64,000 nucleotides of DNA from Maribacter sp. 4G9 (GTDB lineage Bacteria > Bacteroidota > Bacteroidia > Flavobacteriales > Flavobacteriaceae), in contig NZ_MDGL01000035.1 in the NCBI RefSeq assembly GCF_002742265.1, positions 1 through 64,000 on the forward strand, written 5' to 3'. Numbering within the stretch: position 1 is the stretch's first letter; the number at the start of each line of letters is the position of its first letter. Shown here in pieces: positions 1 to 64,000 of the stretch. A program made the translations under genes and the position numbers. The notes under the pieces were generated by a model. The model was not told where the DNA came from, searched no databases, and worked only from the letters and a program-made list of their open reading frames with translations.

Positions 1-1
1 C

Positions 2-130
2 GATGCGGTGATGAAATCCGTATATTTGGCAACAAGGGAGGCCACCAAGAAGTGGTCCATGCCCATCAGGAACTGGGGCATAATTTTAAACCAGTTCCTT
101 ACAATCTATGAAAAAAGGGTCAGACTTTAG
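2..130 (+). CDS. IS256-family transposase, C-terminal end only (cut by window edge)
   Basis: The reading frame is open from base 2 to a TAG at 128-130 and gives the last 42 residues of a protein. It contains REATKKW, MPIRNWG and [11 protein letters not shown], which match the conserved end of IS256/mutator-type transposases (consensus roughly KKWTMPIRNWGLALNQFAIxFE). The rest lies outside the window, so I cannot tell whether the element is intact. It marks the left border of the mercury/copper island. The family call rests on remembered consensus, without a database search. Confidence 0.8.
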
Positions 131-145
131 ATAAAAGTCCAACCC
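117..145. terminator. Hairpin between convergent transposase and mtfA-like genes
   Basis: GGGT-CA-GACTTT (117-128) pairs with AAAGTC-CA-ACCC (134-145) around a short loop and is followed by TCGTTATTTTT. It overlaps the transposase stop and lies 10 bases from the end of the convergent peptidase gene. It could be a bidirectional terminator or part of the insertion sequence end. Confidence 0.45.
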
Positions 146-154
146 TCGTTATTT

Positions 155-904
155 TTAACTTACACACTTGGTGGGATAGTGTCGATGTTTCTTTTTAAGT
201 AAGTCCGGACGTTCAAAAAAATACTCTGAAGCAACCGCAAAGAATTCAGCTTGATTAGTGCCACCATATTTTCTGATATCAGAGTGGTTATCATTTATCG
301 CTTCCATTTCTTTATGGATTAAGTTTAACCAAGGTATGGCATATTGATGTTCCAATAGCCGTTCTGGCACACCGTCTGTTCTATCGTCCAACTTATCTAT
401 AAGATGTACGAATTCGTGTATGCCAGTATTACTTTTATCGGTTGTATTTATAAAGCCGTGGTATAATGCTTTTTTGGAAAGTATCATTTGCTTCTCGAAC
501 CTTCCATTACCAACTATTCCACCAATATTCCGTGAGTTATCCTTACTGCTAAATTGCATATCCTCATTAAAATTATCTGGATATAACAGGATTCCGCTTA
601 AATTGGTGTAGTGCCATTCTTTGAAGCCAAAAACAGGGATTACTGCACTTGCTGCAATTAAAATCTTGTCCAATTCTTCTAGTTCAAACTGCACAGCATC
701 GATATAGACCTCACTTAAAAATTGCATCATTTTTTGCTGAAAAATAAGCTGCCTATCTTTTGAAAGGTTTCTATAAAACAGCACATTATCCATCAGTAAT
801 TTGTGCCAATCCTCTGGAAATGGCTTTACACTATGGCGTTTTGCTTTTCTATAAAAATGAACAGCAAAGAGAACAATAACAACTGAAATTAAAATGTAAG
901 CCAT
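155..904 (-). CDS. mtfA: MtfA-like zinc metallopeptidase (M90 family)
   Basis: This 249-residue protein starts with a hydrophobic segment (about residues 3-16) that should anchor it in the inner membrane. It has the zinc motif HEFVH at 163-167 and a downstream acidic cluster (AEFF, about 219-222) that can supply the third zinc ligand. This is the layout of M90 peptidases such as E. coli MtfA, a Mlc-interacting aminopeptidase. MtfA itself is cytoplasmic, whereas flavobacterial members often carry an N-terminal anchor. It is the last gene of the minus-strand copper group, 14 bases after the small HMA gene. Its substrate is unknown, and a link to metal stress is only inferred from position. Confidence 0.8.
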   Translation of the reverse strand: MAYILISVVIVLFAVHFYRKAKRHSVKPFPEDWHKLLMDNVLFYRNLSKDRQLIFQQKMMQFLSEVYIDAVQFELEELDKILIAASAVIPVFGFKEWHYTNLSGILLYPDNFNEDMQFSSKDNSRNIGGIVGNGRFEKQMILSKKALYHGFINTTDKSNTGIHEFVHLIDKLDDRTDGVPERLLEHQYAIPWLNLIHKEMEAINDNHSDIRKYGGTNQAEFFAVASEYFFERPDLLKKKHRHYPTKCVS

Positions 905-918
905 ATTAAAAAAACGTA

Positions 919-1131
919 TTAGTCTACAGGTTCCGCCTTAAATCCTACTTTTTGCAAAGTCGATTTTACGTCTTCTTCGGTTGCACCATCGCTTTCAATG
1001 GTTAGGATTTTATCAGGATTAGAGGTATCTACTTCCCAACTTTCTACACCTTCTTGTTTGTTTAAAAAAGGGGTTACTTTTGATACACACCCACCACAAT
1101 TGATATTTGTTTTAAATTTTAAAGTTTTCAT
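919..1131 (-). CDS. Small heavy-metal-associated (HMA) protein, CopZ-like
   Basis: A 70-residue single-domain HMA protein with NCGGCV near residues 11-16, where the two cysteines bind Cu(I) or a similar soft metal. There is no signal peptide, so it should be cytoplasmic. The gene follows copA by about 20 bases on the same strand, the usual arrangement for a CopZ chaperone that delivers copper to the ATPase. GG replaces the common MT/xx residues of the CxxC loop, and the same CGGC variant occurs in the 71-residue HMA protein at 52594-52809. Metal specificity cannot be read from sequence alone. Confidence 0.85.
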   Translation of the reverse strand: MKTLKFKTNINCGGCVSKVTPFLNKQEGVESWEVDTSNPDKILTIESDGATEEDVKSTLQKVGFKAEPVD

Positions 1132-1151
1132 AGTATTAAATTTATTAATTA

Positions 1152-3410
1152 TTAAAGTTTTACTCGTTTAAGTCTTAAGCTGTTTGCTACTACAGATACA
1201 CTACTAAATGCCATTGCTGCGCCTGCAATCATCGGGTCCAATAAAAACCCGTTTAGGGGGTACAAAACTCCTGCCGCAATTGGAATACCAATGATGTTGT
1301 AAATGAATGCCCAGAAAAGGTTCTGACGTATGCCCAACACGGTTCTTTTTGATAGTTCCAATGCTTTTGGGATGGATTGTAAATCTGATGTTATCAAAGT
1401 CATTTTTGCTACATCCATTGCTATATCCGAACCTTTACCCATTGCAATACTAACATTGGCTTGCGCCAATGCGTGCGAATCGTTGATACCATCGCCCACC
1501 ATTGCTACTATCTTCCCATCCGCCTGTAATTTTTCGACAAAAGCCGCTTTGTCCGAAGGCATTACTTCGCCTTGGTAATTTGTTATTCCTACCTGATTTG
1601 CAACAGCTGATGCGGTTTTATTGTTATCTCCCGTGAGCATATAGACCTCGATGCCCCTTTCTTGAAGCATAGCTATAGCTTTTTTTGAAGTTTCTTTAAT
1701 CTTGTCTGCAATGGCCAGTATCGCGAGCACTTGATTTTCGTTACCAAAGAATATGACTGTTTTTGCTTTTTCTTCGAGACTTTCTGCTGTTTGCATTAAA
1801 GTAGCGTCGATTTGAATATCCTTTTCGACCATTAGTTTATGGCTGCCTACATAATATTTTGTACCATTCTCTGATTGCGCCTTTACGCCTTTGCCTGTAA
1901 TGCTTTCGAAGGAAGTAATTTCTGCTTGTTCAATATTTTCTTCTTTCAAATGATTGACGACCGCTTCTGCCAAAGGATGTTCTGATTGTGCTTCGATAGC
2001 CAAAAGAATTTCCTTGTTTTCCTTTTGATTTTGAAGTTTATCCTTCCAGAGTATATCGGTTACCAGTGGTTTTCCTTCTGTAATCGTACCTGTTTTATCA
2101 AGGATTACCGCATTCACTTTATGGCCGAGTTCTAAACTTTCGGCATCCTTTATCAGAATATTATTTTCGGCTCCCTTGCCGATACCTACCATTATGGCGG
2201 TAGGTGTTGCCAAACCCAAGGCACAGGGGCAAGCGATAACCAACACTGCTACAGAGGTCAATAGGGCTTGTGAAAAGGCGTTATCGCCTCCTACCAGCAT
2301 CCAGACGATGAAGGTGACAATGGAAATACCCAATACCACCGGAACAAAAATACCTGCAATCTTATCGACCAGTTTTTGAACGGGTGCCTTACTCCCTTGC
2401 GCTTGCTGAACCATTTTAATGATTTGGGAAAGCAGGGTTTCCCCGCCCACTTTTTCAGCGGTAAACTGAAAGCTTCCTTTTTGATTAACGGTGCCAGCGA
2501 ACACCTTTTCCCCTTGGGATTTCTGAACTGGAACGGGTTCTCCCGTAATCATACTTTCATCTACATACGAGCTTCCCTTGGAAACTTCGCCATCCACGGG
2601 AATCTTTTCTCCGGGACGTACCAAAATGGTCTGACCAACCTGTACGGATGAGATAGGGATTTCCCTCTCTTCCCCATTCTCAATAATTTTAAGGGTTTTA
2701 GGCTGAAGCCCCATTAGTTTTTTAATGGCTGAAGATGTATTTGATTTTGCCTTTTCTTCCAATAGTTTCCCCAAGGAAATAAAGGTGATAATCACAGTTG
2801 CCGCTTCGTAATATACGTGAGGCTCGATGCCACGACTTAACCAAAATTCAGGAAAAAAGGTATTGAAAACACTAAAGAGGAAGGCAATTCCGGTACTCAA
2901 CGCCACCAAGGTATCCATATTGGCTTTACCGTGTTTGGCCTGCTTTAATGCATTGATGAAAAAGCTACGCCCAAACCAAAAAAGAATTGGAAAGGCCAAT
3001 ACCAATGAAATCCATTTGCCTGGTTCCCATTGCATATAGAACATTCCCAACACAAAAATGGGTAGCGTAAGTATAGCCGACCAAATGGTACGGCTTTTTA
3101 TGTCCTGATAATACTTTTGCTGAAGTTCTTGCTGTACTTCCGAAGGGTCTTCGGCATCAATTATAATATCGTAACCGACCTCACGAAGCGCGTTTTGAAG
3201 TTGAGTAGTGCTCAACCCCTCATCATACTCTACCAGAACAGAGCTACTCGCGAAATTGACACTTGCATCAAACACACCTTCTGTGTGTTTTAATACAGAT
3301 TCGACACTTGCTGCACAAGAGGCGCAAGTCATGCCCGTAACAGGAAATGATTCCTTTATTCCTTTTTTAGTATTCCTTTCTTTAGTTTCAAATATGTTGA
3401 TTGTCTCCAT
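1152..3410 (-). CDS. copA: Copper-translocating P1B-type ATPase
   Basis: This 752-residue P1B ATPase exports Cu(I) (or Ag) from the cytoplasm using ATP. It has one N-terminal HMA domain with GMTCASC (about 26-32). The CPC metal-translocation motif is in [10 protein letters not shown] near residue 393, the phosphorylated Asp is in DKTGT near 435, an SEHPLAEA signature follows, and GDGIND lies near 637. Length and motif order are normal for CopA. The small HMA protein follows on the same strand. About 150 bases upstream separate it from merTP, so it may have its own promoter, although I found no clear TAnnTTTG box there. Cu(I) is more likely than Zn/Cd because the motif is CPC with GMTCASC. Confidence 0.95.
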
Positions 3411-3563
3411 AAATCCATTCTTATTTGTATGTTACAAATTTCAGGATTAAAAGACTTTAATGTGTTATGTTATATGCTGAATGATTTGTAGAATTTACTC
3501 TTCACGAATTATTACTACCAATTGGAATAGTTTATGTCTCTTATAATCATAATGGGGACGTGT

Positions 3564-4184
3564 CTATCGGTCTTTAGTATTTGTAATCAAATACCCTTTT
3601 GATTGGATGACCTTTTTTATCTCATCGATATTCGTTTTAGTGGTATCAAATTCTATAATTGAAGTCCCTTCTTCAAAAGACGTAGATACATTTGTAACCC
3701 CGTCAATTTTATTTACAGAATGATTGATATTTTCTTCACAACCAGAGCATACCATCCCTTCAATATTCAACTTTACAGTTTGAATATGTGTATTGTTTGT
3801 TGCAACAATTCCTTTTGTGGCCATTGGGTGAAATATTTGCGGATAATAAGAAACCAATGTCATTACAACAACAAACACTGTAACCAACCACAAATAGAAT
3901 TTTGATTTAAAAAATGATGGTTTAGCAGTATCACAGCTGCCACAATCAACCTTCTTCTTTTTATAAACTTGATAAAAAGCAAAGCCCAATGACAAAAAGG
4001 CAATTCCTAACAAATAAGGTTTTAGGACAATGAGCCAAGAGAAATAGACAGAACTCCCACTAATACCAACTACACTTGTAAGTAGTAAAGGACCCCAGCA
4101 GCATAGTTTAAGGGAAACTGCTGAAAATACAGCAGTACCCATAGATGCTTTTTTGTTCAATTTGGTAAGTGCCATACCTAACAA
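3564..4184 (-). CDS. merTP: Mercuric transport fusion protein MerTP (decayed mer locus)
   Basis: A 206-residue protein made of a MerT-like membrane part and a C-terminal MerP-like HMA domain. The first membrane segment carries the cysteine pair LCCW (28-29). A cytoplasmic loop has CGSC near 97-100. The HMA domain has GMVCSGC around residue 146. MerT brings Hg(II) through the inner membrane, and the fused HMA domain captures or relays it. The start overlaps the previous gene's end by 7 bases, which suggests translational coupling. A second, clearly homologous but divergent copy is at 11149-11763. Here merA is truncated, so any imported Hg(II) must rely on the other MerA. Confidence 0.88.
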   Translation of the reverse strand: MLGMALTKLNKKASMGTAVFSAVSLKLCCWGPLLLTSVVGISGSSVYFSWLIVLKPYLLGIAFLSLGFAFYQVYKKKKVDCGSCDTAKPSFFKSKFYLWLVTVFVVVMTLVSYYPQIFHPMATKGIVATNNTHIQTVKLNIEGMVCSGCEENINHSVNKIDGVTNVSTSFEEGTSIIEFDTTKTNIDEIKKVIQSKGYLITNTKDR

Positions 4185-4447
4185 CTTCCTATTCCAGCAT
4201 TTACCAAATCATCTTTTGTGATTTCGATTTTGGTGCAGCAATTCAGTAGTTTTCCGTTAACAGCAATGGCAGGAACTCTTGTAACCCCATATTCCTTCAT
4301 TTTTGAAACACATATTTTACTTTCGCATTGCTCAGACAGATTATGAAGTGTGATTTCGCAGTCCTTTCCTGCTGTCTCTTTTACTAATTGCACCACAGGC
4401 TCGCATACTGGGCAACCTGCTGTAAAAATCTCGATTTGTCGTTTCAT
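4178..4447 (-). CDS. Small thioredoxin/glutaredoxin-like protein of the mer locus
   Basis: An 89-residue cytoplasmic protein with CPVC at 12-15, a cis-Pro region (RVPAIAV) and a conserved CC near the end of strand 4 (LLNCC). It has the fold pattern of a minimal thioredoxin-like domain. Such small Cys-rich redox proteins occur in mer operons of Bacteroidota and may pass Hg(II) or reduce thiols. Its end overlaps the start of merTP, and it follows the CsoR/FrmR-like regulator by 67 bases, which hold a G-run possibly acting as an operator. A role in metal relay is inferred from context and from the six cysteines, besides the active-site pair. Confidence 0.7.
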   Translation of the reverse strand: MKRQIEIFTAGCPVCEPVVQLVKETAGKDCEITLHNLSEQCESKICVSKMKEYGVTRVPAIAVNGKLLNCCTKIEITKDDLVNAGIGSC

Positions 4448-4492
4448 CTTATTTAAGTTTAAATTAATAATGGAACAAAGATGAGAACGTGA

Positions 4493-4506
4493 GGTAGGGG
4501 GTCACC
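4493..4506 (-). promoter_or_regulatory. Candidate CsoR/FrmR-type operator upstream of the thioredoxin-like gene
   Basis: On the minus strand the sequence reads GGTGACCCCCTACC, a C-run flanked by AT-rich DNA, like G/C-tract operators known for the CsoR/RcnR family. CATCTTTG, one mismatch from TAnnTTTG, lies a few bases downstream at 4475-4482. It sits just after the regulator gene and before the thioredoxin-merTP pair. The assignment is speculative. Confidence 0.3.
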
Positions 4507-4514
4507 AAAATTTT

Positions 4515-4901
4515 TTAACCTTTTTTTTCGTTGTAGTTTTTTAATCTGGTTTCAATAGTTTGGATTTCTTTTAAGCGATTGGTCAAATCGGATAATTCCA
4601 AATTGGGGAATTCACTTTTTAAATATTCAATTTTATCTTCATTGCCACAATTTCCTGGGCAAGAGTCCACGGCCTTTACAATTCCAATAGCAAGTGCTTT
4701 TCGATAGACTTCATCCAGCAGTAAGTAATGTGCTTTTTGAATCCCCTTATCAATGGATCTGAACTGTATGTTTATTTGTTCGGGGTCCTTTCCTTCATCA
4801 AGCATTTTAACAATGCCGTTTATTTGACCACTCAAAGTTTTTAATCTGGATTTAATATCCAAGATTAAATCAGTAGGTAATTTGTACTGTTCTCCTTTCA
4901 T
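4515..4901 (-). CDS. CsoR/FrmR-like metal-sensing repressor, divergent
   Basis: A 128-residue helical protein with the family start (SRLKTLSGQINGIVKML, about 18-34) and the following helix (DKGIQKAHYLLLDEVYRKAL). The position that holds the first sensor cysteine in CsoR/FrmR/RcnR is occupied by DPEQIN, so the canonical site appears absent. Instead there is CPGNC at 81-85 and a C-terminal extension of about 40 residues. It lies between truncated merA and the thioredoxin-merTP genes, so it probably controls this mer branch. Mercury sensing through CPGNC is a hypothesis; thiol or formaldehyde-like sensing is possible. The family assignment is confident, the ligand is not. Confidence 0.75.
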   Translation of the reverse strand: MKGEQYKLPTDLILDIKSRLKTLSGQINGIVKMLDEGKDPEQINIQFRSIDKGIQKAHYLLLDEVYRKALAIGIVKAVDSCPGNCGNEDKIEYLKSEFPNLELSDLTNRLKEIQTIETRLKNYNEKKG

Positions 4902-4910
4902 AACTCAAAC

Positions 4911-5423
4911 TTAACTCGCGCAGCAACTTAATTTGGAAACATCTTTCCCAAAGGTAATCGCTGCCAGTTTAACAGATTCTCCTAAAGTTAAATATGGATA
5001 AAAGCTTTCTGCTAAATCTTTTACAGTGATTCCAAATTTAATAGCCATACTTAATTGTTGGATGAGTTCTCCACCTTCTGGCGCAACTACTCTTGCGCCA
5101 ATGAGTTTATCGGTTTCAGTGTTACGTATCAGTTTTATAAACCCTCTGGTATCTTGAGCTGCCAAGGCTCTTGGAACGTGAACTAAATCCAGTTTACTGA
5201 CCTCAAAAGGGATTCCCTTTTTTTCTGCTTCTATTTCATCTATCCCTGCTCCCGCAATTTGAGGGTCCGTAAAAACCACCCAAGGCAATGAAGCGTAATC
5301 CATACTCTGTTTTGATAAAGAAAATGCATTGTTTACCGCAGAATTCCCTTCAGTTGCCGCTGTATATACAAATACTGGTGTAATGGTAACATCTTTGGTT
5401 TTCTTTTTAAATATATTTTTCAA
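4911..5423 (-). pseudogene. merA: Truncated mercuric reductase (C-terminal third of MerA)
   Basis: The 170-residue reading frame matches the end of the full MerA at 9039-10760 almost residue for residue from DVTITP to the terminal SCCAS, including the vicinal cysteines that bind Hg(II). The FAD and redox-active CxxxxC parts are missing. The first dozen residues (MKNIFKKKTK) are unrelated, so homology begins abruptly near base 5392. It cannot be a working reductase. It might still give a stable dimerisation/C-terminal domain, but decay after duplication is the simple reading. Upstream 5424-5626 holds no gene that I can recognise. Confidence 0.88.
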
Positions 5424-5626
5424 CTGTTTGAAATTTTATAGTTCACTGAAAATGAAGAAACTAAAAATTTCTACACATTACTCACGTAATGCTATTTGAA
5501 GCAATCTATGTTCGTGAATCTTCGATTTCAGTAATTCGCATAAAAAATTTAATCATGTCGTTCCGATAACTATCGGGAGGTATGCAATGATGAAATTTGT
5601 TTATGCTCATTTCATAAGTTTTGTTT

Positions 5627-7012
5627 TTAAAGTACTTTACTTTTAATTACCATTAATTTTTCTCTTGTCATTTCGCGCATGGAATATTGGATTCCTCCCA
5701 TTCCAATTCCAGAGGTATCTCTTCCACCAAAAGGCATCCAATCTACCCTAAAAGCGGTATGGTCATTTACCATTACTGCCGTTGCGTTTAACTTCTTTAC
5801 ACAATCCAACGCTACATCTAAATTTTTAGTAAAAACAGCTGCTTGAAAATGAACGTCTAAACTATTGGCAATTTCAATGGCTTTTTCTCTTTCAGAATAT
5901 GAATATATACAAACAACAGGGCCAAATATTTCTAAAGTAGAAACTTTTGCATTTGCTGGTGGATTTAATAAAACCGTTGGCTGGTAACATGTATCAGAAA
6001 TTCGTTTTCCTCCTGTTAGTAATTTTGCGCCTCCTTCTACAGCCTCATCCACCCATTGTTCTACGCGATCTACTTCTCGAGGTAAAATAAGTGGGCCTAC
6101 TTCTGTTTTTTCATCCATTTGATTACCTACAACTAGTTTATTTGCCATTGCTGCCAATTGATCAGCAACATCATCGCAAATGCTTTCATGAACAAAAACT
6201 CTTTGTACCGAAACACACACCTGTCCTGCATGATAAAAACCACCTTTTAATAAAGAAGGAAGCATTTTAGTGAAATCTGCATCTTTTTCAACAATAACTG
6301 CAGCTGATCCTCCATGTTCTAATGCACATCGTGTACCTGGAGATAGTTTAGATTTTAAATACCAACCTACTTTAGATGAGCCTATAAACGAAAAATAATT
6401 AACTCTGCTATCAGTAACCAATTGTTCAGCAGCTTCGTTTTCGCAAATAATTGCTTGACACCAACCCTCTGGTAAGCCTGCTTCTTTTAAAATGTCAACT
6501 AATGCCAAACATGATAAAGGTGTTGTTAGCGCAGGTTTAACAATTACTGGACAACCAGCAGCAACAGCTGTAATCACTTGGTGTACAATTAAATTTAATG
6601 GATGATTAAATGCACTTATAGAACTTACTACACCGATGGGTTCACGAGTAGTAAATCCTAATCGGTTTTCTGATGCTTTGGTTAATCCCATCGGGATTTG
6701 CTCGCCTTTTAATTGCCCAATATGCTCTGTTGCTATTTTAACACCGTTTATAGCACGCAAAACTTCAACTTTAGAATCGATATAAGGTTTGCCGCCTTCT
6801 TGCGCTGCTGTAAGTGTTAACTCTTCAATTTGAGAATTCATTATGGCAGTTGTTCGCTCTAAAATGGCTATGCGTTCATGGGCTGATATCCATTTGGATT
6901 GATTTTGAAATAAGTCATGAGCGATAGTCAGTGCTTTTTCGACTTCTTTTTCTCCAACCAATGGTAGCTCTTTGATTAAACTTTGGTCGTAGGGTGATTT
7001 TACTTGTAACAT
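5627..7012 (-). CDS. NAD(P)-dependent aldehyde dehydrogenase
   Basis: A 461-residue ALDH-superfamily enzyme that oxidises an aldehyde to an acid. The catalytic Glu is in LEHGG near residue 230 and the nucleophile Cys in GQVCVSV near 263. FGPVV and PFGGRDTSGIG complete the family pattern. The length is normal and it has no signal peptide. It follows the acetolactate synthase gene by 55 bases on the same strand, so the two probably share a transcript. The substrate cannot be deduced; succinate-semialdehyde-like or phosphonoformaldehyde-like relatives have similar length. It sits between two merA copies, so it looks like cargo that entered the mer locus. Confidence 0.88.
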   Translation of the reverse strand: MLQVKSPYDQSLIKELPLVGEKEVEKALTIAHDLFQNQSKWISAHERIAILERTTAIMNSQIEELTLTAAQEGGKPYIDSKVEVLRAINGVKIATEHIGQLKGEQIPMGLTKASENRLGFTTREPIGVVSSISAFNHPLNLIVHQVITAVAAGCPVIVKPALTTPLSCLALVDILKEAGLPEGWCQAIICENEAAEQLVTDSRVNYFSFIGSSKVGWYLKSKLSPGTRCALEHGGSAAVIVEKDADFTKMLPSLLKGGFYHAGQVCVSVQRVFVHESICDDVADQLAAMANKLVVGNQMDEKTEVGPLILPREVDRVEQWVDEAVEGGAKLLTGGKRISDTCYQPTVLLNPPANAKVSTLEIFGPVVCIYSYSEREKAIEIANSLDVHFQAAVFTKNLDVALDCVKKLNATAVMVNDHTAFRVDWMPFGGRDTSGIGMGGIQYSMREMTREKLMVIKSKVL

Positions 7013-7067
7013 ATAATTGCTTGTTTTGAAAACGAAGTGCCTGTATTCCGGATTTGGCAGCCTACGC

Positions 7068-8708
7068 TTATAGTTTGCATGTTTTTTCTTTTAATAGAAC
7101 ATTGAGTATGGGATGGTTAAGCGAGTAATCAACAGCCAAATCTATAACGTGAACGCCATCCATTTTTAAACATTTTGATAATATGTCTTTAAAGTTTTCA
7201 TCACTTGTTGGTCTGTGTCCTTTGGCTCCATAACTTTCTGCATATTTTACAAAATCAGGATTGTTATAATCCAAACCAAAATTATCAAAACCCATGCCTT
7301 CTTGTTTCCATTTTATCATTCCATAAGCACTATCATTTAAAATGACAACAATCATATTTAAACTTAACCTAACTGCTGTTTCTAATTCTTGAGAATTCAT
7401 CATAAATCCACCATCACCACTAACTGAAATTACTTTTTTAGTTGGGTTAATCAATTTAGCACATATTGCAGATGCTAATCCTGCTCCCATTGTTGCTAAT
7501 GCGTTATCTAATAACAAAGTATTTGATTGATAACATTTGTAATTTCTTGCAAACCAAATTTTATACATACCATTATCTAAAGTTACAATGGCATCATCTG
7601 GTAATTCTTCTCTAACAATGTGTACTAACCGCTGCGGTAAAATTGGAAAACGATTATCTTGTGAATATTTGGTTAAATGAGCTTCTACCTCTTTTTTAAT
7701 TCTTGAGTAATATGATAAGTCCCAATTACTTTTGTTTTCAATATGTTTTGCAATATGAATAATTGAAGTAGAAATATCTCCAATAACATTTAACTGTGGA
7801 AAATAAACCTCATCTATTTGTGCTGGAAAAAAGTTAATGTGGATGACTTTTGTTCCGTCTTCTTCCATAAAAAATGGTGGTTTTTCAATTACATCATGAC
7901 CAACATTAATAATTAAATCGGCTTTACCAATAGCACAGTGAATAAAATCGTGAGAAGAAAGAGCAGCAGTACCTAAAAAATTAGGATGACGTTCATCAAC
8001 AACACCTTTTCCCATTTGTGTATTAAAAAACGGAATTCCAGTTTTATTAATAAACGTAGCTAAAGCTTTACTTGTCCTTTTTCGGTTTGCTCCCGCACCA
8101 ATCAATACTAATGGCATTTTTGCTTCTTCAATCATTTTCACTGCCTCTTGAATAGCCATTTCATCTGCATCTGGTCTTCTATGTCCAACAACCTCAAATA
8201 TTCTTTCCTCACATTCTTCTGCTGCAATATCTTCTGGCAATTCTAAATGAACTGCTCCGGGCCTTTCTTCCATAGCCAATCTAAAAGATTCTCTAACCAT
8301 AGCCGGAATGTTATTTCCATTTACAATTTGGCGCGTATATTTTGTGATGGGATTCATCAATTCGACAATATCTACAATTTGAAAACGACCTTGTTTTGAT
8401 TTTTTAATGGGTTTTTGACCAGTAATCATCATCATTGGCATTGCTCCTAATTGTGCATAAGCTGCAGGTGTGGTAAAGTTAGTTGCTCCCGGTCCGAGGG
8501 TTGATAGACAAACACCTGGTTTTCCTGTTAATCGTCCATATGTAGCAGCCATGAAACCCGCTCCTTGTTCATGACGCTTTAGAATTAGCTTAATTTTTGA
8601 GTCTTTTATAGAATCTAAAAAATCAAGATTCTCTTCTCCTGGAATTCCGAAAATGTATTCAACACCTTCGTTTTCTAATGCTTTAATAAATAAATCGGAT
8701 GCTTTCAA
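7068..8708 (-). CDS. Acetolactate synthase large-subunit-like ThDP enzyme
   Basis: A 546-residue thiamine-diphosphate enzyme. The N-terminal pyrimidine domain has GIPGEENLDFL and the activating Glu in RHEQGAGFMA (E47). The C-terminal domain has the ThDP/Mg motif beginning GDGGFMMN and ending NDSAYGM. It condenses 2-oxoacids, for example two pyruvates to acetolactate. No small regulatory subunit is adjacent, and the paired aldehyde dehydrogenase argues against plain branched-chain biosynthesis. A catabolic acetolactate synthase or a related oxo-acid lyase is possible. It sits between the IS200 stub and the ALDH gene. Confidence 0.85.
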   Translation of the reverse strand: MKASDLFIKALENEGVEYIFGIPGEENLDFLDSIKDSKIKLILKRHEQGAGFMAATYGRLTGKPGVCLSTLGPGATNFTTPAAYAQLGAMPMMMITGQKPIKKSKQGRFQIVDIVELMNPITKYTRQIVNGNNIPAMVRESFRLAMEERPGAVHLELPEDIAAEECEERIFEVVGHRRPDADEMAIQEAVKMIEEAKMPLVLIGAGANRKRTSKALATFINKTGIPFFNTQMGKGVVDERHPNFLGTAALSSHDFIHCAIGKADLIINVGHDVIEKPPFFMEEDGTKVIHINFFPAQIDEVYFPQLNVIGDISTSIIHIAKHIENKSNWDLSYYSRIKKEVEAHLTKYSQDNRFPILPQRLVHIVREELPDDAIVTLDNGMYKIWFARNYKCYQSNTLLLDNALATMGAGLASAICAKLINPTKKVISVSGDGGFMMNSQELETAVRLSLNMIVVILNDSAYGMIKWKQEGMGFDNFGLDYNNPDFVKYAESYGAKGHRPTSDENFKDILSKCLKMDGVHVIDLAVDYSLNHPILNVLLKEKTCKL

Positions 8709-8789
8709 ATTTTTTGTTATTCCAATAAATAAAATAAGAATGTGCGTTTTATTTCACCATATTCTAATGGCTATGCCTGTATTTGTGCC

Positions 8790-8889
8790 ATGAGCAAATA
8801 TAAGAAACTTAGTCATGTTATATATAAATACGATTATCATATAGTTTGGGCTCCGAAAGATAGATTACGCATATTGAAAGGGGAGATAA
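8790..8889 (+). mobile_element. IS200/IS605-type TnpA remnant (N-terminal stub)
   Basis: An ATG at 8790 opens MSKYKKLSHVIYKYDYHIVW and then APKDRLRILKGEI, the well-known start of IS200 Y1 transposases. The similarity then stops, and a run-on frame ends at 8933 without the catalytic HxH or Tyr. Only about a quarter of the gene remains. It is the only recognisable feature in the 330-base gap 8709-9038 and lies on the boundary between the intact merA and the inserted ALS/ALDH pair, so it is a plausible scar of the rearrangement. Confidence 0.8.
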
Positions 8890-9038
8890 AATCTCAAGAA
8901 GGTGTGACTTTTACCTATTTAAGCATTTTATAATATATATTGTTTTGTTGGGACTGAAAAATAAATATGTTAATTTTAAAAGTGTATGTGATTTTTCTAT
9001 AGATAAACCTAAGAAGTTGACAATTATTACTATAATAA

Positions 9039-10760
9039 TCAACTCGCACAACAACTCAATTTAGACACATCCTTCCCAAAGGTAATCGCTGCCAGTTTAA
9101 CAGCTTCACCTAATGTTAAATAGGGATAAAAACTTTCGGCTAAATCTTTTACTGTAATACCAAACTTAATGGCCATACTCAATTGTTGTATCAGTTCTCC
9201 ACCTTCTTGTGCGACTACCCTTGCACCAATGAGTTTATCGGTTTCTGTGTTACGTATCAGTTTTATAAACCCTCTGGTATCTTGAGCTGCCAATGCTCTT
9301 GGAACGTGAATTAAATCCAGTTTACTGACCTCAAAAGGGATTCCCTTTTTTTCTGCTTCTATTTCATCTATACCTGCTCCTGCGATTTGAGGGTCTGTAA
9401 ATACTACCCAAGGTAATGATGAATAATCAATACTTGTTTTTGTTGATGAAAACGCATTGTTCACTGCTGTACTACCTTCGGTTGCTGCTGTATAAACAAA
9501 TGCCGGTGTAATGGTGACATCTCCTGCTGCATAAATATTGGAAATATTGGTTTCCATTTTTTCATTTACAATAATATGGCCGCTTACTGTTAACTTTAGG
9601 CCGATATTCTCAAGCCCTAATTTAGAGGTGTTAGGCTTCGTCCCTGTAGCCACCACAATATGTCCTTTTTCAACAATTTGAGTTGTGGAACCATCAGGAC
9701 AATTACAATGAATAATTGTATCGTTACCTTTCTTTTCAAATTTAAACGCTCTAAAGTTTGGAAGGATTTCAATCCCTTCACTTTTCATTTGTTCTACCAA
9801 AACATCTGTAATATCTTTTGTTTGACTGCGTAATGGCCTGTCGGTAAATTCAATGATACGTACTTTTACACCCAATCTGTTGTAAGCCATCGCAATTTCC
9901 AAACCAATATAACCAGCTCCCATAATGGTCAAACTTTCAGGTTTTTCCTCTAAATCGAACAAGGTCACATTGGTTAAATAACCAACCTCATTCAGTCCTT
10001 CAATATTTGGAATATTGGTAGTTGCTCCTGTGGCAATTATCATGTTTGCTGCAGTATAAGTATCTTTTCCATCTACAATAATAGAATTGGTATCTACAAA
10101 TTCAGCCCATCCTTTTAACATGGTTAAATTTTCAAAATCGCTTACCACATCCAGATATTTTTGTTGTTGCAACGAAGCCACGAGGACTTTTTTATCTTTT
10201 ATGATTTGTGCAAAATCAATGTCTACACCTTTAAGTTTTATGCCTTTAAAATTGGAATGTGTAGCATGATATACTGTTTCGGCAGCTCTAATTAGGTTTT
10301 TAGAAGGCACACAACCTACGTTTACACAGGTACCGCCAAAATCCAGTCCATCATTTACCATAAGTGTGGTAAGCCCTAAACCTTCCGCTTTTATGGCTGC
10401 AGAAAATGCCGCCGAACCACCACCAATAATGATTAGATCGAATTGATTTTTGTTCTTGGAATCTGCAGTATCCGAATTTACAGCGGGTACCTCTTCGTCA
10501 TCAACATTATTTACAACCGAATAATCACCAACGTTGTTGACGGCATTTATGACATTTGCCTTACTTATCTTATCAGCATCAAAAGTAAATTCGCCTTTTC
10601 CGGTTTCGTGGTTTACTTTGGAACTTAAAACACCTTCAGTTGCGTTCATATCCTTTTCGATATGCGTTGCACAACCTTCACAGGTCATACCCTCAATTTC
10701 CAATGTAATGGTTTCTCTATTTTGAGGCATTTTGATTTTCATTTTAGCTGTATTTTTCAT
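9039..10760 (-). CDS. merA: Mercuric reductase MerA
   Basis: A 573-residue cytoplasmic flavoenzyme reducing Hg(II) to Hg(0) with NADPH. It carries an N-terminal HMA domain (GMTCEGC, C27/C30), the FAD motif GGGSAA (113-118), the redox pair in CVNVGC (145-150), a NAD(P)-binding motif GAGYIGLEIA and the C-terminal vicinal pair CC (570-571) that hands over mercury. All key residues are present and the length is normal for an HMA-containing MerA. It is the last gene of the arsR-merTP-merP-merA operon. Its final 160 residues are duplicated at 4911-5423. Confidence 0.96.
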   Translation of the reverse strand: MKNTAKMKIKMPQNRETITLEIEGMTCEGCATHIEKDMNATEGVLSSKVNHETGKGEFTFDADKISKANVINAVNNVGDYSVVNNVDDEEVPAVNSDTADSKNKNQFDLIIIGGGSAAFSAAIKAEGLGLTTLMVNDGLDFGGTCVNVGCVPSKNLIRAAETVYHATHSNFKGIKLKGVDIDFAQIIKDKKVLVASLQQQKYLDVVSDFENLTMLKGWAEFVDTNSIIVDGKDTYTAANMIIATGATTNIPNIEGLNEVGYLTNVTLFDLEEKPESLTIMGAGYIGLEIAMAYNRLGVKVRIIEFTDRPLRSQTKDITDVLVEQMKSEGIEILPNFRAFKFEKKGNDTIIHCNCPDGSTTQIVEKGHIVVATGTKPNTSKLGLENIGLKLTVSGHIIVNEKMETNISNIYAAGDVTITPAFVYTAATEGSTAVNNAFSSTKTSIDYSSLPWVVFTDPQIAGAGIDEIEAEKKGIPFEVSKLDLIHVPRALAAQDTRGFIKLIRNTETDKLIGARVVAQEGGELIQQLSMAIKFGITVKDLAESFYPYLTLGEAVKLAAITFGKDVSKLSCCAS

Positions 10761-10789
10761 TGAAATCGGTACTGTTTACTTATTAAAAA

Positions 10790-11131
10790 TTAGACCTTCC
10801 CTTTAATTACTTCGGCCTTAAACCCTTTCTTTTCTATGATAAGTTTTAGGGCTTTGATACTTGTTTTTGAACCATCAAACTCAATAACAGCAATATCTCC
10901 AGGGTATTCAACCGAATGTTCCAAAACACCATCTACTTCCTTTAATGCATTATAAATAGCATTGGAACAACCAGCACAAGTAATGCCTGTAATTTTAAAT
11001 TTCACCGTGGTTGCATTGTGTTTCTTTGAAGCTACTTCCACAACTTGATTTGTAACCTCCTTGCTTTGTGATTTGGCCTGAAAAGAAAACAGCATTAAAG
11101 CCAAAATAGGCACTATTGATAGTTTTTTCAT
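10790..11131 (-). CDS. merP: MerP-like periplasmic HMA protein
   Basis: A 113-residue protein with a signal peptide (cut probably after FQAKS, about residue 21) followed by a single HMA domain with GITCAGC near residue 50. It should bind Hg(II) in the periplasm and pass it to MerTP. It lies 17 bases after merTP and 29 bases before merA. Since the upstream MerTP already carries an HMA domain, this operon has two exported or membrane-bound HMA units. A copper-binding role is possible, because this family is hard to separate by sequence. Confidence 0.82.
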   Translation of the reverse strand: MKKLSIVPILALMLFSFQAKSQSKEVTNQVVEVASKKHNATTVKFKITGITCAGCSNAIYNALKEVDGVLEHSVEYPGDIAVIEFDGSKTSIKALKLIIEKKGFKAEVIKGKV

Positions 11132-11148
11132 AATGGGTAATTTTGCGT

Positions 11149-11763
11149 TTATTTATCTTTTATAACTTTGTATCCTGTTGAATTAATTGCCTTTTCAATA
11201 GCTGTTTTAGAGGTTTTAGACTTATCAAACTCTACGATGGCATTTCCCTTTTCATACGAAGGGGTTACATTTATAATACCGTCCAATTCATTTACAGCGT
11301 GTTTTATGCTTTCTTCACAGCCAGCACAAGTCATTCCTTGAACATTAAAGTTTACAGTTTGAATATTTGATTGGTTTACAATGACCACTTCTTTTTTATT
11401 ATCCGGATAAAAAATGGATGAATAATATGGAAATGCCAGCATTATAATTGCAAATGCTGTTACTATTCCCAAAAAGGTTTTTGACTGTATAAATTTTGAT
11501 TTTCCTTCCTTACCGGCAGGCAGGTCGTCCGTATCGCATTCACAATCGATTTCCTTATGGGGTTTTAGTTTTTGATACCAAGCAAAGCCGAGCACTAAAA
11601 TTGTTAGCCCGATTAGATAAGGTCTAAAAGGCTCAAGCCAAGAAAATGTTGAGGCAATTCCACTTGTTCCCGCGATTAAAGCCAAAACGGGTGTAATACA
11701 ACATAAAGAGGCTGTAATTGCAGTTAACAAACCTGCACCAATTAATTTGTTCTCACGTTTCAT
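11149..11763 (-). CDS. merTP: Mercuric transport fusion protein MerTP (intact mer operon)
   Basis: A 204-residue MerT-MerP fusion. Membrane segment 1 carries the Cys pair in SLCCITP (about 20-23), a loop has CECD, the third membrane segment is near 110-125, and the C-terminal HMA domain has GMTCAGC near 143. It imports Hg(II) for reduction by MerA. Its start overlaps the arsR stop by 4 bases, so translation is coupled to the regulator. It resembles the copy at 3564-4184 along its whole length but differs at many positions, so the duplication is old or the two loci had separate origins. Confidence 0.9.
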   Translation of the reverse strand: MKRENKLIGAGLLTAITASLCCITPVLALIAGTSGIASTFSWLEPFRPYLIGLTILVLGFAWYQKLKPHKEIDCECDTDDLPAGKEGKSKFIQSKTFLGIVTAFAIIMLAFPYYSSIFYPDNKKEVVIVNQSNIQTVNFNVQGMTCAGCEESIKHAVNELDGIINVTPSYEKGNAIVEFDKSKTSKTAIEKAINSTGYKVIKDK

Positions 11764-12134
11764 ATCGTTTCTAAAACTTTGTTTTTATCGAGTATTTCAA
11801 AAAACGGATTTAATAATGTTGAATATTCAGGGGTTAGTGAGTAAAAAATGGTCTGAGCATCTCTTTCGGTTTCCAATAAATTTCTGTCCTTCATTTTTCT
11901 CAAATGTTGAGAGACGGCAGAAATATTCATTCCGAGAATGTCGCTTAAGTCGCAAACGCAAAGTCGTTTCTCCTCAAAGAGTAAGTAAAGTATCTTAAGT
12001 CTTACACTGTTTCCAACCAATGAAAGTCCATTTGCTAAATAATCAAATGTTTCGTTTAATTCTGAAACTGTTTCTTTACAACGGTTTATCTGTTTAATAT
12101 CCGCTTGCTGTCTTATACAAGAATTATTTTCCAT
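11760..12134 (-). CDS. ArsR/SmtB-family metal-sensing repressor of the mer operon
   Basis: A 124-residue winged-helix repressor. The CVC motif in RLCVCDLS (C59, C61) lies in the helix-3 position used by ArsR/CadC-type sensors, extra cysteines are at 6 and 19, and the recognition helix is around NISAVSQHLRKM (70-81). It should block the mer promoter until Hg(II) or another thiophilic metal binds. It heads the operon and overlaps merTP. The promoter upstream has a palindrome centred on the -33 box, consistent with autorepression. An ArsR type here, in place of MerR, is usual for mer loci in Bacteroidota. Confidence 0.9.
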   Translation of the reverse strand: MENNSCIRQQADIKQINRCKETVSELNETFDYLANGLSLVGNSVRLKILYLLFEEKRLCVCDLSDILGMNISAVSQHLRKMKDRNLLETERDAQTIFYSLTPEYSTLLNPFFEILDKNKVLETI

Positions 12135-12138
12135 AAGT

Positions 12139-12169
12139 CAAAATTACAATAATTTCTTATTTAAGCAAA
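12139..12169 (-). promoter_or_regulatory. Bacteroidota-type promoter of the arsR-mer operon
   Basis: Reading the minus strand, TTTG at 12169-12166 is followed by exactly 19 bases and then TAATTTTG at 12146-12139, matching the -33 / -7 consensus of Bacteroidota. The -7 box ends only 5 bases before the arsR ATG, so the transcript should be leaderless or nearly so. Confidence 0.65.
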
Positions 12170-12179
12170 TACTTAAATA
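12158..12179. promoter_or_regulatory. Operator palindrome for the ArsR-type repressor
   Basis: TATTTAAG (12158-12165) and CTTAAATA (12172-12179) form a perfect 8-base inverted repeat around a 6-base spacer. The spacer contains the -33 TTTG (minus strand), so a bound dimer would block the promoter. The TTAAG/CTTAA half-sites resemble known ArsR-family operators. Confidence 0.65.
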
Positions 12180-12278
12180 TAAAAATAAAATGAAAAATAA
12201 ATTTTAGTCATTATGTTCCTTTTGTTTTGATTTGTGTTTTTGTAAAAACTTAAAGTGCCAAAATGTGTATCTGTTTTT

Positions 12279-12926
12279 TTAGCTTGCAGGTAAAGGTATT
12301 AGTGGCTTAACAGTTAATTGTCTTTTAAAACTACAAAACAGAAAATTCTGTACGGTGTTGGATGGTGTTAAGTGGTCCTCTGTTACACATTGAATTTTGT
12401 CAAATCCTTTTTTTAATTCCGACGTTAACCCCTCTTCATTGTATTGTATTATTTCAAGTCCGCTACATTTTTTTGGTCCGTTTTGTGAAAAGGTTCCTAT
12501 TATTAAATAACCACTTACAAATTTTGTCGCTATCTTAATATATTTTTTAATCTGATCATCTGTTGTAAGAAAATGAAAAGTTGCTCTGTCGTGCCAGACA
12601 TCATAAGACGAATGAGGTTCAAATTCAGTAATGTCGCTCACAATCCAATTTACTTTACTCGCCTTTTCTCCCAGTCTTTTTTTAGCTTTTGCAATTGCTT
12701 TTTCTGAAATATCAAGTACAGTAATATTATTATACCCTTCCTTGAGTAAATAGTCAACAAGTTTACTGTCGCCACCACCAATGTCTATAATTCTTGCATC
12801 CTTATTTAGTTTGAACGAATGTATAAACTCCAGCGAAGTTTTTGGTATTTCTTGTGTCCAACTTACTTGGTCTGGATTTTTAGTTTCGTAAACTGTTTCC
12901 CAATGTTTCTTTCTGTCTAATTTCAT
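12279..12926 (-). CDS. Class I SAM-dependent methyltransferase
   Basis: A 215-residue protein with a Rossmann-type SAM-binding motif (IDIGGGDSK, 47-55), motif II acidic residue (VLDIS) and DVWHDRATFHFL, typical of small soluble class I methyltransferases. It has no signal peptide. It ends about 145 bases before the arsR start on the same strand, but the arsR promoter in between makes it a separate unit. Relatives with the WHDRAxFHFLT string are often labelled only as methyltransferases, and some act on thiols or metalloids. Methylation of a metal(loid) is suggested only by location. Confidence 0.8.
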   Translation of the reverse strand: MKLDRKKHWETVYETKNPDQVSWTQEIPKTSLEFIHSFKLNKDARIIDIGGGDSKLVDYLLKEGYNNITVLDISEKAIAKAKKRLGEKASKVNWIVSDITEFEPHSSYDVWHDRATFHFLTTDDQIKKYIKIATKFVSGYLIIGTFSQNGPKKCSGLEIIQYNEEGLTSELKKGFDKIQCVTEDHLTPSNTVQNFLFCSFKRQLTVKPLIPLPAS

Positions 12927-13009
12927 TTTGATATCTCAATTCAGTTTATTGGTAACTCGTTATATAATCCATTGATTTAAAAAATTCCACTAAATATTAG
13001 TAAAAACAT

Positions 13010-13576
13010 TTAAATCTCATCCAAGGATTTTCGGTTTTTATCCACGGACTTCTTGAACTGCGTGGGTGTCATTCCTGTTACTTTTTTAAACTGATTACTC
13101 AAATAGGCTACACTACTATAATGTAGTTGAAAAGCTATCTCACTCAAGGTCAATTCATCGTAGACAATGAGTTCTTTAACACGTTCAATTTTTTGATTGA
13201 TAATGTATTGCTCAAACGTTATACTTTCAACTGACGAGAAAAGGGAACTTAAATATTTGTAATCAAGATTGAGCTTGTCACTGATAAAATCGGGCCATTT
13301 TATATCCAGTTCTTCATCGGAGTGATGGATTTTTTGCACCACCAGACTTTTCATTTGCTCGATGAGTTGGCTTTTTCGGTCGTTTATTAAACTGAAACCG
13401 GCATCCTGAAGTTCTATGGACAAGGATAATTTTTTTTTCAAGTCAAGTGCTGAAACCAATTCCACTTCTCCCAATTTAATCGAAGTGTAGGGAATGTCCA
13501 ATTTCTGCAAAATGGTTGAAACCGCCTTTATACATCTCGGGCAGACCATGTTCTTAATATGAATAGTATTGCTCAT
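13010..13576 (-). CDS. AraC-type regulator with an HMA-like CPRC N-terminus
   Basis: A 188-residue protein. Residues 4-45 read IHIKNMVCPRC then a short alpha/beta stretch that looks like a shrunken heavy-metal-associated domain with C12 and C15. Residues 75-185 hold an AraC-type double helix-turn-helix (LTLSEIAFQLHYSSVAYLSN, then FKKVTGMTPTQFK). This suggests a one-component transcription factor that senses a soft metal directly. A paralogue with CRRC is at 48063-48644, beside the second copper cluster. It lies between the mer methyltransferase and the PepSY/DUF2911 group. Metal sensing is inferred from the CxxC and from context. Confidence 0.8.
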   Translation of the reverse strand: MSNTIHIKNMVCPRCIKAVSTILQKLDIPYTSIKLGEVELVSALDLKKKLSLSIELQDAGFSLINDRKSQLIEQMKSLVVQKIHHSDEELDIKWPDFISDKLNLDYKYLSSLFSSVESITFEQYIINQKIERVKELIVYDELTLSEIAFQLHYSSVAYLSNQFKKVTGMTPTQFKKSVDKNRKSLDEI

Positions 13577-13613
13577 TTGATTCTACCTTCAATTTTTTTA
13601 TCATCTTCTTGGG

Positions 13614-13769
13614 CTAAGAAAAAGCTCGTACAAGAACCAATATTGTTGCTATCAAGAACAATAGTACTATGGCAATTATACCATAAACTCTGTCTTTCTT
13701 ACTAATACCATCCTTTGGCGGTTTTCTTTCCTTTTTTCTTCTTTCCCTTCGATAATGGCTCACCGTCAT
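13614..13769 (-). CDS. Small membrane protein, 51 residues
   Basis: An ATG at 13769 with GAAGA just upstream opens a 51-residue frame. The N-terminal half is strongly basic (RRERRKKERK). Residues 29-47 form one membrane helix (YGIIAIVLLFLIATILVLV). The basic side should stay in the cytoplasm. I recognise no family. It lies between the AraC and PepSY genes on the same strand, near another small single-helix frame, so both may belong to the same transcript. The function is unknown. Confidence 0.55.
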   Translation of the reverse strand: MTVSHYRRERRKKERKPPKDGISKKDRVYGIIAIVLLFLIATILVLVRAFS

Positions 13770-13891
13770 CTTCTTTTAAAAGTTCAAAATTGGGTTAGTA
13801 CCTACATTCTCTATGGCCATTTTTACTACAATGCTGGTTTATCATCGAAAAGAGATGTTGGTTTTATTAAGTGTTCTTTGCATTATTCTGT

Positions 13892-14050
13892 TTACTTATA
13901 AAGAGCTAGGATTAATTGTGTTATTAAAGCATGTATCACGAATAAAATCAAAATTGAAATTATTATGTAAAGTCCCTCTTTCTCTGCCCTATTATCCTCT
14001 GAGGACTTTTGGTTTTTGTCCTTTCCTCCATTCTTACGATTTTCAACCAC
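13892..14050 (-). CDS. Possible small membrane protein, 52 residues (GTG start)
   Basis: A frame from GTG at 14050 has a charged, Lys/Glu-rich first half (NRKNGGKDKNQKSSED) and one hydrophobic helix near residues 28-46 (YIIISILILFVIHALITQL). It has the same layout as the frame at 13614-13769. No ATG start exists upstream of the in-frame stop, which weakens the case. It lies 31 bases downstream of the PepSY gene on the same strand. Together these two frames fill the 505-base stretch 13577-14081, where I see nothing else. Confidence 0.4.
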   Translation of the reverse strand: MVENRKNGGKDKNQKSSEDNRAEKEGLYIIISILILFVIHALITQLILALYK

Positions 14051-14081
14051 GACCTTTCTCTATTTCAAGTTATAAAAGGTT

Positions 14082-14786
14082 TTAATTACTCCCCTTTTTT
14101 ATTTTCCTCATTGTTGGTGAGGATATGTACCAAAGTAAAAAACCGCTCAAAACAGTTATTAGTCCTAAAAGCGAAAAGGCTCTGAGGACTATGGTATTAA
14201 AATTGTCCCTTCCCTCATAATCCATGGTATGGGTCATCCAAAGAAAATCGAACCATCGCCAATTGCGATGCCTTATTGTTTGGAAAGAACCATCTTTTAT
14301 GGAAACATAAGCCTTAATATTTTCAGGTGTTTCATATGATATGGCATAGGCTGGAATGGGCCTGCCTCGATATTCGCTATGGCTCCCTACTTCCTCGATG
14401 CGTTCTATATTTTTCACTTTGAGTTCAGGCAGCATATTTCTCCTCGCAACCTGAAGGGCGTCCTGTTCGGATATTTGAGCTTTTAATGCACCTGTTTTTG
14501 CATTGACCAATTGACTTTGATTAATCCAATAATAAGGCTCTCCTGCTATTTCTCTTAGTTCCAAAGAAGTTATGGCATCAGCTTTAATCTCGGTTGGACT
14601 GATTAGATTGGTAAATATGGTTTTTTCAACAGGTTCCTGTCGATATTGGTCGCCGTGTATCTCATCGATATCCGTCCAACTGAAATACATGCCGCTGATG
14701 GTCCACATTAAGAACTGAATTCCTAAAAAGATACCCAGATAGCGATGTGCCTTTCTTATTTTTAAAGCTGTTTGTCTTTTTACCAT
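14082..14786 (-). CDS. PepSY-domain membrane protein
   Basis: A 234-residue protein with a first membrane helix at about 15-33 after RKAHRYLG, a periplasmic PepSY-like region in the middle, and a second helix near 200-220. The pattern RKxHRYLGIFLG and WMTHTMDY is typical of PepSY transmembrane proteins related to the half-size iron/siderophore reductases. In copper and iron clusters these are thought to assist metal reduction or uptake. It starts one base after the DUF2911 lipoprotein gene, so the two are coupled. The substrate is not known. Confidence 0.75.
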   Translation of the reverse strand: MVKRQTALKIRKAHRYLGIFLGIQFLMWTISGMYFSWTDIDEIHGDQYRQEPVEKTIFTNLISPTEIKADAITSLELREIAGEPYYWINQSQLVNAKTGALKAQISEQDALQVARRNMLPELKVKNIERIEEVGSHSEYRGRPIPAYAISYETPENIKAYVSIKDGSFQTIRHRNWRWFDFLWMTHTMDYEGRDNFNTIVLRAFSLLGLITVLSGFLLWYISSPTMRKIKKGSN

Positions 14787-14787
14787 C

Positions 14788-15369
14788 TTATTTTACTTTA
14801 AAAGAAAATTCAATCGTGACTTTTTCCCAACTCATTGAGATTGTTCCGGAAGTCTCTGTTGTTTTGCTTACTTTATACTCTAAGTGTTCTTTGATTTCTT
14901 CAGAAACTTTAGGGGTGACTTTAAATCTTAATACATCATCATTTTCAGTATAGTCGTCCTTACCGTGTTGGTTCCAATTACTGTTGAAAATGATTGTCCA
15001 TTCTTCCTGATTCGGAATTACAAAAAATCCATATTTCCCAGCTTTCAATTCCTTGCCATCAATTTTTAAATCCTTATTCGTTTCCAGCCAAGTAGCCATA
15101 TGAGCACCTGCCTGCCAAACAGCATCATAGGGAAGTAAACCACCAAAAATGATACGGTTTCGAACTCCTGGCGAAGAATAATCAATATGAATGTGCGCAT
15201 CGCCCATCATTGCCATACTACTGGTATGTGGACTTAAATTTTTCTTGGGAGTAGAAACCTTTTCTGCCTCCATATGGTTATGTTCAGGTTCCGTATTTTT
15301 TTTATCTTCTTTACAAGCTACCATTATTAGGAAACTTAAAATAATCAGTAACGGTTTTCGATTTTTCAT
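14788..15369 (-). CDS. DUF2911 lipoprotein
   Basis: A 193-residue protein with a lipoprotein signal (IMVAC, Cys about 19) and a His-rich linker (EPEHNHMEAE). The body has the DUF2911 pattern: IDYSSPGVRNRIIFG, DAVWQAGAHMAT and WTIIFN. It should sit in the periplasm, attached to a membrane. The biochemical function of DUF2911 is unknown. The SSPGVRxR part resembles a small beta-sandwich. The His/Met residues at the N-terminus fit a metal-rich setting. It is followed directly by the PepSY gene. Confidence 0.8.
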   Translation of the reverse strand: MKNRKPLLIILSFLIMVACKEDKKNTEPEHNHMEAEKVSTPKKNLSPHTSSMAMMGDAHIHIDYSSPGVRNRIIFGGLLPYDAVWQAGAHMATWLETNKDLKIDGKELKAGKYGFFVIPNQEEWTIIFNSNWNQHGKDDYTENDDVLRFKVTPKVSEEIKEHLEYKVSKTTETSGTISMSWEKVTIEFSFKVK

Positions 15370-15385
15370 GGCTTTCGTTTATAGG

Positions 15386-15865
15386 TTATTTGTTTTTGAT
15401 ATTCCTAGAGGAAGAATGAGTTTTAATGATTTTCCATTGGCCATCCATCTTCTTTAAAATGGAAGTTGCTACCCCTTTTTTCATTATCGTTCTGCTTTCG
15501 CCTTTCTCATCTGGGTTGAGCACGATAGTGTATATATAGGTTTCGGTCGTAAATGCATAGGGCAGATCTACTTTCGCGTCAATTTTATAATCTGAAAATT
15601 CAAATTTCTTGAAATGCCCTAATTCTGGTCCTAAGTGATGTTTTATATAGTGTGCATAGGAACCCTCGACACCGCCAGATTCAAATACTTCAGAGTCTTT
15701 TGTAAATAACTCGAATGTACCTTTGGTCGTTAGGTTTTGCAGTGCATCCTTATACGATTTGATAACAGTGATTACTTCCTCTCTTTCGCTAGCCATATTT
15801 TCTTGACCTATTGCTATGTTTACGAATATAATGGACAAGGCAGTTATTAGTTTTAGTGATTTCAT
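15386..15865 (-). CDS. Exported NTF2-like (DUF4440/SnoaL-type) protein
   Basis: I place the start at 15865 (MKSLKLITALSIIF), because it gives a clean signal peptide ending near AIGQ and removes a 44-base overlap with the ion-channel gene upstream. The mature part of about 140 residues reads like an NTF2 fold: a helical start (REEVITVIKSYKDAL), a middle with strands and the closing WKIIKTHSS. Such secreted proteins bind small ligands or have no known activity. It sits between the channel and DUF2911 genes on one strand and may be co-transcribed with them. Confidence 0.72.
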   Translation of the reverse strand: MKSLKLITALSIIFVNIAIGQENMASEREEVITVIKSYKDALQNLTTKGTFELFTKDSEVFESGGVEGSYAHYIKHHLGPELGHFKKFEFSDYKIDAKVDLPYAFTTETYIYTIVLNPDEKGESRTIMKKGVATSILKKMDGQWKIIKTHSSSRNIKNK

Positions 15866-15881
15866 AGTTTGATTTATTTGA

Positions 15882-16436
15882 TTATTTATTATTAACGTGT
15901 ATTCTATTAATGTTCGCGATGCCAAATACCAATACGAAAAATCGTAATGCCACTTCCAGCATTACCAAGGTTTTTGAATAAGCATTCATAGGAACAATAT
16001 CGCCATATCCTACCGATGAAAATGTAATGGTACTAAAGTATAGGTACTCAAAAATTATCTCGATTGCAGAACTTCCTTCGTTCAAATCTGTTTTAAAACT
16101 AATGGAACCAAGATTGTGCAATGCCCAAAAATCTATTGCAAATGAAAAAATGATAAGGCCGATAAGTAGGGCAAAAAGGACAAGTATATGACTTAGCAAA
16201 TGGCTATTTCCTATTATCTTGACCAATTGATCAAAAGAAAACCGGACAAGAAAGTAAATTTTAATGAGGGCGAATAACAATATCAAGAATCGGGCAATAC
16301 CCATCTCTCTGAAAATGGGTAGCAGCCATAGATCGATGATGCCAACAACGATAATTACCGCTATGGTTTTCCATGCCTTCGAAAATAGCTGGGTATAGAA
16401 AGCATCGGTATGTTCTAAATCTTTCGTATCACTCAT
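15882..16436 (-). CDS. Small ion channel with potassium-type selectivity filter
   Basis: A 184-residue inner-membrane protein with about four hydrophobic segments. Near residues 135-146 the pore signature ITFSSVGYGD appears, with the GYG filter of K+ channels, followed by the pore-lining helix. It corresponds to the Ion_trans_2 type with an extra N-terminal membrane pair. It has no cytoplasmic RCK domain, so gating is not visible. In a metal-stress cluster, K+ flux may help keep membrane potential, but this is a guess. Confidence 0.82.
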   Translation of the reverse strand: MSDTKDLEHTDAFYTQLFSKAWKTIAVIIVVGIIDLWLLPIFREMGIARFLILLFALIKIYFLVRFSFDQLVKIIGNSHLLSHILVLFALLIGLIIFSFAIDFWALHNLGSISFKTDLNEGSSAIEIIFEYLYFSTITFSSVGYGDIVPMNAYSKTLVMLEVALRFFVLVFGIANINRIHVNNK

Positions 16437-16482
16437 TTTTTCTTAAAATTACTGGTGATTACTATTTGTATTAATCAAAAAT

Positions 16483-17031
16483 CTATTTTTCCTTAAGCAA
16501 CGCATCAACTTTCAGGTCGTGTTTGTCATCGACTTTCACAAATAGAAAGCTCGGACGTTCCAAATTGTAATCCGTAATCAATAGCGACCATAAAGCTGTC
16601 ATCTTAAGGCCTTTTTCAACGGGTCTCAAGTTTATATTTATCGTAACCGGCAGAGATGTACTGGCAAGGGTAAAATCGCCCTTGACCTCAACTGTCTGTT
16701 CCATTTGTTTATCCAAATCAAAATCGCCTATAAGTTTTCCCTCAAAATTAACGTGGGGGTTTTTTTCTGCTTCCAACAATTCGTACATGTGTTCGTCACG
16801 TTTTTCTTTGCCCGTCTTTATTGATTTGACGGGAACCTTGAACGCAACATCCTTTGTTCCTAAGTCGATATTTCCGTTCAACTGTTCCGTTTCGCCCATA
16901 TAGGAGTTGAGTGGCATTTTTGCCTCGAAGGAAGCGTAGCCGTTTTCAGTGCCATAAACCTGTGCGATTGAATGATGAATACCCGTGAATAAGAGTGTTA
17001 TCAACAAATAAAAAATTATACTCCTGTACAT
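16483..17031 (-). CDS. YceI-family periplasmic protein
   Basis: A 182-residue protein with an N-terminal signal peptide (cut near HSIAQ, about 24) and YceI-like beta structure: FEAKMPLNSYMGETEQLNG, FKVPVKSI, KRDEHMYELLEAEKNPHVNFEG and a repeated beta ending. YceI proteins are lipocalin-like carriers of polyprenyl or other long lipids. The DEHMYE..NPxVxFE part is conserved in the family. It lies between the FMN enzyme gene and the ion channel on the same strand. No metal-binding motif is apparent. Confidence 0.82.
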   Translation of the reverse strand: MYRSIIFYLLITLLFTGIHHSIAQVYGTENGYASFEAKMPLNSYMGETEQLNGNIDLGTKDVAFKVPVKSIKTGKEKRDEHMYELLEAEKNPHVNFEGKLIGDFDLDKQMEQTVEVKGDFTLASTSLPVTININLRPVEKGLKMTALWSLLITDYNLERPSFLFVKVDDKHDLKVDALLKEK

Positions 17032-17051
17032 AATTATGTTTTTATTACTAA

Positions 17052-18551
17052 TTATTTCAAACTGTTGTAAATTTCATCGTAAGTCTTTGTCTCGGTTTCG
17101 TTTATACGTCTAACAATGTATTTTCTATGTACGCCCGTTCTATTTTCAAGTCCCATTGAACCCAGCAACTCTCTAAAGGCTTCCATTGTATTTTTATGGT
17201 AATTGGCCACTTTGGTCTTCTTGTCTTCTACGACCAATGATTCTACCCTTGACGGCACCATTGTGGTAATGCCCGTGGGACAGGTATCAAGATTACATTT
17301 TAGGGATTGTACACAGCCCAGGGCAAACATCATTCCTCTGGCACTATAGCAGGCATCTGCGCCAAGTGCAAGCATTCGATAGATGTCAAAAGCCGAAATG
17401 ATTTTCCCTGCTGCCATCAACTTTATTTCATCACGCAGCTTATGTTTTGTTAAAGTGGAATGAGCAAAATGAACAGCCTCCACTATGGCAAGACCTGCCC
17501 AATGTAGCGACTCCATATGGGCAGCGCCCGTACCTCCTTCTGCACCGTCAATGGCAATGAAATCGGGATAATTTTGTTTTTCGGCGAAAGTTTGGACCAT
17601 TCTTTCAAATTCATCTTTTTGCCCGACACATAGTTTAATGCCTACTGGTTTACCATTGGAAAGCTTTCTCAATTTTCCAATGAAAGAAATCATTTCTTCA
17701 TCGTTTCCAAATGCTGAATGATGCGGTGGCGAAAGAATTTCGGTGCCCTTTTCAACATCCCTGAATTTTGCGATTTCCTTTGTGTTTTTCTTTGCAGGCA
17801 GTATGGCACCAAACCCAGGTTTGGCACCTTGCGAAATTTTTATTTCAATCATTTTGACCACCTCGTGCAAGGCAATTTCCTGAAACTTTTCGGGGTCGAA
17901 ATTACCTTCTTCAGTACGGCATCCGAAGTAACCGGTTCCGATTTGAAATATGATATCGGCTCCATATTCCTGATGATATGGCGTAAAACCACCTTCGCCC
18001 GTATTCTGGGCAAAACCAGCTATTTTGGCACCACCATTAAAGGCCAAGGTCGCATTTTTGCTTATCGAGCCGTAGCTCATTCCAGCTAGATTTAGTATGC
18101 TTGAAGAATAGGGCTGTGAGCACAAAGAACTACCCACCGTTACCCTGAAATCATCGATTACTTCTTTTGCCGGATAGATGGAATGTGTAAACCATTCACG
18201 ACCGACTTCATCGTACGGTATTTGTGTGCCAAAAGGTTGACTTTTATTAGCATTCGCAGCACGTTTATAGACTATTTCTTTTTGTATCCAGTTAAAGGGC
18301 TTTCCTTCCGTCCTATTAAGCAAAACGGTTTCTTGGACAACGTGTCGTTGTTTTTCCAGAAAATTGGTAATTCTACCAAATAATGGATAGGTACGCCTAA
18401 TGTTATCTGATTTTTGAAAATAATCGATCAGTCCTAAAACCAAGAAAGGAAGTAACACGAATGCGAGCCACCATAAAAATGGATACAAAAAGGTTATGAC
18501 CGCCAATGCCAAAACCAACATGATACTCGTTATGATAAATCCTTTTCTCAT
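17052..18551 (-). CDS. Membrane-anchored FMN-binding glutamate-synthase-like protein
   Basis: A 499-residue protein with two N-terminal hydrophobic segments (about 5-45), followed by a glutamate synthase alpha-subunit type (beta/alpha)8 FMN domain. It shows LAGMSYGSISKNA, the GEGG loop, AIDGAEGGTGAA and LGADACYSARGMMFALGC, with CxxxxxxxCPTG cysteines that may hold an iron-sulfur cluster. It lacks the glutamine amidotransferase domain, so it is not a complete glutamate synthase. Such stand-alone proteins are common in Bacteroidota and their reaction is unproven. It precedes the YceI gene by 20 bases. Confidence 0.85.
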   Translation of the reverse strand: MRKGFIITSIMLVLALAVITFLYPFLWWLAFVLLPFLVLGLIDYFQKSDNIRRTYPLFGRITNFLEKQRHVVQETVLLNRTEGKPFNWIQKEIVYKRAANANKSQPFGTQIPYDEVGREWFTHSIYPAKEVIDDFRVTVGSSLCSQPYSSSILNLAGMSYGSISKNATLAFNGGAKIAGFAQNTGEGGFTPYHQEYGADIIFQIGTGYFGCRTEEGNFDPEKFQEIALHEVVKMIEIKISQGAKPGFGAILPAKKNTKEIAKFRDVEKGTEILSPPHHSAFGNDEEMISFIGKLRKLSNGKPVGIKLCVGQKDEFERMVQTFAEKQNYPDFIAIDGAEGGTGAAHMESLHWAGLAIVEAVHFAHSTLTKHKLRDEIKLMAAGKIISAFDIYRMLALGADACYSARGMMFALGCVQSLKCNLDTCPTGITTMVPSRVESLVVEDKKTKVANYHKNTMEAFRELLGSMGLENRTGVHRKYIVRRINETETKTYDEIYNSLK

Positions 18552-18560
18552 TGTCCTTGT

Positions 18561-19208
18561 TTAATGTGAATGCCCATCACTTTCATTGTGACCTTCTTCG
18601 CTTTCGGTTTCAATAAAATTTCCTTGTGGACCGACTCCCTCTATATATACCAACTGTGAACCATAATGACCTGCCTAGGACACTGAATATGCCGAAAAGG
18701 CCATAACTACAAAAACTGCTATTTCAAAACCACGCTTTAGTTTGACCCAAAACAGGCTTACTATTTTCAGAATAGCTGCAATAGCACTCGACCAAAGGGT
18801 CCAATCGGCATATTTGTCGTGTTGTTCCAGTACGCTTTTTGCCATTTCGGTAAGTCCTTCTGTGTGCGGGTGCACAAATGTTCCAGCGACATACGCCCCA
18901 ATAAACCCAGACCCTGCCATTAAGAGGATTACCCAGTCCATTGTCCGGTTCAAGGTAAACAACTGTATCAATTGTAAAACCACCGCTAACAGCAATAGTA
19001 CAATGGGAAAATGTACGACCATAGGGTGCAGGTTGGGAAACGCATCAAAATCTGCTTTTACGGAATCTGATTGTACAGCTGATGCTATGCTGACCGATAA
19101 TTCAGTTGCATCAAGGCTATTTCGTTCTTCATTCAAGGCAAAGGTTTTGGTCAAACTACCCAAGAAAGCAATGACCAAAATGATTAAAAAAAAATGTTTT
19201 GTATTCAT
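18561..19208 (-). pseudogene. DUF2231 membrane protein interrupted by one in-frame TAG
   Basis: From ATG 19208 the protein has a signal/first helix, HPMVVHFPI near 62-70 (the DUF2231 hallmark) and several membrane helices. A TAG at 18677-18675 stops it after FSAYSVS (177 residues). The same frame continues without further stops to TAA at 18563-18561 and encodes AGHYGSQLVYIEGVGPQG and then a His-rich end (EEGHNESDGHSH). Family members usually continue here with a similar tail, so the TAG most likely replaces a Tyr codon. Either this is a recent nonsense mutation or sequencing error, or the protein works in a shortened form. Confidence 0.72.
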
Positions 19209-19224
19209 CTTTTATGGTTTTTAA

Positions 19225-19371
19225 TTAGTCCCCCATCAGTTGCAGCACCAAAGCCCCAAGAACTATGGTGGCTATGATAGCGTACACTATATAATTGAAC
19301 CACTTCTTTAGCGGGTTTTTGGTTTGCTGTTTGCTATTGCCCGTATCGCAACAATCCTTCATGCTATTCAT
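19225..19371 (-). CDS. Small Cys-containing membrane protein, 48 residues
   Basis: ATG at 19371 to TAA at 19225. The start reads MNSMKDCCDTGNSKQQTK with a vicinal Cys pair at 7-8, followed by PLKKWFNYI and one hydrophobic helix at about 28-46. No family is recognised. The gene ends 16 bases before the DUF2231 start and begins 8 bases after an inverted-repeat element, so it is probably in the same transcript. The CC pair before a membrane helix could bind a soft metal, but nothing more is shown. Confidence 0.6.
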   Translation of the reverse strand: MNSMKDCCDTGNSKQQTKNPLKKWFNYIVYAIIATIVLGALVLQLMGD

Positions 19372-19379
19372 TCTTTGTG

Positions 19380-19440
19380 CCTGTCAAGGGAAGGGCATTG
19401 AACACTAACCATTAACTACATATTCCCTTCCCATAACAGG
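19380..19440. repeat. Inverted-repeat element, copy 1
   Basis: CCTGT-(3)-GGGAAGGG (19380-19395) pairs with CCCTTCCC-(3)-ACAGG (19425-19440) around a 29-base loop. The element recurs at 20150-20207 with the same arms and part of the loop (GGTTAGT on the minus strand). It lies between the 175-residue membrane protein gene and the 48-residue gene, 8 bases before the latter's start. The rest of 19441-19543 shows nothing. Confidence 0.65.
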
Positions 19441-19543
19441 ACTTTGACCATTAATACTATTGTCTGGACAGAAATGGGAAACACTAAATAACTAACCAAT
19501 TAAAAACACTGCCCAATCCCACCCAGAACTTTACCTTTGTATC

Positions 19544-20071
19544 TTAATTTCCTTTTTTATATTTATCACCAATCATAAAAATCAGCCATGGTAAAATTGT
19601 AAACTGTATTACCGGCGAAATCCCCACATCCACTACCGGTAGTAACGGCATTGTGTAAGCGTATGACCAATCGCCCCGAAGGGTATGTAAAACTTCTGCC
19701 AGTATGGCCCCAGAAAATCCGACAAACATTAAAAGCAATACTTTGTTCACATCCATACTTTTGATCCAAAACACGTTTTTATAAATCAGTCCGAAGGCAA
19801 AAAGCAGTATGAACACCATTAACATATCGGCAATGGATGCCAAAGCACAAAAGGAAATATGTTTTAAATCATATTCGAACCCTTCGTATAATTGGCCTTG
19901 CACCAGCTCCCATACAAAATTCAATACAAAAGACGTAACTGCCACTGCAAACACAAACCTCCTATATTCCCCTCTGTCTTTTACCCGTTTCGCAAAGTAC
20001 AAATAGCCCAAAATGACCAAAGTCAACGCTATGGTAGGGACAACGAAAATACCGGGGCTTAATTCTTCCAT
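19544..20071 (-). CDS. Integral membrane protein of unknown function, 175 residues
   Basis: About five membrane helices: 8-27, 40-60 (with WELVQGQLYEG after it), 75-98, 107-127 and 148-168. There are no cysteines of a metal-binding pattern and no signal peptide. I recognise no family. A charged motif, EVLHTLRGDWSYAY, lies between helices 4 and 5. The gene is flanked on both sides by copies of the same inverted-repeat element and lies between a DUF3347 gene and the small CC protein gene, all on minus. A role in the copper cluster is only positional. Confidence 0.6.
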   Translation of the reverse strand: MEELSPGIFVVPTIALTLVILGYLYFAKRVKDRGEYRRFVFAVAVTSFVLNFVWELVQGQLYEGFEYDLKHISFCALASIADMLMVFILLFAFGLIYKNVFWIKSMDVNKVLLLMFVGFSGAILAEVLHTLRGDWSYAYTMPLLPVVDVGISPVIQFTILPWLIFMIGDKYKKGN

Positions 20072-20149
20072 TTATTTTCTACTTAGACTACTTTTTTAAG
20101 ATCACTAAAATTGGCCTTCAATTCTTTGGTCAACACCAATTGCATATTA

Positions 20150-20207
20150 CCTGAAAGGGAAGGGGTTAACCAACTAACCAAACTAAATCGCCCCTTCCCA
20201 TAACAGG
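20150..20207. repeat. Inverted-repeat element, copy 2
   Basis: CCTG-(3)-GGGAAGGGG (20150-20165) pairs with CCCCTTCCC-(4)-CAGG (20191-20207) around a 25-base loop, with the same design as 19380-19440. It lies just after the stop of the DUF3347 gene (minus) and 4 bases before a 20-codon frame (20145-20083, MQLVLTKELK start) that precedes the membrane protein gene. It could be a mobile palindrome, a structured leader or an mRNA processing site. Confidence 0.65.
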
Positions 20208-20213
20208 CTTTTA

Positions 20214-20732
20214 TTATTCGATTACCTCCGTCACTTTTCCGCAACTGAGCATTTGGGCGCCGTAATAAGGATTACGGATATCCTCAATTGACGATAACCA
20301 ATAGGCGCCCCCATTCAAGGCCATGGGACAAAAATCCTTATACAGTTTACCCGACGTTATTTTTCCTCTTAAAAGAGCTTCCATTTCAGTGCTCAGTTCT
20401 GAAAATGCTTTTCGCTGTACCTTTAAATTATCCGTAGTGGCTATCTTTTGTGATGCCGATAAAGCGGCATCGGCACCTTCAACTTTACCAAGTGCTTCGT
20501 TCAACATCTCCGCTCCCTTTTGGGCATCTCCCGGATTTGAACCGACCAGATCATTTTTTACGTGCTCATAATGTTCGTAGGCATTGGCCACATTTTCATT
20601 GCTGAACTCAAGTGGGGTTTGCTTCATTTCCATTTTGCTATGGTCATGGTTCAACTTTATCTTTTCCTGTGCGTAAGAAAAAGTAAGGGTCAGTAACAGT
20701 AGGGCTGTAACCCCGTTTTTCAAATTCCTCAT
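20214..20732 (-). CDS. Exported DUF3347 protein
   Basis: A 172-residue protein with a signal peptide ending at SYAQ (about 22), a short His/Met stretch (NHDHSKMEMKQ) and one DUF3347 domain. The domain ends with the conserved block FCPMALNGGAYWLSS, IRNPYYG and MLSCG. The helical first part carries spaced Lys/Glu repeats. Five DUF3347 units occur in this window, always near copper genes, and one is fused to CusB. This suggests a periplasmic copper-binding or copper-handling helper. The Cys of FCPM and of SCG are the likely ligands, by inference. Confidence 0.85.
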   Translation of the reverse strand: MRNLKNGVTALLLLTLTFSYAQEKIKLNHDHSKMEMKQTPLEFSNENVANAYEHYEHVKNDLVGSNPGDAQKGAEMLNEALGKVEGADAALSASQKIATTDNLKVQRKAFSELSTEMEALLRGKITSGKLYKDFCPMALNGGAYWLSSIEDIRNPYYGAQMLSCGKVTEVIE

Positions 20733-20754
20733 TGTTATCCTTTTTAAAATATTT

Positions 20755-21207
20755 TTATAGACTGTCCTTTAATTTTGATACCCAATCCAAAACGATTTTC
20801 TTTTCGTTGTCCGAAAGTCTTGCATCCCTATGGATGAGGGTGTATGATTTAAGGGGCATTTCATCATCCTCGATTTGACTTATAATGGATTTTAACTTGC
20901 TATTCTTTCTTCGTGATGAATAGGAATCCCATTCATTGAAATTCAATTCGGCCTTGCCTTCTTTTATATGGTCTTCCAAAAACCAAGCCACGGGTTGAAC
21001 TTTATTATACCAAGGGTATTGCGTATTATTGCTGTGACAATCATAGCAGGATACCTGTAACTTTTTTTGAATGTTCTCTGGAACATTATTGACCAACATA
21101 AAATCGGTGGAAGGCACAGAATCACTTTGGTTGCGTTCTGTGGGAATAAATTGTATTCCCACAAACGCCACCAATAATACAAGGGCTATTTTTTTAACAA
21201 CCTTCAT
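20755..21207 (-). CDS. Exported heme-binding-domain protein (CxxCH)
   Basis: A 150-residue protein with an N-terminal hydrophobic anchor (about 6-22) and a CYDCH motif near 54-58 followed by SNNTQYPWYNKVQPVAWFL. This is the haem_bd (PF14376-type) pattern, in which CxxCH takes covalent heme c. The distal part (RLSDNEKKIVLDWVSKLK) resembles the end of small cytochromes. It lies between two DUF3347 genes with 1-22 base gaps, so they share a transcript. It may pass electrons in periplasmic metal oxidation. The redox partner is unknown. Confidence 0.85.
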   Translation of the reverse strand: MKVVKKIALVLLVAFVGIQFIPTERNQSDSVPSTDFMLVNNVPENIQKKLQVSCYDCHSNNTQYPWYNKVQPVAWFLEDHIKEGKAELNFNEWDSYSSRRKNSKLKSIISQIEDDEMPLKSYTLIHRDARLSDNEKKIVLDWVSKLKDSL

Positions 21208-21208
21208 T

Positions 21209-21883
21209 TTAATTTATCTGCTTTTGTATTGTGCCACACGTTGGCATTTTGATTCCCATATAAGGGTTCTTGATTTCTTCAACCTCACTCAACCAGATGG
21301 CTCCTTTACCATTATTTGCCATTGGACAAGAATCTTGGTACAATGTTTTTTCAGTTCCTAATAAAGCTACCAAATCATTTATATCTGTGCTCAATACTTC
21401 AAAATGTTCCCTTTGATGATCTATTGGGCTTTTTACAATATGCTCGGCATGCTCTTTGGCACTTTCTAAAATTTCCATGTATTCTTTGTGCGTTTCTCCA
21501 GTTAAATTGCTCATATCAAACTTTGAAAAGGCTGCAACTAACGCTGTTCCTCCTTTTGCAGCTTCGTTTTTATTGTCTGTTGTTAAAGCGTTTTTAATTT
21601 GAATATAGGCATCTATAATTGGTGTAGTTGCCGTATTTTTTTGAGTATTTGCTTCTATATCTCTTGTATGGTCCGTAGAAGAATCGCTATCTTCATCATG
21701 ATGTCCGTCACTATTATCGTGCATGGCTTCTTTATCATGGTGTCCGTCACTGTTATCGTGACTGGCTTCCATTTGAGACCCCTCTTCATTCGTGTTTTCT
21801 TTTTTTGCATCTTTACAGGATATTGCTGTTAGACCTATAAAAGACATTACCAGAATTACTGTTGTTACTTTTAAGTTTTTCAT
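21209..21883 (-). CDS. DUF3347 lipoprotein with tandem His-rich repeat
   Basis: A 224-residue protein with a lipobox at ISC (Cys about 23). It is followed by two nearly identical His/Asp-rich units (HDNSDGHHDKEAM and HDNSDGHHDED) and then a DUF3347 domain with SCPMANNGKGAIWLSE, IKNPYMG and MPTCG. The repeat would bind several Cu or Zn ions. It is anchored to a membrane facing the periplasm. It starts the DUF3347-heme-DUF3347 trio. The mature domain is closest in layout to the one fused to the CusB-like protein. Confidence 0.85.
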   Translation of the reverse strand: MKNLKVTTVILVMSFIGLTAISCKDAKKENTNEEGSQMEASHDNSDGHHDKEAMHDNSDGHHDEDSDSSTDHTRDIEANTQKNTATTPIIDAYIQIKNALTTDNKNEAAKGGTALVAAFSKFDMSNLTGETHKEYMEILESAKEHAEHIVKSPIDHQREHFEVLSTDINDLVALLGTEKTLYQDSCPMANNGKGAIWLSEVEEIKNPYMGIKMPTCGTIQKQIN

Positions 21884-21956
21884 TGTTTTAGTGTTTTTAA
21901 TGTTAATATTAATTTGAATTATTTTTTGTTTTGATTATTAAGATAATGTTATCTGC

Positions 21957-22343
21957 CTAAAGTTTTTCAATTACGTTTTCCAACTTTAGGGTTATCTCTT
22001 GGGCGATTCCCTTTAACGCATCATTATCTACTGCTTGCATTGAAGCCATAGGGTTAACAGCTGCAACTTCAATGACTCTTGCTGCAACTTCTTGCACTAT
22101 TACATTGCAAGGCAGCATGGTGCCAATTTTATCTTCTGCAAGCAAAGCTTTATGAGCATAAGGCGGATTACACGCTCCTAAAATTCTATACTTCTTGAAA
22201 TCTACATCCAGTTTCTTTTTCAGGGTCTCCTTGACATCGATTTCGGTAAGAATGCCGAAACCTACTTTTTTCAGTTCGTCTGTCACCTTGTCGATTACCT
22301 GGTCAAAATCTCCTTTTAGGATTTTATTGAAATAATAGCTCAT
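21957..22343 (-). CDS. DUF302 protein
   Basis: I choose the start at 22343 (MSYYFNKILKGDF), just after the SHOCT gene stop at 22348, because the longer frame would overlap that gene. The 128-residue protein has the DUF302 pattern: VTDELKKVGFGILTEIDV, LGACNPPYAHKALLAE and MLPCNVIVQE. DUF302 is a small alpha/beta domain of unknown role, often found near metal and sulfur-redox genes. Two cysteines (LGAC, LPC) are placed as in other members. It probably works in the cytoplasm, as no signal is visible. Confidence 0.85.
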   Translation of the reverse strand: MSYYFNKILKGDFDQVIDKVTDELKKVGFGILTEIDVKETLKKKLDVDFKKYRILGACNPPYAHKALLAEDKIGTMLPCNVIVQEVAARVIEVAAVNPMASMQAVDNDALKGIAQEITLKLENVIEKL

Positions 22344-22347
22344 CTTC

Positions 22348-22530
22348 TTAATTTTTTGAATTAATAATTCGTTTTTGTTCTTCGTATTCTTGCTTGGTAA
22401 TTTCTCCCTTGGCATATCTTTCTTTTAGAATATCCAAAGGATTTTCATGCTTCGGTTGTACTCTCCCTGATGAAAAATACCAAAGCCCAATAATTATTGC
22501 AATTACTAAAATTATCCAAGCGTACATCAT
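22348..22530 (-). CDS. Small membrane protein with SHOCT domain
   Basis: A 60-residue protein with one membrane helix (about 3-20) followed by a SHOCT motif: PLDILKERYAKGEITKQEYE. SHOCT is a short C-terminal module thought to bind oligomers or DNA, of unclear function. Two further proteins of this type are at 52837-53049 and 53995-54210, both also in copper-gene surroundings. It lies 18 bases after the multicopper oxidase gene and 4 bases before DUF302. Confidence 0.85.
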   Translation of the reverse strand: MMYAWIILVIAIIIGLWYFSSGRVQPKHENPLDILKERYAKGEITKQEYEEQKRIINSKN

Positions 22531-22548
22531 ACCATTCTGTTTTTATTG

Positions 22549-24933
22549 TTAAAATCGTATTGAAAGTCCGCCACCACCACCAAAACGGTTGTCATAACTT
22601 CCCACTAACGATACATTTCTGGAAAGGAAATATTCGGCTCCTGCACTCCAAACGGTTTCAGATTCACTATTAATGCCTGTAGGTAAGGAATTTACCCAAC
22701 CAAAATCCAGTTGGTATTCATAGTATCCAAACACCGAGAATTTAGGAAACAACATCAAGTTTCTTCCAATTCCTACCCTTGGTCTTAAGTCGCTATCAAT
22801 CCTTGCATCAAGGTTAAACAAATAGGGCGTCAAAAACCTTATACCAGCAACGGCAACCGTTTTAAATTCATTAAAGCTATCCTCAATTTCATTTTCAATA
22901 TTCACACCACCAAACACTCTTAAATAATCGTGTAAATATCTTTCATAGGTAAATTCTGCCTCCAGGTTTTCGTTATAGCCATATTCCACCGTTGCATTGA
23001 ATTGGTTTCTCAAGTTAGACGCCACCAGATTCATGGTCGTATTTTGGGACGAAGCATCTACCATACCCCAAGAATAAAAAAGATCGGTTTCTGCCACGGC
23101 TATGGATGCCGGAAATTCTTTCATACGAGCATCGGGTGGCGTGTCGTAGCTCATCACGCGTGCCATTCCTCCCATTAAATGATATAAAATATGGCAATGG
23201 AAAAACCAATCGCCGTATTCATTGCCATAAAATTCAATGGTTACGGCCTGCATTGGTGGTACATTTACCGTATGCTTTAATGGAGAATATTCACCATTCT
23301 CATTCAATACCCTAAAAAAGTGACCGTGCAAATGCATGGGATGGTGCATCATTGTCAGGTTATTGAGTGTTATTCTGGTAACTTGGTCGCCTTCAATTTT
23401 TATGTTATCGGTTTCAGATAACGGTACACCGTTCATACTCCAGATGTACCTTTGCATATTTCCTGTGAGGTTTAGTAAAATTTCCTTTACGGGAACATCT
23501 TTGCCATAGGCTGTCTTTTCTGGTGATTTCAAGAAGTCATAATTGTATTCTGAAAACAAATCCATACCACCCATTTCATTCGTGTCACCTATTTTTTGGT
23601 CTTCCGTTTTCATGTTATTCATCTTCATTTTTGAATGATCCATTTTAGGATCTTGCATTTTCATGCCATCCATCTTCATTTTTGAGTGATCCATTTTAGG
23701 GTCTTGCATTTTCATGTTATCCATTTTCATTTTTGAATGGACCATTTTGGAACCCTCCTGCTTCATAGCTCCCATAGCGTCGCCTTTCATCTGCATGCCA
23801 TACTCATCCTTCATTTGAAAACGCTCATCTTTACTTGGACGATACTTTAGGGCGTGCGCTCCCATTTTCATGTCCATTTTAGCCATTTCTTTCATCATGC
23901 CGATCTTATCAGGTCTTGGAAGGGTTTTGGCAGCAAGTATTTTTCCATTACCAAAAAATGCCGAAGCCGTTCCAGAACCATCTTGTGCCATGATTTTAAA
24001 CTCCACTTTACCTTCTTGAGGAATAGTGACTATATAATCGTAAGTTTCTGCAATACCAATAAAGGTTTTGTTCTTTTTAACAGGTTCTACATCGATGCCA
24101 TCTGCCGATATCAATAGTGGGTCTTTACCACCAAAGGTCATCCAAAACGAGGTGGAAGCACCACCATTGATAATACGTAATCGTACTTTTTCTCCTGGTT
24201 TAAATTCAGGATATTCAATTGATTCTTCACCGTTGACTAAAAAGGCTGGATAATATACGTCGGCAATATCGGCGCCCTCCATACGCTGTCGCCAAAAATT
24301 GAGTTGTGCTCCAAATGCGCCACGTGAAATGACTTGGTTTAATGGTGTAGCTGTTCCTTTTCTAATACCATACCATTCGTTCCCTCGCTTTAAATTGCGT
24401 AGTACATGCATTGGATCTTCATTGGTCCAATCGGACAACATCAATACCAGTTCTTTATCATACTCCAATGTTTTTTTCTTTGGATGGATAATAAAAGATC
24501 CGAAAACACCACTTTGCTCTTGTAAGAGCGTGTGTGAATGATACCAATAGGTACCGGATTGCTTTAATGCAAATTCATATTTAAGTGTATGACCAGGCTC
24601 AATAGGTGGCGTGTTTAAATAGGGTACACCATCATAAAAATTAGGTAATAAGAGTCCGTGCCAGTGGATGGATGTCTCCACACTCATCTCATTTTTTACG
24701 TAAATAACTGCATATTCGCCTTCGGTGAATTCAAGGACAGGTCCTGGGATACTGCCATTGATGGTCATGCCCTTAACTTCTTTTCCGGCTTTGTTTACAA
24801 TAGCTTCATTGATTGTAATGGTGTATTCTCTAACCGGAAGGTTATCAACATTTCCTTCAACAGATTTTTCTGTTTGAGCCAGAACATTTGCACCTACAAA
24901 GCACAAAATAACCATGTAGATCAGGTTTTTCAT
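22549..24933 (-). CDS. Multicopper oxidase (CopA-type) fused to a C-terminal outer-membrane-like barrel
   Basis: A 794-residue exported protein. After a signal peptide (to about AQ20) come three cupredoxin domains with copper motifs: HWHG (90-93), YHSH (131-134), HPMHLHGHFF (near 531) and HCHILYHLMGGM (near 576). A Met-rich stretch (about 355-450) repeats KMDHSKMKM/NMKMQDP units, as in CueO/PcoA. The last 190 residues show alternating beta strands ending in GGGGLSIRF with a terminal Phe, like the CopB/PcoB copper-resistance barrel. It should oxidise Cu(I) in the periplasm while anchored in the outer membrane. It lies directly between the SHOCT gene and the TRASH-like lipoprotein gene. Confidence 0.9.
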   Translation of the reverse strand: MKNLIYMVILCFVGANVLAQTEKSVEGNVDNLPVREYTITINEAIVNKAGKEVKGMTINGSIPGPVLEFTEGEYAVIYVKNEMSVETSIHWHGLLLPNFYDGVPYLNTPPIEPGHTLKYEFALKQSGTYWYHSHTLLQEQSGVFGSFIIHPKKKTLEYDKELVLMLSDWTNEDPMHVLRNLKRGNEWYGIRKGTATPLNQVISRGAFGAQLNFWRQRMEGADIADVYYPAFLVNGEESIEYPEFKPGEKVRLRIINGGASTSFWMTFGGKDPLLISADGIDVEPVKKNKTFIGIAETYDYIVTIPQEGKVEFKIMAQDGSGTASAFFGNGKILAAKTLPRPDKIGMMKEMAKMDMKMGAHALKYRPSKDERFQMKDEYGMQMKGDAMGAMKQEGSKMVHSKMKMDNMKMQDPKMDHSKMKMDGMKMQDPKMDHSKMKMNNMKTEDQKIGDTNEMGGMDLFSEYNYDFLKSPEKTAYGKDVPVKEILLNLTGNMQRYIWSMNGVPLSETDNIKIEGDQVTRITLNNLTMMHHPMHLHGHFFRVLNENGEYSPLKHTVNVPPMQAVTIEFYGNEYGDWFFHCHILYHLMGGMARVMSYDTPPDARMKEFPASIAVAETDLFYSWGMVDASSQNTTMNLVASNLRNQFNATVEYGYNENLEAEFTYERYLHDYLRVFGGVNIENEIEDSFNEFKTVAVAGIRFLTPYLFNLDARIDSDLRPRVGIGRNLMLFPKFSVFGYYEYQLDFGWVNSLPTGINSESETVWSAGAEYFLSRNVSLVGSYDNRFGGGGGLSIRF

Positions 24934-24945
24934 TGTGTTACTATT

Positions 24946-25386
24946 TTATGATTTCTTTTTATAGTTCTGATAATTTTCTTCTGATTCAAAATAAGCCACT
25001 TGCCCTTCTTTTTTCATCAATACAATGTAGGCTTCTGTTTTGTCAATAGGTTTATTACTATAAGGATCTATTGCTGTTCTGGCAGTTTCTTCGTTATTCA
25101 ACTTACCTACACACATGTCACAACAACCATAATACGTTTTACCATTCACTGGCACTGCTATTTGAGGCATACCCATATACGCATTATTTACCATACACAC
25201 CAACTCATTGGGAACTTGTGAACCGACTTGGTAATTTTGTTGTGTATCTTCGACTTTAACTTCGGTAGTGGCAACAGCTTGTTCCTTAACTTCTTTTTTT
25301 TCTGTTTTTGAATTACAGGCAACCAAACTGATTGCCAATACAGCAATTATGGATAATTGCTTTGTTTTGTTTTTTATTGTTTTCAT
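24946..25386 (-). CDS. Cys-rich lipoprotein, TRASH-like
   Basis: A 146-residue lipoprotein (lipobox VACN, Cys about 24) whose core reads NELVCMVNNAYMG, then TYYGCCDMCVGKLN about 25 residues later, and ends in a VAYFESEENYQNY helix. The C-x(n)-CCxMC set resembles TRASH/YHS-type metal sites, with a Cu(I)/Cu(II)-like ligand pattern. A close paralogue with a signal peptide but no lipobox is at 26163-26585. It lies between the multicopper oxidase gene and a 237-base gap that contains a possible promoter. The family has no agreed function, and copper relay is inferred. Confidence 0.75.
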   Translation of the reverse strand: MKTIKNKTKQLSIIAVLAISLVACNSKTEKKEVKEQAVATTEVKVEDTQQNYQVGSQVPNELVCMVNNAYMGMPQIAVPVNGKTYYGCCDMCVGKLNNEETARTAIDPYSNKPIDKTEAYIVLMKKEGQVAYFESEENYQNYKKKS

Positions 25387-25547
25387 CTTTGTTTTTTTTA
25401 TTTTTTTGTATTTAGAGCTCTTCCGTTAATTCACACCAATTATTAAAAGCCTTTTTCAACTCAAAAGAATTGAATAGATAATGATATCACATTAGTAACT
25501 TTTAGGGTATTCCAGAAATATATTGACTAGCAAGTAAGATGTCTTAT

Positions 25548-25555
25548 CAAACATA
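25548..25555 (-). promoter_or_regulatory. Possible -7 box for the lipoprotein-oxidase transcript
   Basis: The minus strand reads TATGTTTG, matching TAnnTTTG. It sits in the gap 25387-25623, about 160 bases before the lipoprotein gene. No good -33 TTTG is seen 19 bases upstream, so support is modest. The rest of this gap looks empty. Confidence 0.3.
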
Positions 25556-25623
25556 CCTTTTCTGATTTTTTACTTCCGTTAAACTCACAATACGTTTTAA
25601 TTTTTTAAACCAAAATGGTGCAT

Positions 25624-26166
25624 TTACATAGACTTAAAGGTGTCTTTAACACTACCACAGCTTACCATGGCTTTATCCATATAAGGGTTTACAATGTTAC
25701 TGGAATTGGAAAACCAGTATGAACCTTCTCCACTATTAGCCATTGGGCAAAAATTCTTGTAAATTTCACCTTCAACTATGTTATCTTTTAATAAAGGCTC
25801 AAATGCTGTTGTAAGCTTAGAAAAGACAATACGCTGATGTATAATATTGGATTTTGACGCCATGTCTTCCGCCACTTTTTGCGCATCATTTGCTTTACCA
25901 TATTTCTTTAAAACTCCAACAAGCATTTTAGACGCTTTTTGTGCCTTTTCAGAATTAGCTTCAACTAAAGCGTTGTTTATCATGGCGTAATGCATGTATG
26001 CTTTGGTAAGGTTTTTATCGTTCAACTTTACCATAGATTTATCATGATTCATCATATTATGGTCGTCCTGTTTCATGTTCATTTTGCTATGATCGTGCTG
26101 TGCAGTAACTACATTTGTTACACTCATTATTAGAGCAATTATTACTGCTGATTTTAAATTTTTCAT
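25624..26166 (-). CDS. Exported DUF3347 protein
   Basis: A 180-residue protein with signal peptide (to about TAQ23), a His/Met start (HDHSKMNMKQDDHNMMNHDKS) and a DUF3347 domain ending FCPMANSGEGSYWFSN, IVNPYMD and MVSCG. It lies between two copies of the TRASH-like protein gene and overlaps the start of the upstream one by 4 bases, so expression is coupled. The NPYMD variation replaces the usual NPYxG. The periplasmic copper role is by association with CusABC. Confidence 0.82.
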   Translation of the reverse strand: MKNLKSAVIIALIMSVTNVVTAQHDHSKMNMKQDDHNMMNHDKSMVKLNDKNLTKAYMHYAMINNALVEANSEKAQKASKMLVGVLKKYGKANDAQKVAEDMASKSNIIHQRIVFSKLTTAFEPLLKDNIVEGEIYKNFCPMANSGEGSYWFSNSSNIVNPYMDKAMVSCGSVKDTFKSM

Positions 26167-26585
26167 TTGTTTTTGTTTTTGTAGTTCAAATAATTTTCTT
26201 TAGATTCGAAATAAGCTACTTCCCCTTCTTCTTTCATCAGTACAATGTAGGCCTCCGTTTTATCTACTGGTCTATTACTGAAAGGATCAATACCAGTTCT
26301 GGCAGATTCCTTTTCATTTAAAGTACCTACACACATTTTGCAGCAACCGTAATACGTTTTGCCATCAACAGGAACAGGAATTTGGGGTTTGCCCATATAG
26401 GCGTCGTTTACCATACAAACCAATTCGTTTGGTACTTGTGAACCTATAACATAATTCTGTTGTTCGGTTTTATTTTCTGTATGTTTCATATCCTGTTTGC
26501 TGTGATCATGTTGCGCATAAGTAAAATTTGATACGCTTACCATGAAAGCAATTATGACTATTGATTTTAACTTTAAATTTTTCAT
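26163..26585 (-). CDS. Cys-rich TRASH-like exported protein
   Basis: A 140-residue protein with a signal peptide (to about YAQ25), then HDHSKQDMKH and the same core as 24946-25386: NELVCMVNDAYMG, TYYGCCKMCVGTLN and VAYFESKENYLNY. Most core residues are identical between the two, so they arose by duplication, with DUF3347 now between them. The Cys set (one plus CCxMC) may hold copper. It starts 9 bases after the CusB-like gene and overlaps the DUF3347 gene by 4 bases. Confidence 0.75.
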   Translation of the reverse strand: MKNLKLKSIVIIAFMVSVSNFTYAQHDHSKQDMKHTENKTEQQNYVIGSQVPNELVCMVNDAYMGKPQIPVPVDGKTYYGCCKMCVGTLNEKESARTGIDPFSNRPVDKTEAYIVLMKEEGEVAYFESKENYLNYKNKNK

Positions 26586-26594
26586 ATGTTTTTA

Positions 26595-28481
26595 TTATTT
26601 TATAATGACTGTTTTATTGTCTCCACAGGTTAACATTTTGGCTCCTAAATATGGGTTTTTAATAGCTTCATCAAGGCTTAACCAATAGGCTCCATTATTG
26701 TTGTCGGCCATTGGGCAAAATTGTTCATAGACCTTTTGGTTAACTCCAAATAATTTTACGCCTTTTGATAAATGCGCTGATAAATGCTTAAAGTGGCTAC
26801 GTTGTTCTTCTATATCTGAAATTTCTGAAATGGAACTAGCCGATCCTGAAACTTCTTTTGAAATGGTCATCCAGTGGTTATGTGCTTCATGGTCTGTCAA
26901 TTGTTTCATATCCACCTTTTTCATGGCATTCAATAAGGTTTTAGCCGATGTACTGGCTGTACTGCTATTATCACCTACAAAAGCATCTTTTAGTTTAATG
27001 TAAGCGTTGAACACTTGTTCTAATTGACCTTTAAACGCGTCGGTTGTTGTAATACGCTGGTTCATATCTGTGTGGTCAGAATCATTTTCCATTTTGGTAT
27101 GATCTGTTTCACCTTCCATTGTTGTGTTACTCATATCCATTTTAGAATGATCGACACCATCTGCATTTGCATCATCTCCCATAGGCATGCCACCATGATT
27201 ATGGCCTGTACTTACCTTACCACCTTCAGGGTTCATCATGCTTTTTTGGCCCAACAATTGTGCTGAGGCATCAATCCTGAACACGCCATTTGTGGCAACA
27301 ACTTCGCCTTCTTCCAAACCATCCTGAACAATGTAAAACTGCCCCATATCCTGTCCAAGTTCTATTTCCCTATAAACAAATGAAATGGTTTTTTCATGTG
27401 GTACTTTTACATAAACCACAGCGCGTTTTCCGGTCCAGAGTACAGCCGATTTTGGTATAACAATGGTATTCTCCATACCTTTCATTTTTGCCTGAATGAT
27501 ACCGCTGGCATACATTTCCGGAAGGAGTTTGTTACCAGGATTATTTACTTCAACACGTACTTTGGCAACTCGTGTATTGGATGATACAAAAGGATCGACA
27601 TAGGTGATTTTACCTTCAAAGGTTTTACCAGAGATAGCTTGTATGTTAAAACTTACCTTATCGTTAATGTGTATCCATGGAATATCGGCTTCATAGGCTT
27701 CAAACATCACCCAAACAGAGCTTAGATTGGCAATATCAAATAAGTTACCTCCAGCCTTGATATAGTCTCCAAGCTCAACATTTCTATTCATGACATAGCC
27801 TGTATGATCGGATAGAATATCGATTTGTTCCTGTACCTTTCCGGTTGCTTCGATGGCATCGATTTGTTTATCGGACAGTTTCCATAATTTTAATTTATTC
27901 CGTGATGCAGTATAAAGTTGCGGATAAATATCTTTAGACTTAATCGCTTCAAACAATTCTTTTTGCGCAGAAATCAGTTCTGGGGAATAAATACGTACTA
28001 TTTTTTGACCAGTATATACTTTTTCACCTGTAAAATTAACGTACAATCGTTCTATACGACCCGGAATATGAGACACTTGAGAATACAATCTACGTTCATC
28101 CGGTTTTACACGACCTAACAATCGTATCTCTTTGTCGGCACTTGCCTTTTCAACTATTGTAGTCTGTATATTTGCTAATTGATAGGCTTCTTCATTCATT
28201 ACAATTTCATTGGCTGCAATGTTTTCTGAAGAATCATCAGATGATTCCATTGGAATAAGTTCCATACCACAAATTGGGCAATTCCCAGGTTCTTCCATCT
28301 TTATTTGTGGATGCATAGAGCAAGTCCATAATTGTGTTACAGGGTCTTGAACATAATTGTGTTCCCCTTCCGCATGTGTAGTTTCTGAGTCTCCACCAGA
28401 AAACACATTTCCTAAAATAATTCCGAGTATTAAAATACCGGCTGCTATGATATAATTTTTATATTTTTCCATGATATTCAT
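26595..28481 (-). CDS. cusB: CusB-like RND adaptor with heavy-metal-binding N-terminus and fused DUF3347
   Basis: A 628-residue periplasmic adaptor linking CusA to CusC. An N-terminal membrane anchor (about 9-27) is followed by a small metal-binding segment (TCSMHPQIKMEEPGNCPICG, C54/C68/C71), then the hairpin, lipoyl and beta-barrel parts of HlyD-type adaptors (residues about 90-410). A Met/His-rich linker (430-480) leads to a DUF3347 domain near 480-625 with FCPMADNNNGAYWLS, IKNPYLG and MLTCG. This fusion ties DUF3347 to copper efflux. It starts 1 base after the cusC-like gene. ATG at 28481 or three codons later is possible. Confidence 0.92.
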   Translation of the reverse strand: MNIMEKYKNYIIAAGILILGIILGNVFSGGDSETTHAEGEHNYVQDPVTQLWTCSMHPQIKMEEPGNCPICGMELIPMESSDDSSENIAANEIVMNEEAYQLANIQTTIVEKASADKEIRLLGRVKPDERRLYSQVSHIPGRIERLYVNFTGEKVYTGQKIVRIYSPELISAQKELFEAIKSKDIYPQLYTASRNKLKLWKLSDKQIDAIEATGKVQEQIDILSDHTGYVMNRNVELGDYIKAGGNLFDIANLSSVWVMFEAYEADIPWIHINDKVSFNIQAISGKTFEGKITYVDPFVSSNTRVAKVRVEVNNPGNKLLPEMYASGIIQAKMKGMENTIVIPKSAVLWTGKRAVVYVKVPHEKTISFVYREIELGQDMGQFYIVQDGLEEGEVVATNGVFRIDASAQLLGQKSMMNPEGGKVSTGHNHGGMPMGDDANADGVDHSKMDMSNTTMEGETDHTKMENDSDHTDMNQRITTTDAFKGQLEQVFNAYIKLKDAFVGDNSSTASTSAKTLLNAMKKVDMKQLTDHEAHNHWMTISKEVSGSASSISEISDIEEQRSHFKHLSAHLSKGVKLFGVNQKVYEQFCPMADNNNGAYWLSLDEAIKNPYLGAKMLTCGDNKTVIIK

Positions 28482-28482
28482 T

Positions 28483-29748
28483 TTATTGTCCTATTAAGTA
28501 ATCCATAAATGCTGCTGCGGCATTTTTATCGGTTAATGCTTTTTGATGTTCTAATTCGTATTTAAGTAATTGCCGTTCTATTCGTAATACCTCTTCAAAA
28601 TCTTTGGCGTTTGTAGAGTACGATATAATTAATATGTCCAATACTTTTTTGGCAATTTCCGACTGTGTTAGGTTTAATGCAATACGACGGTCGCCATCGT
28701 TAAAATCCTTATACGTGTTTTCATACAACGAACTCAAGGTGTTCTTTTTGTCCTCTTTTCTGGAAATTTCGGCTTCTTGCCTAAACTGTGCTTCCTTAAT
28801 CAAGGCTTTATATTTTTTTCGATATAAAGGAATAGTAACACCTACCGATGGAAACAAAAACACGTCTTTACCATTATCTGATGCCGTTGACATAGGATTG
28901 TCACCAACTATGGTATAATTTACACCAACAGTAAACTTTGGCAATCCTTCTTTTTTAGCTACAATTTCCTGATTTAAAAAGGCATTCAATTTATGTTCTA
29001 TGCTTTTTATTTGATGGTTTGACGCATAAATTTCATCGAGCATACTTAATTGATCTAAAGGAATTTCTTCCTGCCACAAGACTTCCGGAACGATAATTTC
29101 AGAACTATCATCTATATCCAATAGGTTATTGAATTTTACCTGTAAGGCATCCTTGGTGTCCAGAAACAGTGCTAATTGATTTTCCAGATCGTTCAACTCC
29201 AATTCCACACGCAACTCATCAACAATAGAGGCTGTTCCAGCTTCAATTTTAACTAATGATAGGCGTTTAAAAACCTCGAGTATCTCGATATTCTCTTTTG
29301 TTATTTCAATAGCCTTTTCAATAAAATAATAATTATAATAAGCTGTTTTTACTTCAAAGAAAATATTGGATTTTGTGTTTTCAAAGTCTTCATATTTAGC
29401 TTTTGCCAATTCGGTGGCAACATCTTCCTGTGCACTCAAGAGGCCAAACCAAGGAAAGCTTTGTGCTAAATTAAAAGTTGCTCTTTGCGGTCCAACCCTT
29501 GTTTCTACTGGCTGGATAAAATATCCAAAAGCAAAAGTAGGATCTGGTAAAGTACCAACTTGAGGTACTTTTTCCATAGCAGCCATATAATCATAAAACT
29601 TTGCCTTTAAAGCAGGGTTATTATTGGCTGCTATTTCTAAATAGTTATTTAAATTTTCTTGACTGAAAATACTTGTTGTAAACAGTACAACTAGGCTCAA
29701 GAAAAGGTATGTTTTAGTATTCGCTGTCATCATTATAAATTTAAGCAT
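28483..29748 (-). CDS. cusC: TolC/CusC-family outer-membrane efflux protein
   Basis: A 421-residue outer-membrane factor. A signal peptide is followed by long helical repeats (FQNLNNYLEIAANNNPALKA-type start, then a GVNYTIVGDNP strand) typical of TolC trimers. It has no lipobox, unlike E. coli CusC. Its start overlaps the cusA end by 8 bases, and the CusB-like gene follows 1 base after its stop, so the three form one unit. It forms the exit duct for Cu/Ag in the tripartite pump. Confidence 0.88.
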   Translation of the reverse strand: MLKFIMMTANTKTYLFLSLVVLFTTSIFSQENLNNYLEIAANNNPALKAKFYDYMAAMEKVPQVGTLPDPTFAFGYFIQPVETRVGPQRATFNLAQSFPWFGLLSAQEDVATELAKAKYEDFENTKSNIFFEVKTAYYNYYFIEKAIEITKENIEILEVFKRLSLVKIEAGTASIVDELRVELELNDLENQLALFLDTKDALQVKFNNLLDIDDSSEIIVPEVLWQEEIPLDQLSMLDEIYASNHQIKSIEHKLNAFLNQEIVAKKEGLPKFTVGVNYTIVGDNPMSTASDNGKDVFLFPSVGVTIPLYRKKYKALIKEAQFRQEAEISRKEDKKNTLSSLYENTYKDFNDGDRRIALNLTQSEIAKKVLDILIISYSTNAKDFEEVLRIERQLLKYELEHQKALTDKNAAAAFMDYLIGQ

Positions 29749-32700
29749 TACTTGATTTTAATTGTTTTTTTAACCCTTTCTCTTTCCACATACTGTAAAG
29801 TACAGGTACTACAAACATGGTCATGACCTGTAACAGCATACCACCAAATGAAGGGATTGCCATGGGGATAACCACATCGGAACCTTTACCACTAGATGTA
29901 AGTACAGGGATTAAAGCAATGATAGCAGTCGCTGCGGTCATCATTGCGGGACGAACCCTTTTTGAACCTGCTTCAATTACCGAAGCCCGAATTTCTTTAA
30001 CGGTTTCTGGATGTCTCTTATCAAATACTTGGGTTAAATAAGTTCCCATAATTACCCCATCATCAGTTGCAATCCCGAACAAGGCAATAAAACCTACCCA
30101 AACGGCGACGCTCAGGTTTATGGTGTGCATCTGAAACAAATCACGCATATATACCCCAAATACATCAAAATTCAAGAACCATTCCTGTCCATATAACCAA
30201 ATCATGATAAAACCACCAGCGAAAGCTACAAAGATACCAGAGAAAACCATCAGTGAAGGAATCATTGATTTAAACTGAAAATATAGAATTAACAGAATTA
30301 CAATCAGAGAAATTGGCACCACGATCATTAAACGTTTTGATGCTCTTATCTGGTTTTCGTAATTTCCCGTAAAACGATAGGTTACACCTGCTGGTAATGT
30401 AAATTCGCCACTATCCATTTTCTGTTTGATAAGGGCTTGTGCATCTTCAACCACATTGGTTTCAGCATAGCCTTCTTTCATATCAAATATAACATAGCCT
30501 GTTAAAAAGGTATCTTCACTTTTTATGACTTGTGGTCCTCTAACATAAGTAACATCAGCTAATTCACCCAATTCTACTTGAACTCCTGCGGGTGTGGGGA
30601 TCAATATCTTTTTAATATCATCTGGATTGTCCCTAAACTCCCTGGCATAACGTACACGTACTGGAAAGCGCTCTCTACCTTCTACTGTTGTAGTTAGTTG
30701 TTTTCCACCTATGGCTACCGAGAGTTGCATTTGCATATCTTTTACGGATAGTCCATATCTAGACATGGCCTGACGGTTTAACTTCATTTCTAAATAAGGT
30801 TTACCAACAACTCTATCTGCAAACACGGTTGGTGGATTAACACTTGGTACTTCCTTTAGAATGTTTTCTAATTCAAACCCAACTTTTTCAATCGACTCCA
30901 AGGTGGGTCCAAATACTTTGATCCCCATTGGTGCTCGCATACCTGTTGCCAACATAATCAATCGTGTTTGGATAGGTTGCAGTTTTGGAGCTGATGTTAA
31001 CCCCGGGAATTTGGCGTGCTTAACAATTTCATTCCAAATATCATCTGGTTTTTGGATATGCTCTCGCCATTGCCTAAAGTTTTCACCGTCATCATCTGGA
31101 ATAAGTTCTTCTTCTGTTATTTTACGAAACTCGTCAGTACCATATGTATAGGTGGTACCATCTTTTAAAACAAAAGCGTTGTTTTTATTAACTTTAAAAC
31201 GCTCTCTGTGTCCATCTTCATCAAGAATATATTCTGGAATGTAATTTATGGTGTTTTCATACATGGATGTAGGTGCAGGATCAAGAGCAGAGTTTACACG
31301 TCCCCATTTACCTGCCGCAGACCCGATTTCAGGGATGGTCATGACGTGTTTATCAATACTTGCAATAACTTCCATATTTTCAGAAATACTAGAGTGTGGC
31401 ATGGTAGTGGGCATTAGCAAGAATGACCCTTCATTTAAGGCTGGCATAAACTCTTTACCCAACCCAGGGAGAACTTTGTCCAGTTTTTCCCAAACCACAT
31501 TGTTTTTAGTGAATTCCGGCATAAAACCAAGGACTTTGCCAAACCCTAACCAAATGGTCATTCCGAAGAAAACCAAGAGAATGGGGATTAATAAAAATTT
31601 CCATTTATTATCTAAACACCAGGTTAAAATGCTTTTGTAAAAATACACTACAGCCATTAATGCCCCCAAAACAACACCTATTACTATTATCACAAAAATA
31701 AAATTGACAAATGTAGAGTTAGCAACTCCTAAAGGCATCCATTCTATAGTCAGTAAGTAGACTAAAATTACAATTGCGATGGCTATATTGACATAATTGG
31801 CTGTTTTTTCGGAATAAGGAAGCTTTAATTTTCCTTTTAAAAAGGTTTTTTCCGGTACTTGTGTCAATAGATTATTTATACCAATGGCAATTAGGGCTAT
31901 GGCAATAATGCTTCCGTAAGCGATTAGGAAAACAAATCCAAAACTTATTAAGATTGCATTAAATATTCGACTCGTTCGCTTTGAATCAATTCTAATGGAA
32001 AACAGAACCTTTGCCAAGGCTGGAATAAACATAATACCAATGAACAGTGCTGAAATCAACGCAAATGTTTTGGTCCACGCCAAAGGACTAAATAACTTCC
32101 CTTCTGCGGCTTGCATTGCAAATACTGGTAAGAAACTCACAACAGTGGTAGCAAGAGCCGTAATTACAGCTCCTGCAACCTCCACCGTGGCAATATAAAT
32201 GACCTGCACCAATTTTTTACCTCTTACGCCTTCATTTTCGGGCATTTCCAGATGCCTGACTATATTTTCGGTAAAAACTATCCCCACATCGATCATTACA
32301 CCAATAGCAATGGCTATACCCGAAAGGGCAACAATATTGGCATCTACGCCAAAATATTTCATTAGTATAAAGGTCATCAATACGCCAACGGGCAATATAC
32401 TCGAAATTAATATGGAAGCCCTAAGATTAAGAACCAATACGATTACCACCAAAATACTAATCAGTATTTCATGAGAGAGCGCTAGTTCTAGAGTTCCAAT
32501 GGTTTCCTGAATTAAACCAGAACGGTCATAAAATGGTACAATAGTTACTTTGGAAACTGTGCCATCTTCTAGTGTTTTAGACGGTAATCCTGGAGCAACT
32601 TCATCTATTTTAGCCTTTAGGTTTTTAATTACAGCTTGCGGGTTGGCACCATAGCGTGCAACAGCTACTCCACCTACAGCTTCCACACCACTTTTGTCAA

Positions 32701-33580
32701 GGCCTCCTCTACGACCTGCTGGACCAAACTGTATTTTGGCTACATCTTTTAATCGTATGGGAACATTATCCCTAACGGTAACAACACTCTCCTCTAAATC
32801 AGATAAATTTTTAATATACCCTAGACCGCGAACTAAATATTCTACTTTATTAAATTCTAAAGTTCTGGCACCAATATCTAGGTTACTGTTTTGAACAGCG
32901 TTCATTATCATTTTAACGTCCACGTTGTTGGCCTTCATAGCATCAGGATCTATTTCGATCTGGTACTCTTTTAAAAAGCCTCCAATGGAAGCTACTTCGG
33001 CAACACCACTGGCAGCGGTTAAATAATAACGCACATAAAAATCTTGAATGGTTCGCAATTCTTGGGGGTCCCAACCTCCAGTTGGTTTGCCCGTTTTAGC
33101 ATCTCTACCTTCAAGAGTATACCAATATACTTGCCCTAATGCTGTGGCGTCAGGTCCAAGTGCTGGTGTTACCTCGTTAGGTACTGTACCAGGTGGTAAA
33201 GAATTTAGTTTTTCTAGAATTCTAGTTCTACTCCAGTAAAAATCAACGTCATCTTCAAATATGATGTAAATACTAGAAAGTCCAAATATTGAATTACTAC
33301 GTATGGTTTTCACGTTTGGAATACCAAGTAATGCTGTTGTTAATGGATAGGTTATTTGATCCTCTATATCCTGAGGAGATTGCCCCATCCACTCGGTAAA
33401 TACAATTTGTTGATTTTCGCCAATATCAGGAATGGCGTCAACAGGTACTGGGTTTCTCTCTATTAAAGAGCTTTCCCAATTAAACGGAGCAGTTACATAA
33501 CCTCCAACAATAAATGCGGCGAGTAATATAAATGTTATTAACTTATTTTCGAGAAAATAACGGATCGTTTTATTTAGCAT
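29741..33580 (-). CDS. cusA: CusA-type heavy-metal RND efflux pump
   Basis: A 1279-residue inner-membrane RND transporter, longer than the usual 1040 residues. It has WMGQSPQDIEDQITYPL, NSIFGLSSIYIIF, LSGIAIAIGVMIDVGIVFTENI (the heavy-metal RND DxG signature of helix 4), FMPALNEGSFLLMP and TDDGVIMGTY. The extra length comes mainly from inserted membrane and loop segments between 540 and 640 and near 790-870. It exports Cu(I)/Ag(I) using proton motive force, with the periplasmic Met pairs probably acting in relay. It heads cusACB, and HYC_CC_PP precedes it by about 107 bases. Confidence 0.92.
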   Translation of the reverse strand: MLNKTIRYFLENKLITFILLAAFIVGGYVTAPFNWESSLIERNPVPVDAIPDIGENQQIVFTEWMGQSPQDIEDQITYPLTTALLGIPNVKTIRSNSIFGLSSIYIIFEDDVDFYWSRTRILEKLNSLPPGTVPNEVTPALGPDATALGQVYWYTLEGRDAKTGKPTGGWDPQELRTIQDFYVRYYLTAASGVAEVASIGGFLKEYQIEIDPDAMKANNVDVKMIMNAVQNSNLDIGARTLEFNKVEYLVRGLGYIKNLSDLEESVVTVRDNVPIRLKDVAKIQFGPAGRRGGLDKSGVEAVGGVAVARYGANPQAVIKNLKAKIDEVAPGLPSKTLEDGTVSKVTIVPFYDRSGLIQETIGTLELALSHEILISILVVIVLVLNLRASILISSILPVGVLMTFILMKYFGVDANIVALSGIAIAIGVMIDVGIVFTENIVRHLEMPENEGVRGKKLVQVIYIATVEVAGAVITALATTVVSFLPVFAMQAAEGKLFSPLAWTKTFALISALFIGIMFIPALAKVLFSIRIDSKRTSRIFNAILISFGFVFLIAYGSIIAIALIAIGINNLLTQVPEKTFLKGKLKLPYSEKTANYVNIAIAIVILVYLLTIEWMPLGVANSTFVNFIFVIIVIGVVLGALMAVVYFYKSILTWCLDNKWKFLLIPILLVFFGMTIWLGFGKVLGFMPEFTKNNVVWEKLDKVLPGLGKEFMPALNEGSFLLMPTTMPHSSISENMEVIASIDKHVMTIPEIGSAAGKWGRVNSALDPAPTSMYENTINYIPEYILDEDGHRERFKVNKNNAFVLKDGTTYTYGTDEFRKITEEELIPDDDGENFRQWREHIQKPDDIWNEIVKHAKFPGLTSAPKLQPIQTRLIMLATGMRAPMGIKVFGPTLESIEKVGFELENILKEVPSVNPPTVFADRVVGKPYLEMKLNRQAMSRYGLSVKDMQMQLSVAIGGKQLTTTVEGRERFPVRVRYAREFRDNPDDIKKILIPTPAGVQVELGELADVTYVRGPQVIKSEDTFLTGYVIFDMKEGYAETNVVEDAQALIKQKMDSGEFTLPAGVTYRFTGNYENQIRASKRLMIVVPISLIVILLILYFQFKSMIPSLMVFSGIFVAFAGGFIMIWLYGQEWFLNFDVFGVYMRDLFQMHTINLSVAVWVGFIALFGIATDDGVIMGTYLTQVFDKRHPETVKEIRASVIEAGSKRVRPAMMTAATAIIALIPVLTSSGKGSDVVIPMAIPSFGGMLLQVMTMFVVPVLYSMWKEKGLKKQLKSSNA

Positions 33581-33639
33581 GGTAATGGATTATTAAATAA
33601 TTGAAACTTGTGTTGAAAAATTCAACAAAAAACGGATTT

Positions 33640-33665
33640 AGCCCAAAGCGATCGCTCGCAGGGCT
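33640..33665. terminator. Hairpins between HYC_CC_PP and cusA
   Basis: AGCCC (33640-33644) pairs with GGGCT (33661-33665), enclosing the 10-base palindrome AGCGATCGCT (33647-33656). On the minus strand this is followed by AAATCCGTTTTTTG and then by a second perfect hairpin, GTTGAA-AAA-TTCAAC (33612-33626). These may form a partial terminator or attenuator that reduces read-through from HYC_CC_PP into cusA, or an RNA processing site. Confidence 0.4.
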
Positions 33666-33686
33666 ATGAATTCAATTATTTAAAAA

Positions 33687-34103
33687 TCAAATAAGGAAAG
33701 TCTGATCTAGAACTTGAACGTCCCGTATCAGCGGAGGGGGGAGATAATCTTTAAAAGGAACGATTTTCTTATCGAATCCTTCGTAAAGGTTTATATAGGA
33801 ATATATAAATGAAACAACAAAGAGTTGTTTCTCCGTGCTTAGTTTTTCAAATGAAACCTTTAAATCATCTTGGCCCGAAATGGCCAAGGTTTGATCCTCG
33901 CAAAAACCTTTTTCATCGAGACTGTCGTCATGTGATTCACTGGCTTGTTCCATTTCCATACCACAGGATTCCGCTTTACCGAAAAAGGAAAAATCCACCA
34001 AAACATCGCCACAATAATGTTGCTCGACCGCAAAGGAAAAGGTGGAGAACAGCATTGTAAGTGTCATCGCAAAGGATGTTATTTTGTGAAAAATGCTTTT
34101 CAT
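33687..34103 (-). CDS. HYC_CC_PP-family exported protein (variant without CC)
   Basis: A 138-residue protein with a signal peptide ending at FSFA (about 25), EQHYCGDVLVDFSFFGKAESCGM, a middle Cys (KGFCEDQ), and a C-terminal part with PFKDYLPPPL and DQTFLI. It matches the HYC and PP hallmarks of the family, but the central CC pair is reduced to one Cys. The family is found near copper efflux genes in Bacteroidota. It heads the cus gene set and shares a palindromic promoter element with the second family member (47459-47881). Copper binding is inferred from the spaced Cys/His. Confidence 0.82.
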   Translation of the reverse strand: MKSIFHKITSFAMTLTMLFSTFSFAVEQHYCGDVLVDFSFFGKAESCGMEMEQASESHDDSLDEKGFCEDQTLAISGQDDLKVSFEKLSTEKQLFVVSFIYSYINLYEGFDKKIVPFKDYLPPPLIRDVQVLDQTFLI

Positions 34104-34187
34104 CTTAGCTGCAAAGCTACAAAAAATTTAACATAGGGCTTTAGTTTAACAAAAAATTAGAGTTGAGGAATTCCTTTATTAGAATGA

Positions 34188-34195
34188 CAAACCTA
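34188..34195 (-). promoter_or_regulatory. -7 box of the HYC_CC_PP/cus promoter
   Basis: The minus strand reads TAGGTTTG (TAnnTTTG). Its upstream edge lies exactly 20 bases from the palindrome at 34216-34233, the same spacing as at the other HYC_CC_PP gene. The position where a -33 TTTG would lie overlaps the palindrome edge (TGTC), so activation by a regulator is plausible. The leader before the ATG at 34103 would be about 80 bases. Confidence 0.5.
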
Positions 34196-34215
34196 GTTGA
34201 TTTTGATTTTTTATG

Positions 34216-34233
34216 ACATGATAAATATCATCT
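34216..34233. promoter_or_regulatory. Palindromic operator candidate, HYC_CC_PP/cus promoter
   Basis: ACATGATAAATATCATCT contains the inverted repeat GATGATA/TATCATC-like arms (TGATA-AA-TATCA at its centre). In the direction of transcription it aligns with ACATGACAATGGTCATGT upstream of the second HYC_CC_PP gene, sharing ATGA and TCATGT. Candidate binding site for one of the CxxC AraC regulators. Confidence 0.5.
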
Positions 34234-34306
34234 TTTTAGAAAAGGGTATCCCTAGATTAAAATATAGGGCTTCACATAAAATTTATTTAGAATCTTTCTT
34301 AATAGT

Positions 34307-34338
34307 ATTGTAAGATATACACAAAAAAGCTACGTTTG
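34307..34338 (+). promoter_or_regulatory. Promoter of the FecA-type receptor
   Basis: TACGTTTG at 34331-34338 matches TAnnTTTG, with ATTG at 34307-34310 some 20 bases upstream. It lies about 35 bases before the receptor start. The area between is AT-rich without another feature. The divergent HYC_CC_PP promoter is over 100 bases away. Confidence 0.45.
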
Positions 34339-34372
34339 TATTTTATTTATATTAAATCTAAATAAATATAAA

Positions 34373-36604
34373 ATGTGGAAGCCGTTTTTAGTATTCTTCT
34401 TTCTCCTCTTTCATATCCATGTACTGAGCCAAAAAAATCCCGATGGGCAAGATTCTACGGCCCTTAAAACCGAAATGTTGAACGAGGTCATTGTGAACGG
34501 TAACGCCATACTAGGTAGTACGTTCGAGGCAAAGAACAGAACAGGTTCTGCGGTCTACATATCGGAAAAAGAGCTCCTAAAATTTAGTTATAACGATATT
34601 AACAGAACGCTAAAAAGTGTACCCGGGGTCAATATATATGAAGAAGATGGGTTTGGTCTTCGACCAAATATTAGTTTACGGGGTACCTCACCTGAGCGGA
34701 GTGCGAAGATTAACCTTATGGAAGATGGTGTCTTAATTGCCCCGGCCCCATATAGCGCCCCGGCAGCTTATTATTTTCCGACCATTGGCCGAATGCAAGC
34801 TATGGAAATATTAAAAGGAAGCAGTCAAATTCAGTATGGCCCAAATACGACAGGCGGAGCGATCAACATGATTTCAACTCGCATTCCCGACCAACTTTCG
34901 GGAAGGGTCGTGTTGTCTGCCGGTAATTTCAACTCAAGAAATACACAGGTCGTTGTAGGTGATAACTATCAGAATTTTGGGTTTGTTAGTGAATACTACA
35001 ACTATAATTCTGATGGTTTCAAAAACTTGGACGGCGGTGGCAATACAGGTTTTGATAAATCGGATTATTTGGCAAAGTTCCGCATAAGTACTGATGAAGA
35101 TGCCAGATTCTATCAGTCCCTTCAATTTAAAATTCAGTATTCCGAAGAAAAGGCCAATGAAACGTATTTGGGACTTACAGATATAGATTTCAAGGAAAAT
35201 CCATACCGCAGGTATCGGGCTTCGTCAAAAGATGTGATGGATTCAGAACACCAACAGTACCAATTGACCCATTTTTTAAAACTTTCCCCGGCACTGAGCA
35301 TACATACCACAGGATACCTTAATAAGTCCAACCGCAATTGGTATAAACTGGATGACGTTAATCTGGGGGAGCGTGTCGGAATTAACAATGTGCTCGCAGA
35401 CCCTAAGAGTTATGTCATGGAATACAATGCATTATTGGGAAATACCGATACGGCCGAAGACGTGTTCGGTATAAAGGCAAACAACAGAACATACACCTCA
35501 AATGGTGTTCAATCCATAGCCAAATTACGATGGGGCTCTGATTGGTCGCAAAATCTAGAGTTGGGAATCAGATACCATGAGGATGACGAGGACAGGTTTC
35601 AATGGGTAGATAGGTACGGATTTCAAAATAGCGAACTCATACGCACAACGGTCGGTACTAAGGGAGCCGATGCCAACCGTATTGGTTATGCGAAAGCCGT
35701 CGCCGTGCATTTTTTATATAAATTAAGTATTAACGGACTGACAGTTACTCCAGGCCTGCGCTATGAGAATATAACGTTGGGTAGAACGGATTATGGAAGC
35801 AACGATGCCGCGAGGTCGGGCATTGACCTTTCCGAAAGGGAGAACAGGGTAGATGTTTGGATACCGGGATTGGGTGCCAATTATAGCTTTGCCAATAATT
35901 TGTCCGTTTTTGGTGGAATTCACAAAGGGTTTTCTCCTCCAGGAAATACTGACGGCCAAAATCCGGAACAAAGCATAAATTACGAACTGGGCACACGTTT
36001 CAACCACAGTGGTCTAAAAGGCGAAATAATAGCGTACTATAATGATTATCAAAACCTACTGGGCAGCGACCTTGCCGCCACTGGCGGTACGGGCAGCCTT
36101 GACCAATTCAATGCGGGCGAGGTACGGGTAGGCGGGGTAGAGGTATTGTTGAACTACGATTTTTTAAAGAACAGCTCCGAAAAGTTAAGACTTCCCGTAT
36201 CGGTATCCTATACCTTGACCGACACCAAGTTCCTCAGTTCCTTTGAAAGTGATACCGATATATTCGGAGAGGTTACAGAAGGGGATGAAATTCCTTACAT
36301 CGCCAAAAATCAGTTTAATTTGAATCTTGGATTGGAGCATGAAAAATTTGCACTAGATATAGGTTTGCGCTATACCGACGCCTTTAGGACGCAAGCGGGA
36401 ACGGGCACAATACCGGAAAACCAAAAAGTAGATTCCAATTATGTTATTGACCTGTCGGGTCGATATTTTTACAATAAACACCTTACCTTTTCTACGAACA
36501 TTATCAATTTATTGGATGAAACCTATGCGGTATCCAGGGTTCCGGCAGGGCTAAGACCGGGGCATCCTTTTGGCATCAACTTTTCACTAGCCTATGGTTT
36601 TTGA
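34373..36604 (+). CDS. TonB-dependent outer-membrane receptor, FecA-like
   Basis: A 743-residue outer-membrane barrel. A signal peptide (to about LSQ20) is followed by a plug domain with EVIVNGN, NISLRGTSPERSAKINLMED and PAPYSAPAAYYFP, then EILKGSSQIQYGPNTTGGAIN, strings typical of FecA/ferric-dicitrate type receptors. The barrel ends in INFSLAYGF with a terminal Phe. It has no STN domain, so it would not signal to FecR directly. It imports a metal chelate. Ferric citrate or another carboxylate complex is likely, but copper-related substrates cannot be ruled out. The gene stands alone, convergent with fecI. Confidence 0.85.
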   Translation: MWKPFLVFFFLLFHIHVLSQKNPDGQDSTALKTEMLNEVIVNGNAILGSTFEAKNRTGSAVYISEKELLKFSYNDINRTLKSVPGVNIYEEDGFGLRPNISLRGTSPERSAKINLMEDGVLIAPAPYSAPAAYYFPTIGRMQAMEILKGSSQIQYGPNTTGGAINMISTRIPDQLSGRVVLSAGNFNSRNTQVVVGDNYQNFGFVSEYYNYNSDGFKNLDGGGNTGFDKSDYLAKFRISTDEDARFYQSLQFKIQYSEEKANETYLGLTDIDFKENPYRRYRASSKDVMDSEHQQYQLTHFLKLSPALSIHTTGYLNKSNRNWYKLDDVNLGERVGINNVLADPKSYVMEYNALLGNTDTAEDVFGIKANNRTYTSNGVQSIAKLRWGSDWSQNLELGIRYHEDDEDRFQWVDRYGFQNSELIRTTVGTKGADANRIGYAKAVAVHFLYKLSINGLTVTPGLRYENITLGRTDYGSNDAARSGIDLSERENRVDVWIPGLGANYSFANNLSVFGGIHKGFSPPGNTDGQNPEQSINYELGTRFNHSGLKGEIIAYYNDYQNLLGSDLAATGGTGSLDQFNAGEVRVGGVEVLLNYDFLKNSSEKLRLPVSVSYTLTDTKFLSSFESDTDIFGEVTEGDEIPYIAKNQFNLNLGLEHEKFALDIGLRYTDAFRTQAGTGTIPENQKVDSNYVIDLSGRYFYNKHLTFSTNIINLLDETYAVSRVPAGLRPGHPFGINFSLAYGF

Positions 36605-36661
36605 AATAAAAATCGAAGATTACATATTGTTGTACCTAATGGTATAAAGGTATTTTTGGTT

Positions 36662-37246
36662 CTATTCCGTATAGCGAAGAATCACGAATAAAACGTGGAT
36701 CTTATCCTTCAATTTCTTCCTTAAAATTTTAAGGGCCTTAGTAAGATGACCTTCTACCGTTTTTATGGATAAACCTAGGTAATCTGCGATTTCATTATTG
36801 GTCAATCCTTCCTTTTTACTCAACAAAAATACTTTACTACATTTTTTTGGAAGATTTTGAATTTCCCTTTCAACAATTTCCATTTTGTAACGTAACTCCT
36901 CTTCATTTTCTGTTTGGATGGTATTATCCAATGCATCGGCATAAGCCATTTCCAACAATTGGGTCTCTTTGTTATACTTCTTTATATGGTCCAGGAACGT
37001 ATTCCGAACCGATTTATATAGCCATCCCCTAATTAAGACCCCCTCCTTTAAAATGCCCCTTTTTTTCCATAGTTTAAAAAATGCTTCTTGGGTAAGGTCC
37101 TTTGCCAAAGTCTCATCACGGCTTAAGCTTTTGGCATACCAATAGACTTCTTTGTAATACAAATCAATGACCGTCTTGAATGCCGATTTATCTCCATTTC
37201 GGATTGCACTGACATCAAGATTCCCGTTACGATCCTTTGAATTCAT
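36662..37246 (-). CDS. FecI-like ECF sigma factor
   Basis: A 194-residue sigma-70 family protein with region 2 (YYKEVYWYAKSLSRDETLAKDL, then AFFKLWKKR) and region 4 (IQNLPKKCSKVFLLSKKEG, then NEIADYLGLSIKTVEGH). It lacks region 3, as in ECF factors. It should be held by FecR and released through the STN-bearing SusC protein. Unusually, the gene is divergent from fecR (115 bases apart), while Bacteroidota usually place fecI just upstream on the same strand. Its target promoter probably drives the susC gene, by inference. Confidence 0.9.
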   Translation of the reverse strand: MNSKDRNGNLDVSAIRNGDKSAFKTVIDLYYKEVYWYAKSLSRDETLAKDLTQEAFFKLWKKRGILKEGVLIRGWLYKSVRNTFLDHIKKYNKETQLLEMAYADALDNTIQTENEEELRYKMEIVEREIQNLPKKCSKVFLLSKKEGLTNNEIADYLGLSIKTVEGHLTKALKILRKKLKDKIHVLFVILRYTE

Positions 37247-37361
37247 AAACTATTTTAACAAAAAATCTTCAAAACTAAAGGTAAATATAAATAAAAAGCA
37301 AGGGTATTGTAAAGTTCAGTCGTTTGGTAAGTATTCATTGGCATTATCTTAATATTTCATA

Positions 37362-38517
37362 ATGAAAAAAAGGAATATCAAAATCATCGTTCATAAATTC
37401 CTGTGCAATACCGCCACTACTGAGGAAATTGAATTTTTGACAAAATGGGTTCAGAAAAATAAGTTGAGTTTTCAAGAAGATGTTCAATTGAACCATCTCG
37501 TTACAGGGCTTTTTGAGGAAGAAAAAGCGGAACGCCTGAAAAGAGACTTGTTGGAGAATTTTGAACAATTCGAAATTAGGGAAAGAAGAAATCAAATGTT
37601 TAATTTACTAAAATATGCCGCTTTCTTCATTGGTATTATTGTGGTCGGCACTTTATTTTATTTGAGGGGAAGTACGGAGAAAGATTTACCCCAAAAGCAA
37701 ATCACCATTACTTTGGGAGACGGATCAACCAAGGAAATCTTGAATGTTGAATCCTCTGAACTCATATCAAGCTCCGGTACTTATGCGGCCGAGCAGGAAG
37801 GAAGCAAAATCATTTACAAAAAAAAATCGGGAAAAACCTTGAAAAACTCTGGGCCATTGGTGTACAATACTCTGGAAGTCCCTTATGGTAAAAAATTCGA
37901 GATAGTATTGTCTGACGGTACCGAGGTATACTTAAACACTGGGTCGTCCTTGACATATCCCGTGGCTTTTTACGATGAAGGACCTCGCAACGTAGTTTTA
38001 AGGGGGGAGGCCTACTTTTACGTCAAGTCAGACTCCCTGAGACCTTTCTCTGTGGACGCAGGTTTGTTGGACACAAGGGTTTTGGGCACAGAATTCAATA
38101 TCTCCAATTACCCGGATGACCAATACACCAAAGTCGTCTTAGTAGAAGGTAGTGTATCTATAAATAAAGGGGAGGATCCTGCAAGTCAGGCTATTTTTTT
38201 GAAGCCATACCAAATGGCATCTTACTACGTCTCCAGCGCAAATTTAGCAGTGTCCGATGTTGATGTAAGCAGCCATATTGCATGGAAGGATGGGATATTA
38301 CTTTTTAAAAACGAGGATTTTTATCGGATCACCAAAAAGCTTGAAAGACATTATGATATCGAAATCAATATTTAAGGACGTAGAGGTGAGCCAAGAAAGA
38401 TATACCGGAAGATTTAAAACGGAAACCATCGATGAGGTACTACGGGCGTTCCAGCGAATAAAGGAATTCGAATATTCGAATGACGAAGATAAAATAGAGA
38501 TAAACCCTAAAAAGTAG
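37362..38517 (+). pseudogene. FecR-like anti-sigma factor, split by a +1 frameshift
   Basis: The first frame (37362-38375) gives 337 residues: a cytoplasmic start, a membrane helix near 83-100, and a FecR domain (LPYGKKFEIVLSDGTEVYLN-like, TEFNISNY). It ends in KLERHYDIEINI followed by TAA at 38373. The remaining C-terminal module (DVEVSQERYTGRFKTETIDE, then LRAFQRIKEFEY) continues in the +1 frame to 38517. Removing one T from TTT (38371-38373) joins them into a normal DUF4974-type end. It is therefore either a real mutation, a sequencing error, or a programmed shift. If real, signalling from SusC would be affected. Confidence 0.8.
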
Positions 38518-38618
38518 ACGTATGATATAAACAAAAGAATCAGGGACTGCTCTAACAATCCCTGGATTCCAAATGAATTTAAAAACTAATTAGCCAATTT
38601 CTAAACTCTCTCAAAAGT

Positions 38619-41600
38619 ATGAAAAACACTCTATGTAGAAGCTATTTTACGATTAAAATGGACCTAAAAATGAAGATAACCGCATTGTTATTATTGGTTG
38701 CCCTATTCCAACTTAGTGCCAAGAATGCGTATTCCCAAAAGGGAAAAATTTCGATGAATATGGAGGATGCTACCATTGAGTCCATATTTAATGAAATAGA
38801 AAGACAGACGGATTTCAACATCCTGTACAAAAATTCCACCCTGGACACAAGCAGAAAAGTAACGATAAAGGCGGATAAAGTTAAAATTGAAGATTTAATG
38901 GACCTTGTTTTAAAGGAAACCAATGTTTCTTTTGAAATAAGGAGAAAACTTATTGTTCTTCTGGAAAAGAAGATAGTTCCGAGAATGAAAATCAAGACAT
39001 CATCCTTGGATACTCCCAAGATAATGCAGCAGACAATGACGGTAACCGGCTTGGTAACCGATCAAGACAATGTGCCCTTGGGCGGGGTAAGTATAGTGGT
39101 CAAAGGCTCCACAAAAGGGGTTTCCACCAATTTTGACGGGGAATATGAAATCGAAGTCTCGGAAGGTGATATTCTTGTATTCTCATACATTGGCTTCGCT
39201 TCACGTGAAGTTACTGTTAAACAAGAAAAAAGTATTAACGTGACCCTGCAGCCAGATCTTATGGACCTTAATGAGGTAATCGTTACCGCAACTGGGGTAC
39301 GCCGTAAAGTTGAGATGGGCAATTCCATTGCCAATCTCAATGTTGCAGATGACGTAAAACAACGCCCAATAAGCAATGTTTCAGATCTGCTTCAGGGCCA
39401 GGCGACCGGTGTTCAAATTTCCAGTAGTGGGGGTTCTACCGGCATGGGCTCCCGTATTAGGGTAAGGGGTTCCAATAGTGCATCCCTCTCCAACGAGCCG
39501 GTAATATATGTTGACGGAGTTCTTATCAACAACGAGGCCAATTCCATCTCGTTTGAAACAGGTGGGCAGTCTCCTTCGAGGTTAAACGATATCAACCCAG
39601 AGGATATTGAATCTATCGAAATCATCAAGGGGCCTTCAGCAGCGACCTTGTACGGGTCAATTGCGGCGAACGGTGTGATTCGTATTACTACTAAAAAAGG
39701 GAAGCAAGGGGAACCGAGATGGTCCGCTTTTATGGAGAGCGGTATTGTAGAGAATGTGACGACCTATCCTTTAAATTATCAGGCACTTGATGCCCAAGGT
39801 AATCCTGGTTTCAATTTTGAAGCGGCCGACGGCACTTTTGTCCCCAGTACGGTCAATTCCTTTCAGGCCTTGAACGACCCGCGCACCTCGCCCTTTAGAA
39901 CAGGGCAGTCTTATGGTGCCGGATTAAGCGTATCGGGAGGTTCGGAAGTACTTACCTATTTTCTGTCAGGTAGTCTTACCGACGGTGAAGGTGTACTACC
40001 TGTAAACAATATAAAAAGGACGAATTTCAGAGGAAATTTTGGGGCCAAAATTACCGATGACCTAAAAGTTAATTTAACCACGGGCTACACTAACAGTAAT
40101 CTAGAATTACCCTTGAACGATAATTTTGCCTTGGGGCTGATGGGCCAAGGCCTTAATGGTACACCCTCGATAGACTTAAATAACGGTTGGGGCGAATTTA
40201 CTCCTGATGAATTGTTCACAATCGATACCCGACAAAAAATCAACCGTTTTACTTCGGGTCTCGAGATTTTATGGCAACCTACCGAGAAACTGAATGTTAG
40301 GGCTTCTGGTGGACTTGATTTTACTTCACGTTGGGACAGTCAATTTTTCCCAACGGGAGAAGCGCCGGCTTTTCTCAACTATGACCAAGGTGCCCGATTT
40401 TCCAATAGGTTTAACGACTTTGTCTATACCCTCGATATGGTGGGGTCTTACAAAACGGATTTATGGAAAGGGATAAATTCACGTACCTCCCTTGGGTTTC
40501 AGTATTTACAGAATTTATCGCAGGGTACATTTGCAACCGGGCTTCTGTTGGTTGCCGGCAGCAACTCCATTGCCGGGGCCGCTGTTACACAAAGTAACGA
40601 ACAGACCATCGAATCACGTACCGTTGGTGTCTTTTTGGAGGAACAGATAGGCTTTAATGATAAACTATTCGTAACTGGTGCTGTACGGGCAGATCGTGGA
40701 AGTTCTTTCGGTGCCTCATTCAATTCTGTATTTTACCCAAAGGTGAGTGCCTCTTGGCTCATTTCGGAGGAAGATTTCTTTAATGATTCCGATAAATACG
40801 GAATAAACTCCTTACGGCTCAGGGGGGCTTGGGGCTCCTCTGGGGTTCAGCCAGGTACAAATGACGCATTAAGGTTTTTCAATCCTATCGCGGCTACCTT
40901 GGACGGGCAAAGTGTAACCGGGGTAACCATTGGAAGTGTAGGAAATACCGGTTTAAGTCCAGAGATATCCTCAGAAGTTGAATTTGGTTTTGATGCCAAA
41001 CTATTATCCGATAGAATCGGCCTTGAAATGACGTATTTCAATAAACGTACGGAGGATGCCCTAATTTTCAGGCAATTACCATTATCTCTCGGAGTGGGTG
41101 AAGGCCGTTTTGAAAATTTGGGTTCCGTAAAAAACTCGGGGATCGAAATAGCGTTGAATACTAGAATCATCGAGACCGACAAGTTTTTCTTTGGACTGGA
41201 TTTCGTAGGTTCTTTTATCGATAACGAGCTGATTGAACTTGGTGAGGGCATCCAGCCGGTCATATTTGGTCAGCAACGTCATGTTGAAGGATACCCTCTT
41301 GGTGGGTATTGGGACGAAACCTATACCTTTAACGATGCCAATGGTGATGGTTTCATTGGGCAAGATGAAATTCAAGTAGGAGAAACAGGTTATTTGGGTG
41401 CCCCGTTTGCAACCACCGATATTACTTTTACCCCCACCCTAAGTTTTTTCGAAAATCAATTTGTGCTGAAAGGACTTCTTAACTATAGAGGCGGTCAAAA
41501 GCTGTATAACAATACCGGTGCATGGAGAAATGGGAACAGTAATAACCAAGAACTAAACGACCCCAATGCCTCGCTTGAAGATCAGGCCAGGGCCGTTGCT

Positions 41601-41882
41601 TCAAAATTTTTGGGAACAAATGCAGGTTATATCGAAGATGCTTCTTTTTGGAGGCTTCGTGAAATCTCATTGACCTATAACGCACCGGGCACCTTTTCAA
41701 GCAAACTTGGTTTTGACCGTATAAGCCTTACACTTTCTGGACAGAATTTGGGAGTATGGACAGATTACTCCGGACTAGATCCCGAAATAAGTTCTGAGGG
41801 ACAAGCCAATTTTACCACCGAAGAATTTCTCAGTCAACCACCTATACGTTCTTGGAAAGCAAGACTGAATCTATCTTTTTAA
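38619..41882 (+). CDS. SusC/RagA-type TonB-linked outer-membrane protein with STN domain
   Basis: A 1087-residue outer-membrane protein. After a signal peptide comes an STN domain (ISMNMEDATIESIFNEIERQ, about residues 45-115) that contacts FecR. A carboxypeptidase-like beta-sandwich follows (VTGLVTDQDNVPLGGVSIVV), then the plug (LNEVIVTATGVRR, GQATGVQISSSGG, VRGSNSAS) and the barrel ending in LNLSF. It imports a glycan or oligopeptide-like ligand with the SusD partner. No glycoside hydrolase is nearby, so the substrate is not indicated. The fecR gene lies 101 bases upstream. Alternative starts lie 13-17 codons in. Confidence 0.92.
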   Translation: MKNTLCRSYFTIKMDLKMKITALLLLVALFQLSAKNAYSQKGKISMNMEDATIESIFNEIERQTDFNILYKNSTLDTSRKVTIKADKVKIEDLMDLVLKETNVSFEIRRKLIVLLEKKIVPRMKIKTSSLDTPKIMQQTMTVTGLVTDQDNVPLGGVSIVVKGSTKGVSTNFDGEYEIEVSEGDILVFSYIGFASREVTVKQEKSINVTLQPDLMDLNEVIVTATGVRRKVEMGNSIANLNVADDVKQRPISNVSDLLQGQATGVQISSSGGSTGMGSRIRVRGSNSASLSNEPVIYVDGVLINNEANSISFETGGQSPSRLNDINPEDIESIEIIKGPSAATLYGSIAANGVIRITTKKGKQGEPRWSAFMESGIVENVTTYPLNYQALDAQGNPGFNFEAADGTFVPSTVNSFQALNDPRTSPFRTGQSYGAGLSVSGGSEVLTYFLSGSLTDGEGVLPVNNIKRTNFRGNFGAKITDDLKVNLTTGYTNSNLELPLNDNFALGLMGQGLNGTPSIDLNNGWGEFTPDELFTIDTRQKINRFTSGLEILWQPTEKLNVRASGGLDFTSRWDSQFFPTGEAPAFLNYDQGARFSNRFNDFVYTLDMVGSYKTDLWKGINSRTSLGFQYLQNLSQGTFATGLLLVAGSNSIAGAAVTQSNEQTIESRTVGVFLEEQIGFNDKLFVTGAVRADRGSSFGASFNSVFYPKVSASWLISEEDFFNDSDKYGINSLRLRGAWGSSGVQPGTNDALRFFNPIAATLDGQSVTGVTIGSVGNTGLSPEISSEVEFGFDAKLLSDRIGLEMTYFNKRTEDALIFRQLPLSLGVGEGRFENLGSVKNSGIEIALNTRIIETDKFFFGLDFVGSFIDNELIELGEGIQPVIFGQQRHVEGYPLGGYWDETYTFNDANGDGFIGQDEIQVGETGYLGAPFATTDITFTPTLSFFENQFVLKGLLNYRGGQKLYNNTGAWRNGNSNNQELNDPNASLEDQARAVASKFLGTNAGYIEDASFWRLREISLTYNAPGTFSSKLGFDRISLTLSGQNLGVWTDYSGLDPEISSEGQANFTTEEFLSQPPIRSWKARLNLSF

Positions 41883-41899
41883 CATAAAAATTCAAGAAA

Positions 41900-43237
41900 A
41901 TGAAAAAGTCAATTAATGTAAAAAAAAACTATTCCAAATTTATTTTTAGCGCCATTGTCTTGATGGCATTGACATCGTTGTGCATATCATGCGATTCGGT
42001 GGTAGAAGTCACAGATCCCGATATCGTTACCCCGGAATCACTGAACAGTGAGGCCGGTATACAAACCCTTCGCGCGGGTTCCTTAGGAGATCTAGCAGTG
42101 GCCATGAGCGGTTCCGCTGCAGGTCATGGTGCCACTACGGGTCTAATTGTTATGAGCGGCCTTATGGCTGATGAGTATGCCTATTCAGGAACCTTTCCCA
42201 CCAGACGCGAGGCCGATACCCGTAATCTTCAAGATATCAACAGTGACGTAAATACAATTTATGGCAACCTGCATAGATCGCGAACGGGCGCCGAAACTAC
42301 GGTTGACCTTCTTGCCGATTTCGGTGGAAACCCAGAAATTGAAAGTGAGATGCAAAGCGTTACTGGCTACGCTTATGTCATGTTCGCGGAAACCTTTTGC
42401 GGTGGGGTGCCGTTCAGCAAGGCCCCTGCCGATGGTGGAGAATTGATCTATGGCGAGCCTTTGACCACCGAACAAATGTTCAACCAGGCGATAAGTTGGT
42501 TCGATCAAGCTATCGCCAACGCTGGCAGCAATGATAAATTGGCGAACCTAGGGCGGGTAGGCAAGGCTCGCTCCCTTTTGGGTCTAGGGCAAATGGATGC
42601 GGCAGCCGCTGAAGTAGCTGCTATTCCAACAGATTTTGTTTATAATATTGAGCAATCCGACAACAGTCGAAGACAAGAAAACGGTATTTACATTATGAGT
42701 ACCGTTCGCCGCCAGTTTTCTATCGCCGACGGAAAGGGAGGAAACGGCTTAATGTTCCGCTCTTCCATGGATCCCAGGACGCCTTGGGACGGCGGTACGG
42801 AATTTGGGCAGGATGATATTACCTTGTATTACAATCAGCTAAAATATGATTCTTCCAATGTGCCCGTAGTCTTGGCTTCTGGAACGGAGGCAAGATTGAT
42901 CGAGGCCGAGGCCGCCGCCAATGCGGATGATGCTACCACCGTGGAGGACATACATAATGCACTTAGGGCTACTATAGGTCTGTCAGATTTAGACCTCTCA
43001 GGAATTAGCGGTGACGACCTATTGCTGGCCCATTTTTCGGAGCGTGCATTTTGGCTCTTCAGTACCGGTCATCGACTAGGCGACCTTAGAAGACTTGTGG
43101 ACGTTTACGGCATGATGCCCTCGAATGTCTTTCCGTGGGGGCCTTATTTCAAGGGAGGGGAATATAGTACAAACCTTAAATTTCTAGTTCCACAGTCAGA
43201 ATCGAACAACCCTAATTATGTAGGCTGTTTAGATTAA
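41900..43237 (+). CDS. SusD/RagB-family lipoprotein
   Basis: A 445-residue surface lipoprotein with the lipobox CISC (Cys about 31) and SusD-like helices (GQMDAAAAEVAAIP repeat region, TEARLIEAEAA and a closing FPWGPYFKGGEY). It binds the substrate over the SusC barrel. It begins 18 bases after susC. It is shorter than the usual 500-plus residues, and the family similarity is moderate, in the RagB-like branch that accepts non-glycan cargo. A terminator hairpin follows, so the susCD transcript ends here. Confidence 0.82.
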   Translation: MKKSINVKKNYSKFIFSAIVLMALTSLCISCDSVVEVTDPDIVTPESLNSEAGIQTLRAGSLGDLAVAMSGSAAGHGATTGLIVMSGLMADEYAYSGTFPTRREADTRNLQDINSDVNTIYGNLHRSRTGAETTVDLLADFGGNPEIESEMQSVTGYAYVMFAETFCGGVPFSKAPADGGELIYGEPLTTEQMFNQAISWFDQAIANAGSNDKLANLGRVGKARSLLGLGQMDAAAAEVAAIPTDFVYNIEQSDNSRRQENGIYIMSTVRRQFSIADGKGGNGLMFRSSMDPRTPWDGGTEFGQDDITLYYNQLKYDSSNVPVVLASGTEARLIEAEAAANADDATTVEDIHNALRATIGLSDLDLSGISGDDLLLAHFSERAFWLFSTGHRLGDLRRLVDVYGMMPSNVFPWGPYFKGGEYSTNLKFLVPQSESNNPNYVGCLD

Positions 43238-43260
43238 ATTGATCACTAAAAAATAGATGG

Positions 43261-43293
43261 AAAAGAGGCTGCTAAAAAAGCCTCTTTTCTTTT
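43261..43293 (+). terminator. Rho-independent terminator after susCD
   Basis: AAAAGAGGCT (43261-43270) pairs perfectly with AGCCTCTTTT (43279-43288) around an 8-base loop, followed by a T-rich tail. It lies about 25 bases after the SusD gene stop. Confidence 0.85.
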
Positions 43294-43301
43294 TATGTTT
43301 G
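43294..43301 (+). promoter_or_regulatory. -7 box for the spermidine-synthase-like gene
   Basis: TATGTTTG matches TAnnTTTG, starting directly after the terminator T-run and 31 bases before the ATG at 43333. No clear -33 box is seen because the terminator occupies that place. Confidence 0.4.
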
Positions 43302-43332
43302 TATAATACCACATTATCAACGACCATTTTTT

Positions 43333-45879
43333 ATGAAAGGTAAGTTTATGTCTCCACAATTTGAACGTTCGGGAAACTTCACTTTTTTATATGCTTTGTT
43401 TTTTCTGTCCGGTACCGCCGGTCTAATTTTTCAGGTGGTCTGGATGTACCGCTTAGGCTTGGTATTCGGAAACGCCGCGTACGCAACGGCGGCAACACTC
43501 TCCGTTTTTTTTCTTGGGCTCGCACTTGGGGGAAGGTTTTTTGGCAATATCGGCGCTCGTTTGAAGAGACCGTTTCGTGTATATGGGCTTATGGAGCTGG
43601 GCATTGCATTAACTGCCTTTTTGATACTACCAGGTCTTGATTTATATGAAATGTATTATGCCGAGATAGTATCCTTTTTGGGCGGTTCAAAAAGTGCCCT
43701 TTTACTGGCGAAATTCTTTTTTGGTGCTTTATTGCTTTTGCCTCCAACGTTTCTTATGGGCGGTACTTTTCCAATATTGGCACAGTACATCGGTAAAAAT
43801 CGCAGGTACCTCGAAAGGCGCGGAACCATTCTATATGCAGTGAATACATTGGGAGCAGCACTTGGAGCTTTTTTTACAGGGTTTTACCTGATCAGGGAAT
43901 ACGGGGTAAGCTCAACCTATGGCCTTGCATTGATACTGGCAGCTTCCGTAGGTGTTCTTGCAATTGTTCTTGATAAATTCCTGGTGTCTTATTCCGTTGC
44001 GCCCACGGTGGCCAAGGTAAAGCCAAAACCCAAAAAAAATACCGAACGTTCGACCAAGTTAAGTTATACCCAGTTTGCCGTGGTGGCTTTTTTTTCAGGA
44101 GTATTGGCACTATCGGCCGAAACCTTATGGACCAGGATGTTCGCTCAAGTACTACAAAATTCAGTGTATTCGTTCTCCGCTATTTTGGTGGTATTTCTTT
44201 TGGCTTTGGCATTTGGAGGGTTCGTCGCACATCTACTTGTTAGGTCAAGGATGCCCTCAAAAAGAGCCTTGGCCCTACTCTTGTCCGTATCGGCCATTTT
44301 AATAGGGGTTTCCCCGAATGTTTTCAATATCGCTACAAACGGTCTTGGGTATTTGGCAATGGGCGCATCTTGGTACGCCTATATATGGGCCGTTTTTAAA
44401 CTGGCCTTTTTAGTGGTCTTGCCGCCAACGGTTGTTCTGGGCGCAGTGTTTCCATTCTTGCTCAAAGTAGCTCCCATGATAGATAAGCCGTCCGGACGGA
44501 TTGTTGGCAGGTTGGTACTTTTCAATTCCACAGGTAGCTTTGTAGGCCCCGTACTATCAGGTTTCGTTCTGCTCGACACTTTAGGACTCTGGGGCAGTAT
44601 AAAAATCGTTGCTGTTTCTTACGGAATCTTGGCCATTCTGGCCTCACTATCGCTTTATGGGCGAAAGAAAATTGGATGGGCCTTGATACCCTTTACCGTA
44701 ATTTTAGGGATACTTGTTCTGAAAAATCCACCTATAGTGCGCTTGGATGCTGATGAAACCTTATTGGATTCCCGGCAATCGAGCGATGGTGTAGTTTCCA
44801 TCGTGCAATTACCAAAGAATATTCAGATGCGCTTGGATAACTTTTATGTACTCGGGGATTCCGGCTCGCTGTTGGTCGAACAAATGCAGGCCCACATTCC
44901 GTTACTTATCCATCCAGCACCAAAAAAAGTAGTTTTCTTGGGCATGGGAACCGGTATTACTGCGGGGGCTGCCCTCCAGCATGAGGTAGAAAAGGTTGTG
45001 GCGGTAGAGTTGGTATCCAATGTAATTCCGGCCGCACAGCGCTATTTTGCCCCTTGGACCAACGGACTTTTCAATGACGAACGCGTAACCATTGTTGCCG
45101 ATGATGCCCGAAACTATCTTTTGGGTACGCGCGAGCAATTCGATGTTATTGTTGGTGATCTTTTTACCCCATGGCACGCAGGTACCGGAAGCCTTTACAC
45201 CCTTGAACATTTTAAAGAGGCGAAAAAGCGGTTATCTCCCGGCGGCATTTTTGCACAGTGGTTGCCAATGTACCAGCTTACTTCTGAAAACTTCGATATC
45301 ATTGCCGCCACGTTCGCTTTGGTTTTCCCCCAAGTGACCCTATGGAGGGCCGATTTTTCCGGAACACGGGCAAGTATCGTGCTTATTGGCCAAGAGACAG
45401 GTAAACCGTTAGACGAAAACACCCTTAGGCAAAATAGTGTCAATGTCGTTGGCGGGCAAGGCAGTTCGACCAAAGACGATCATATGGCAGGCCTGTTCTA
45501 TTTAGGAAACTTGGATGCCGTACGAAATCGTTTATCTGGAATTCGCCCGAACACCGACGACAAAAGATTGGTCGAATTCGAAGCCCCGATTTTATCGCAA
45601 CAAGCCAATGCCGGGCGTGCAAATTATCTTATAGGAACAGAATTGGATAACTTTCTCAAAGAACTGGCCGGCAATCTCCCTCCGGAAGAGGATCCCTATC
45701 TTTCGAACCTGCCACCTGATGAAATTCGGTACGTAAAAATAGGTTCGCTTTATCATCGTTATATTCAGCTTATAAATGTGGGGAAAGACAAAGAAGCAAA
45801 AATAGTACTTGAGCGGATACAGCTTCTGGCGCCCGACTTCTTGAAAAAGGAATCAGAATCCATTGACGAAACAGAATAA
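43333..45879 (+). CDS. Membrane-fused spermidine synthase-like protein
   Basis: An 848-residue protein. Residues 10-470 hold about 12-14 membrane helices of an MFS-like type (GTAGLIFQVVWMYRLGLVFG, FFSGVLALSAETLWTRMFAQ). A spermidine-synthase-type Rossmann domain follows from about 500 (DSGSLLVEQMQAHIPLLIHP, VVFLGMGTGITAGAAL, DDARNYLL, DVIVGDLFTPWHAGTGSLY). The family transfers aminopropyl or related groups from decarboxylated SAM, or may have other substrates. Start choice: ATG at 43333 or an in-frame ATG six codons on. The fused class is common in marine bacteria but its substrate is unproven. Confidence 0.88.
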   Translation: MKGKFMSPQFERSGNFTFLYALFFLSGTAGLIFQVVWMYRLGLVFGNAAYATAATLSVFFLGLALGGRFFGNIGARLKRPFRVYGLMELGIALTAFLILPGLDLYEMYYAEIVSFLGGSKSALLLAKFFFGALLLLPPTFLMGGTFPILAQYIGKNRRYLERRGTILYAVNTLGAALGAFFTGFYLIREYGVSSTYGLALILAASVGVLAIVLDKFLVSYSVAPTVAKVKPKPKKNTERSTKLSYTQFAVVAFFSGVLALSAETLWTRMFAQVLQNSVYSFSAILVVFLLALAFGGFVAHLLVRSRMPSKRALALLLSVSAILIGVSPNVFNIATNGLGYLAMGASWYAYIWAVFKLAFLVVLPPTVVLGAVFPFLLKVAPMIDKPSGRIVGRLVLFNSTGSFVGPVLSGFVLLDTLGLWGSIKIVAVSYGILAILASLSLYGRKKIGWALIPFTVILGILVLKNPPIVRLDADETLLDSRQSSDGVVSIVQLPKNIQMRLDNFYVLGDSGSLLVEQMQAHIPLLIHPAPKKVVFLGMGTGITAGAALQHEVEKVVAVELVSNVIPAAQRYFAPWTNGLFNDERVTIVADDARNYLLGTREQFDVIVGDLFTPWHAGTGSLYTLEHFKEAKKRLSPGGIFAQWLPMYQLTSENFDIIAATFALVFPQVTLWRADFSGTRASIVLIGQETGKPLDENTLRQNSVNVVGGQGSSTKDDHMAGLFYLGNLDAVRNRLSGIRPNTDDKRLVEFEAPILSQQANAGRANYLIGTELDNFLKELAGNLPPEEDPYLSNLPPDEIRYVKIGSLYHRYIQLINVGKDKEAKIVLERIQLLAPDFLKKESESIDETE

Positions 45880-45936
45880 CGAAGTGTCTGAAAACATTAA
45901 ATATTTTAAAAAAACTTTAGAATAATCAAAGAACAT

Positions 45937-46701
45937 ATGAAACTATTAAATCACAAACCATTTCCGTTTTCCATCCCGATAATCCTGCTCATATTGCATT
46001 TTAATCCCTTAGTAGCGCAAGAAAGCGTCGTAGACAAAGCCATTGAGGTATCGGGTATGGAAAAAATGAAAAATGCGGAGGCTTCCTTTTCCTTCCGTAA
46101 ACATACCTATAGTTACAAACGGCAAAACGGACAATTTACTTATACAAGAATCGGTAAGAACAAGGACAGCAGTATGGTAAGGGATGTATATACCAATAAA
46201 GGGTTTACCCGATATATTGACGATGCCGTGGCATCTATCACGGAGGAAAGAAAAAATGCGTATACAAATTCAGTCAATTCCGTAATGTACTTTGCATTTC
46301 TGCCCTTGTGGCTCAAAGACCAAGCTGTTGTTCTTGAGAATAAGGGCACCACCTCTATCAAAGGAAAAGAATACCATAAGATCCGCGTAACCTTTAAAAA
46401 GGAGGGCGGTGGCGTTGATTATGAAGATGTGTTCCTTTACTGGTTCGATGTTGAGGATTATAGTATGGACTACTTGGCCTATAAGTACTTTACCGGTAAA
46501 GGAGGGATGCGGTTTCGCGAGGCATATAATCAACGTACCGTTAACGGCGTTACCATACAGGATTATCGGAACTTGCAACCGAAAATAAAAGATGCGGTTC
46601 CTTTCGAACAAATTGAAAAAGCCTTTGAAAATGGAAAATTGGAAGAGCTTTCCATTATAGAATTAAAAAATGTGAAAATCTCAACACTGCCCAAAATTTA
46701 G
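45937..46701 (+). CDS. Exported protein, DUF6503-like
   Basis: A 254-residue protein with a signal peptide (to about VAQ28), ESVVDKAIEVSGMEKMKNAE, FSFRKHTYSYKRQNG, a VFLYWFDVEDYSMDYLAY centre and a beta-rich layout (TSIKGKEYHKIRVTFK). It resembles the DUF6503 proteins of Flavobacteriaceae, as far as I remember them, which have a lipoprotein-carrier-like half-barrel. It has no catalytic motif. It lies 57 bases after the spermidine-synthase-like gene and may share its transcript. A function cannot be given. Confidence 0.65.
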   Translation: MKLLNHKPFPFSIPIILLILHFNPLVAQESVVDKAIEVSGMEKMKNAEASFSFRKHTYSYKRQNGQFTYTRIGKNKDSSMVRDVYTNKGFTRYIDDAVASITEERKNAYTNSVNSVMYFAFLPLWLKDQAVVLENKGTTSIKGKEYHKIRVTFKKEGGGVDYEDVFLYWFDVEDYSMDYLAYKYFTGKGGMRFREAYNQRTVNGVTIQDYRNLQPKIKDAVPFEQIEKAFENGKLEELSIIELKNVKISTLPKI

Positions 46702-46762
46702 ATTTGGTATGTCTAGCTGTTTTTCCAAAGGTAAAACCTATTACTCACGAAAATGGATCTAT

Positions 46763-47191
46763 CTACTCAAACACGCGCAGTATATTTCCGGTAAGCTCCG
46801 TATTGAATATTTTTAGCGGATTGCTTGTGATGCTGTTTAACGGTTTTCCCGTTTGGTCAAACCGTGCACCATGCGTTGAACAGTAATAGATGCCCCCATC
46901 ATTCGAAATAAATCGCACTTCCTCGGTCTGTTGATGGCTACAGATTTGGCTGGCGGCCACATACTGTCCCTCCAAGTTTTTAGCCACAACCACAAATTCC
47001 TTTAGGATAAATCCCCCGTTGTTCTGTAAAGGCGCACCTTCCTGAGCGTCAAGGTCAATGGTAAAATCAATTCCGGTGGGGACCGGAAGACCCGTTTCGG
47101 CACTGTCTTTGGAACAACCATGAACACAGGGAAAAACTATAGCGAATGCCGCACCGGCACCCAGACTTCGTAAAAATTGCTTTCTTTCCAT
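46763..47191 (-). CDS. Exported Rieske [2Fe-2S] protein
   Basis: A 142-residue protein with an N-terminal signal/lipoprotein-like start (MERKQFLRSLGAGAAFAIVF, then CVHGC) and a Rieske domain with CSH (C84/H86) and CSTHGARFD (C104/H107), the ligands of a 2Fe-2S cluster. The RKQFLRSL start suggests secretion with the cluster already folded (Tat-like, although only one Arg is at the key place). It resembles single-domain Rieske proteins used in electron transfer. It is divergent from HYC_CC_PP 2; the palindrome between them is nearer to the latter. Confidence 0.85.
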   Translation of the reverse strand: MERKQFLRSLGAGAAFAIVFPCVHGCSKDSAETGLPVPTGIDFTIDLDAQEGAPLQNNGGFILKEFVVVAKNLEGQYVAASQICSHQQTEEVRFISNDGGIYYCSTHGARFDQTGKPLNSITSNPLKIFNTELTGNILRVFE

Positions 47192-47298
47192 AACAGATTT
47201 GTTTATAAGAAATGAACGACTTTATTGGAAAAATAGTATTAGTCAATACGTCGCTATTAATTATTAGGTCGTTTTCAACTTTTACAACAATTTCCTAC

Positions 47299-47320
47299 AA
47301 ACATGACAATGGTCATGTTT
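47299..47320. promoter_or_regulatory. Palindromic operator candidate, HYC_CC_PP 2 promoter
   Basis: AAACATGAC (47299-47307) and GTCATGTTT (47312-47320) form a perfect 9-base inverted repeat around AATG. Its core 18-mer (47301-47318) aligns with the 34216-34233 element. It lies 20 bases upstream of the -7 box at 47339, and overlaps the -33 position. Confidence 0.6.
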
Positions 47321-47338
47321 TTGTTTAAACCCTTCACT

Positions 47339-47346
47339 TACATTTG
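47339..47346 (+). promoter_or_regulatory. -7 box of the HYC_CC_PP 2 promoter
   Basis: TACATTTG matches TAnnTTTG. It lies 20 bases after the palindrome core and about 112 bases before the ATG at 47459, the same arrangement as the cus-linked HYC_CC_PP gene. Confidence 0.5.
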
Positions 47347-47458
47347 TACAGGTAATTAGCTAAAAAATAATATAACTTATTTGTTTTCAGTATTTTACGT
47401 ATATAAAATACATATAAGTTGTTTTAAAACTTTAAACATTTTTGACTATCTTAATAAC

Positions 47459-47881
47459 ATGAAAAGCTTTTTTCACAAAATATTAGCCTTCACTTTATCT
47501 TTCGCGGTACTCTTTTCCACTACCGCGTTTGCAGCTGATATGCACTTCTGTTGTGATAAATTGGTGGATCTTGCTGTTTTCAGTAAAGTAAAATCTTGCG
47601 ATGAAAAAGTTAAGCAACAAGATAAGAAACCTACCAAAGAGTGTTCCATAGGTCAAAAGGATTGTTGTAGCAACCAAACTTTTATTAAGCAAGGGGAAGA
47701 CAATGTTAAGAAAGTCGCTTCCGAGTTCAGTTTAGAGAATTTCGTTGTTCTATCTACCTTTATTTACACCTACATAAATCTTTTTGAAGGACTTGAGCTT
47801 AAAACAGTTCCCTTTATAAACTATGATCCGCCCTGGATTGAGAAGGACATGCTTGTACTTCACGAAACTTTCTTGATTTGA
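47459..47881 (+). CDS. HYC_CC_PP-family exported protein
   Basis: I start at 47459 (MKSFFHKILAFTLSFAVLF), because this gives a clear signal peptide that aligns with the 33687-34103 paralogue (MKSIFHKITSFAMTLTMLF). The mature protein has DMHFCCDKLVDL (HFC for HYC), VKSCDEKV, ECSIGQKDCCSNQT (the CC) and INYDPPWI plus ETFLI at the end. About eight cysteines and two histidines are spaced for soft-metal binding. It precedes the AraC-type regulator with a CRRC motif. Periplasmic copper capture is inferred from context. Confidence 0.85.
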   Translation: MKSFFHKILAFTLSFAVLFSTTAFAADMHFCCDKLVDLAVFSKVKSCDEKVKQQDKKPTKECSIGQKDCCSNQTFIKQGEDNVKKVASEFSLENFVVLSTFIYTYINLFEGLELKTVPFINYDPPWIEKDMLVLHETFLI

Positions 47882-47893
47882 TTTTTATGTAAG

Positions 47894-48022
47894 CAGATTA
47901 TTGTAAAAATAATCTGTGCTTCCCCATTGGCCAACAGTACATTGTTGGTTATCTACTGTCGCACCTATTTTCTAGCGACAACCTTTTTCGACCTGTATTT
48001 TATCAGAGAATCAATCCTCTGA
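47894..48022 (+). other. Run of four stem-loops between HYC_CC_PP 2 and the AraC gene
   Basis: Four inverted repeats follow each other: CAGATTATT/AATAATCTG (47894-47916, loop 5), CCAACA/TGTTGG (47931-47948, loop 6), TGTCGC/GCGACA (47957-47980, loop 12) and TCAGAG/CTCTGA (48003-48022, loop 8). None has a strong T-run. They could form a structured leader for the AraC gene starting at 48063, or a terminator/processing zone of HYC_CC_PP. Confidence 0.45.
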
Positions 48023-48062
48023 CAGCTTTATTGCTTAGTTAAGAACACTAACATTTTCATAC

Positions 48063-48644
48063 ATGGAATCCATTAGAACATATTGGATCATGAATATGGT
48101 CTGTAGACGCTGTCTAAAGGTCATAAAACATGAGCTTGAAGAAATCAACATCGAAGTATTTTCCCTTGAATTGGGAAAACTGACCGTACGCGCTATCAAT
48201 AGTACTGATAAAGAAATTGATAGTAAAGTCTCTGATGTACTTCATACCAATGGGTTTGAAATCGCCAAAAGCGAAGAGGAAAAGTTGGTAGATGAGGTAA
48301 AGATCACGCTCATCCATCTTATTAAAGAGCTGCCAATGCAAATAAAGGAAAAGACGTCGGAACATTTGGCATCGACCTTACATCGTGATTATAAGATTTT
48401 GAGCAAACTGTTTTCCAAAAAAGAGCATACCACAATTGAAAAGTATTTTATAAAACTAAAGATCGAAAGGGTCAAAGAACTGATACAACTTCAACAATAT
48501 ACCTTTTCGGATATAGCATATATGCTGGACTATAGTAGTGTAAACCATCTGTCGAGGCAGTTTAAGAACATCACGGGTATAAGCATGACGGATTATAAGA
48601 ATGCCGAAGGCTGGGAGCGCCAATTCTATGACGAAATTATATAG
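48063..48644 (+). CDS. AraC-type regulator with an HMA-like CRRC N-terminus
   Basis: A 193-residue protein of the same build as 13010-13576: a short N-terminal alpha/beta part with NMVCRRC (C14, C17), a linker, and an AraC double helix-turn-helix (YTFSDIAYMLDYSSVNHLSR, then FKNITGISMTDYK). The two regulators share ERVKELI and the HTH layout. It sits between the HYC_CC_PP gene and the cytochrome c/porin genes. It probably senses Cu(I) through its CxxC and controls the HYC_CC_PP palindrome promoters. That link is a hypothesis based on location. Confidence 0.8.
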   Translation: MESIRTYWIMNMVCRRCLKVIKHELEEINIEVFSLELGKLTVRAINSTDKEIDSKVSDVLHTNGFEIAKSEEEKLVDEVKITLIHLIKELPMQIKEKTSEHLASTLHRDYKILSKLFSKKEHTTIEKYFIKLKIERVKELIQLQQYTFSDIAYMLDYSSVNHLSRQFKNITGISMTDYKNAEGWERQFYDEII

Positions 48645-48686
48645 ATAAGAAAGAAAATTATGCAGACGAACACTTTCAATAAAAAA

Positions 48687-48694
48687 TAGATTTG
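48687..48694 (+). promoter_or_regulatory. -7 box for the cytochrome c/porin genes
   Basis: TAGATTTG matches TAnnTTTG and lies 22 bases before the cytochrome c ATG at 48717. No TTTG is found 19 bases upstream. Confidence 0.4.
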
Positions 48695-48716
48695 TTAACA
48701 ACTTAATACCAATAAT

Positions 48717-49121
48717 ATGAAAAACAAAAAATTCTTACCAAGCATGACCGTACTGGCGGTGATATGTTTCCTGTTCGTGGGATTCAATACCCATGCACAG
48801 GAAAAATGGGTGGCACCCGCGAGTGCTGACAAGATTGTAAACCCACTTAAAGGAGATGCCAATGCCGCTGCATCGGGCAAAAGAACCTATAAGATGCTGT
48901 GTGTCGTGTGCCACGGTGCCAAGGGCAAAGGCGATGGTGTAGGAGGCGCGGGCCTCACACCTAAACCAACCGATTTTACCAGTGCCGAAGTCCAGGCCCA
49001 GACAGATGGGGCCCTGTTCTGGAAATTGGAAGAAGGCCGCTCACCGATGGCCTCTTATAAAACTGCCATCCCTGAGAAAAAACGCTGGGAAATTATTAAC
49101 TACATAAGAACCCTTAAGTAA
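48717..49121 (+). CDS. Exported class I cytochrome c
   Basis: A 134-residue protein with signal peptide (to about HAQ28), heme motif CVVCH (62-66), GAKGKGDG after it, a Met ligand probably in GRSPMASY near 112, and closing WEIINYIRTLK. It carries electrons in the periplasm. The stop overlaps the porin start (ATG within TAATG), so the two genes are coupled. The other c-type protein at 50395-50715 may be its partner. No terminal oxidase or reductase gene is nearby. Confidence 0.92.
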   Translation: MKNKKFLPSMTVLAVICFLFVGFNTHAQEKWVAPASADKIVNPLKGDANAAASGKRTYKMLCVVCHGAKGKGDGVGGAGLTPKPTDFTSAEVQAQTDGALFWKLEEGRSPMASYKTAIPEKKRWEIINYIRTLK

Positions 49122-50278
49122 TGAAAAAGCTACTAGTATTACTAATCGCAGTTGTTTTTGGCGGTCAGATGTACGGCCAAACATACAACACTTTTGAACC
49201 GAGCAAGACCCAGTTTATGATAAGGGGCTACGGCCATACTGGATTTGAATATATGGACTCTGGGGATGAAACCGAATCTACATTCTTAGGCTTAGCCTAT
49301 GCCCCAATTTTTCTTTATAAACATTCGGACAGGCTGATGTTCGAGGCCGAACTTGAGTTTGTGCTTGAAGGAAATCAACTGGAGACCGGTTTAGAGTATG
49401 CCGATGTCATGTACGTACTCAATAAGAACATCACGGCACGGGCAGGGAAGTTTCTATTGCCCTTCGGTACTTTTATGGAGCGATTGCATCCCGCTTGGAT
49501 CAACCGTCTGCCCAATGCTCCTTTAGGGTACGGGCATGATGGCATTGCACCCTCTTCAGGAATCGGAGTAGAGCTTAGGGGAGCCTTCGACTTGGGCGGT
49601 CCAACATTGAATTATTCGGTCTATGCCACCAACGGCCCAAGGCTAAATGACGGAAGCGATGAACCAGAGGAAGCTGGCATGCTTAGGTTTGAAAATTATG
49701 AAGATACCAACCTCGCCAAAGCTTATGGAGGTCGCTTGGGATTATTACCCTTTTCCGATTCTTCCACGGAGATTGGTTTTTCTGCCTATTCTACAAGTGA
49801 CACGGGGGAACAGGACTCGGAATACGAGGATGTCGGGGCATTTTTGTTCGCCTTGGATTTTTCTTTCGTAAAGCAGATATCGGGGCTTGGTGGAGTAATT
49901 GACGTAAAGGCACAATACAACAATTCAAACGTGGATACGGCCACTTATTTTGAGCTGGAGGATGATATACTGGAGGAATACTCTTTTGACAACCAAAGCA
50001 ACTCCTTTTATGGGCAGCTGAGTTACCGGCCTACTATGGCAAGCAGCGATTTTGTCAAAAAACTGGAGTTTGTGGGCAGATACTCGGACTTTAATGCTCC
50101 GGAAGGCGCGGAATGGGAAGAAAAATCGGTCCAGTACGCCTTCGGTCTAAATTATTGGCTGAGCTGGCGTTCCGTAATCAAACTTAGTTATCAGACCACT
50201 GAAACGGAAGGTGGTCATGACGGAGATGGTCTAACCAACACGGATGGCCTCTTTGTACACTGGGCCATCGGATTCTAA
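49121..50278 (+). CDS. Outer-membrane porin-like protein
   Basis: A 385-residue protein with signal peptide (to about YGQ20) and a long series of amphipathic beta strands (FMIRGYGHTGFEYM start, KITARAGKFLLPFGTFMERL-like passage, final strand with VHWAIGF and terminal Phe). It resembles the phosphate-selective OprO/P-like porins of Bacteroidota. The KFLLPFG...HPAWINRLP string occurs in that type. The substrate is not shown. The cytochrome c gene is coupled upstream, and a 29-residue membrane peptide and a second c-type protein lie downstream, a set that suggests a periplasmic redox function. Confidence 0.72.
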   Translation: MKKLLVLLIAVVFGGQMYGQTYNTFEPSKTQFMIRGYGHTGFEYMDSGDETESTFLGLAYAPIFLYKHSDRLMFEAELEFVLEGNQLETGLEYADVMYVLNKNITARAGKFLLPFGTFMERLHPAWINRLPNAPLGYGHDGIAPSSGIGVELRGAFDLGGPTLNYSVYATNGPRLNDGSDEPEEAGMLRFENYEDTNLAKAYGGRLGLLPFSDSSTEIGFSAYSTSDTGEQDSEYEDVGAFLFALDFSFVKQISGLGGVIDVKAQYNNSNVDTATYFELEDDILEEYSFDNQSNSFYGQLSYRPTMASSDFVKKLEFVGRYSDFNAPEGAEWEEKSVQYAFGLNYWLSWRSVIKLSYQTTETEGGHDGDGLTNTDGLFVHWAIGF

Positions 50279-50303
50279 TAACAGTATTAAAAAAATAGAA
50301 AAC

Positions 50304-50393
50304 ATGAAAATAGTGAATCAGTTAATAGTCATAGCGTTTTTTGTCCTGGCCATCTGCTATGGAATCGTAATGAAATTATTTAAAATCGAATAA
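50304..50393 (+). CDS. Very small single-helix membrane peptide, 29 residues
   Basis: ATG at 50304 to TAA at 50391-50393 encodes MKIVNQLIVIAFFVLAICYG then IVMKLFKIE, one membrane helix with Lys at both ends. It fits exactly between the porin stop (25 bases before) and the cytochrome c lipoprotein ATG (1 base after its stop), all on plus, so it is likely translated as a part of the operon. It resembles in size the small subunits that stabilise membrane redox complexes, but no homology is claimed. Confidence 0.55.
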   Translation: MKIVNQLIVIAFFVLAICYGIVMKLFKIE

Positions 50394-50394
50394 C

Positions 50395-50715
50395 ATGAAA
50401 ACAATACACAAAATCGTAGTAGGCGTCATAGTAATGACAATTGTGGGAATTACGGCTGTTGCCTGTTCTTCCACAAAGAAGGGCTATACCGATGTTCCGG
50501 ATACGGCCACCGCAGCGGCGGAGGAAGAATTCAAGATCGAAAAATCGGGAGCCCAAATGTGGGGAGAAACCTGCAATCGATGCCATATCGCACCATCCCC
50601 TGCGGATTATAACGATACGGATTGGGAGACCATAAGTTTACATATGAGAGTTAGGGCAAATTTAACAGAAAAGGAAAGTAACAAGATATTGGAATTTCTA
50701 AAATCTGCCAATTAA
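50395..50715 (+). CDS. Cytochrome c-type lipoprotein
   Basis: A 106-residue protein with lipobox AVAC (Cys24), an Ala/Glu-rich linker and heme motif CNRCH (60-64) followed by IAPSPADYNDTDWETI. The end (LTEKESNKILEFLKSAN) is the last helix of small cytochromes. A Met ligand may be in HMRVRANL. It is anchored by lipid and may accept electrons from, or give them to, the soluble cytochrome at 48717-49121. The gene directly follows the 29-residue peptide gene. Confidence 0.88.
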   Translation: MKTIHKIVVGVIVMTIVGITAVACSSTKKGYTDVPDTATAAAEEEFKIEKSGAQMWGETCNRCHIAPSPADYNDTDWETISLHMRVRANLTEKESNKILEFLKSAN

Positions 50716-50823
50716 AATGGCCAAAAACACTCCAATAGTTGCTTCGATAATACAGCGATAGTGGCAAAATAATGCTCGAATCCGTCAATGGAAAAAGGCA
50801 AAACAGTATTAATTTAAACTATA

Positions 50824-51645
50824 ATGAATATGGAAAAATTACCAAAAATTGCGTTACCAGCAATAATTATTTTTATTGTACTGGTTGTTTTAATCGCAAA
50901 ATCTGCAGTAACTATTGGATCCGGGGAAGCCGGGGTACTCTACAAAACCTTTGGGGGCGGAGTGGTTACGGATCAGCCGCCTTTGGGCGAGGGTTTTCAT
51001 ATCGTGGCACCATGGAACAAAGTTTTTATATATGAGGTTAGACAGCAAGAAGTCTTTGAAAAAATGCAGGTACTTTCTTCCAACGGATTGGAGATAAAAC
51101 TGGATGCCTCCGCTTGGTTCGAACCAAAGAGGGAATTTTTAGGAAAGCTTCACCAAGAAAAAGGTACGGAATATGTTAACCGTGTACTACTGCCCACAAT
51201 AAGATCTGCAGCAAGAAGCGTTGTGGGACGCTATACCCCAGAGCAATTGTATTCCAGTAAACGAGATGCAATACAGGCAGAGATTTATGAAGAGACCAAA
51301 AAAATCGTTGACGGACAGTACATTCAGCTCAATGAGATACTAGTACGAGATGTTACTTTACCAGGCACCATAAAGGAGGCTATAGAGCGTAAGCTTAAAC
51401 AAGAACAAGAGTCGTTGGAATATGAATTTCGTTTGGTTACCGCCAAAAAGGAAGCGGAAAAAGTAACCATTGAAGCGCAAGGAAAGGCGGATGCGAATAA
51501 AATTTTAAGCGCTTCCCTGACCGATAAGATATTACAGGACAAGGGTATCGATGCTACATTGGAACTAGCCAAATCGCCTAACTCAAAAGTAGTGGTAGTC
51601 GGTAGTGGCGATTCTGGACTACCGCTGATATTGGGCAATAATTGA
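50824..51645 (+). CDS. SPFH/prohibitin-family membrane protein
   Basis: A 273-residue protein with an N-terminal membrane helix (about 9-28), SPFH domain (IGSGEAGVLYKTFGGG, then FEKMQVLSSNGLEIKLDASA) and a helical coiled-coil tail (EREQESLEYEFRLVTAKKEA-like) ending in VVVGSGDSGLPLIL. It forms large rings in the membrane and may stabilise complexes or restrain FtsH-type proteases. It lies 108 bases after the cytochrome c lipoprotein gene, with no terminator seen. Alternative start is two codons on (MEKLPK). Confidence 0.9.
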   Translation: MNMEKLPKIALPAIIIFIVLVVLIAKSAVTIGSGEAGVLYKTFGGGVVTDQPPLGEGFHIVAPWNKVFIYEVRQQEVFEKMQVLSSNGLEIKLDASAWFEPKREFLGKLHQEKGTEYVNRVLLPTIRSAARSVVGRYTPEQLYSSKRDAIQAEIYEETKKIVDGQYIQLNEILVRDVTLPGTIKEAIERKLKQEQESLEYEFRLVTAKKEAEKVTIEAQGKADANKILSASLTDKILQDKGIDATLELAKSPNSKVVVVGSGDSGLPLILGNN

Positions 51646-51800
51646 TTTTTTGTTCAGAACGATGGGACAAAAAGTTGAAGCGAACCCATTTAAACTTTTG
51701 GATTGAAGCAAAAATTAAGGTACGAAATGTGTCTGTTAAACTTCGGAAGTAAATAAAGGAAAAAGTTAAAACGAATCGAGTAAACCTTAAATCAAATACA

Positions 51801-52271
51801 ATGAAAACAGCAACACTAATTTTTTTGACGATCGGGTTGTTTGCCTTAACCGGTTGCAACCAGAAAACTGACGTTAACGCAATGCTCGACAACTCCGAAA
51901 CAAGGAGTGAGATTTTTGGTGCCATTGCGAACAATCACACATACATGACCGGCTTTATGGAAAACATGCAAGAGAGCGATCATGCAATGCAAATGATGCA
52001 GGGCAACCATAAAATGATGGGCGGCATGATGAAAGGCGATGGCATGCAAATGATGATGAAAGACAGTACTATGATGAAGAACATGATGCAATCCATGATG
52101 AAAGATGGAAAGATGATGGGCAACATGATGAAAATGATGCATGAAAAAGGCATGATGAGCGAGGATTGTATGGAGTCTTGCAAAAACATGATGGCCGAGG
52201 AAGGATTGGACATTATCGAGCAGGGCGAAATGGAATTGAGCAAGAGCCAAAGTCATGGTGATCATCATTAA
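51801..52271 (+). CDS. Met-rich metal-binding lipoprotein
   Basis: A 156-residue protein with lipobox LTGC (Cys19), then a Met-rich body with repeated MMKDG/MMKNMM units (about 35 methionines between residues 50 and 135), two cysteines in EDCMESCKNMM and a His tail (SHGDHH). Met clusters bind Cu(I)/Ag(I) selectively. It starts the second copper cluster (51801-56401). The first part (NNHTYMTGFMENMQESDHAM) resembles the frame at 54334-54780, which has lost function. No similarity to CusF-type folds is visible. Confidence 0.8.
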   Translation: MKTATLIFLTIGLFALTGCNQKTDVNAMLDNSETRSEIFGAIANNHTYMTGFMENMQESDHAMQMMQGNHKMMGGMMKGDGMQMMMKDSTMMKNMMQSMMKDGKMMGNMMKMMHEKGMMSEDCMESCKNMMAEEGLDIIEQGEMELSKSQSHGDHH

Positions 52272-52303
52272 CACAATAAAGTTTAACGCAAATACAGGAA
52301 AAC

Positions 52304-52573
52304 ATGAAAAGTCATTGGATATGGATGGTTATCGGTTGTGGGCTGCCCCTACTACTGATATTTTTCGCCCCGGCGTTGGGGATCACAGGGTATAACGGGC
52401 TTTTTGCCTTTATCATCCTGATGTTCGTATTGCATCTATTTATGCCTCATGGCTCACATGGTCGCAATAGGCATAACCATGGCGGCCATAGCGATAAAAA
52501 GCACGGAGAAAGTAAAGAGGAAGTGCTAGATGTTGAGGACAAAAAAGGGCATGAAGGCCATCGACACCATTAA
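52304..52573 (+). CDS. Small membrane protein with His-rich tail
   Basis: An 89-residue protein with two hydrophobic helices (about 4-22 and 32-48) and a His-rich end (HGSHGRNRHNHGG, GHEGHRHH) with about 14 histidines. The order resembles DUF2933-type small proteins that accompany copper and heavy-metal genes. The tail probably binds Cu or Zn on the cytoplasmic or periplasmic side; the topology is unclear. It lies 32 bases after the Met-rich lipoprotein gene and 20 bases before the HMA gene. Confidence 0.7.
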   Translation: MKSHWIWMVIGCGLPLLLIFFAPALGITGYNGLFAFIILMFVLHLFMPHGSHGRNRHNHGGHSDKKHGESKEEVLDVEDKKGHEGHRHH

Positions 52574-52593
52574 ATAACACTAAAAGTTGGACA

Positions 52594-52809
52594 ATGAAAC
52601 GCAAATTTCAAATCGAAGGAATAAGCTGTGGCGGATGTGTGACAAGGGTCAAAAGAGCTTTGGAGGAACATCCGGCGGTAGAGAAAACACAGATTTTCTT
52701 GCAGCCAAAAGGTGCAACGATTATCAGCATGAAGGAAGAACTTTCAGTAGATGAGTTACAAGAACAACTCAACGAACTTGAAGGCTATACCATAACAGAA
52801 ATCAATTAA
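52594..52809 (+). CDS. Small HMA metal chaperone
   Basis: A 71-residue HMA protein with ISCGGCVTRVKRALEEHP (Cys pair near 12-15), no signal peptide, so cytoplasmic. The CGGC variant is shared with the 70-residue protein beside CopA (919-1131). It has no ATPase gene next to it, and may serve CopA or the regulator. It lies between the His-tailed membrane protein and SHOCT genes. Confidence 0.88.
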   Translation: MKRKFQIEGISCGGCVTRVKRALEEHPAVEKTQIFLQPKGATIISMKEELSVDELQEQLNELEGYTITEIN

Positions 52810-52836
52810 AATTACAATAATCTTAAATCTAACAGT

Positions 52837-53049
52837 ATGTTTTATAGAGACGGAGTTTTTTGGGGCATGCACCTTATATGGTGGGCCATATGGTTTGTAT
52901 TGCTGGGCTGGATTTTCTTTGCCCCGTCCAGTTCATCCTATGATGAAATTGAAGACGATGACCCACTCACATCACTCAAAAGGCGGTTTGCCAAAGGAGA
53001 GATTACCAAGAGTGAATATGAAGAATCAAAGAAGCTTTTAAAAATGTAA
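52837..53049 (+). CDS. Small membrane protein with SHOCT domain
   Basis: A 70-residue protein: GMHLIWWAIWFVLLGWIFF is one membrane helix (about 10-28), followed by a charged linker and SHOCT (LTSLKRRFAKGEITKSEYEE). It is very close to the 53995-54210 protein, and one DUF3347 gene lies between. The GMHxIWWxxWF string is conserved in both. The role is unknown; a helper for copper proteins is plausible from its repeated presence in these clusters. Confidence 0.85.
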   Translation: MFYRDGVFWGMHLIWWAIWFVLLGWIFFAPSSSSYDEIEDDDPLTSLKRRFAKGEITKSEYEESKKLLKM

Positions 53050-53060
53050 AGAACAAGAAA

Positions 53061-53876
53061 ATGAAAAAACATATAATTATGAGCCTTGTATTCCTGACAG
53101 GAATTCTGCTCGCATCACAATCTGTATCTGCACAGGCAAGCGATAAGACTAAACGACAGTTGTATATCAACGCGCAAGGGGAAGTCTCTGACCGTGGTAT
53201 GAAGCTCGGCTATATAAGCAAGGAGGATATTATCTTTAATAACAAGGGAAAGAAGCTCGGCTTCATTAAAAACGGGAAAGTATATGATGCGGAGGGCAAT
53301 TCAATGGGAAAGGCAAAAAAGGAAGGTCGATATTATAACGATAGCGGTGAGTTCGTGCTATATGTTGAAGGGAACGATGAAAAATGTAAAATTCTTGATC
53401 CCAAAGGCCATTCCTTGGGCTATATACATAAAAACTACAAACTCCATGCCTGCGCGGTACACTGTTTTTTCAAGGAGAATAAGATTGAAGAGGACACGGA
53501 TGCAATATTGGCCGGGTATATGAACATCGAAAATGCCCTGGTCGATGATAACAGTGGGTCCGCAAGCGAAGCGGCAGCACAACTTTTAAATGACGCTACT
53601 GCCTTGAACGAGACCCATATGAAAAAGACTTTGGAGGAGTTGTCCAAGGCCTCTGATCTTAACGAACAGCGAGAGCACTTTGCGACTTTGTCCAAAGAAC
53701 TGTACACAATTTTCAAGGAAATCAGTTTAGGGGGGGAAACACTGTATTGGAACCATTGTCCCATGGCCATGGAAGGGAAAGGGGCAAATTGGCTAAGCTT
53801 GAGCGAAAAAATCAACAATCCCTATATGGGCCAAAGGATGCCCAGTTGCGGTTCGGTAAAAGAGACCTTAAAATAG
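53061..53876 (+). CDS. DUF3347 protein with N-terminal beta-repeat module
   Basis: A 271-residue exported protein (signal to about SAQA25). Residues 30-145 are a run of short repeats with LGYI/LGFI (KLGYISKEDI, KLGFIKNGKV, SLGYIHKNYK), which look like stacked beta hairpins. A DUF3347 domain follows with HCPMAMEGKGANWLSL, INNPYMG and MPSCG. This repeat-DUF3347 combination differs from the other four DUF3347 proteins here. The CxxxHC (HACAVHCFF) in the joining segment adds possible ligands. It lies between two SHOCT genes on one strand. Confidence 0.82.
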   Translation: MKKHIIMSLVFLTGILLASQSVSAQASDKTKRQLYINAQGEVSDRGMKLGYISKEDIIFNNKGKKLGFIKNGKVYDAEGNSMGKAKKEGRYYNDSGEFVLYVEGNDEKCKILDPKGHSLGYIHKNYKLHACAVHCFFKENKIEEDTDAILAGYMNIENALVDDNSGSASEAAAQLLNDATALNETHMKKTLEELSKASDLNEQREHFATLSKELYTIFKEISLGGETLYWNHCPMAMEGKGANWLSLSEKINNPYMGQRMPSCGSVKETLK

Positions 53877-53994
53877 GCCTATATCAAACAGGACTAATAT
53901 CACGGCATCCATTAAAAAATCAATTTGGGATGAAGTCGATACATCAACAGAATTTTTTTAAACAAATAAGTCTAATCTTTTAAAACTGAAAACT

Positions 53995-54210
53995 ATGCAT
54001 TTTTTTGACGGACATTACGGCGGTATGCACTTCATCTGGTGGATCGTATGGTTCATCCTATTGATCTGGATCTTTTTTGTGCCCTACGACCTTCCCTATG
54101 CCAAAAACAGAAAAGAAGACCCACTACGCATTCTTAAAAAGCGATTTGCAAAAGGAGAGATCACGAAAGAAGAATACGAGGAATCAAAGAAACTTTTAAA
54201 ATCTGAATAA
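53995..54210 (+). CDS. Small membrane protein with SHOCT domain
   Basis: A 71-residue protein: a His-containing start (MHFFDGHYGGMHF), a membrane helix (about 15-33, WWIVWFILLIWIFF) and SHOCT (LRILKKRFAKGEITKEEYEE). It is a sister of 52837-53049 and clearly from a recent duplication. It is preceded by 118 bases and followed by 123 bases without a gene; the latter contains CGCGGCAAGCC/CGAGGCAAGCC as a short direct repeat and the palindrome CTCGATTATCGAG (54292-54304). Confidence 0.85.
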   Translation: MHFFDGHYGGMHFIWWIVWFILLIWIFFVPYDLPYAKNRKEDPLRILKKRFAKGEITKEEYEESKKLLKSE

Positions 54211-54333
54211 GGAGTAAACTACTTCGCGGCAAGCCCACGGGGCATTAAATGGAAAAAAATGGATTCGAGGCAAGCCTTGGAACATCTAAATCTCGATTAT
54301 CGAGTAAAATTTTAACACTTAAAGCAAAATGAA

Positions 54334-54780
54334 ATGAAAACAACGATCAAAATGGCAGTAGGTCTGGTACTGGCCACTTTTATACTATCGGCCTGTTCAC
54401 AAAAATAAGAGAGCGCCATAAAGGACAGACTCAAGAATCCGTCCCAACAAGAGTAGGTTTTGACTTTGATGACCGAAGACCATGAACTAGGCAAAAAATA
54501 CATCACAAAAATGATGGATAGCGACCATGCCACGGGGATGATGGTAGATGAATTGGTCAAAGCAGCGGCAAACGATACCATACTTGCCGGGAAACTTAGC
54601 GATATGATAACAAGATACCCGGACCTGATGTTGCTTACCACCCACCATTTTATGCCGGTCATTGCCGCTGACGGACATTTGAGCGACACTTTTTGCGACC
54701 ATACTTTGGAGCATGAAAATTTGGCTAAGGCCATGCATGAAAAGATGGAGTACAAAAAGAGCTTAGAGTTAAACCACTAG
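54334..54780 (+). pseudogene. Lipoprotein gene with two in-frame nonsense codons
   Basis: From ATG 54334 the frame encodes a lipoprotein start (MKTTIKMAVGLVLATFILSA then CSQK). TAA (54406) follows, then ESAIKDRLKNPSQQE, then TAG (54454), and it continues without stops to 54780: VLTLMTEDHELGKKYITKMM, MITRYPDLMLLTTHHFMPVI and the end. The frame is uninterrupted apart from the two stops. The TAG probably replaces CAG. The downstream 106 residues alone would start at ATG 54460. It resembles the Met-rich lipoprotein at 51801-52271 in the SDHAxxM part. Silenced function, unless read-through occurs. Confidence 0.75.
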
Positions 54781-54841
54781 TTACAATCCTAGTTCGGTAC
54801 GGAATGAATTTACAAGAATAATTAACGTAAAAAAAACAATC

Positions 54842-55117
54842 ATGAATCGATTAAATGTAAAAAAATTTGGATTTGCCATGGGCCTAACAGGAGCTATAAT
54901 CTATGCAGGCTGCATGATTGTATTGGCCACTGCGGGTCAGGAAGGAAGTATAACGTTTTTCAACAGTCTATTGCACGGTCTGGACACTACTAGTATAATA
55001 AGGATGGACGTGCCTGTTTGGGAAGCCCTAATCGGCATTGTACAGACCTTTATAATCGCATGGCTTACAGGTGCCCTGATCGCGGCATTTTACAATGCGC
55101 AACTAAAAAGAAGATAG
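54842..55117 (+). CDS. DUF5676 small membrane protein
   Basis: A 91-residue protein with two membrane helices (about 11-31 and 62-82). The string LNVKKFGFAMGLTGAIIYAG and a FFNSLLHGLD segment match the DUF5676 family, often found near copper/multicopper-oxidase genes. It has one Cys (AGC) in the first helix. It lies 9 bases before the multicopper oxidase gene and is probably co-transcribed with it. Function unknown. Confidence 0.8.
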   Translation: MNRLNVKKFGFAMGLTGAIIYAGCMIVLATAGQEGSITFFNSLLHGLDTTSIIRMDVPVWEALIGIVQTFIIAWLTGALIAAFYNAQLKRR

Positions 55118-55126
55118 ACGAAAACT

Positions 55127-56401
55127 ATGGATAGAAGAGATTTTTTGGGAACCGGAGCAGTTTCAACAGCAGGAATGTTATTTTTCCCCGGTAATTTGCT
55201 GGCGAGCGAAGCCAAAATAGATAATCAGACAAGGCTTGTGCAGCCTTTGCGATATAAAAGAGATGGTGAATGGAAAGAATTTGAACTATACATAGATCTT
55301 CATACACACGAGCCTGCACCAGGATATAAATACCACACCTTGGCTTTTAATGATATGATTCCTGGACCAGAAATCAGAGTCAATGCTGGTGATAAAGTAA
55401 GGGTAAAATTCATTAACAAAACAGATTTAAATCATACGATTCATTGGCACGGTATTTTTGTGCCATGGCGTATGGATGGTGTCCCCTTTGTTACACAACT
55501 TCCTGTAATGCCAAAAAATGAATTTATTTATGAATTTGTGGCAGAACCCGAAGGGACACATTTTTACCATTGCCATTGGGGAACACTAATGCATATGCAA
55601 GCTGGTATGTTTGGTAGTTTAATAGTAGAAAACCCAAAAGACCCTATAAAAGAAAAGTTTCCATATGAAAGAGAATACACCTTGGTTTATTCGGCTCACG
55701 ATACCAATTACATCCGTGAAGAAATGAACGGAATGTTAGAAAGAATGAAGCAACGGAGTTATTTAATGAAGCAAGGTCGGTTTACTAGTGAACAGTGGGG
55801 TGTTTTTGATAACAAAGAACAGTTTCTCGCGAGTATGGAGAATGGGTATCAACCACCTTATGTTACGAATAGAAGGTCTAATGCAGAGCTGCCACAAGCC
55901 AACTGGTTTACTGTAAATGGAAAATCATACCCTTCAACACCATACTTGTTTATAAAGTCAGGTGAAAATATTAGGGTTAGGCTAATCAATGCAGGGGCAG
56001 AAACACATCATTTGCATTTACACGGACACGATTTTTGGATGGTAGCTGATGATGGAGTCCCACTTGAGCATCCTTGGAAAAGAAATACTGTGCCGCTTAC
56101 ACCAGGAAAAACTTTCGATGTCATAATAGAAGGTAGTAATAGAGGTATCTGGACATTCCACGACCACGACACGCGTAAAGTGACCAATAACGGTTTGTAT
56201 CCAGGCGGAAATCTGTTGGCATTAGTATATGAAGACTTACCAGCTGATGAGTTGATTATTTCAAAACATTCAGGAAATCCAATGTACAATCCAAATGCAG
56301 GTATGGGAGATATGAAAGGAATGGAAAATGAAAAAATGGGTAATATGAACAAAATGATGTTTGGAGAAGATAAACTTCCAAAAATCGCTCTTGATGAATA
56401 A
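55127..56401 (+). CDS. Two-domain multicopper oxidase, Tat-type start
   Basis: A 424-residue oxidase. MDRRDFLGTGAVSTAG contains the twin Arg of a Tat signal, so it is exported folded. Domain 1 has TIHWHGIF (about 106-112) and HFYHCHWGTLMHMQAGM (about 144-160) with the type 1 copper Cys. Domain 2 has HLHLHGHDFW (about 294-303) and TFHDHD (about 345), where the usual Cys is missing. So T1 copper is only in domain 1, the reduced two-domain type. A Met-rich tail (GMGDMKGMENEKMGNMNKMM) suggests Cu(I) as substrate. It shares this family with, but is much shorter than, 22549-24933. Confidence 0.88.
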   Translation: MDRRDFLGTGAVSTAGMLFFPGNLLASEAKIDNQTRLVQPLRYKRDGEWKEFELYIDLHTHEPAPGYKYHTLAFNDMIPGPEIRVNAGDKVRVKFINKTDLNHTIHWHGIFVPWRMDGVPFVTQLPVMPKNEFIYEFVAEPEGTHFYHCHWGTLMHMQAGMFGSLIVENPKDPIKEKFPYEREYTLVYSAHDTNYIREEMNGMLERMKQRSYLMKQGRFTSEQWGVFDNKEQFLASMENGYQPPYVTNRRSNAELPQANWFTVNGKSYPSTPYLFIKSGENIRVRLINAGAETHHLHLHGHDFWMVADDGVPLEHPWKRNTVPLTPGKTFDVIIEGSNRGIWTFHDHDTRKVTNNGLYPGGNLLALVYEDLPADELIISKHSGNPMYNPNAGMGDMKGMENEKMGNMNKMMFGEDKLPKIALDE

Positions 56402-56418
56402 TTCATAAAACAGTTAAA

Positions 56419-57573
56419 ATGAAAAAACTCATATATCTAACCCTATTCATTACAGGGCTTGTTAATGCACAAATAACACCAGAATTTGAAATCGGAGCCA
56501 AAGGCGTTTTCTCTGGGAATTTAAACTTTAATTCCGAAGAGTCCAATGCAGTTACAGATTTCTCTGATACCCAATTGTTAATGGGGCTTAGTCAAAAGCT
56601 TTATAACAACTGGAGAGCACAATTTGTTTTGGGACTTCAATTTCCTGATGCCAATTCAAATTTGGGCGAGGTCTTTTACAATAATATTTTTATGAAATTG
56701 GAAGACCAAACCAATGTTATTAAAGTAGGACGTACACTTGCACAGACCAATTTAAATGAATTTCCAACCCTACGTGACGATGATGCACAACAGTTTGTCT
56801 ATGCGCTTAATCCTTTCTCTAATGGAGTAAATACAGAACGTGACCAATATGCCAATGTGTTGGATTATACACATATATTCAAACAACGCTTTTTTGTTTC
56901 AATACACGGTGAAAACTTCTACGATAGTTTAGAGCCTGACGATTTTAGGTTAAACTCTATGGGGTTATCGTTGGTATACAGAGTACCAGAAAGTCAAAGG
57001 TGGAATAGAAATATCGTGCAACAAATTGGGTTGAGTTACAACAATTATTTCACTGATAGACCAGGCTATTCTAATGATTTTGATTCTTCGGTCAAAAACT
57101 TACTCTTTAGTACGATACTAAATTTAAAGCCAGACCCAATAGATTTTGTGGATTTTAAATTTCAAGCTATTCAAAACTTTGGATGGGACGAAATAACGGA
57201 GCTTAATGACTATTTCGACTATACAAGAACGCAGTCAACATCTCTCTTTGGCACCTTTAGATTTTTGAAACAAAAACTAGAACGCCCGCATTATCAAATT
57301 TCTATTGGCGGTGGATATAAATCTTTGGGCAATCTGTCTACTGATTCAGACCAATTAATATTTATAACAAACGGGTTTTATCGAATGGGCCAGAATTTTG
57401 ATATTGGATTTCAGTATCGCTATACTGAAAATGCAGGTTTTACCCAAAACTTATTTGGGAAGAATGAGCACCGTTTTCAATTGGCATTGGTTTATTCTTT
57501 TAGTCAAATATTCAATAAGCAGTTTGGTGACCGTGAAGACTTATTAAACCTAGAACACAATTATATCAAATAA
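56419..57573 (+). CDS. Outer-membrane beta-barrel protein
   Basis: A 384-residue protein with signal peptide (to about NAQ18) and alternating beta strands (FEIGAKGVFSGNLNFN, QLLMGLSQKLYNNWRAQFVL, LGLQFPDANSN). It resembles a porin, with no clear family. The final strand (HRFQLALVYSFSQIF) is followed by an unusual 20-residue end, so it may not close with a terminal Phe. It lies 17 bases after the two-domain oxidase gene. A copper-gene partner role is possible, in the way PcoB pairs with PcoA. Confidence 0.65.
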   Translation: MKKLIYLTLFITGLVNAQITPEFEIGAKGVFSGNLNFNSEESNAVTDFSDTQLLMGLSQKLYNNWRAQFVLGLQFPDANSNLGEVFYNNIFMKLEDQTNVIKVGRTLAQTNLNEFPTLRDDDAQQFVYALNPFSNGVNTERDQYANVLDYTHIFKQRFFVSIHGENFYDSLEPDDFRLNSMGLSLVYRVPESQRWNRNIVQQIGLSYNNYFTDRPGYSNDFDSSVKNLLFSTILNLKPDPIDFVDFKFQAIQNFGWDEITELNDYFDYTRTQSTSLFGTFRFLKQKLERPHYQISIGGGYKSLGNLSTDSDQLIFITNGFYRMGQNFDIGFQYRYTENAGFTQNLFGKNEHRFQLALVYSFSQIFNKQFGDREDLLNLEHNYIK

Positions 57574-57579
57574 AAGTTA

Positions 57580-58374
57580 GTGACCTATACCACGCAACAT
57601 ATTAAAACAATAATTGTTCAAATAGTGATTTGGGCAGGCATTTTCTATTTCTTGGTACACCCTTTTACAATGGTCCTCTATTGGTTTGAGTATAGCAATA
57701 CAGCATTTTCATTTCCTTTGTTTCAAGACGTTTTAAAAACTCGTTTTTTAGAATCTTTCACTTTCGATATGCGGGGAATGGGTATTCTACTCATGCTTTT
57801 AGGAAGTTTTCTGGGTATAATCTCAGGTCTGTTTTTCATAACGATTAAACAAAAGAATAAGCTCATCGGCACACAACAACGATTACTTGTTCGTGATATT
57901 GAGGCATTGATACAAGCTGGTGAAAATGAAAAGGTGGAATTCAAGTCTTCCATACGCTATGACTATTATCGCAAAGCAACCAACCGCGACCTAGAAAAGG
58001 TTATCGCTAAAACCATTACAGGTTTTATGAATGCAAATGGTGGAAAATTAATTATTGGTATAGATGATGATGGAAATGTTTTAGGATTAGAAAACGATTT
58101 CAAGACCCTTAAACACAAAAACAGGGATGGTTATGAGCGAGAAGTTTTCAGAATCATTTCTACTCAATTAGGCCATGAGGCTTGTTTCAGCAATCATATT
58201 TCATTCTACAGCTTAAATGAAAAAGATGTGTGTTTGGTAGACATCGAACCTTCTGAAAAACCTATTTACGTTAACGATACCGAAAATACCACCTTTTATG
58301 TTAGAACTGGCAATGCCACATATCCATTGACGGTCAAGGAAACTGTAGATTTTTTAAAAACAAAAAAAACCTAA
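57580..58374 (+). CDS. Membrane-anchored AlbA_2 (Schlafen-like) domain protein
   Basis: A 264-residue protein starting at GTG 57580. Two N-terminal membrane helices (about 11-35 and 65-88) precede a cytoplasmic AlbA_2 domain (about 108-260): ENEKVEFKSSIRYDYY, IAKTITGFMNANGGKLIIGI and DDDGNVLGLE. AlbA_2 domains bind nucleic acid or nucleotide, and are common in defence and regulatory proteins. Membrane attachment is less usual. It overlaps none of its neighbours and lies 6 bases after the barrel gene. No helicase or nuclease partner is visible. Confidence 0.8.
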   Translation: MTYTTQHIKTIIVQIVIWAGIFYFLVHPFTMVLYWFEYSNTAFSFPLFQDVLKTRFLESFTFDMRGMGILLMLLGSFLGIISGLFFITIKQKNKLIGTQQRLLVRDIEALIQAGENEKVEFKSSIRYDYYRKATNRDLEKVIAKTITGFMNANGGKLIIGIDDDGNVLGLENDFKTLKHKNRDGYEREVFRIISTQLGHEACFSNHISFYSLNEKDVCLVDIEPSEKPIYVNDTENTTFYVRTGNATYPLTVKETVDFLKTKKT

Positions 58375-58378
58375 AGCT

Positions 58379-59083
58379 ATGCAATATGTCTGGTTCATAT
58401 GGTCTCTTATCATCCTCGCCCTTTGGGCGGTAATCTATCTATTTAAAAAGGATACTAGGAAAGAAATGCTCAAAATGAGTTGGATCACCATGCCCTTTGG
58501 CCTTACGGAACCCTTGTTCGTGCCCGAGTATTGGTTCCCTCCTTCCCTTTTCGACCTAGCGCAAAATACTGGTTTTGATATAGAGAGCCTTATCTTCTCC
58601 TTTGCCATCGGCGGCATTGGAACGGTGCTTTACAACCTTATTTTTAAGAAGGCATTTGTTGAAATGCCGCATTCGGAAAGAAGCCACCGGAGGCATTCAC
58701 TCCACGTTTACATTCTTTTTGTTCCTGTTCTGATTTTTGCGGCACTAAGCCTTTTTACAGGTCTTAATCATATTTATTGTGGGGTCATCGCCTTGTTTTT
58801 CGGAGGACTGGCAACCCTATACTGCCGCCCCGATCTAAAGGGTAAAATCTGGGTCGGTGGTATGCTGTTTACAGTGCTATACTTTATCTATTTCGGAAGT
58901 ATCCTTCCGTTTTACCCCCAATATGTGGAGCTGTACTGGAATCTGGAAAATCTAACGCATATTCTTGTTCTGGGCATCCCCATTGAAGAACTTTTATTCG
59001 CCTTCACTTTTGGGATGTACTGGTCAGGACTATATGAGCACCTCTATTGGAGAAAAGTAATGAAACCGATAACCATTGATTAA
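58379..59083 (+). CDS. Lycopene-cyclase-domain membrane protein
   Basis: A 234-residue protein with about seven membrane helices, containing PFGLTEPLFVPEYWFPP near the start and GIPIEELLFAFTFGMYWSG near the end. These two blocks are the catalytic-type motifs of the CrtYcd/heterodimeric lycopene cyclase family (PEYWxPxS and PxEE). Here both halves are in a single 234-residue protein. No other carotenoid genes are near, so its substrate is uncertain, and it may have another role. It lies 4 bases after the AlbA_2 gene and is more GC-rich by eye. Confidence 0.72.
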   Translation: MQYVWFIWSLIILALWAVIYLFKKDTRKEMLKMSWITMPFGLTEPLFVPEYWFPPSLFDLAQNTGFDIESLIFSFAIGGIGTVLYNLIFKKAFVEMPHSERSHRRHSLHVYILFVPVLIFAALSLFTGLNHIYCGVIALFFGGLATLYCRPDLKGKIWVGGMLFTVLYFIYFGSILPFYPQYVELYWNLENLTHILVLGIPIEELLFAFTFGMYWSGLYEHLYWRKVMKPITID

Positions 59084-59129
59084 TGGTTATTTAATACGAA
59101 CATTAAGTATCACTTATAAATAAAATGTC

Positions 59130-59600
59130 ATGAAAATACTATTAGCAATAGATGGATCGGAATACAGCAATACAGCGGTGGAAGAACTTTCGAGAATGCC
59201 GTTCCCGTCCAATACCGAAGTACGTATCATCTCAGTTTTCGAGAATCCGTTATTGACCGCTCCGGGCGCCGTTCCAATGGGAGGCACTCTTGGCAACTAT
59301 TATGAAGAAGCCGTGTCAAACGCAAAAAAAATGGCAGAAGACATCGTGCAGAATGCCAGTCAGGTATTGCAAAAGAAAAACGCCGATGTATCCGTTACGA
59401 CGGATGTTGTGAACGGCCTTCCAAAAATCACGATTCTGGAAAAGGCCGAGGCTATGGGTGCGGAACTGATCGTGGTCGGGTCACATGGCCATGGTGCGTT
59501 CAAACGTTTCCTACTGGGCTCGGTTTCCCAGTCCATCTCCGCACATGCGAACTGTTCTGTATTAATAGTTCGAAGGCCCGATGCAAAAGAAAAAAGGTAA
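59130..59600 (+). CDS. Universal stress protein, UspA-type
   Basis: A 156-residue single-domain Usp: MKILLAIDGSEYSN start, VGSHGHGAFKRFLLGSVSQS near 120-140 with the GxxGxxxxxxxxxG(S/T) nucleotide-binding signature, followed by SVLIVRRP. It should bind ATP and dimerise. It lies between lycopene-cyclase-like and NADH dehydrogenase genes. It often appears with stress, anaerobic or energy genes. Confidence 0.93.
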   Translation: MKILLAIDGSEYSNTAVEELSRMPFPSNTEVRIISVFENPLLTAPGAVPMGGTLGNYYEEAVSNAKKMAEDIVQNASQVLQKKNADVSVTTDVVNGLPKITILEKAEAMGAELIVVGSHGHGAFKRFLLGSVSQSISAHANCSVLIVRRPDAKEKR

Positions 59601-59672
59601 TTCGCTTCAACCTCAGCGAAAAAAAATGAAGGAAGAGTTGGTTTGAAAAATATAGATACGTTGAACACTACT

Positions 59673-61055
59673 ATGGAAAATACTTGTAAAATTACCGATT
59701 TGATTTGCTTACCGGACACCAAACTACCCCGGGTGGTCGTGGTGGGTGGTGGCTTTGCGGGCCTTGCCTTGGTAGAAGGTCTCAAAAAGAAAAACGTACA
59801 GATCGTATTGATGGACAAGAACAACTTCCATCAATTCCAGCCCCTGTTCTATCAAGTGGCCACCAGTGCACTCGAACCCGACAGCATCGTATTCCCTATC
59901 AGAAAACAGATCAGCGGTTACAAGAATGTTCAATTCCGCCTGGCGGAAGTCGTAGAAATAGAGCCATCCCGAAACCTACTGTTTACGAACAAGGGCAAAT
60001 TGACCTATGATTACCTGATTTTGGCTACAGGAACGACCACTAACTTTTTTGGGATGGACAATGTGCAGAAAAACAGTCTAGGGATGAAAGACATCCGTGA
60101 TTCCCTGAACATTCGTCATATGATGTTGCAGAATCTGGAACAGGCGGCAATTACCTGCGATGACGAAGAACGCGATGCCCTTACCAATTTTGTTATTGTA
60201 GGCGGGGGTCCCGCAGGCGTGGAAATGGCAGGCGCCTTGGCTGAATTTTGCAAATACATCCTTCCTAAAGATTATCCAGAATATCCAGCTACGATAATGA
60301 AAATTTATTTAGTTGAAGCATCAGGTGAGTTGTTGGGTGCTATGTCCGATAAAGCATCAGTAAAAACACTAAAATACCTAATGAAACTAGGTGTTGAAGT
60401 TTTGCTTAATGAATCGGTAAGTGGTTATGACGGCAAGGTTGTCCAGACCAAAAGCGGTAGAACGCTATTGGCAAGAAACCTTGTATGGACTGCGGGGGTT
60501 ACAGGACAATTTCCCAAAGGGATAAACAAAGAATCCGTTGTAAAGGGCAACCGCCTGAAGACAAACAGGTACCTACAGGTGGAAGGCCATGAGAACATCT
60601 ATGCCATCGGTGATATCGCCGCATTGATTTCCGAAGATACACCCAAGGGTCATCCACAGGTGGCACAGGCAGCTATTCAACAAGGAAAATACCTAGCTCA
60701 ACTGCTCACGGACCTGATGAATGACATACCATCGAAACCTTTTGAATATAAGGACAAAGGGTCGCTGGCTACCGTTGGAAAACGAAGAGCGGTCGCCGAT
60801 CTCGGTAAGCTCAAATTTGGTGGTTATTTTGCCTGGTTACTATGGTCCGTTGTACACCTGATGTCCATCAGTGGGTTTAGAAACAAACTGTTAGTGGGCT
60901 TTAATTGGGTCATAAGTTATTTTACCTATGAAAAGAGCAATAGGGTCATCATTAGAAATTTCAAACAAGGTTCCCATAAAGAATCTCAAGCGAACGAACA
61001 ATTCAATGCTTCGAAAGCGGTAAGAAACTCACAAAAAACCAATATCGATGCTTAA
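59673..61055 (+). CDS. Type II NADH dehydrogenase (NDH-2)
   Basis: A 460-residue FAD protein (from ATG 59673; a TTG at 59643 would add ten residues). FAD motif VVVVGGGFAGLALVEGL near the start, QFQPLFYQVATSALEP, a second nucleotide motif FVIVGGGPAGVEMAGAL and YAIGDIAAL. The C-terminal membrane-binding helices include FAWLLWSVVHLMSISG. It oxidises NADH and reduces quinone without pumping. It overlaps NhaA by 8 bases. An AT-rich patch with different codon use at about 60265-60425 looks mosaic. Confidence 0.9.
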   Translation: MENTCKITDLICLPDTKLPRVVVVGGGFAGLALVEGLKKKNVQIVLMDKNNFHQFQPLFYQVATSALEPDSIVFPIRKQISGYKNVQFRLAEVVEIEPSRNLLFTNKGKLTYDYLILATGTTTNFFGMDNVQKNSLGMKDIRDSLNIRHMMLQNLEQAAITCDDEERDALTNFVIVGGGPAGVEMAGALAEFCKYILPKDYPEYPATIMKIYLVEASGELLGAMSDKASVKTLKYLMKLGVEVLLNESVSGYDGKVVQTKSGRTLLARNLVWTAGVTGQFPKGINKESVVKGNRLKTNRYLQVEGHENIYAIGDIAALISEDTPKGHPQVAQAAIQQGKYLAQLLTDLMNDIPSKPFEYKDKGSLATVGKRRAVADLGKLKFGGYFAWLLWSVVHLMSISGFRNKLLVGFNWVISYFTYEKSNRVIIRNFKQGSHKESQANEQFNASKAVRNSQKTNIDA

Positions 61056-62376
61056 AAACCGAAGTAACATAGGCATTCGAAAATTCTTTGGCCATTATGC
61101 CAAGGGACTCAACAACAGTGGGGTTGTTCTCTTTGTGACCGTAGTTATTGCAATGGTCTGGGCAAATTCCCCTTGGAAAGAATTTTATACCGGTCTTATG
61201 CAAACGGACATCGGTTTTTACATTGCGGATTTTCGGTTATCGGAACCTTTGCTGTTGTGGATCAATGATGGGTTGATGGCACTATTCTTTTTACAGGTCG
61301 GGCTAGAACTTAAACGGGAAATACTGGGGGGCAAACTTTCATCTCCTAAAAATGCAGTATTGCCCATAGGAGCTGCAATAGGAGGCATGGTAATCCCCGC
61401 CTTTATTTACTATTTGTTCAACGGTTCCGGGGAGGCTTCCCAAGGGTGGGGCATTCCTATGGCCACCGATATTGCCTTTTCGTTGGGGGTCCTGGCACTT
61501 ATGGGGAAAAGATTGCCCACCGCCCTAAGGGTATTTTTGGTCACATTGGCAATCGTGGACGATCTGGGCGGTGTTCTGGTGATCGCCCTATTTTATACTT
61601 CCGGTATTTCGGGAATGGATTTGCTCCACGGGCTACTCTTCTTCGGACTTCTCCTCATTGGAAATTTCGCGGGGATAAGAAGTACTTGGTTTTATGCCAT
61701 TGTAGGTATCGGAGGGGTGTGGTTGGCTTTCTTCTTTTCGGGCGTGCATCCTACGATTGCCGGAATTCTTACCGCTATAGCAATTCCCGGGAGGGTCAAA
61801 ATTAAAGAGGATACCTTTTTAAAACGCCTGGATAAACTCCATAAAAGATTTCAAATGACAAAGTCGATTAAAGGCGCCCTTATTTCCAAGCAACAGTTGG
61901 AAATATTGGAAGAAATAAAAACCACAAGTTCCGAAGCGGAGACTCCGCTTCAAAAATTGGAAAAAGCCCTACATCCTCTGGTAAGCTTCATCATTCTTCC
62001 TTTGTTCGCCTTGGCAAATGCGGGGATACATCTTCATGGGGATTTGCTGAAGGTGCTAACCGGCCCAGTTGGCCTGGGAATCAGTTTGGGGCTGATTTTC
62101 GGAAAATTCATTGGTATTGCAGCCTTTTCGAGAATTCTTGTGGCACTTAAACTTGCCAAACTCCCTGAAAACGTAAGTTGGAATATGATTTATGGTACCG
62201 CCTTTTTGGGGGGCATCGGTTTTACCATGTCACTGTTTATTAATGAACTGGCCTTCTCAGATGAATCTTTGATTTTCGCCGCAAAAGTAAGTATCCTATT
62301 TGCCTCTCTAATTTCAGGAATAGTAGGTGCCATACTATTATATAAAAGCAGTAAAAAATTAATAACAATTAAATAA
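61048..62376 (+). CDS. nhaA: NhaA Na+/H+ antiporter
   Basis: A 442-residue antiporter with about twelve membrane helices. The NhaA signature is clear: FFLQVGLELKREILGGKL, GWGIPMATDIAFSLGVLAL and LAIVDDLGGVLVIALFY, with the two Asp (VDD) that bind Na+ or H+. It exchanges Na+ for protons, which suits a marine strain. It overlaps the NDH-2 gene by 8 bases, so translation is coupled. Next gene begins 7 bases after its stop, suggesting one operon with NDH-2 and GAPDH. Confidence 0.95.
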   Translation: MLKNRSNIGIRKFFGHYAKGLNNSGVVLFVTVVIAMVWANSPWKEFYTGLMQTDIGFYIADFRLSEPLLLWINDGLMALFFLQVGLELKREILGGKLSSPKNAVLPIGAAIGGMVIPAFIYYLFNGSGEASQGWGIPMATDIAFSLGVLALMGKRLPTALRVFLVTLAIVDDLGGVLVIALFYTSGISGMDLLHGLLFFGLLLIGNFAGIRSTWFYAIVGIGGVWLAFFFSGVHPTIAGILTAIAIPGRVKIKEDTFLKRLDKLHKRFQMTKSIKGALISKQQLEILEEIKTTSSEAETPLQKLEKALHPLVSFIILPLFALANAGIHLHGDLLKVLTGPVGLGISLGLIFGKFIGIAAFSRILVALKLAKLPENVSWNMIYGTAFLGGIGFTMSLFINELAFSDESLIFAAKVSILFASLISGIVGAILLYKSSKKLITIK

Positions 62377-62383
62377 AAACAAT

Positions 62384-63397
62384 ATGAAAAAAATAGCAGT
62401 AGTAGGATACGGGGTCATCGGGAAAAGAGTAGCCGACGCCATTAATGTGCAGGAAGACATGAATCTTTTTGGGGTTTGCGATGTTATTAGCGATTGGCGC
62501 ATACAGACCGCTGTAAAAAAGGGGTATACCATATTCGCAGCAACCAGTGAAGCCAGGGAAAAAATGGGGTCGGTAGGCATTCAGGTAGCTGGCTTATTTC
62601 AAGACCTTCTAAATAAAGTGGACCTTGTAGTTGATTGTACCCCAAAGAACATAGCCGCAAAGAATGTTGAAACCTATAAGAAACAAGGACTTAAATTCAT
62701 AGTCCAAGGTGGTGAAAAACATGAAACGACCGGTCATTCCTTTAGTGCCGAAAACAATTACGAATCTGCGATAGATTTGGATGCCACAAGGGTAGTTTCC
62801 TGCAACACCACATCCATTTTAAGAACGCTGACCGCGCTAAAAAGGGCCGACCTGTTGGACTATGCCAGGGGCACTTTGTTAAGACGTGCCACAGACCCTT
62901 GGGAAAGCCATTTGGGCGGTATTATGAACACCATGGTTCCCGAGAAGGAAATACCGAGCCACCAAGGTCCGGATGCCCAAAGTGTAGATCCCGACCTCGA
63001 TGTAATCACATCGGCGGTAAAGGTGCCCGAAACTTTGAGCCATATGCATTATTGGAACGTGAAACTAAAGAAAAAGGCCACTAAAGAAGAAGTGCTCGAT
63101 GCCTTTAAGACCTCAAGCCGGATTAAACTGATACACTATGACCAAGGACTGGTTTCCAACAACACCATTAAGGAAATGTATCTGGATATGGGGCGGCCTT
63201 GGGGCGATATGTACGAGGTAGCCCTTTGGGAAGATATGTTAAAAGTGGTAGGCGACGAACTGTTTTATGCCTATGTCGTGGATAATCAGGCTATCGTAAT
63301 ACCCGAGACCATTGATGCCATACGGGCATTAACGGGCATCGAAAGGGATGGTCATACATCCATTGCCAAAACCAACAAAAGTTTGGGAATCAATTAA
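62384..63397 (+). CDS. Type II (archaeal-type) glyceraldehyde-3-phosphate dehydrogenase
   Basis: A 337-residue protein with the nucleotide motif GYGVIGKR (8-15), [20 protein letters not shown] with the catalytic Cys at 140, and [13 protein letters not shown]-type strings. These match the archaeal type II GAPDH, unlike the common bacterial GapA (which has SCTTNC). It works with NAD(P) on glyceraldehyde-3-phosphate. It lies 7 bases after nhaA and 11 bases before the aldolase, so the two sugar-phosphate enzymes form one module. The remote ancestry suggests horizontal transfer between archaea and bacteria, or retention of an old gene. Confidence 0.9.
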
Positions 63398-63407
63398 AAT
63401 AAAAAGC

Positions 63408-64000
63408 ATGAAAACATACGAAGATGTCGTGGAGCGTCTGGGTGATAAGGCATCCTACTATCTGGACCACGTTAGCGAAAAAATAACCAAGGATGAATTG
63501 CAGTTGCCCGAAAAAAATGTGGTGGATAAGGTATTCGTACCCAGTGACCGGAATACACGGGTCCTCGGAAGCCTATCTCAACTTTACGATCACGGCAACC
63601 TCGCAGGTACGGGATACTTGAGTATTCTTCCGGTCGATCAAGGCATTGAACATAGTGCAGCTTTTTCCTTTTATAAGAACCCCGATTATTTTGACCCTGA
63701 GAACATTATAAAACTGGCTATTGAAGCGGGTTGCAATGGAGTGGCCTCCACCTTTGGAGGTTTGGGTCTTTATGCAAGGAAATATGCACACAAAATTCCC
63801 TTTATCGTAAAAATAAACCACAACGAGCTTTTGTCCTATCCGAATACGTATGACCAAACTTTGTTCGGAACGGTCAAGGAGGCTTGGAATATGGGTGCGG
63901 TGGCAATCGGTGCGACCATATACTTCGGATCAAAGGAAAGTAACCGGCAGTTAAAAGAAATCGCAGAAGCCTTTGCCGAAGCACATAGTCTTGGAATGGC
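63408..64000 (+). CDS. Class I fructose-bisphosphate aldolase, FbaB/archaeal-type (cut by window edge)
   Basis: ATG at 63408 opens a frame that runs to the window end (197 codons). [58 protein letters not shown] and [12 protein letters not shown] match FbaB of E. coli and its archaeal relatives, class I (Schiff-base) aldolases of the DeoC/FbaB group. The catalytic Lys is probably in [11 protein letters not shown] or just outside. It splits or forms fructose-1,6-bisphosphate. It follows type II GAPDH by 10 bases, and together they give the central steps of a gluconeogenic or archaeal-like glycolysis route. Confidence 0.88.

Follow-up and report, generated by a model that had tools for sequence, protein, structure and literature searches.

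A palindrome at fixed spacing from two HYC_CC_PP promoters of Maribacter sp. 4G9 as a predicted Crp/Fnr-type site used across the Flavobacteriaceae

Described systems closest to the locus

Class II control by Crp/Fnr-family activators, for which -41.5 is the class II position, is already known, and the half-site consensus of FNR is TTGAT. The Cus system of Escherichia coli is controlled by CusRS and is most important without oxygen. Palindromes of the Crp/Fnr family vary with the residues of the recognition helix, as in the HcpR, DNR and NnrR regulons, for which the motifs are given as wTGTGAnnnnnnTCACAw, wyTTGACnnnnGTCAArw and GTAACnnnnGTTAC (PMC1274295). The predicted HcpR2 regulon of Bacteroides and P. 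gingivalis consists of hcp genes only (PMC1274295).

We analyzed a stretch of 64,000 nucleotides from Maribacter sp. 4G9 (positions 1 to 64,000 of contig NZ_MDGL01000035.1, here called the window), in which two HYC_CC_PP family genes, HYC1 and HYC2, have a common palindrome in their promoters. This palindrome is most probably the site of a Crp/Fnr-family activator that would be used across the Flavobacteriaceae, in class II fashion, at low-oxygen and stress genes including HYC1-cus and HYC2-AraC. Like FNR class II promoters, the box has a predicted centre at -41.5 and targets that include ccoN, hemN and nadA. Its half-site is ATGAY, one letter off the TTGAT of FNR, and unlike in FNR systems it works with the Bacteroidota promoter TAnnTTTG. 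The motifs given for the HcpR, DNR and NnrR regulons are also unlike the box (PMC1274295).

Two further comparisons concern the genes around the box. On gene content only, the genome resembles FixLJ-FixK and DosRS in that a PAS histidine kinase gene adjoins a response regulator, but it differs from FixJ/FixK and DosR in that a single protein combines the receiver with the Crp-type DNA-binding domain. As in E. coli Cus, a CusA/CzcA-family RND pump occurs together with an adaptor and an outer-membrane component, its metal specificity being read from its family only. Unlike E. coli cus, these genes have a predicted Crp/Fnr-type site and HYC_CC_PP leader genes.

The palindrome at the two HYC promoters and in related loci

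HYC1 (33687..34103, minus strand; 138 aa; NF047658, 112.8 bits, cut-off 28) is the first gene of a cus-type operon. It is directly followed by a CusA/CzcA-family heavy-metal RND pump (29741..33580, minus; TIGR00914, 726.2 bits, cut-off 701.45), a TolC-like outer-membrane component that is CusC-like by position (28483..29748, minus; TIGR01844, 43 bits, below the cut-off of 225) and a CusB-like RND periplasmic adaptor (26595..28481, minus; TIGR01730, 111.8 bits, cut-off 94.9; CusB model PRK09783, 105.8 bits, below the cut-off of 390). HYC2 (47459..47881, plus strand; 140 aa; NF047658, 90.4 bits, cut-off 28) precedes AraC-HMA2 (48063..48644, plus), an AraC-type HTH protein of 193 aa (PF12833, 46.3 bits). 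Its short, CxxC-bearing N-terminus is presumably HMA-like, and no Pfam match to an HMA domain was found in the protein. The segment between the two arms (34373..47191) encodes a TonB-dependent receptor, an ECF sigma factor, a FecR-like protein, SusC/SusD-like proteins, a Rieske protein and others, several of these gene names being our assumption.

The palindrome of the HYC1-cus promoter, AGATGATATTTATCATGT (34216-34233, minus strand), is the 18-mer of the earlier note and lies 20 bp from the -7 box TAGGTTTG (34188..34195, minus). At the HYC2-AraC promoter, the 18-mer ACATGACAATGGTCATGT (47301-47318, plus strand) lies 20 bp from the box TACATTTG (47339..47346, plus). Direct reading therefore confirmed what the earlier note had seen, a common palindrome exactly 20 bases from TAnnTTTG at both promoters. 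The 14-bp cores, ATGATATTTATCAT (34218..34231, minus) and ATGACAATGGTCAT (47303..47316, plus), fit ATGAY-N4-RTCAT and end exactly 22 bp 5' of the box. Both have a two-fold symmetry of Crp/Fnr size, with half-sites of the TGA-N6-TCA type. In F. psychrophilum, the TAnnTTTG box occupies -12 to -5 (PMC9723704). Together with the fixed 22-bp spacing, this places the palindrome at -48 to -35, with a predicted centre at -41.5 at these Crp/Fnr-type sites and predicted transcription starts at about 34183 and 47351.

The palindrome alone was unremarkable, with 44 window matches at up to three mismatches against 34.8 expected, and 10 of 100 shuffles reached 44. The combination of a 10/10 palindrome with a 6/6 box at 22 bp (16/16) was found in the window only at these two places, the next best place of the filtered scan reaching 13/16. 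The window scan found no further strong sites before other metal genes of the window, and the third HYC gene of the genome had no perfect palindrome within 5 kb. A weak site (22472-22515, minus; 8/10 palindrome, 5/6 box at 22 bp) lies 5' of a DUF302 gene (21957-22415), and a DUF302-like gene on contig C182 has a perfect palindrome upstream. Elsewhere in the window, a 170-aa ORF (4911-5423) is closely like the end of a 573-aa reductase-like ORF (9039-10760) that we take to be MerA-like, as if it were a partial second copy.

We compared loci chosen by likeness to the HYC or AraC-HMA2 proteins, in which neighboring genes were labeled by BLAST to the window proteins. Both of our tests demanded a perfect palindrome; the strict one also demanded 5/6 or more box letters at 22 bp, and the looser one 4/6 or more. 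Among 71 HYC genes with unique upstream DNA, 43 passed the strict test at 22 bp, the other offsets between 10 and 33 giving 0-5, while none of the 702 other genes of the HYC loci passed even the looser test. The strict test was passed by 26/33 HYC2-AraC genes, by 16/27 HYC1-cusA genes with HYC2 in the locus (11/27 HYC1 arms of paired loci failing it) and by 1/11 HYC1-cusA genes without HYC2. Of the 19 loci found with HYC2, some of which are HYC1-cusA genes without HYC2, 10 passed. The six HYC1 sequences closest to our own, which is included in the count, all have the site, two of them with identical upstream DNA, and the site is kept in orthologs of other genera despite altered spacer and N4 letters. 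The site is conserved at the closest orthologs of both HYC1 and HYC2. With one motif and one spacing at two promoters, a shared regulator is well supported, probably one kind of regulator.

The site is not a property of HYC_CC_PP genes at large. A scan of such promoters, as the earlier note had proposed, was positive at the HYC1/HYC2 metal locus and negative in general, with the motif in 0/24 parsed loci among the 30 best-scoring of the family. Among the 30 closest HYC1 relatives, 7/29 parsed loci had a perfect palindrome and 22/29 did not. We rejected the wider possibility on these counts.

Both arms have a perfect palindrome in 24 loci, and in 21 of these the divergent cusCA-HYC1 and HYC2-AraC arms use one and the same palindrome, with 237-411 bp between HYC1 and HYC2. 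The other three loci (the window, L139 and L216) have separate palindromes, 2.9-13.4 kb lying between the arms and about 13 kb in the window. By identical stretches, L190 duplicates L143, and L231, which is among the 21, duplicates L147. Because of these duplicates and of exact 600-bp stretches common to several loci, 21/24 and 43/71 overstate the number of independent cases. In the simplest scenario for the separated arms, a divergent pair would have been broken up by an insertion, after which both arms kept their site or acquired it anew. Exact stretches of at least 600 bp common to different genomes were seen in L146, L148-L150, L153, L219-L222 and other loci. Their presence in metal loci suggests that the island has recently spread between genera.

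Distribution of the box in the genome, family and phylum

ATGAY-N4-RTCAT occurs in 46 places of the Maribacter sp. 4G9 genome, the reversed pattern in 14, and about 35 are expected from the base composition of the window. At exactly 22 bp, 19/92 site-strands of the genome have at least 5/6 box letters, against 0-2/92 at each other offset from 10 to 28. Thus, it is the coupling of palindrome and box, not the palindrome alone, that is far from chance.

The genes 3' of the genome sites encode universal stress proteins, PfkB, patatin, the S30AE ribosome-hibernation protein and an M50/CBS protease, and another target is a gene run with PEP-synthase-like, phosphotransacetylase and acetate kinase genes. 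Clusters of sites are seen on contigs C5, C158 and C182. The regions concerned (L023, L048-L050) are stress- or dormancy-like clusters, in which many boxes surround the genes of the REC-Crp fusions and a PAS kinase. They encode many universal stress proteins, PfkB, Hsp20, acetate kinase, phosphotransacetylase, a PEP-synthase-like protein, S30AE and a CBS protease, a set that to us recalls the mycobacterial DosR set.

On the window's own contig, an FNR-like gene (C35:220421-221107) is divergent from a heavy-metal ATPase gene. The intergenic region holds a 9/10 site that is flanked on each side by a box 22 bp away, TACTTTTG (6/6) and AACCTTTG (5/6). A cbb3 oxidase ccoN/O gene on this contig also has a 9/10 site upstream, with TAATTTTA at 22 bp. 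The FNR-like regulator adjoins both the heavy-metal ATPase and the ccoN/O genes (L051, C35:213000-228000, at 7419-8108).

Across 149 genomes of the family, the strict pattern had 582 matches in 118 genomes, against one match of the reversed-pattern control and about four expected from composition. We surveyed targets in 30 loci, one per genome, of which 29 gave an ORF behind the box. Pfam assigned ten target ORFs to cytochrome c, thioredoxin, radical SAM, NadA, Usp, PEPCK, COX1, PPDK, E1-E2 ATPase and S30AE, and the NCBIfam cut-offs were passed by hemN, nadA and ccoN; the copper-ATPase NCBIfam model was missed, at 145 of 397 bits, by a truncated ORF. Overall, the targets across the family include ccoN, heavy-metal ATPase, hemN, nadA, usp, pepck, ppdk-like and S30AE genes. 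Another of the loci, L101, qualifies on both sequence and position as an independent HYC gene, although its 113-aa ORF had no NCBIfam match at 1e-20.

The regulon is therefore not the copper regulon that the earlier note had envisaged, since the identical site and spacing precede hundreds of non-copper genes. A copper-only regulon was rejected on the ccoN, hemN, usp and other non-copper targets, and on the positive genomes that lack AraC-HMA. Under oxygen limitation, F. psychrophilum is reported to induce its cbb3 oxidase and heme-synthesis enzymes strongly (PMC9723704), and genes of these two kinds are box carriers here. The terms 'fnr', 'crp' and 'palindrom' are absent from the main text of that paper (PMC9723704).

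A scan of 247 genomes of the phylum found 46 positive, with three matches of the reversed pattern. These comprise 26/27 genomes of the family (our own included), 3/3 others of the order, 11/31 of the class and 6/186 beyond. Outside the family, targets were viewed at nine loci. In one class-level relative (L206), the strict pattern lies 5 bp 5' of a 127-aa response-regulator-like ORF, hinting at a link between the box and receiver proteins beyond the family.

Candidate regulators and competing readings

The FNR-like protein (C35:220421-221107) has the Crp/Fnr fold of the FNR proteins of E. coli and Aliivibrio fischeri (PF00027 + PF13545, 64.6 and 54.9 bits, both over the cut-off). Its residues 4-225 align to FNR chains, such as 5cvr_A (E 3e-23), and the nearest solved chain is the Crp/Fnr-family protein 2gau. 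Three of the four cluster cysteines of solved FNR align, at C5, C8 and C107, whereas Asn occupies the fourth position. The protein lacks the FNR cysteine that is equivalent to C29, and another cysteine, C54, is invariant; C5, C8, C54 and C107 are all invariant in 21/21 FNR-like proteins. Because the fourth cysteine is missing, we call the protein FNR-like rather than FNR proper, and it also missed the NCBIfam Fnr cut-off, at 107.7 of 228 bits. It is probably an Fe-S sensor responsive to oxygen or NO.

The genome also encodes two REC-CRP fusions of a receiver with cNMP-binding and HTH_Crp_2 domains (PF00072 + PF00027 + PF13545), one each on C158 and C182. Upstream of the gene of one fusion there is a site with a box 22 bp away, and the gene of the other overlaps that of a PAS histidine kinase (L050:6126-7643, adjoining the response regulator). 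The recognition helix E-x-x-I-R is found in 21/21 FNR-like and 22/22 REC-CRP proteins (20 + 1 and 20 + 2 aligned). It resembles the E-x-x-S-R of FNR, with Ile at the serine position. The two kinds of protein cannot be told apart by their site.

We scored regulators as present at BLAST E-values of 1e-40 for FNR-like and REC-CRP and of 1e-15 for AraC-HMA. FNR-like orthologs were detected in 91 of the 149 family genomes and REC-CRP in 66, with 13 of up to 79 REC candidates scored per genome. The mean number of strict matches was 0.5 in genomes with neither (n=28), 3.9 with REC-CRP only (n=30), 3.24 with FNR-like only (n=55) and 7.58 with both (n=36). Genomes with either regulator were positive in 113/121 cases, against 5/28 with neither, and the Fisher P of 9e-16 is not to be taken literally because the genomes are related. 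The exceptions are 14 matches in the 5/28 genomes without a detected regulator and no matches in 8/121 genomes with one. Motif numbers thus follow the FNR-like and REC-CRP orthologs and, among genomes of at least 2.5 Mb, not AraC-HMA.

We infer from these data how the promoters may be controlled. A Crp/Fnr dimer would bind directly, reading the two ATGAY half-sites, and from the predicted -41.5 position would activate rather than repress sigma-A transcription at the TAnnTTTG box, as a class II activator. The FNR-like protein and the two response-regulator-Crp fusions (C158, C182) are the candidate readers, and they may be triggered by low oxygen, by the signal from the PAS kinase adjoining one fusion, or by both. 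HYC1-cus efflux and HYC2-AraC-HMA2 would be switched on together, along with cbb3 oxidase, heme, universal-stress and dormancy-like genes. Such a response could help the cell to manage metal while Cu(I) is the dominant form or while copper is being delivered to the cbb3 oxidase. The best reading of the locus would be a metal-efflux system wired into a Crp/Fnr low-oxygen/stress regulon, to which AraC-HMA2, adjacent to HYC2, may add copper-dependent control.

The competing reading that survives best is dual control, in which the Crp/Fnr activator at -41.5 sets the level according to oxygen or stress while AraC-HMA2, acting at another site, makes expression depend on metal. Control by metal is usual for metal-efflux genes, and the conserved adjacency of AraC-HMA2 beside a Crp/Fnr-type site fits this account. 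However, a 64-bp stretch of 27 aligned HYC2 sites contained no second conserved element besides the palindrome, a T-run and the box. We give dual control somewhat less than an even chance. It is unlikely that a Crp/Fnr paralog other than FNR-like and REC-CRP reads the HYC sites. The genome does have six HTH_Crp_2 matches, one below the family cut-off, but all 11 sampled genomes with a close AraC-HMA2 ortholog (at least 64% identity) have FNR-like or REC-CRP (three both, three FNR-like only and five REC-CRP only).

The earlier note had named AraC-type proteins as the regulator, and we consider it slightly more improbable still that the palindrome is bound by AraC-HMA2 (and AraC-HMA1), which would activate both arms when copper is sensed. 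AraC-HMA2 is indeed directly 3' of HYC2 at 33 of the 71 HYC genes with unique upstream DNA and is the sole conserved regulator gene recognized in the locus. Yet the same site and spacing are found before ccoN, hemN and usp, and AraC proteins usually bind direct repeats. AraC-HMA was detected in 75/149 genomes, and 53 of the 74 without it have the motif (240 matches). In the 122 genomes of at least 2.5 Mb, mean matches were 4.76 with AraC-HMA and 4.29 without (P = 0.31); across all 149, the means were 4.56 and 3.24, a gap that goes with small genomes. AraC-HMA was therefore rejected as the reader of the palindrome. We likewise rejected, as having a negligible probability, the idea that two AT-rich palindromes beside a common promoter box resemble each other by chance: loose palindromes are frequent in the window, but conservation in other genera with changed spacer and N4 letters, the 22-bp coupling in genome and family, and the 0/702 control genes contradict it.

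Returning to the Crp/Fnr reading, we lean slightly towards a fuller version of it. The Flavobacteriaceae would have a regulon for low oxygen and dormancy that is marked by a box of its own, ATGAY-N4-RTCAT, lying at -41.5 in TAnnTTTG promoters. This would be read by an Fe-S FNR-like protein with altered cysteines and by kinase-driven REC-Crp fusions that share its recognition helix, and a horizontally moving metal-efflux island would join it via one palindrome firing two divergent operons.

In the literature searched, beyond whose reach most subscription papers lie, we found neither the box nor the control of HYC_CC_PP genes described, and the literal patterns ATGANNNNNNTCAT, ATGACNNNNGTCAT and ATGATNNNNATCAT did not occur. 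As far as searched, then, four elements are undescribed: the box; its use with a Bacteroidota promoter; its putative reading by two kinds of protein, an altered FNR-like one and the REC-Crp fusions; and its placement in a metal-efflux island. An observation on two promoters has thereby become a testable regulatory code for a whole family, with a box of rigid spacing, named candidate regulators and a list of targets. The host group is large, comprises aquatic and soil bacteria, and its oxygen and stress regulation is poorly mapped. The code predicts that metal efflux is tied to oxygen or dormancy signals instead of, or besides, copper, and any flavobacterial data set on transcription start sites or oxygen shifts could test the box directly. 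As a separate observation on the regulators, the FNR-like and REC-CRP genes lie about 1-2 kb or less apart in four genomes (G110, G071, G134 and G121).
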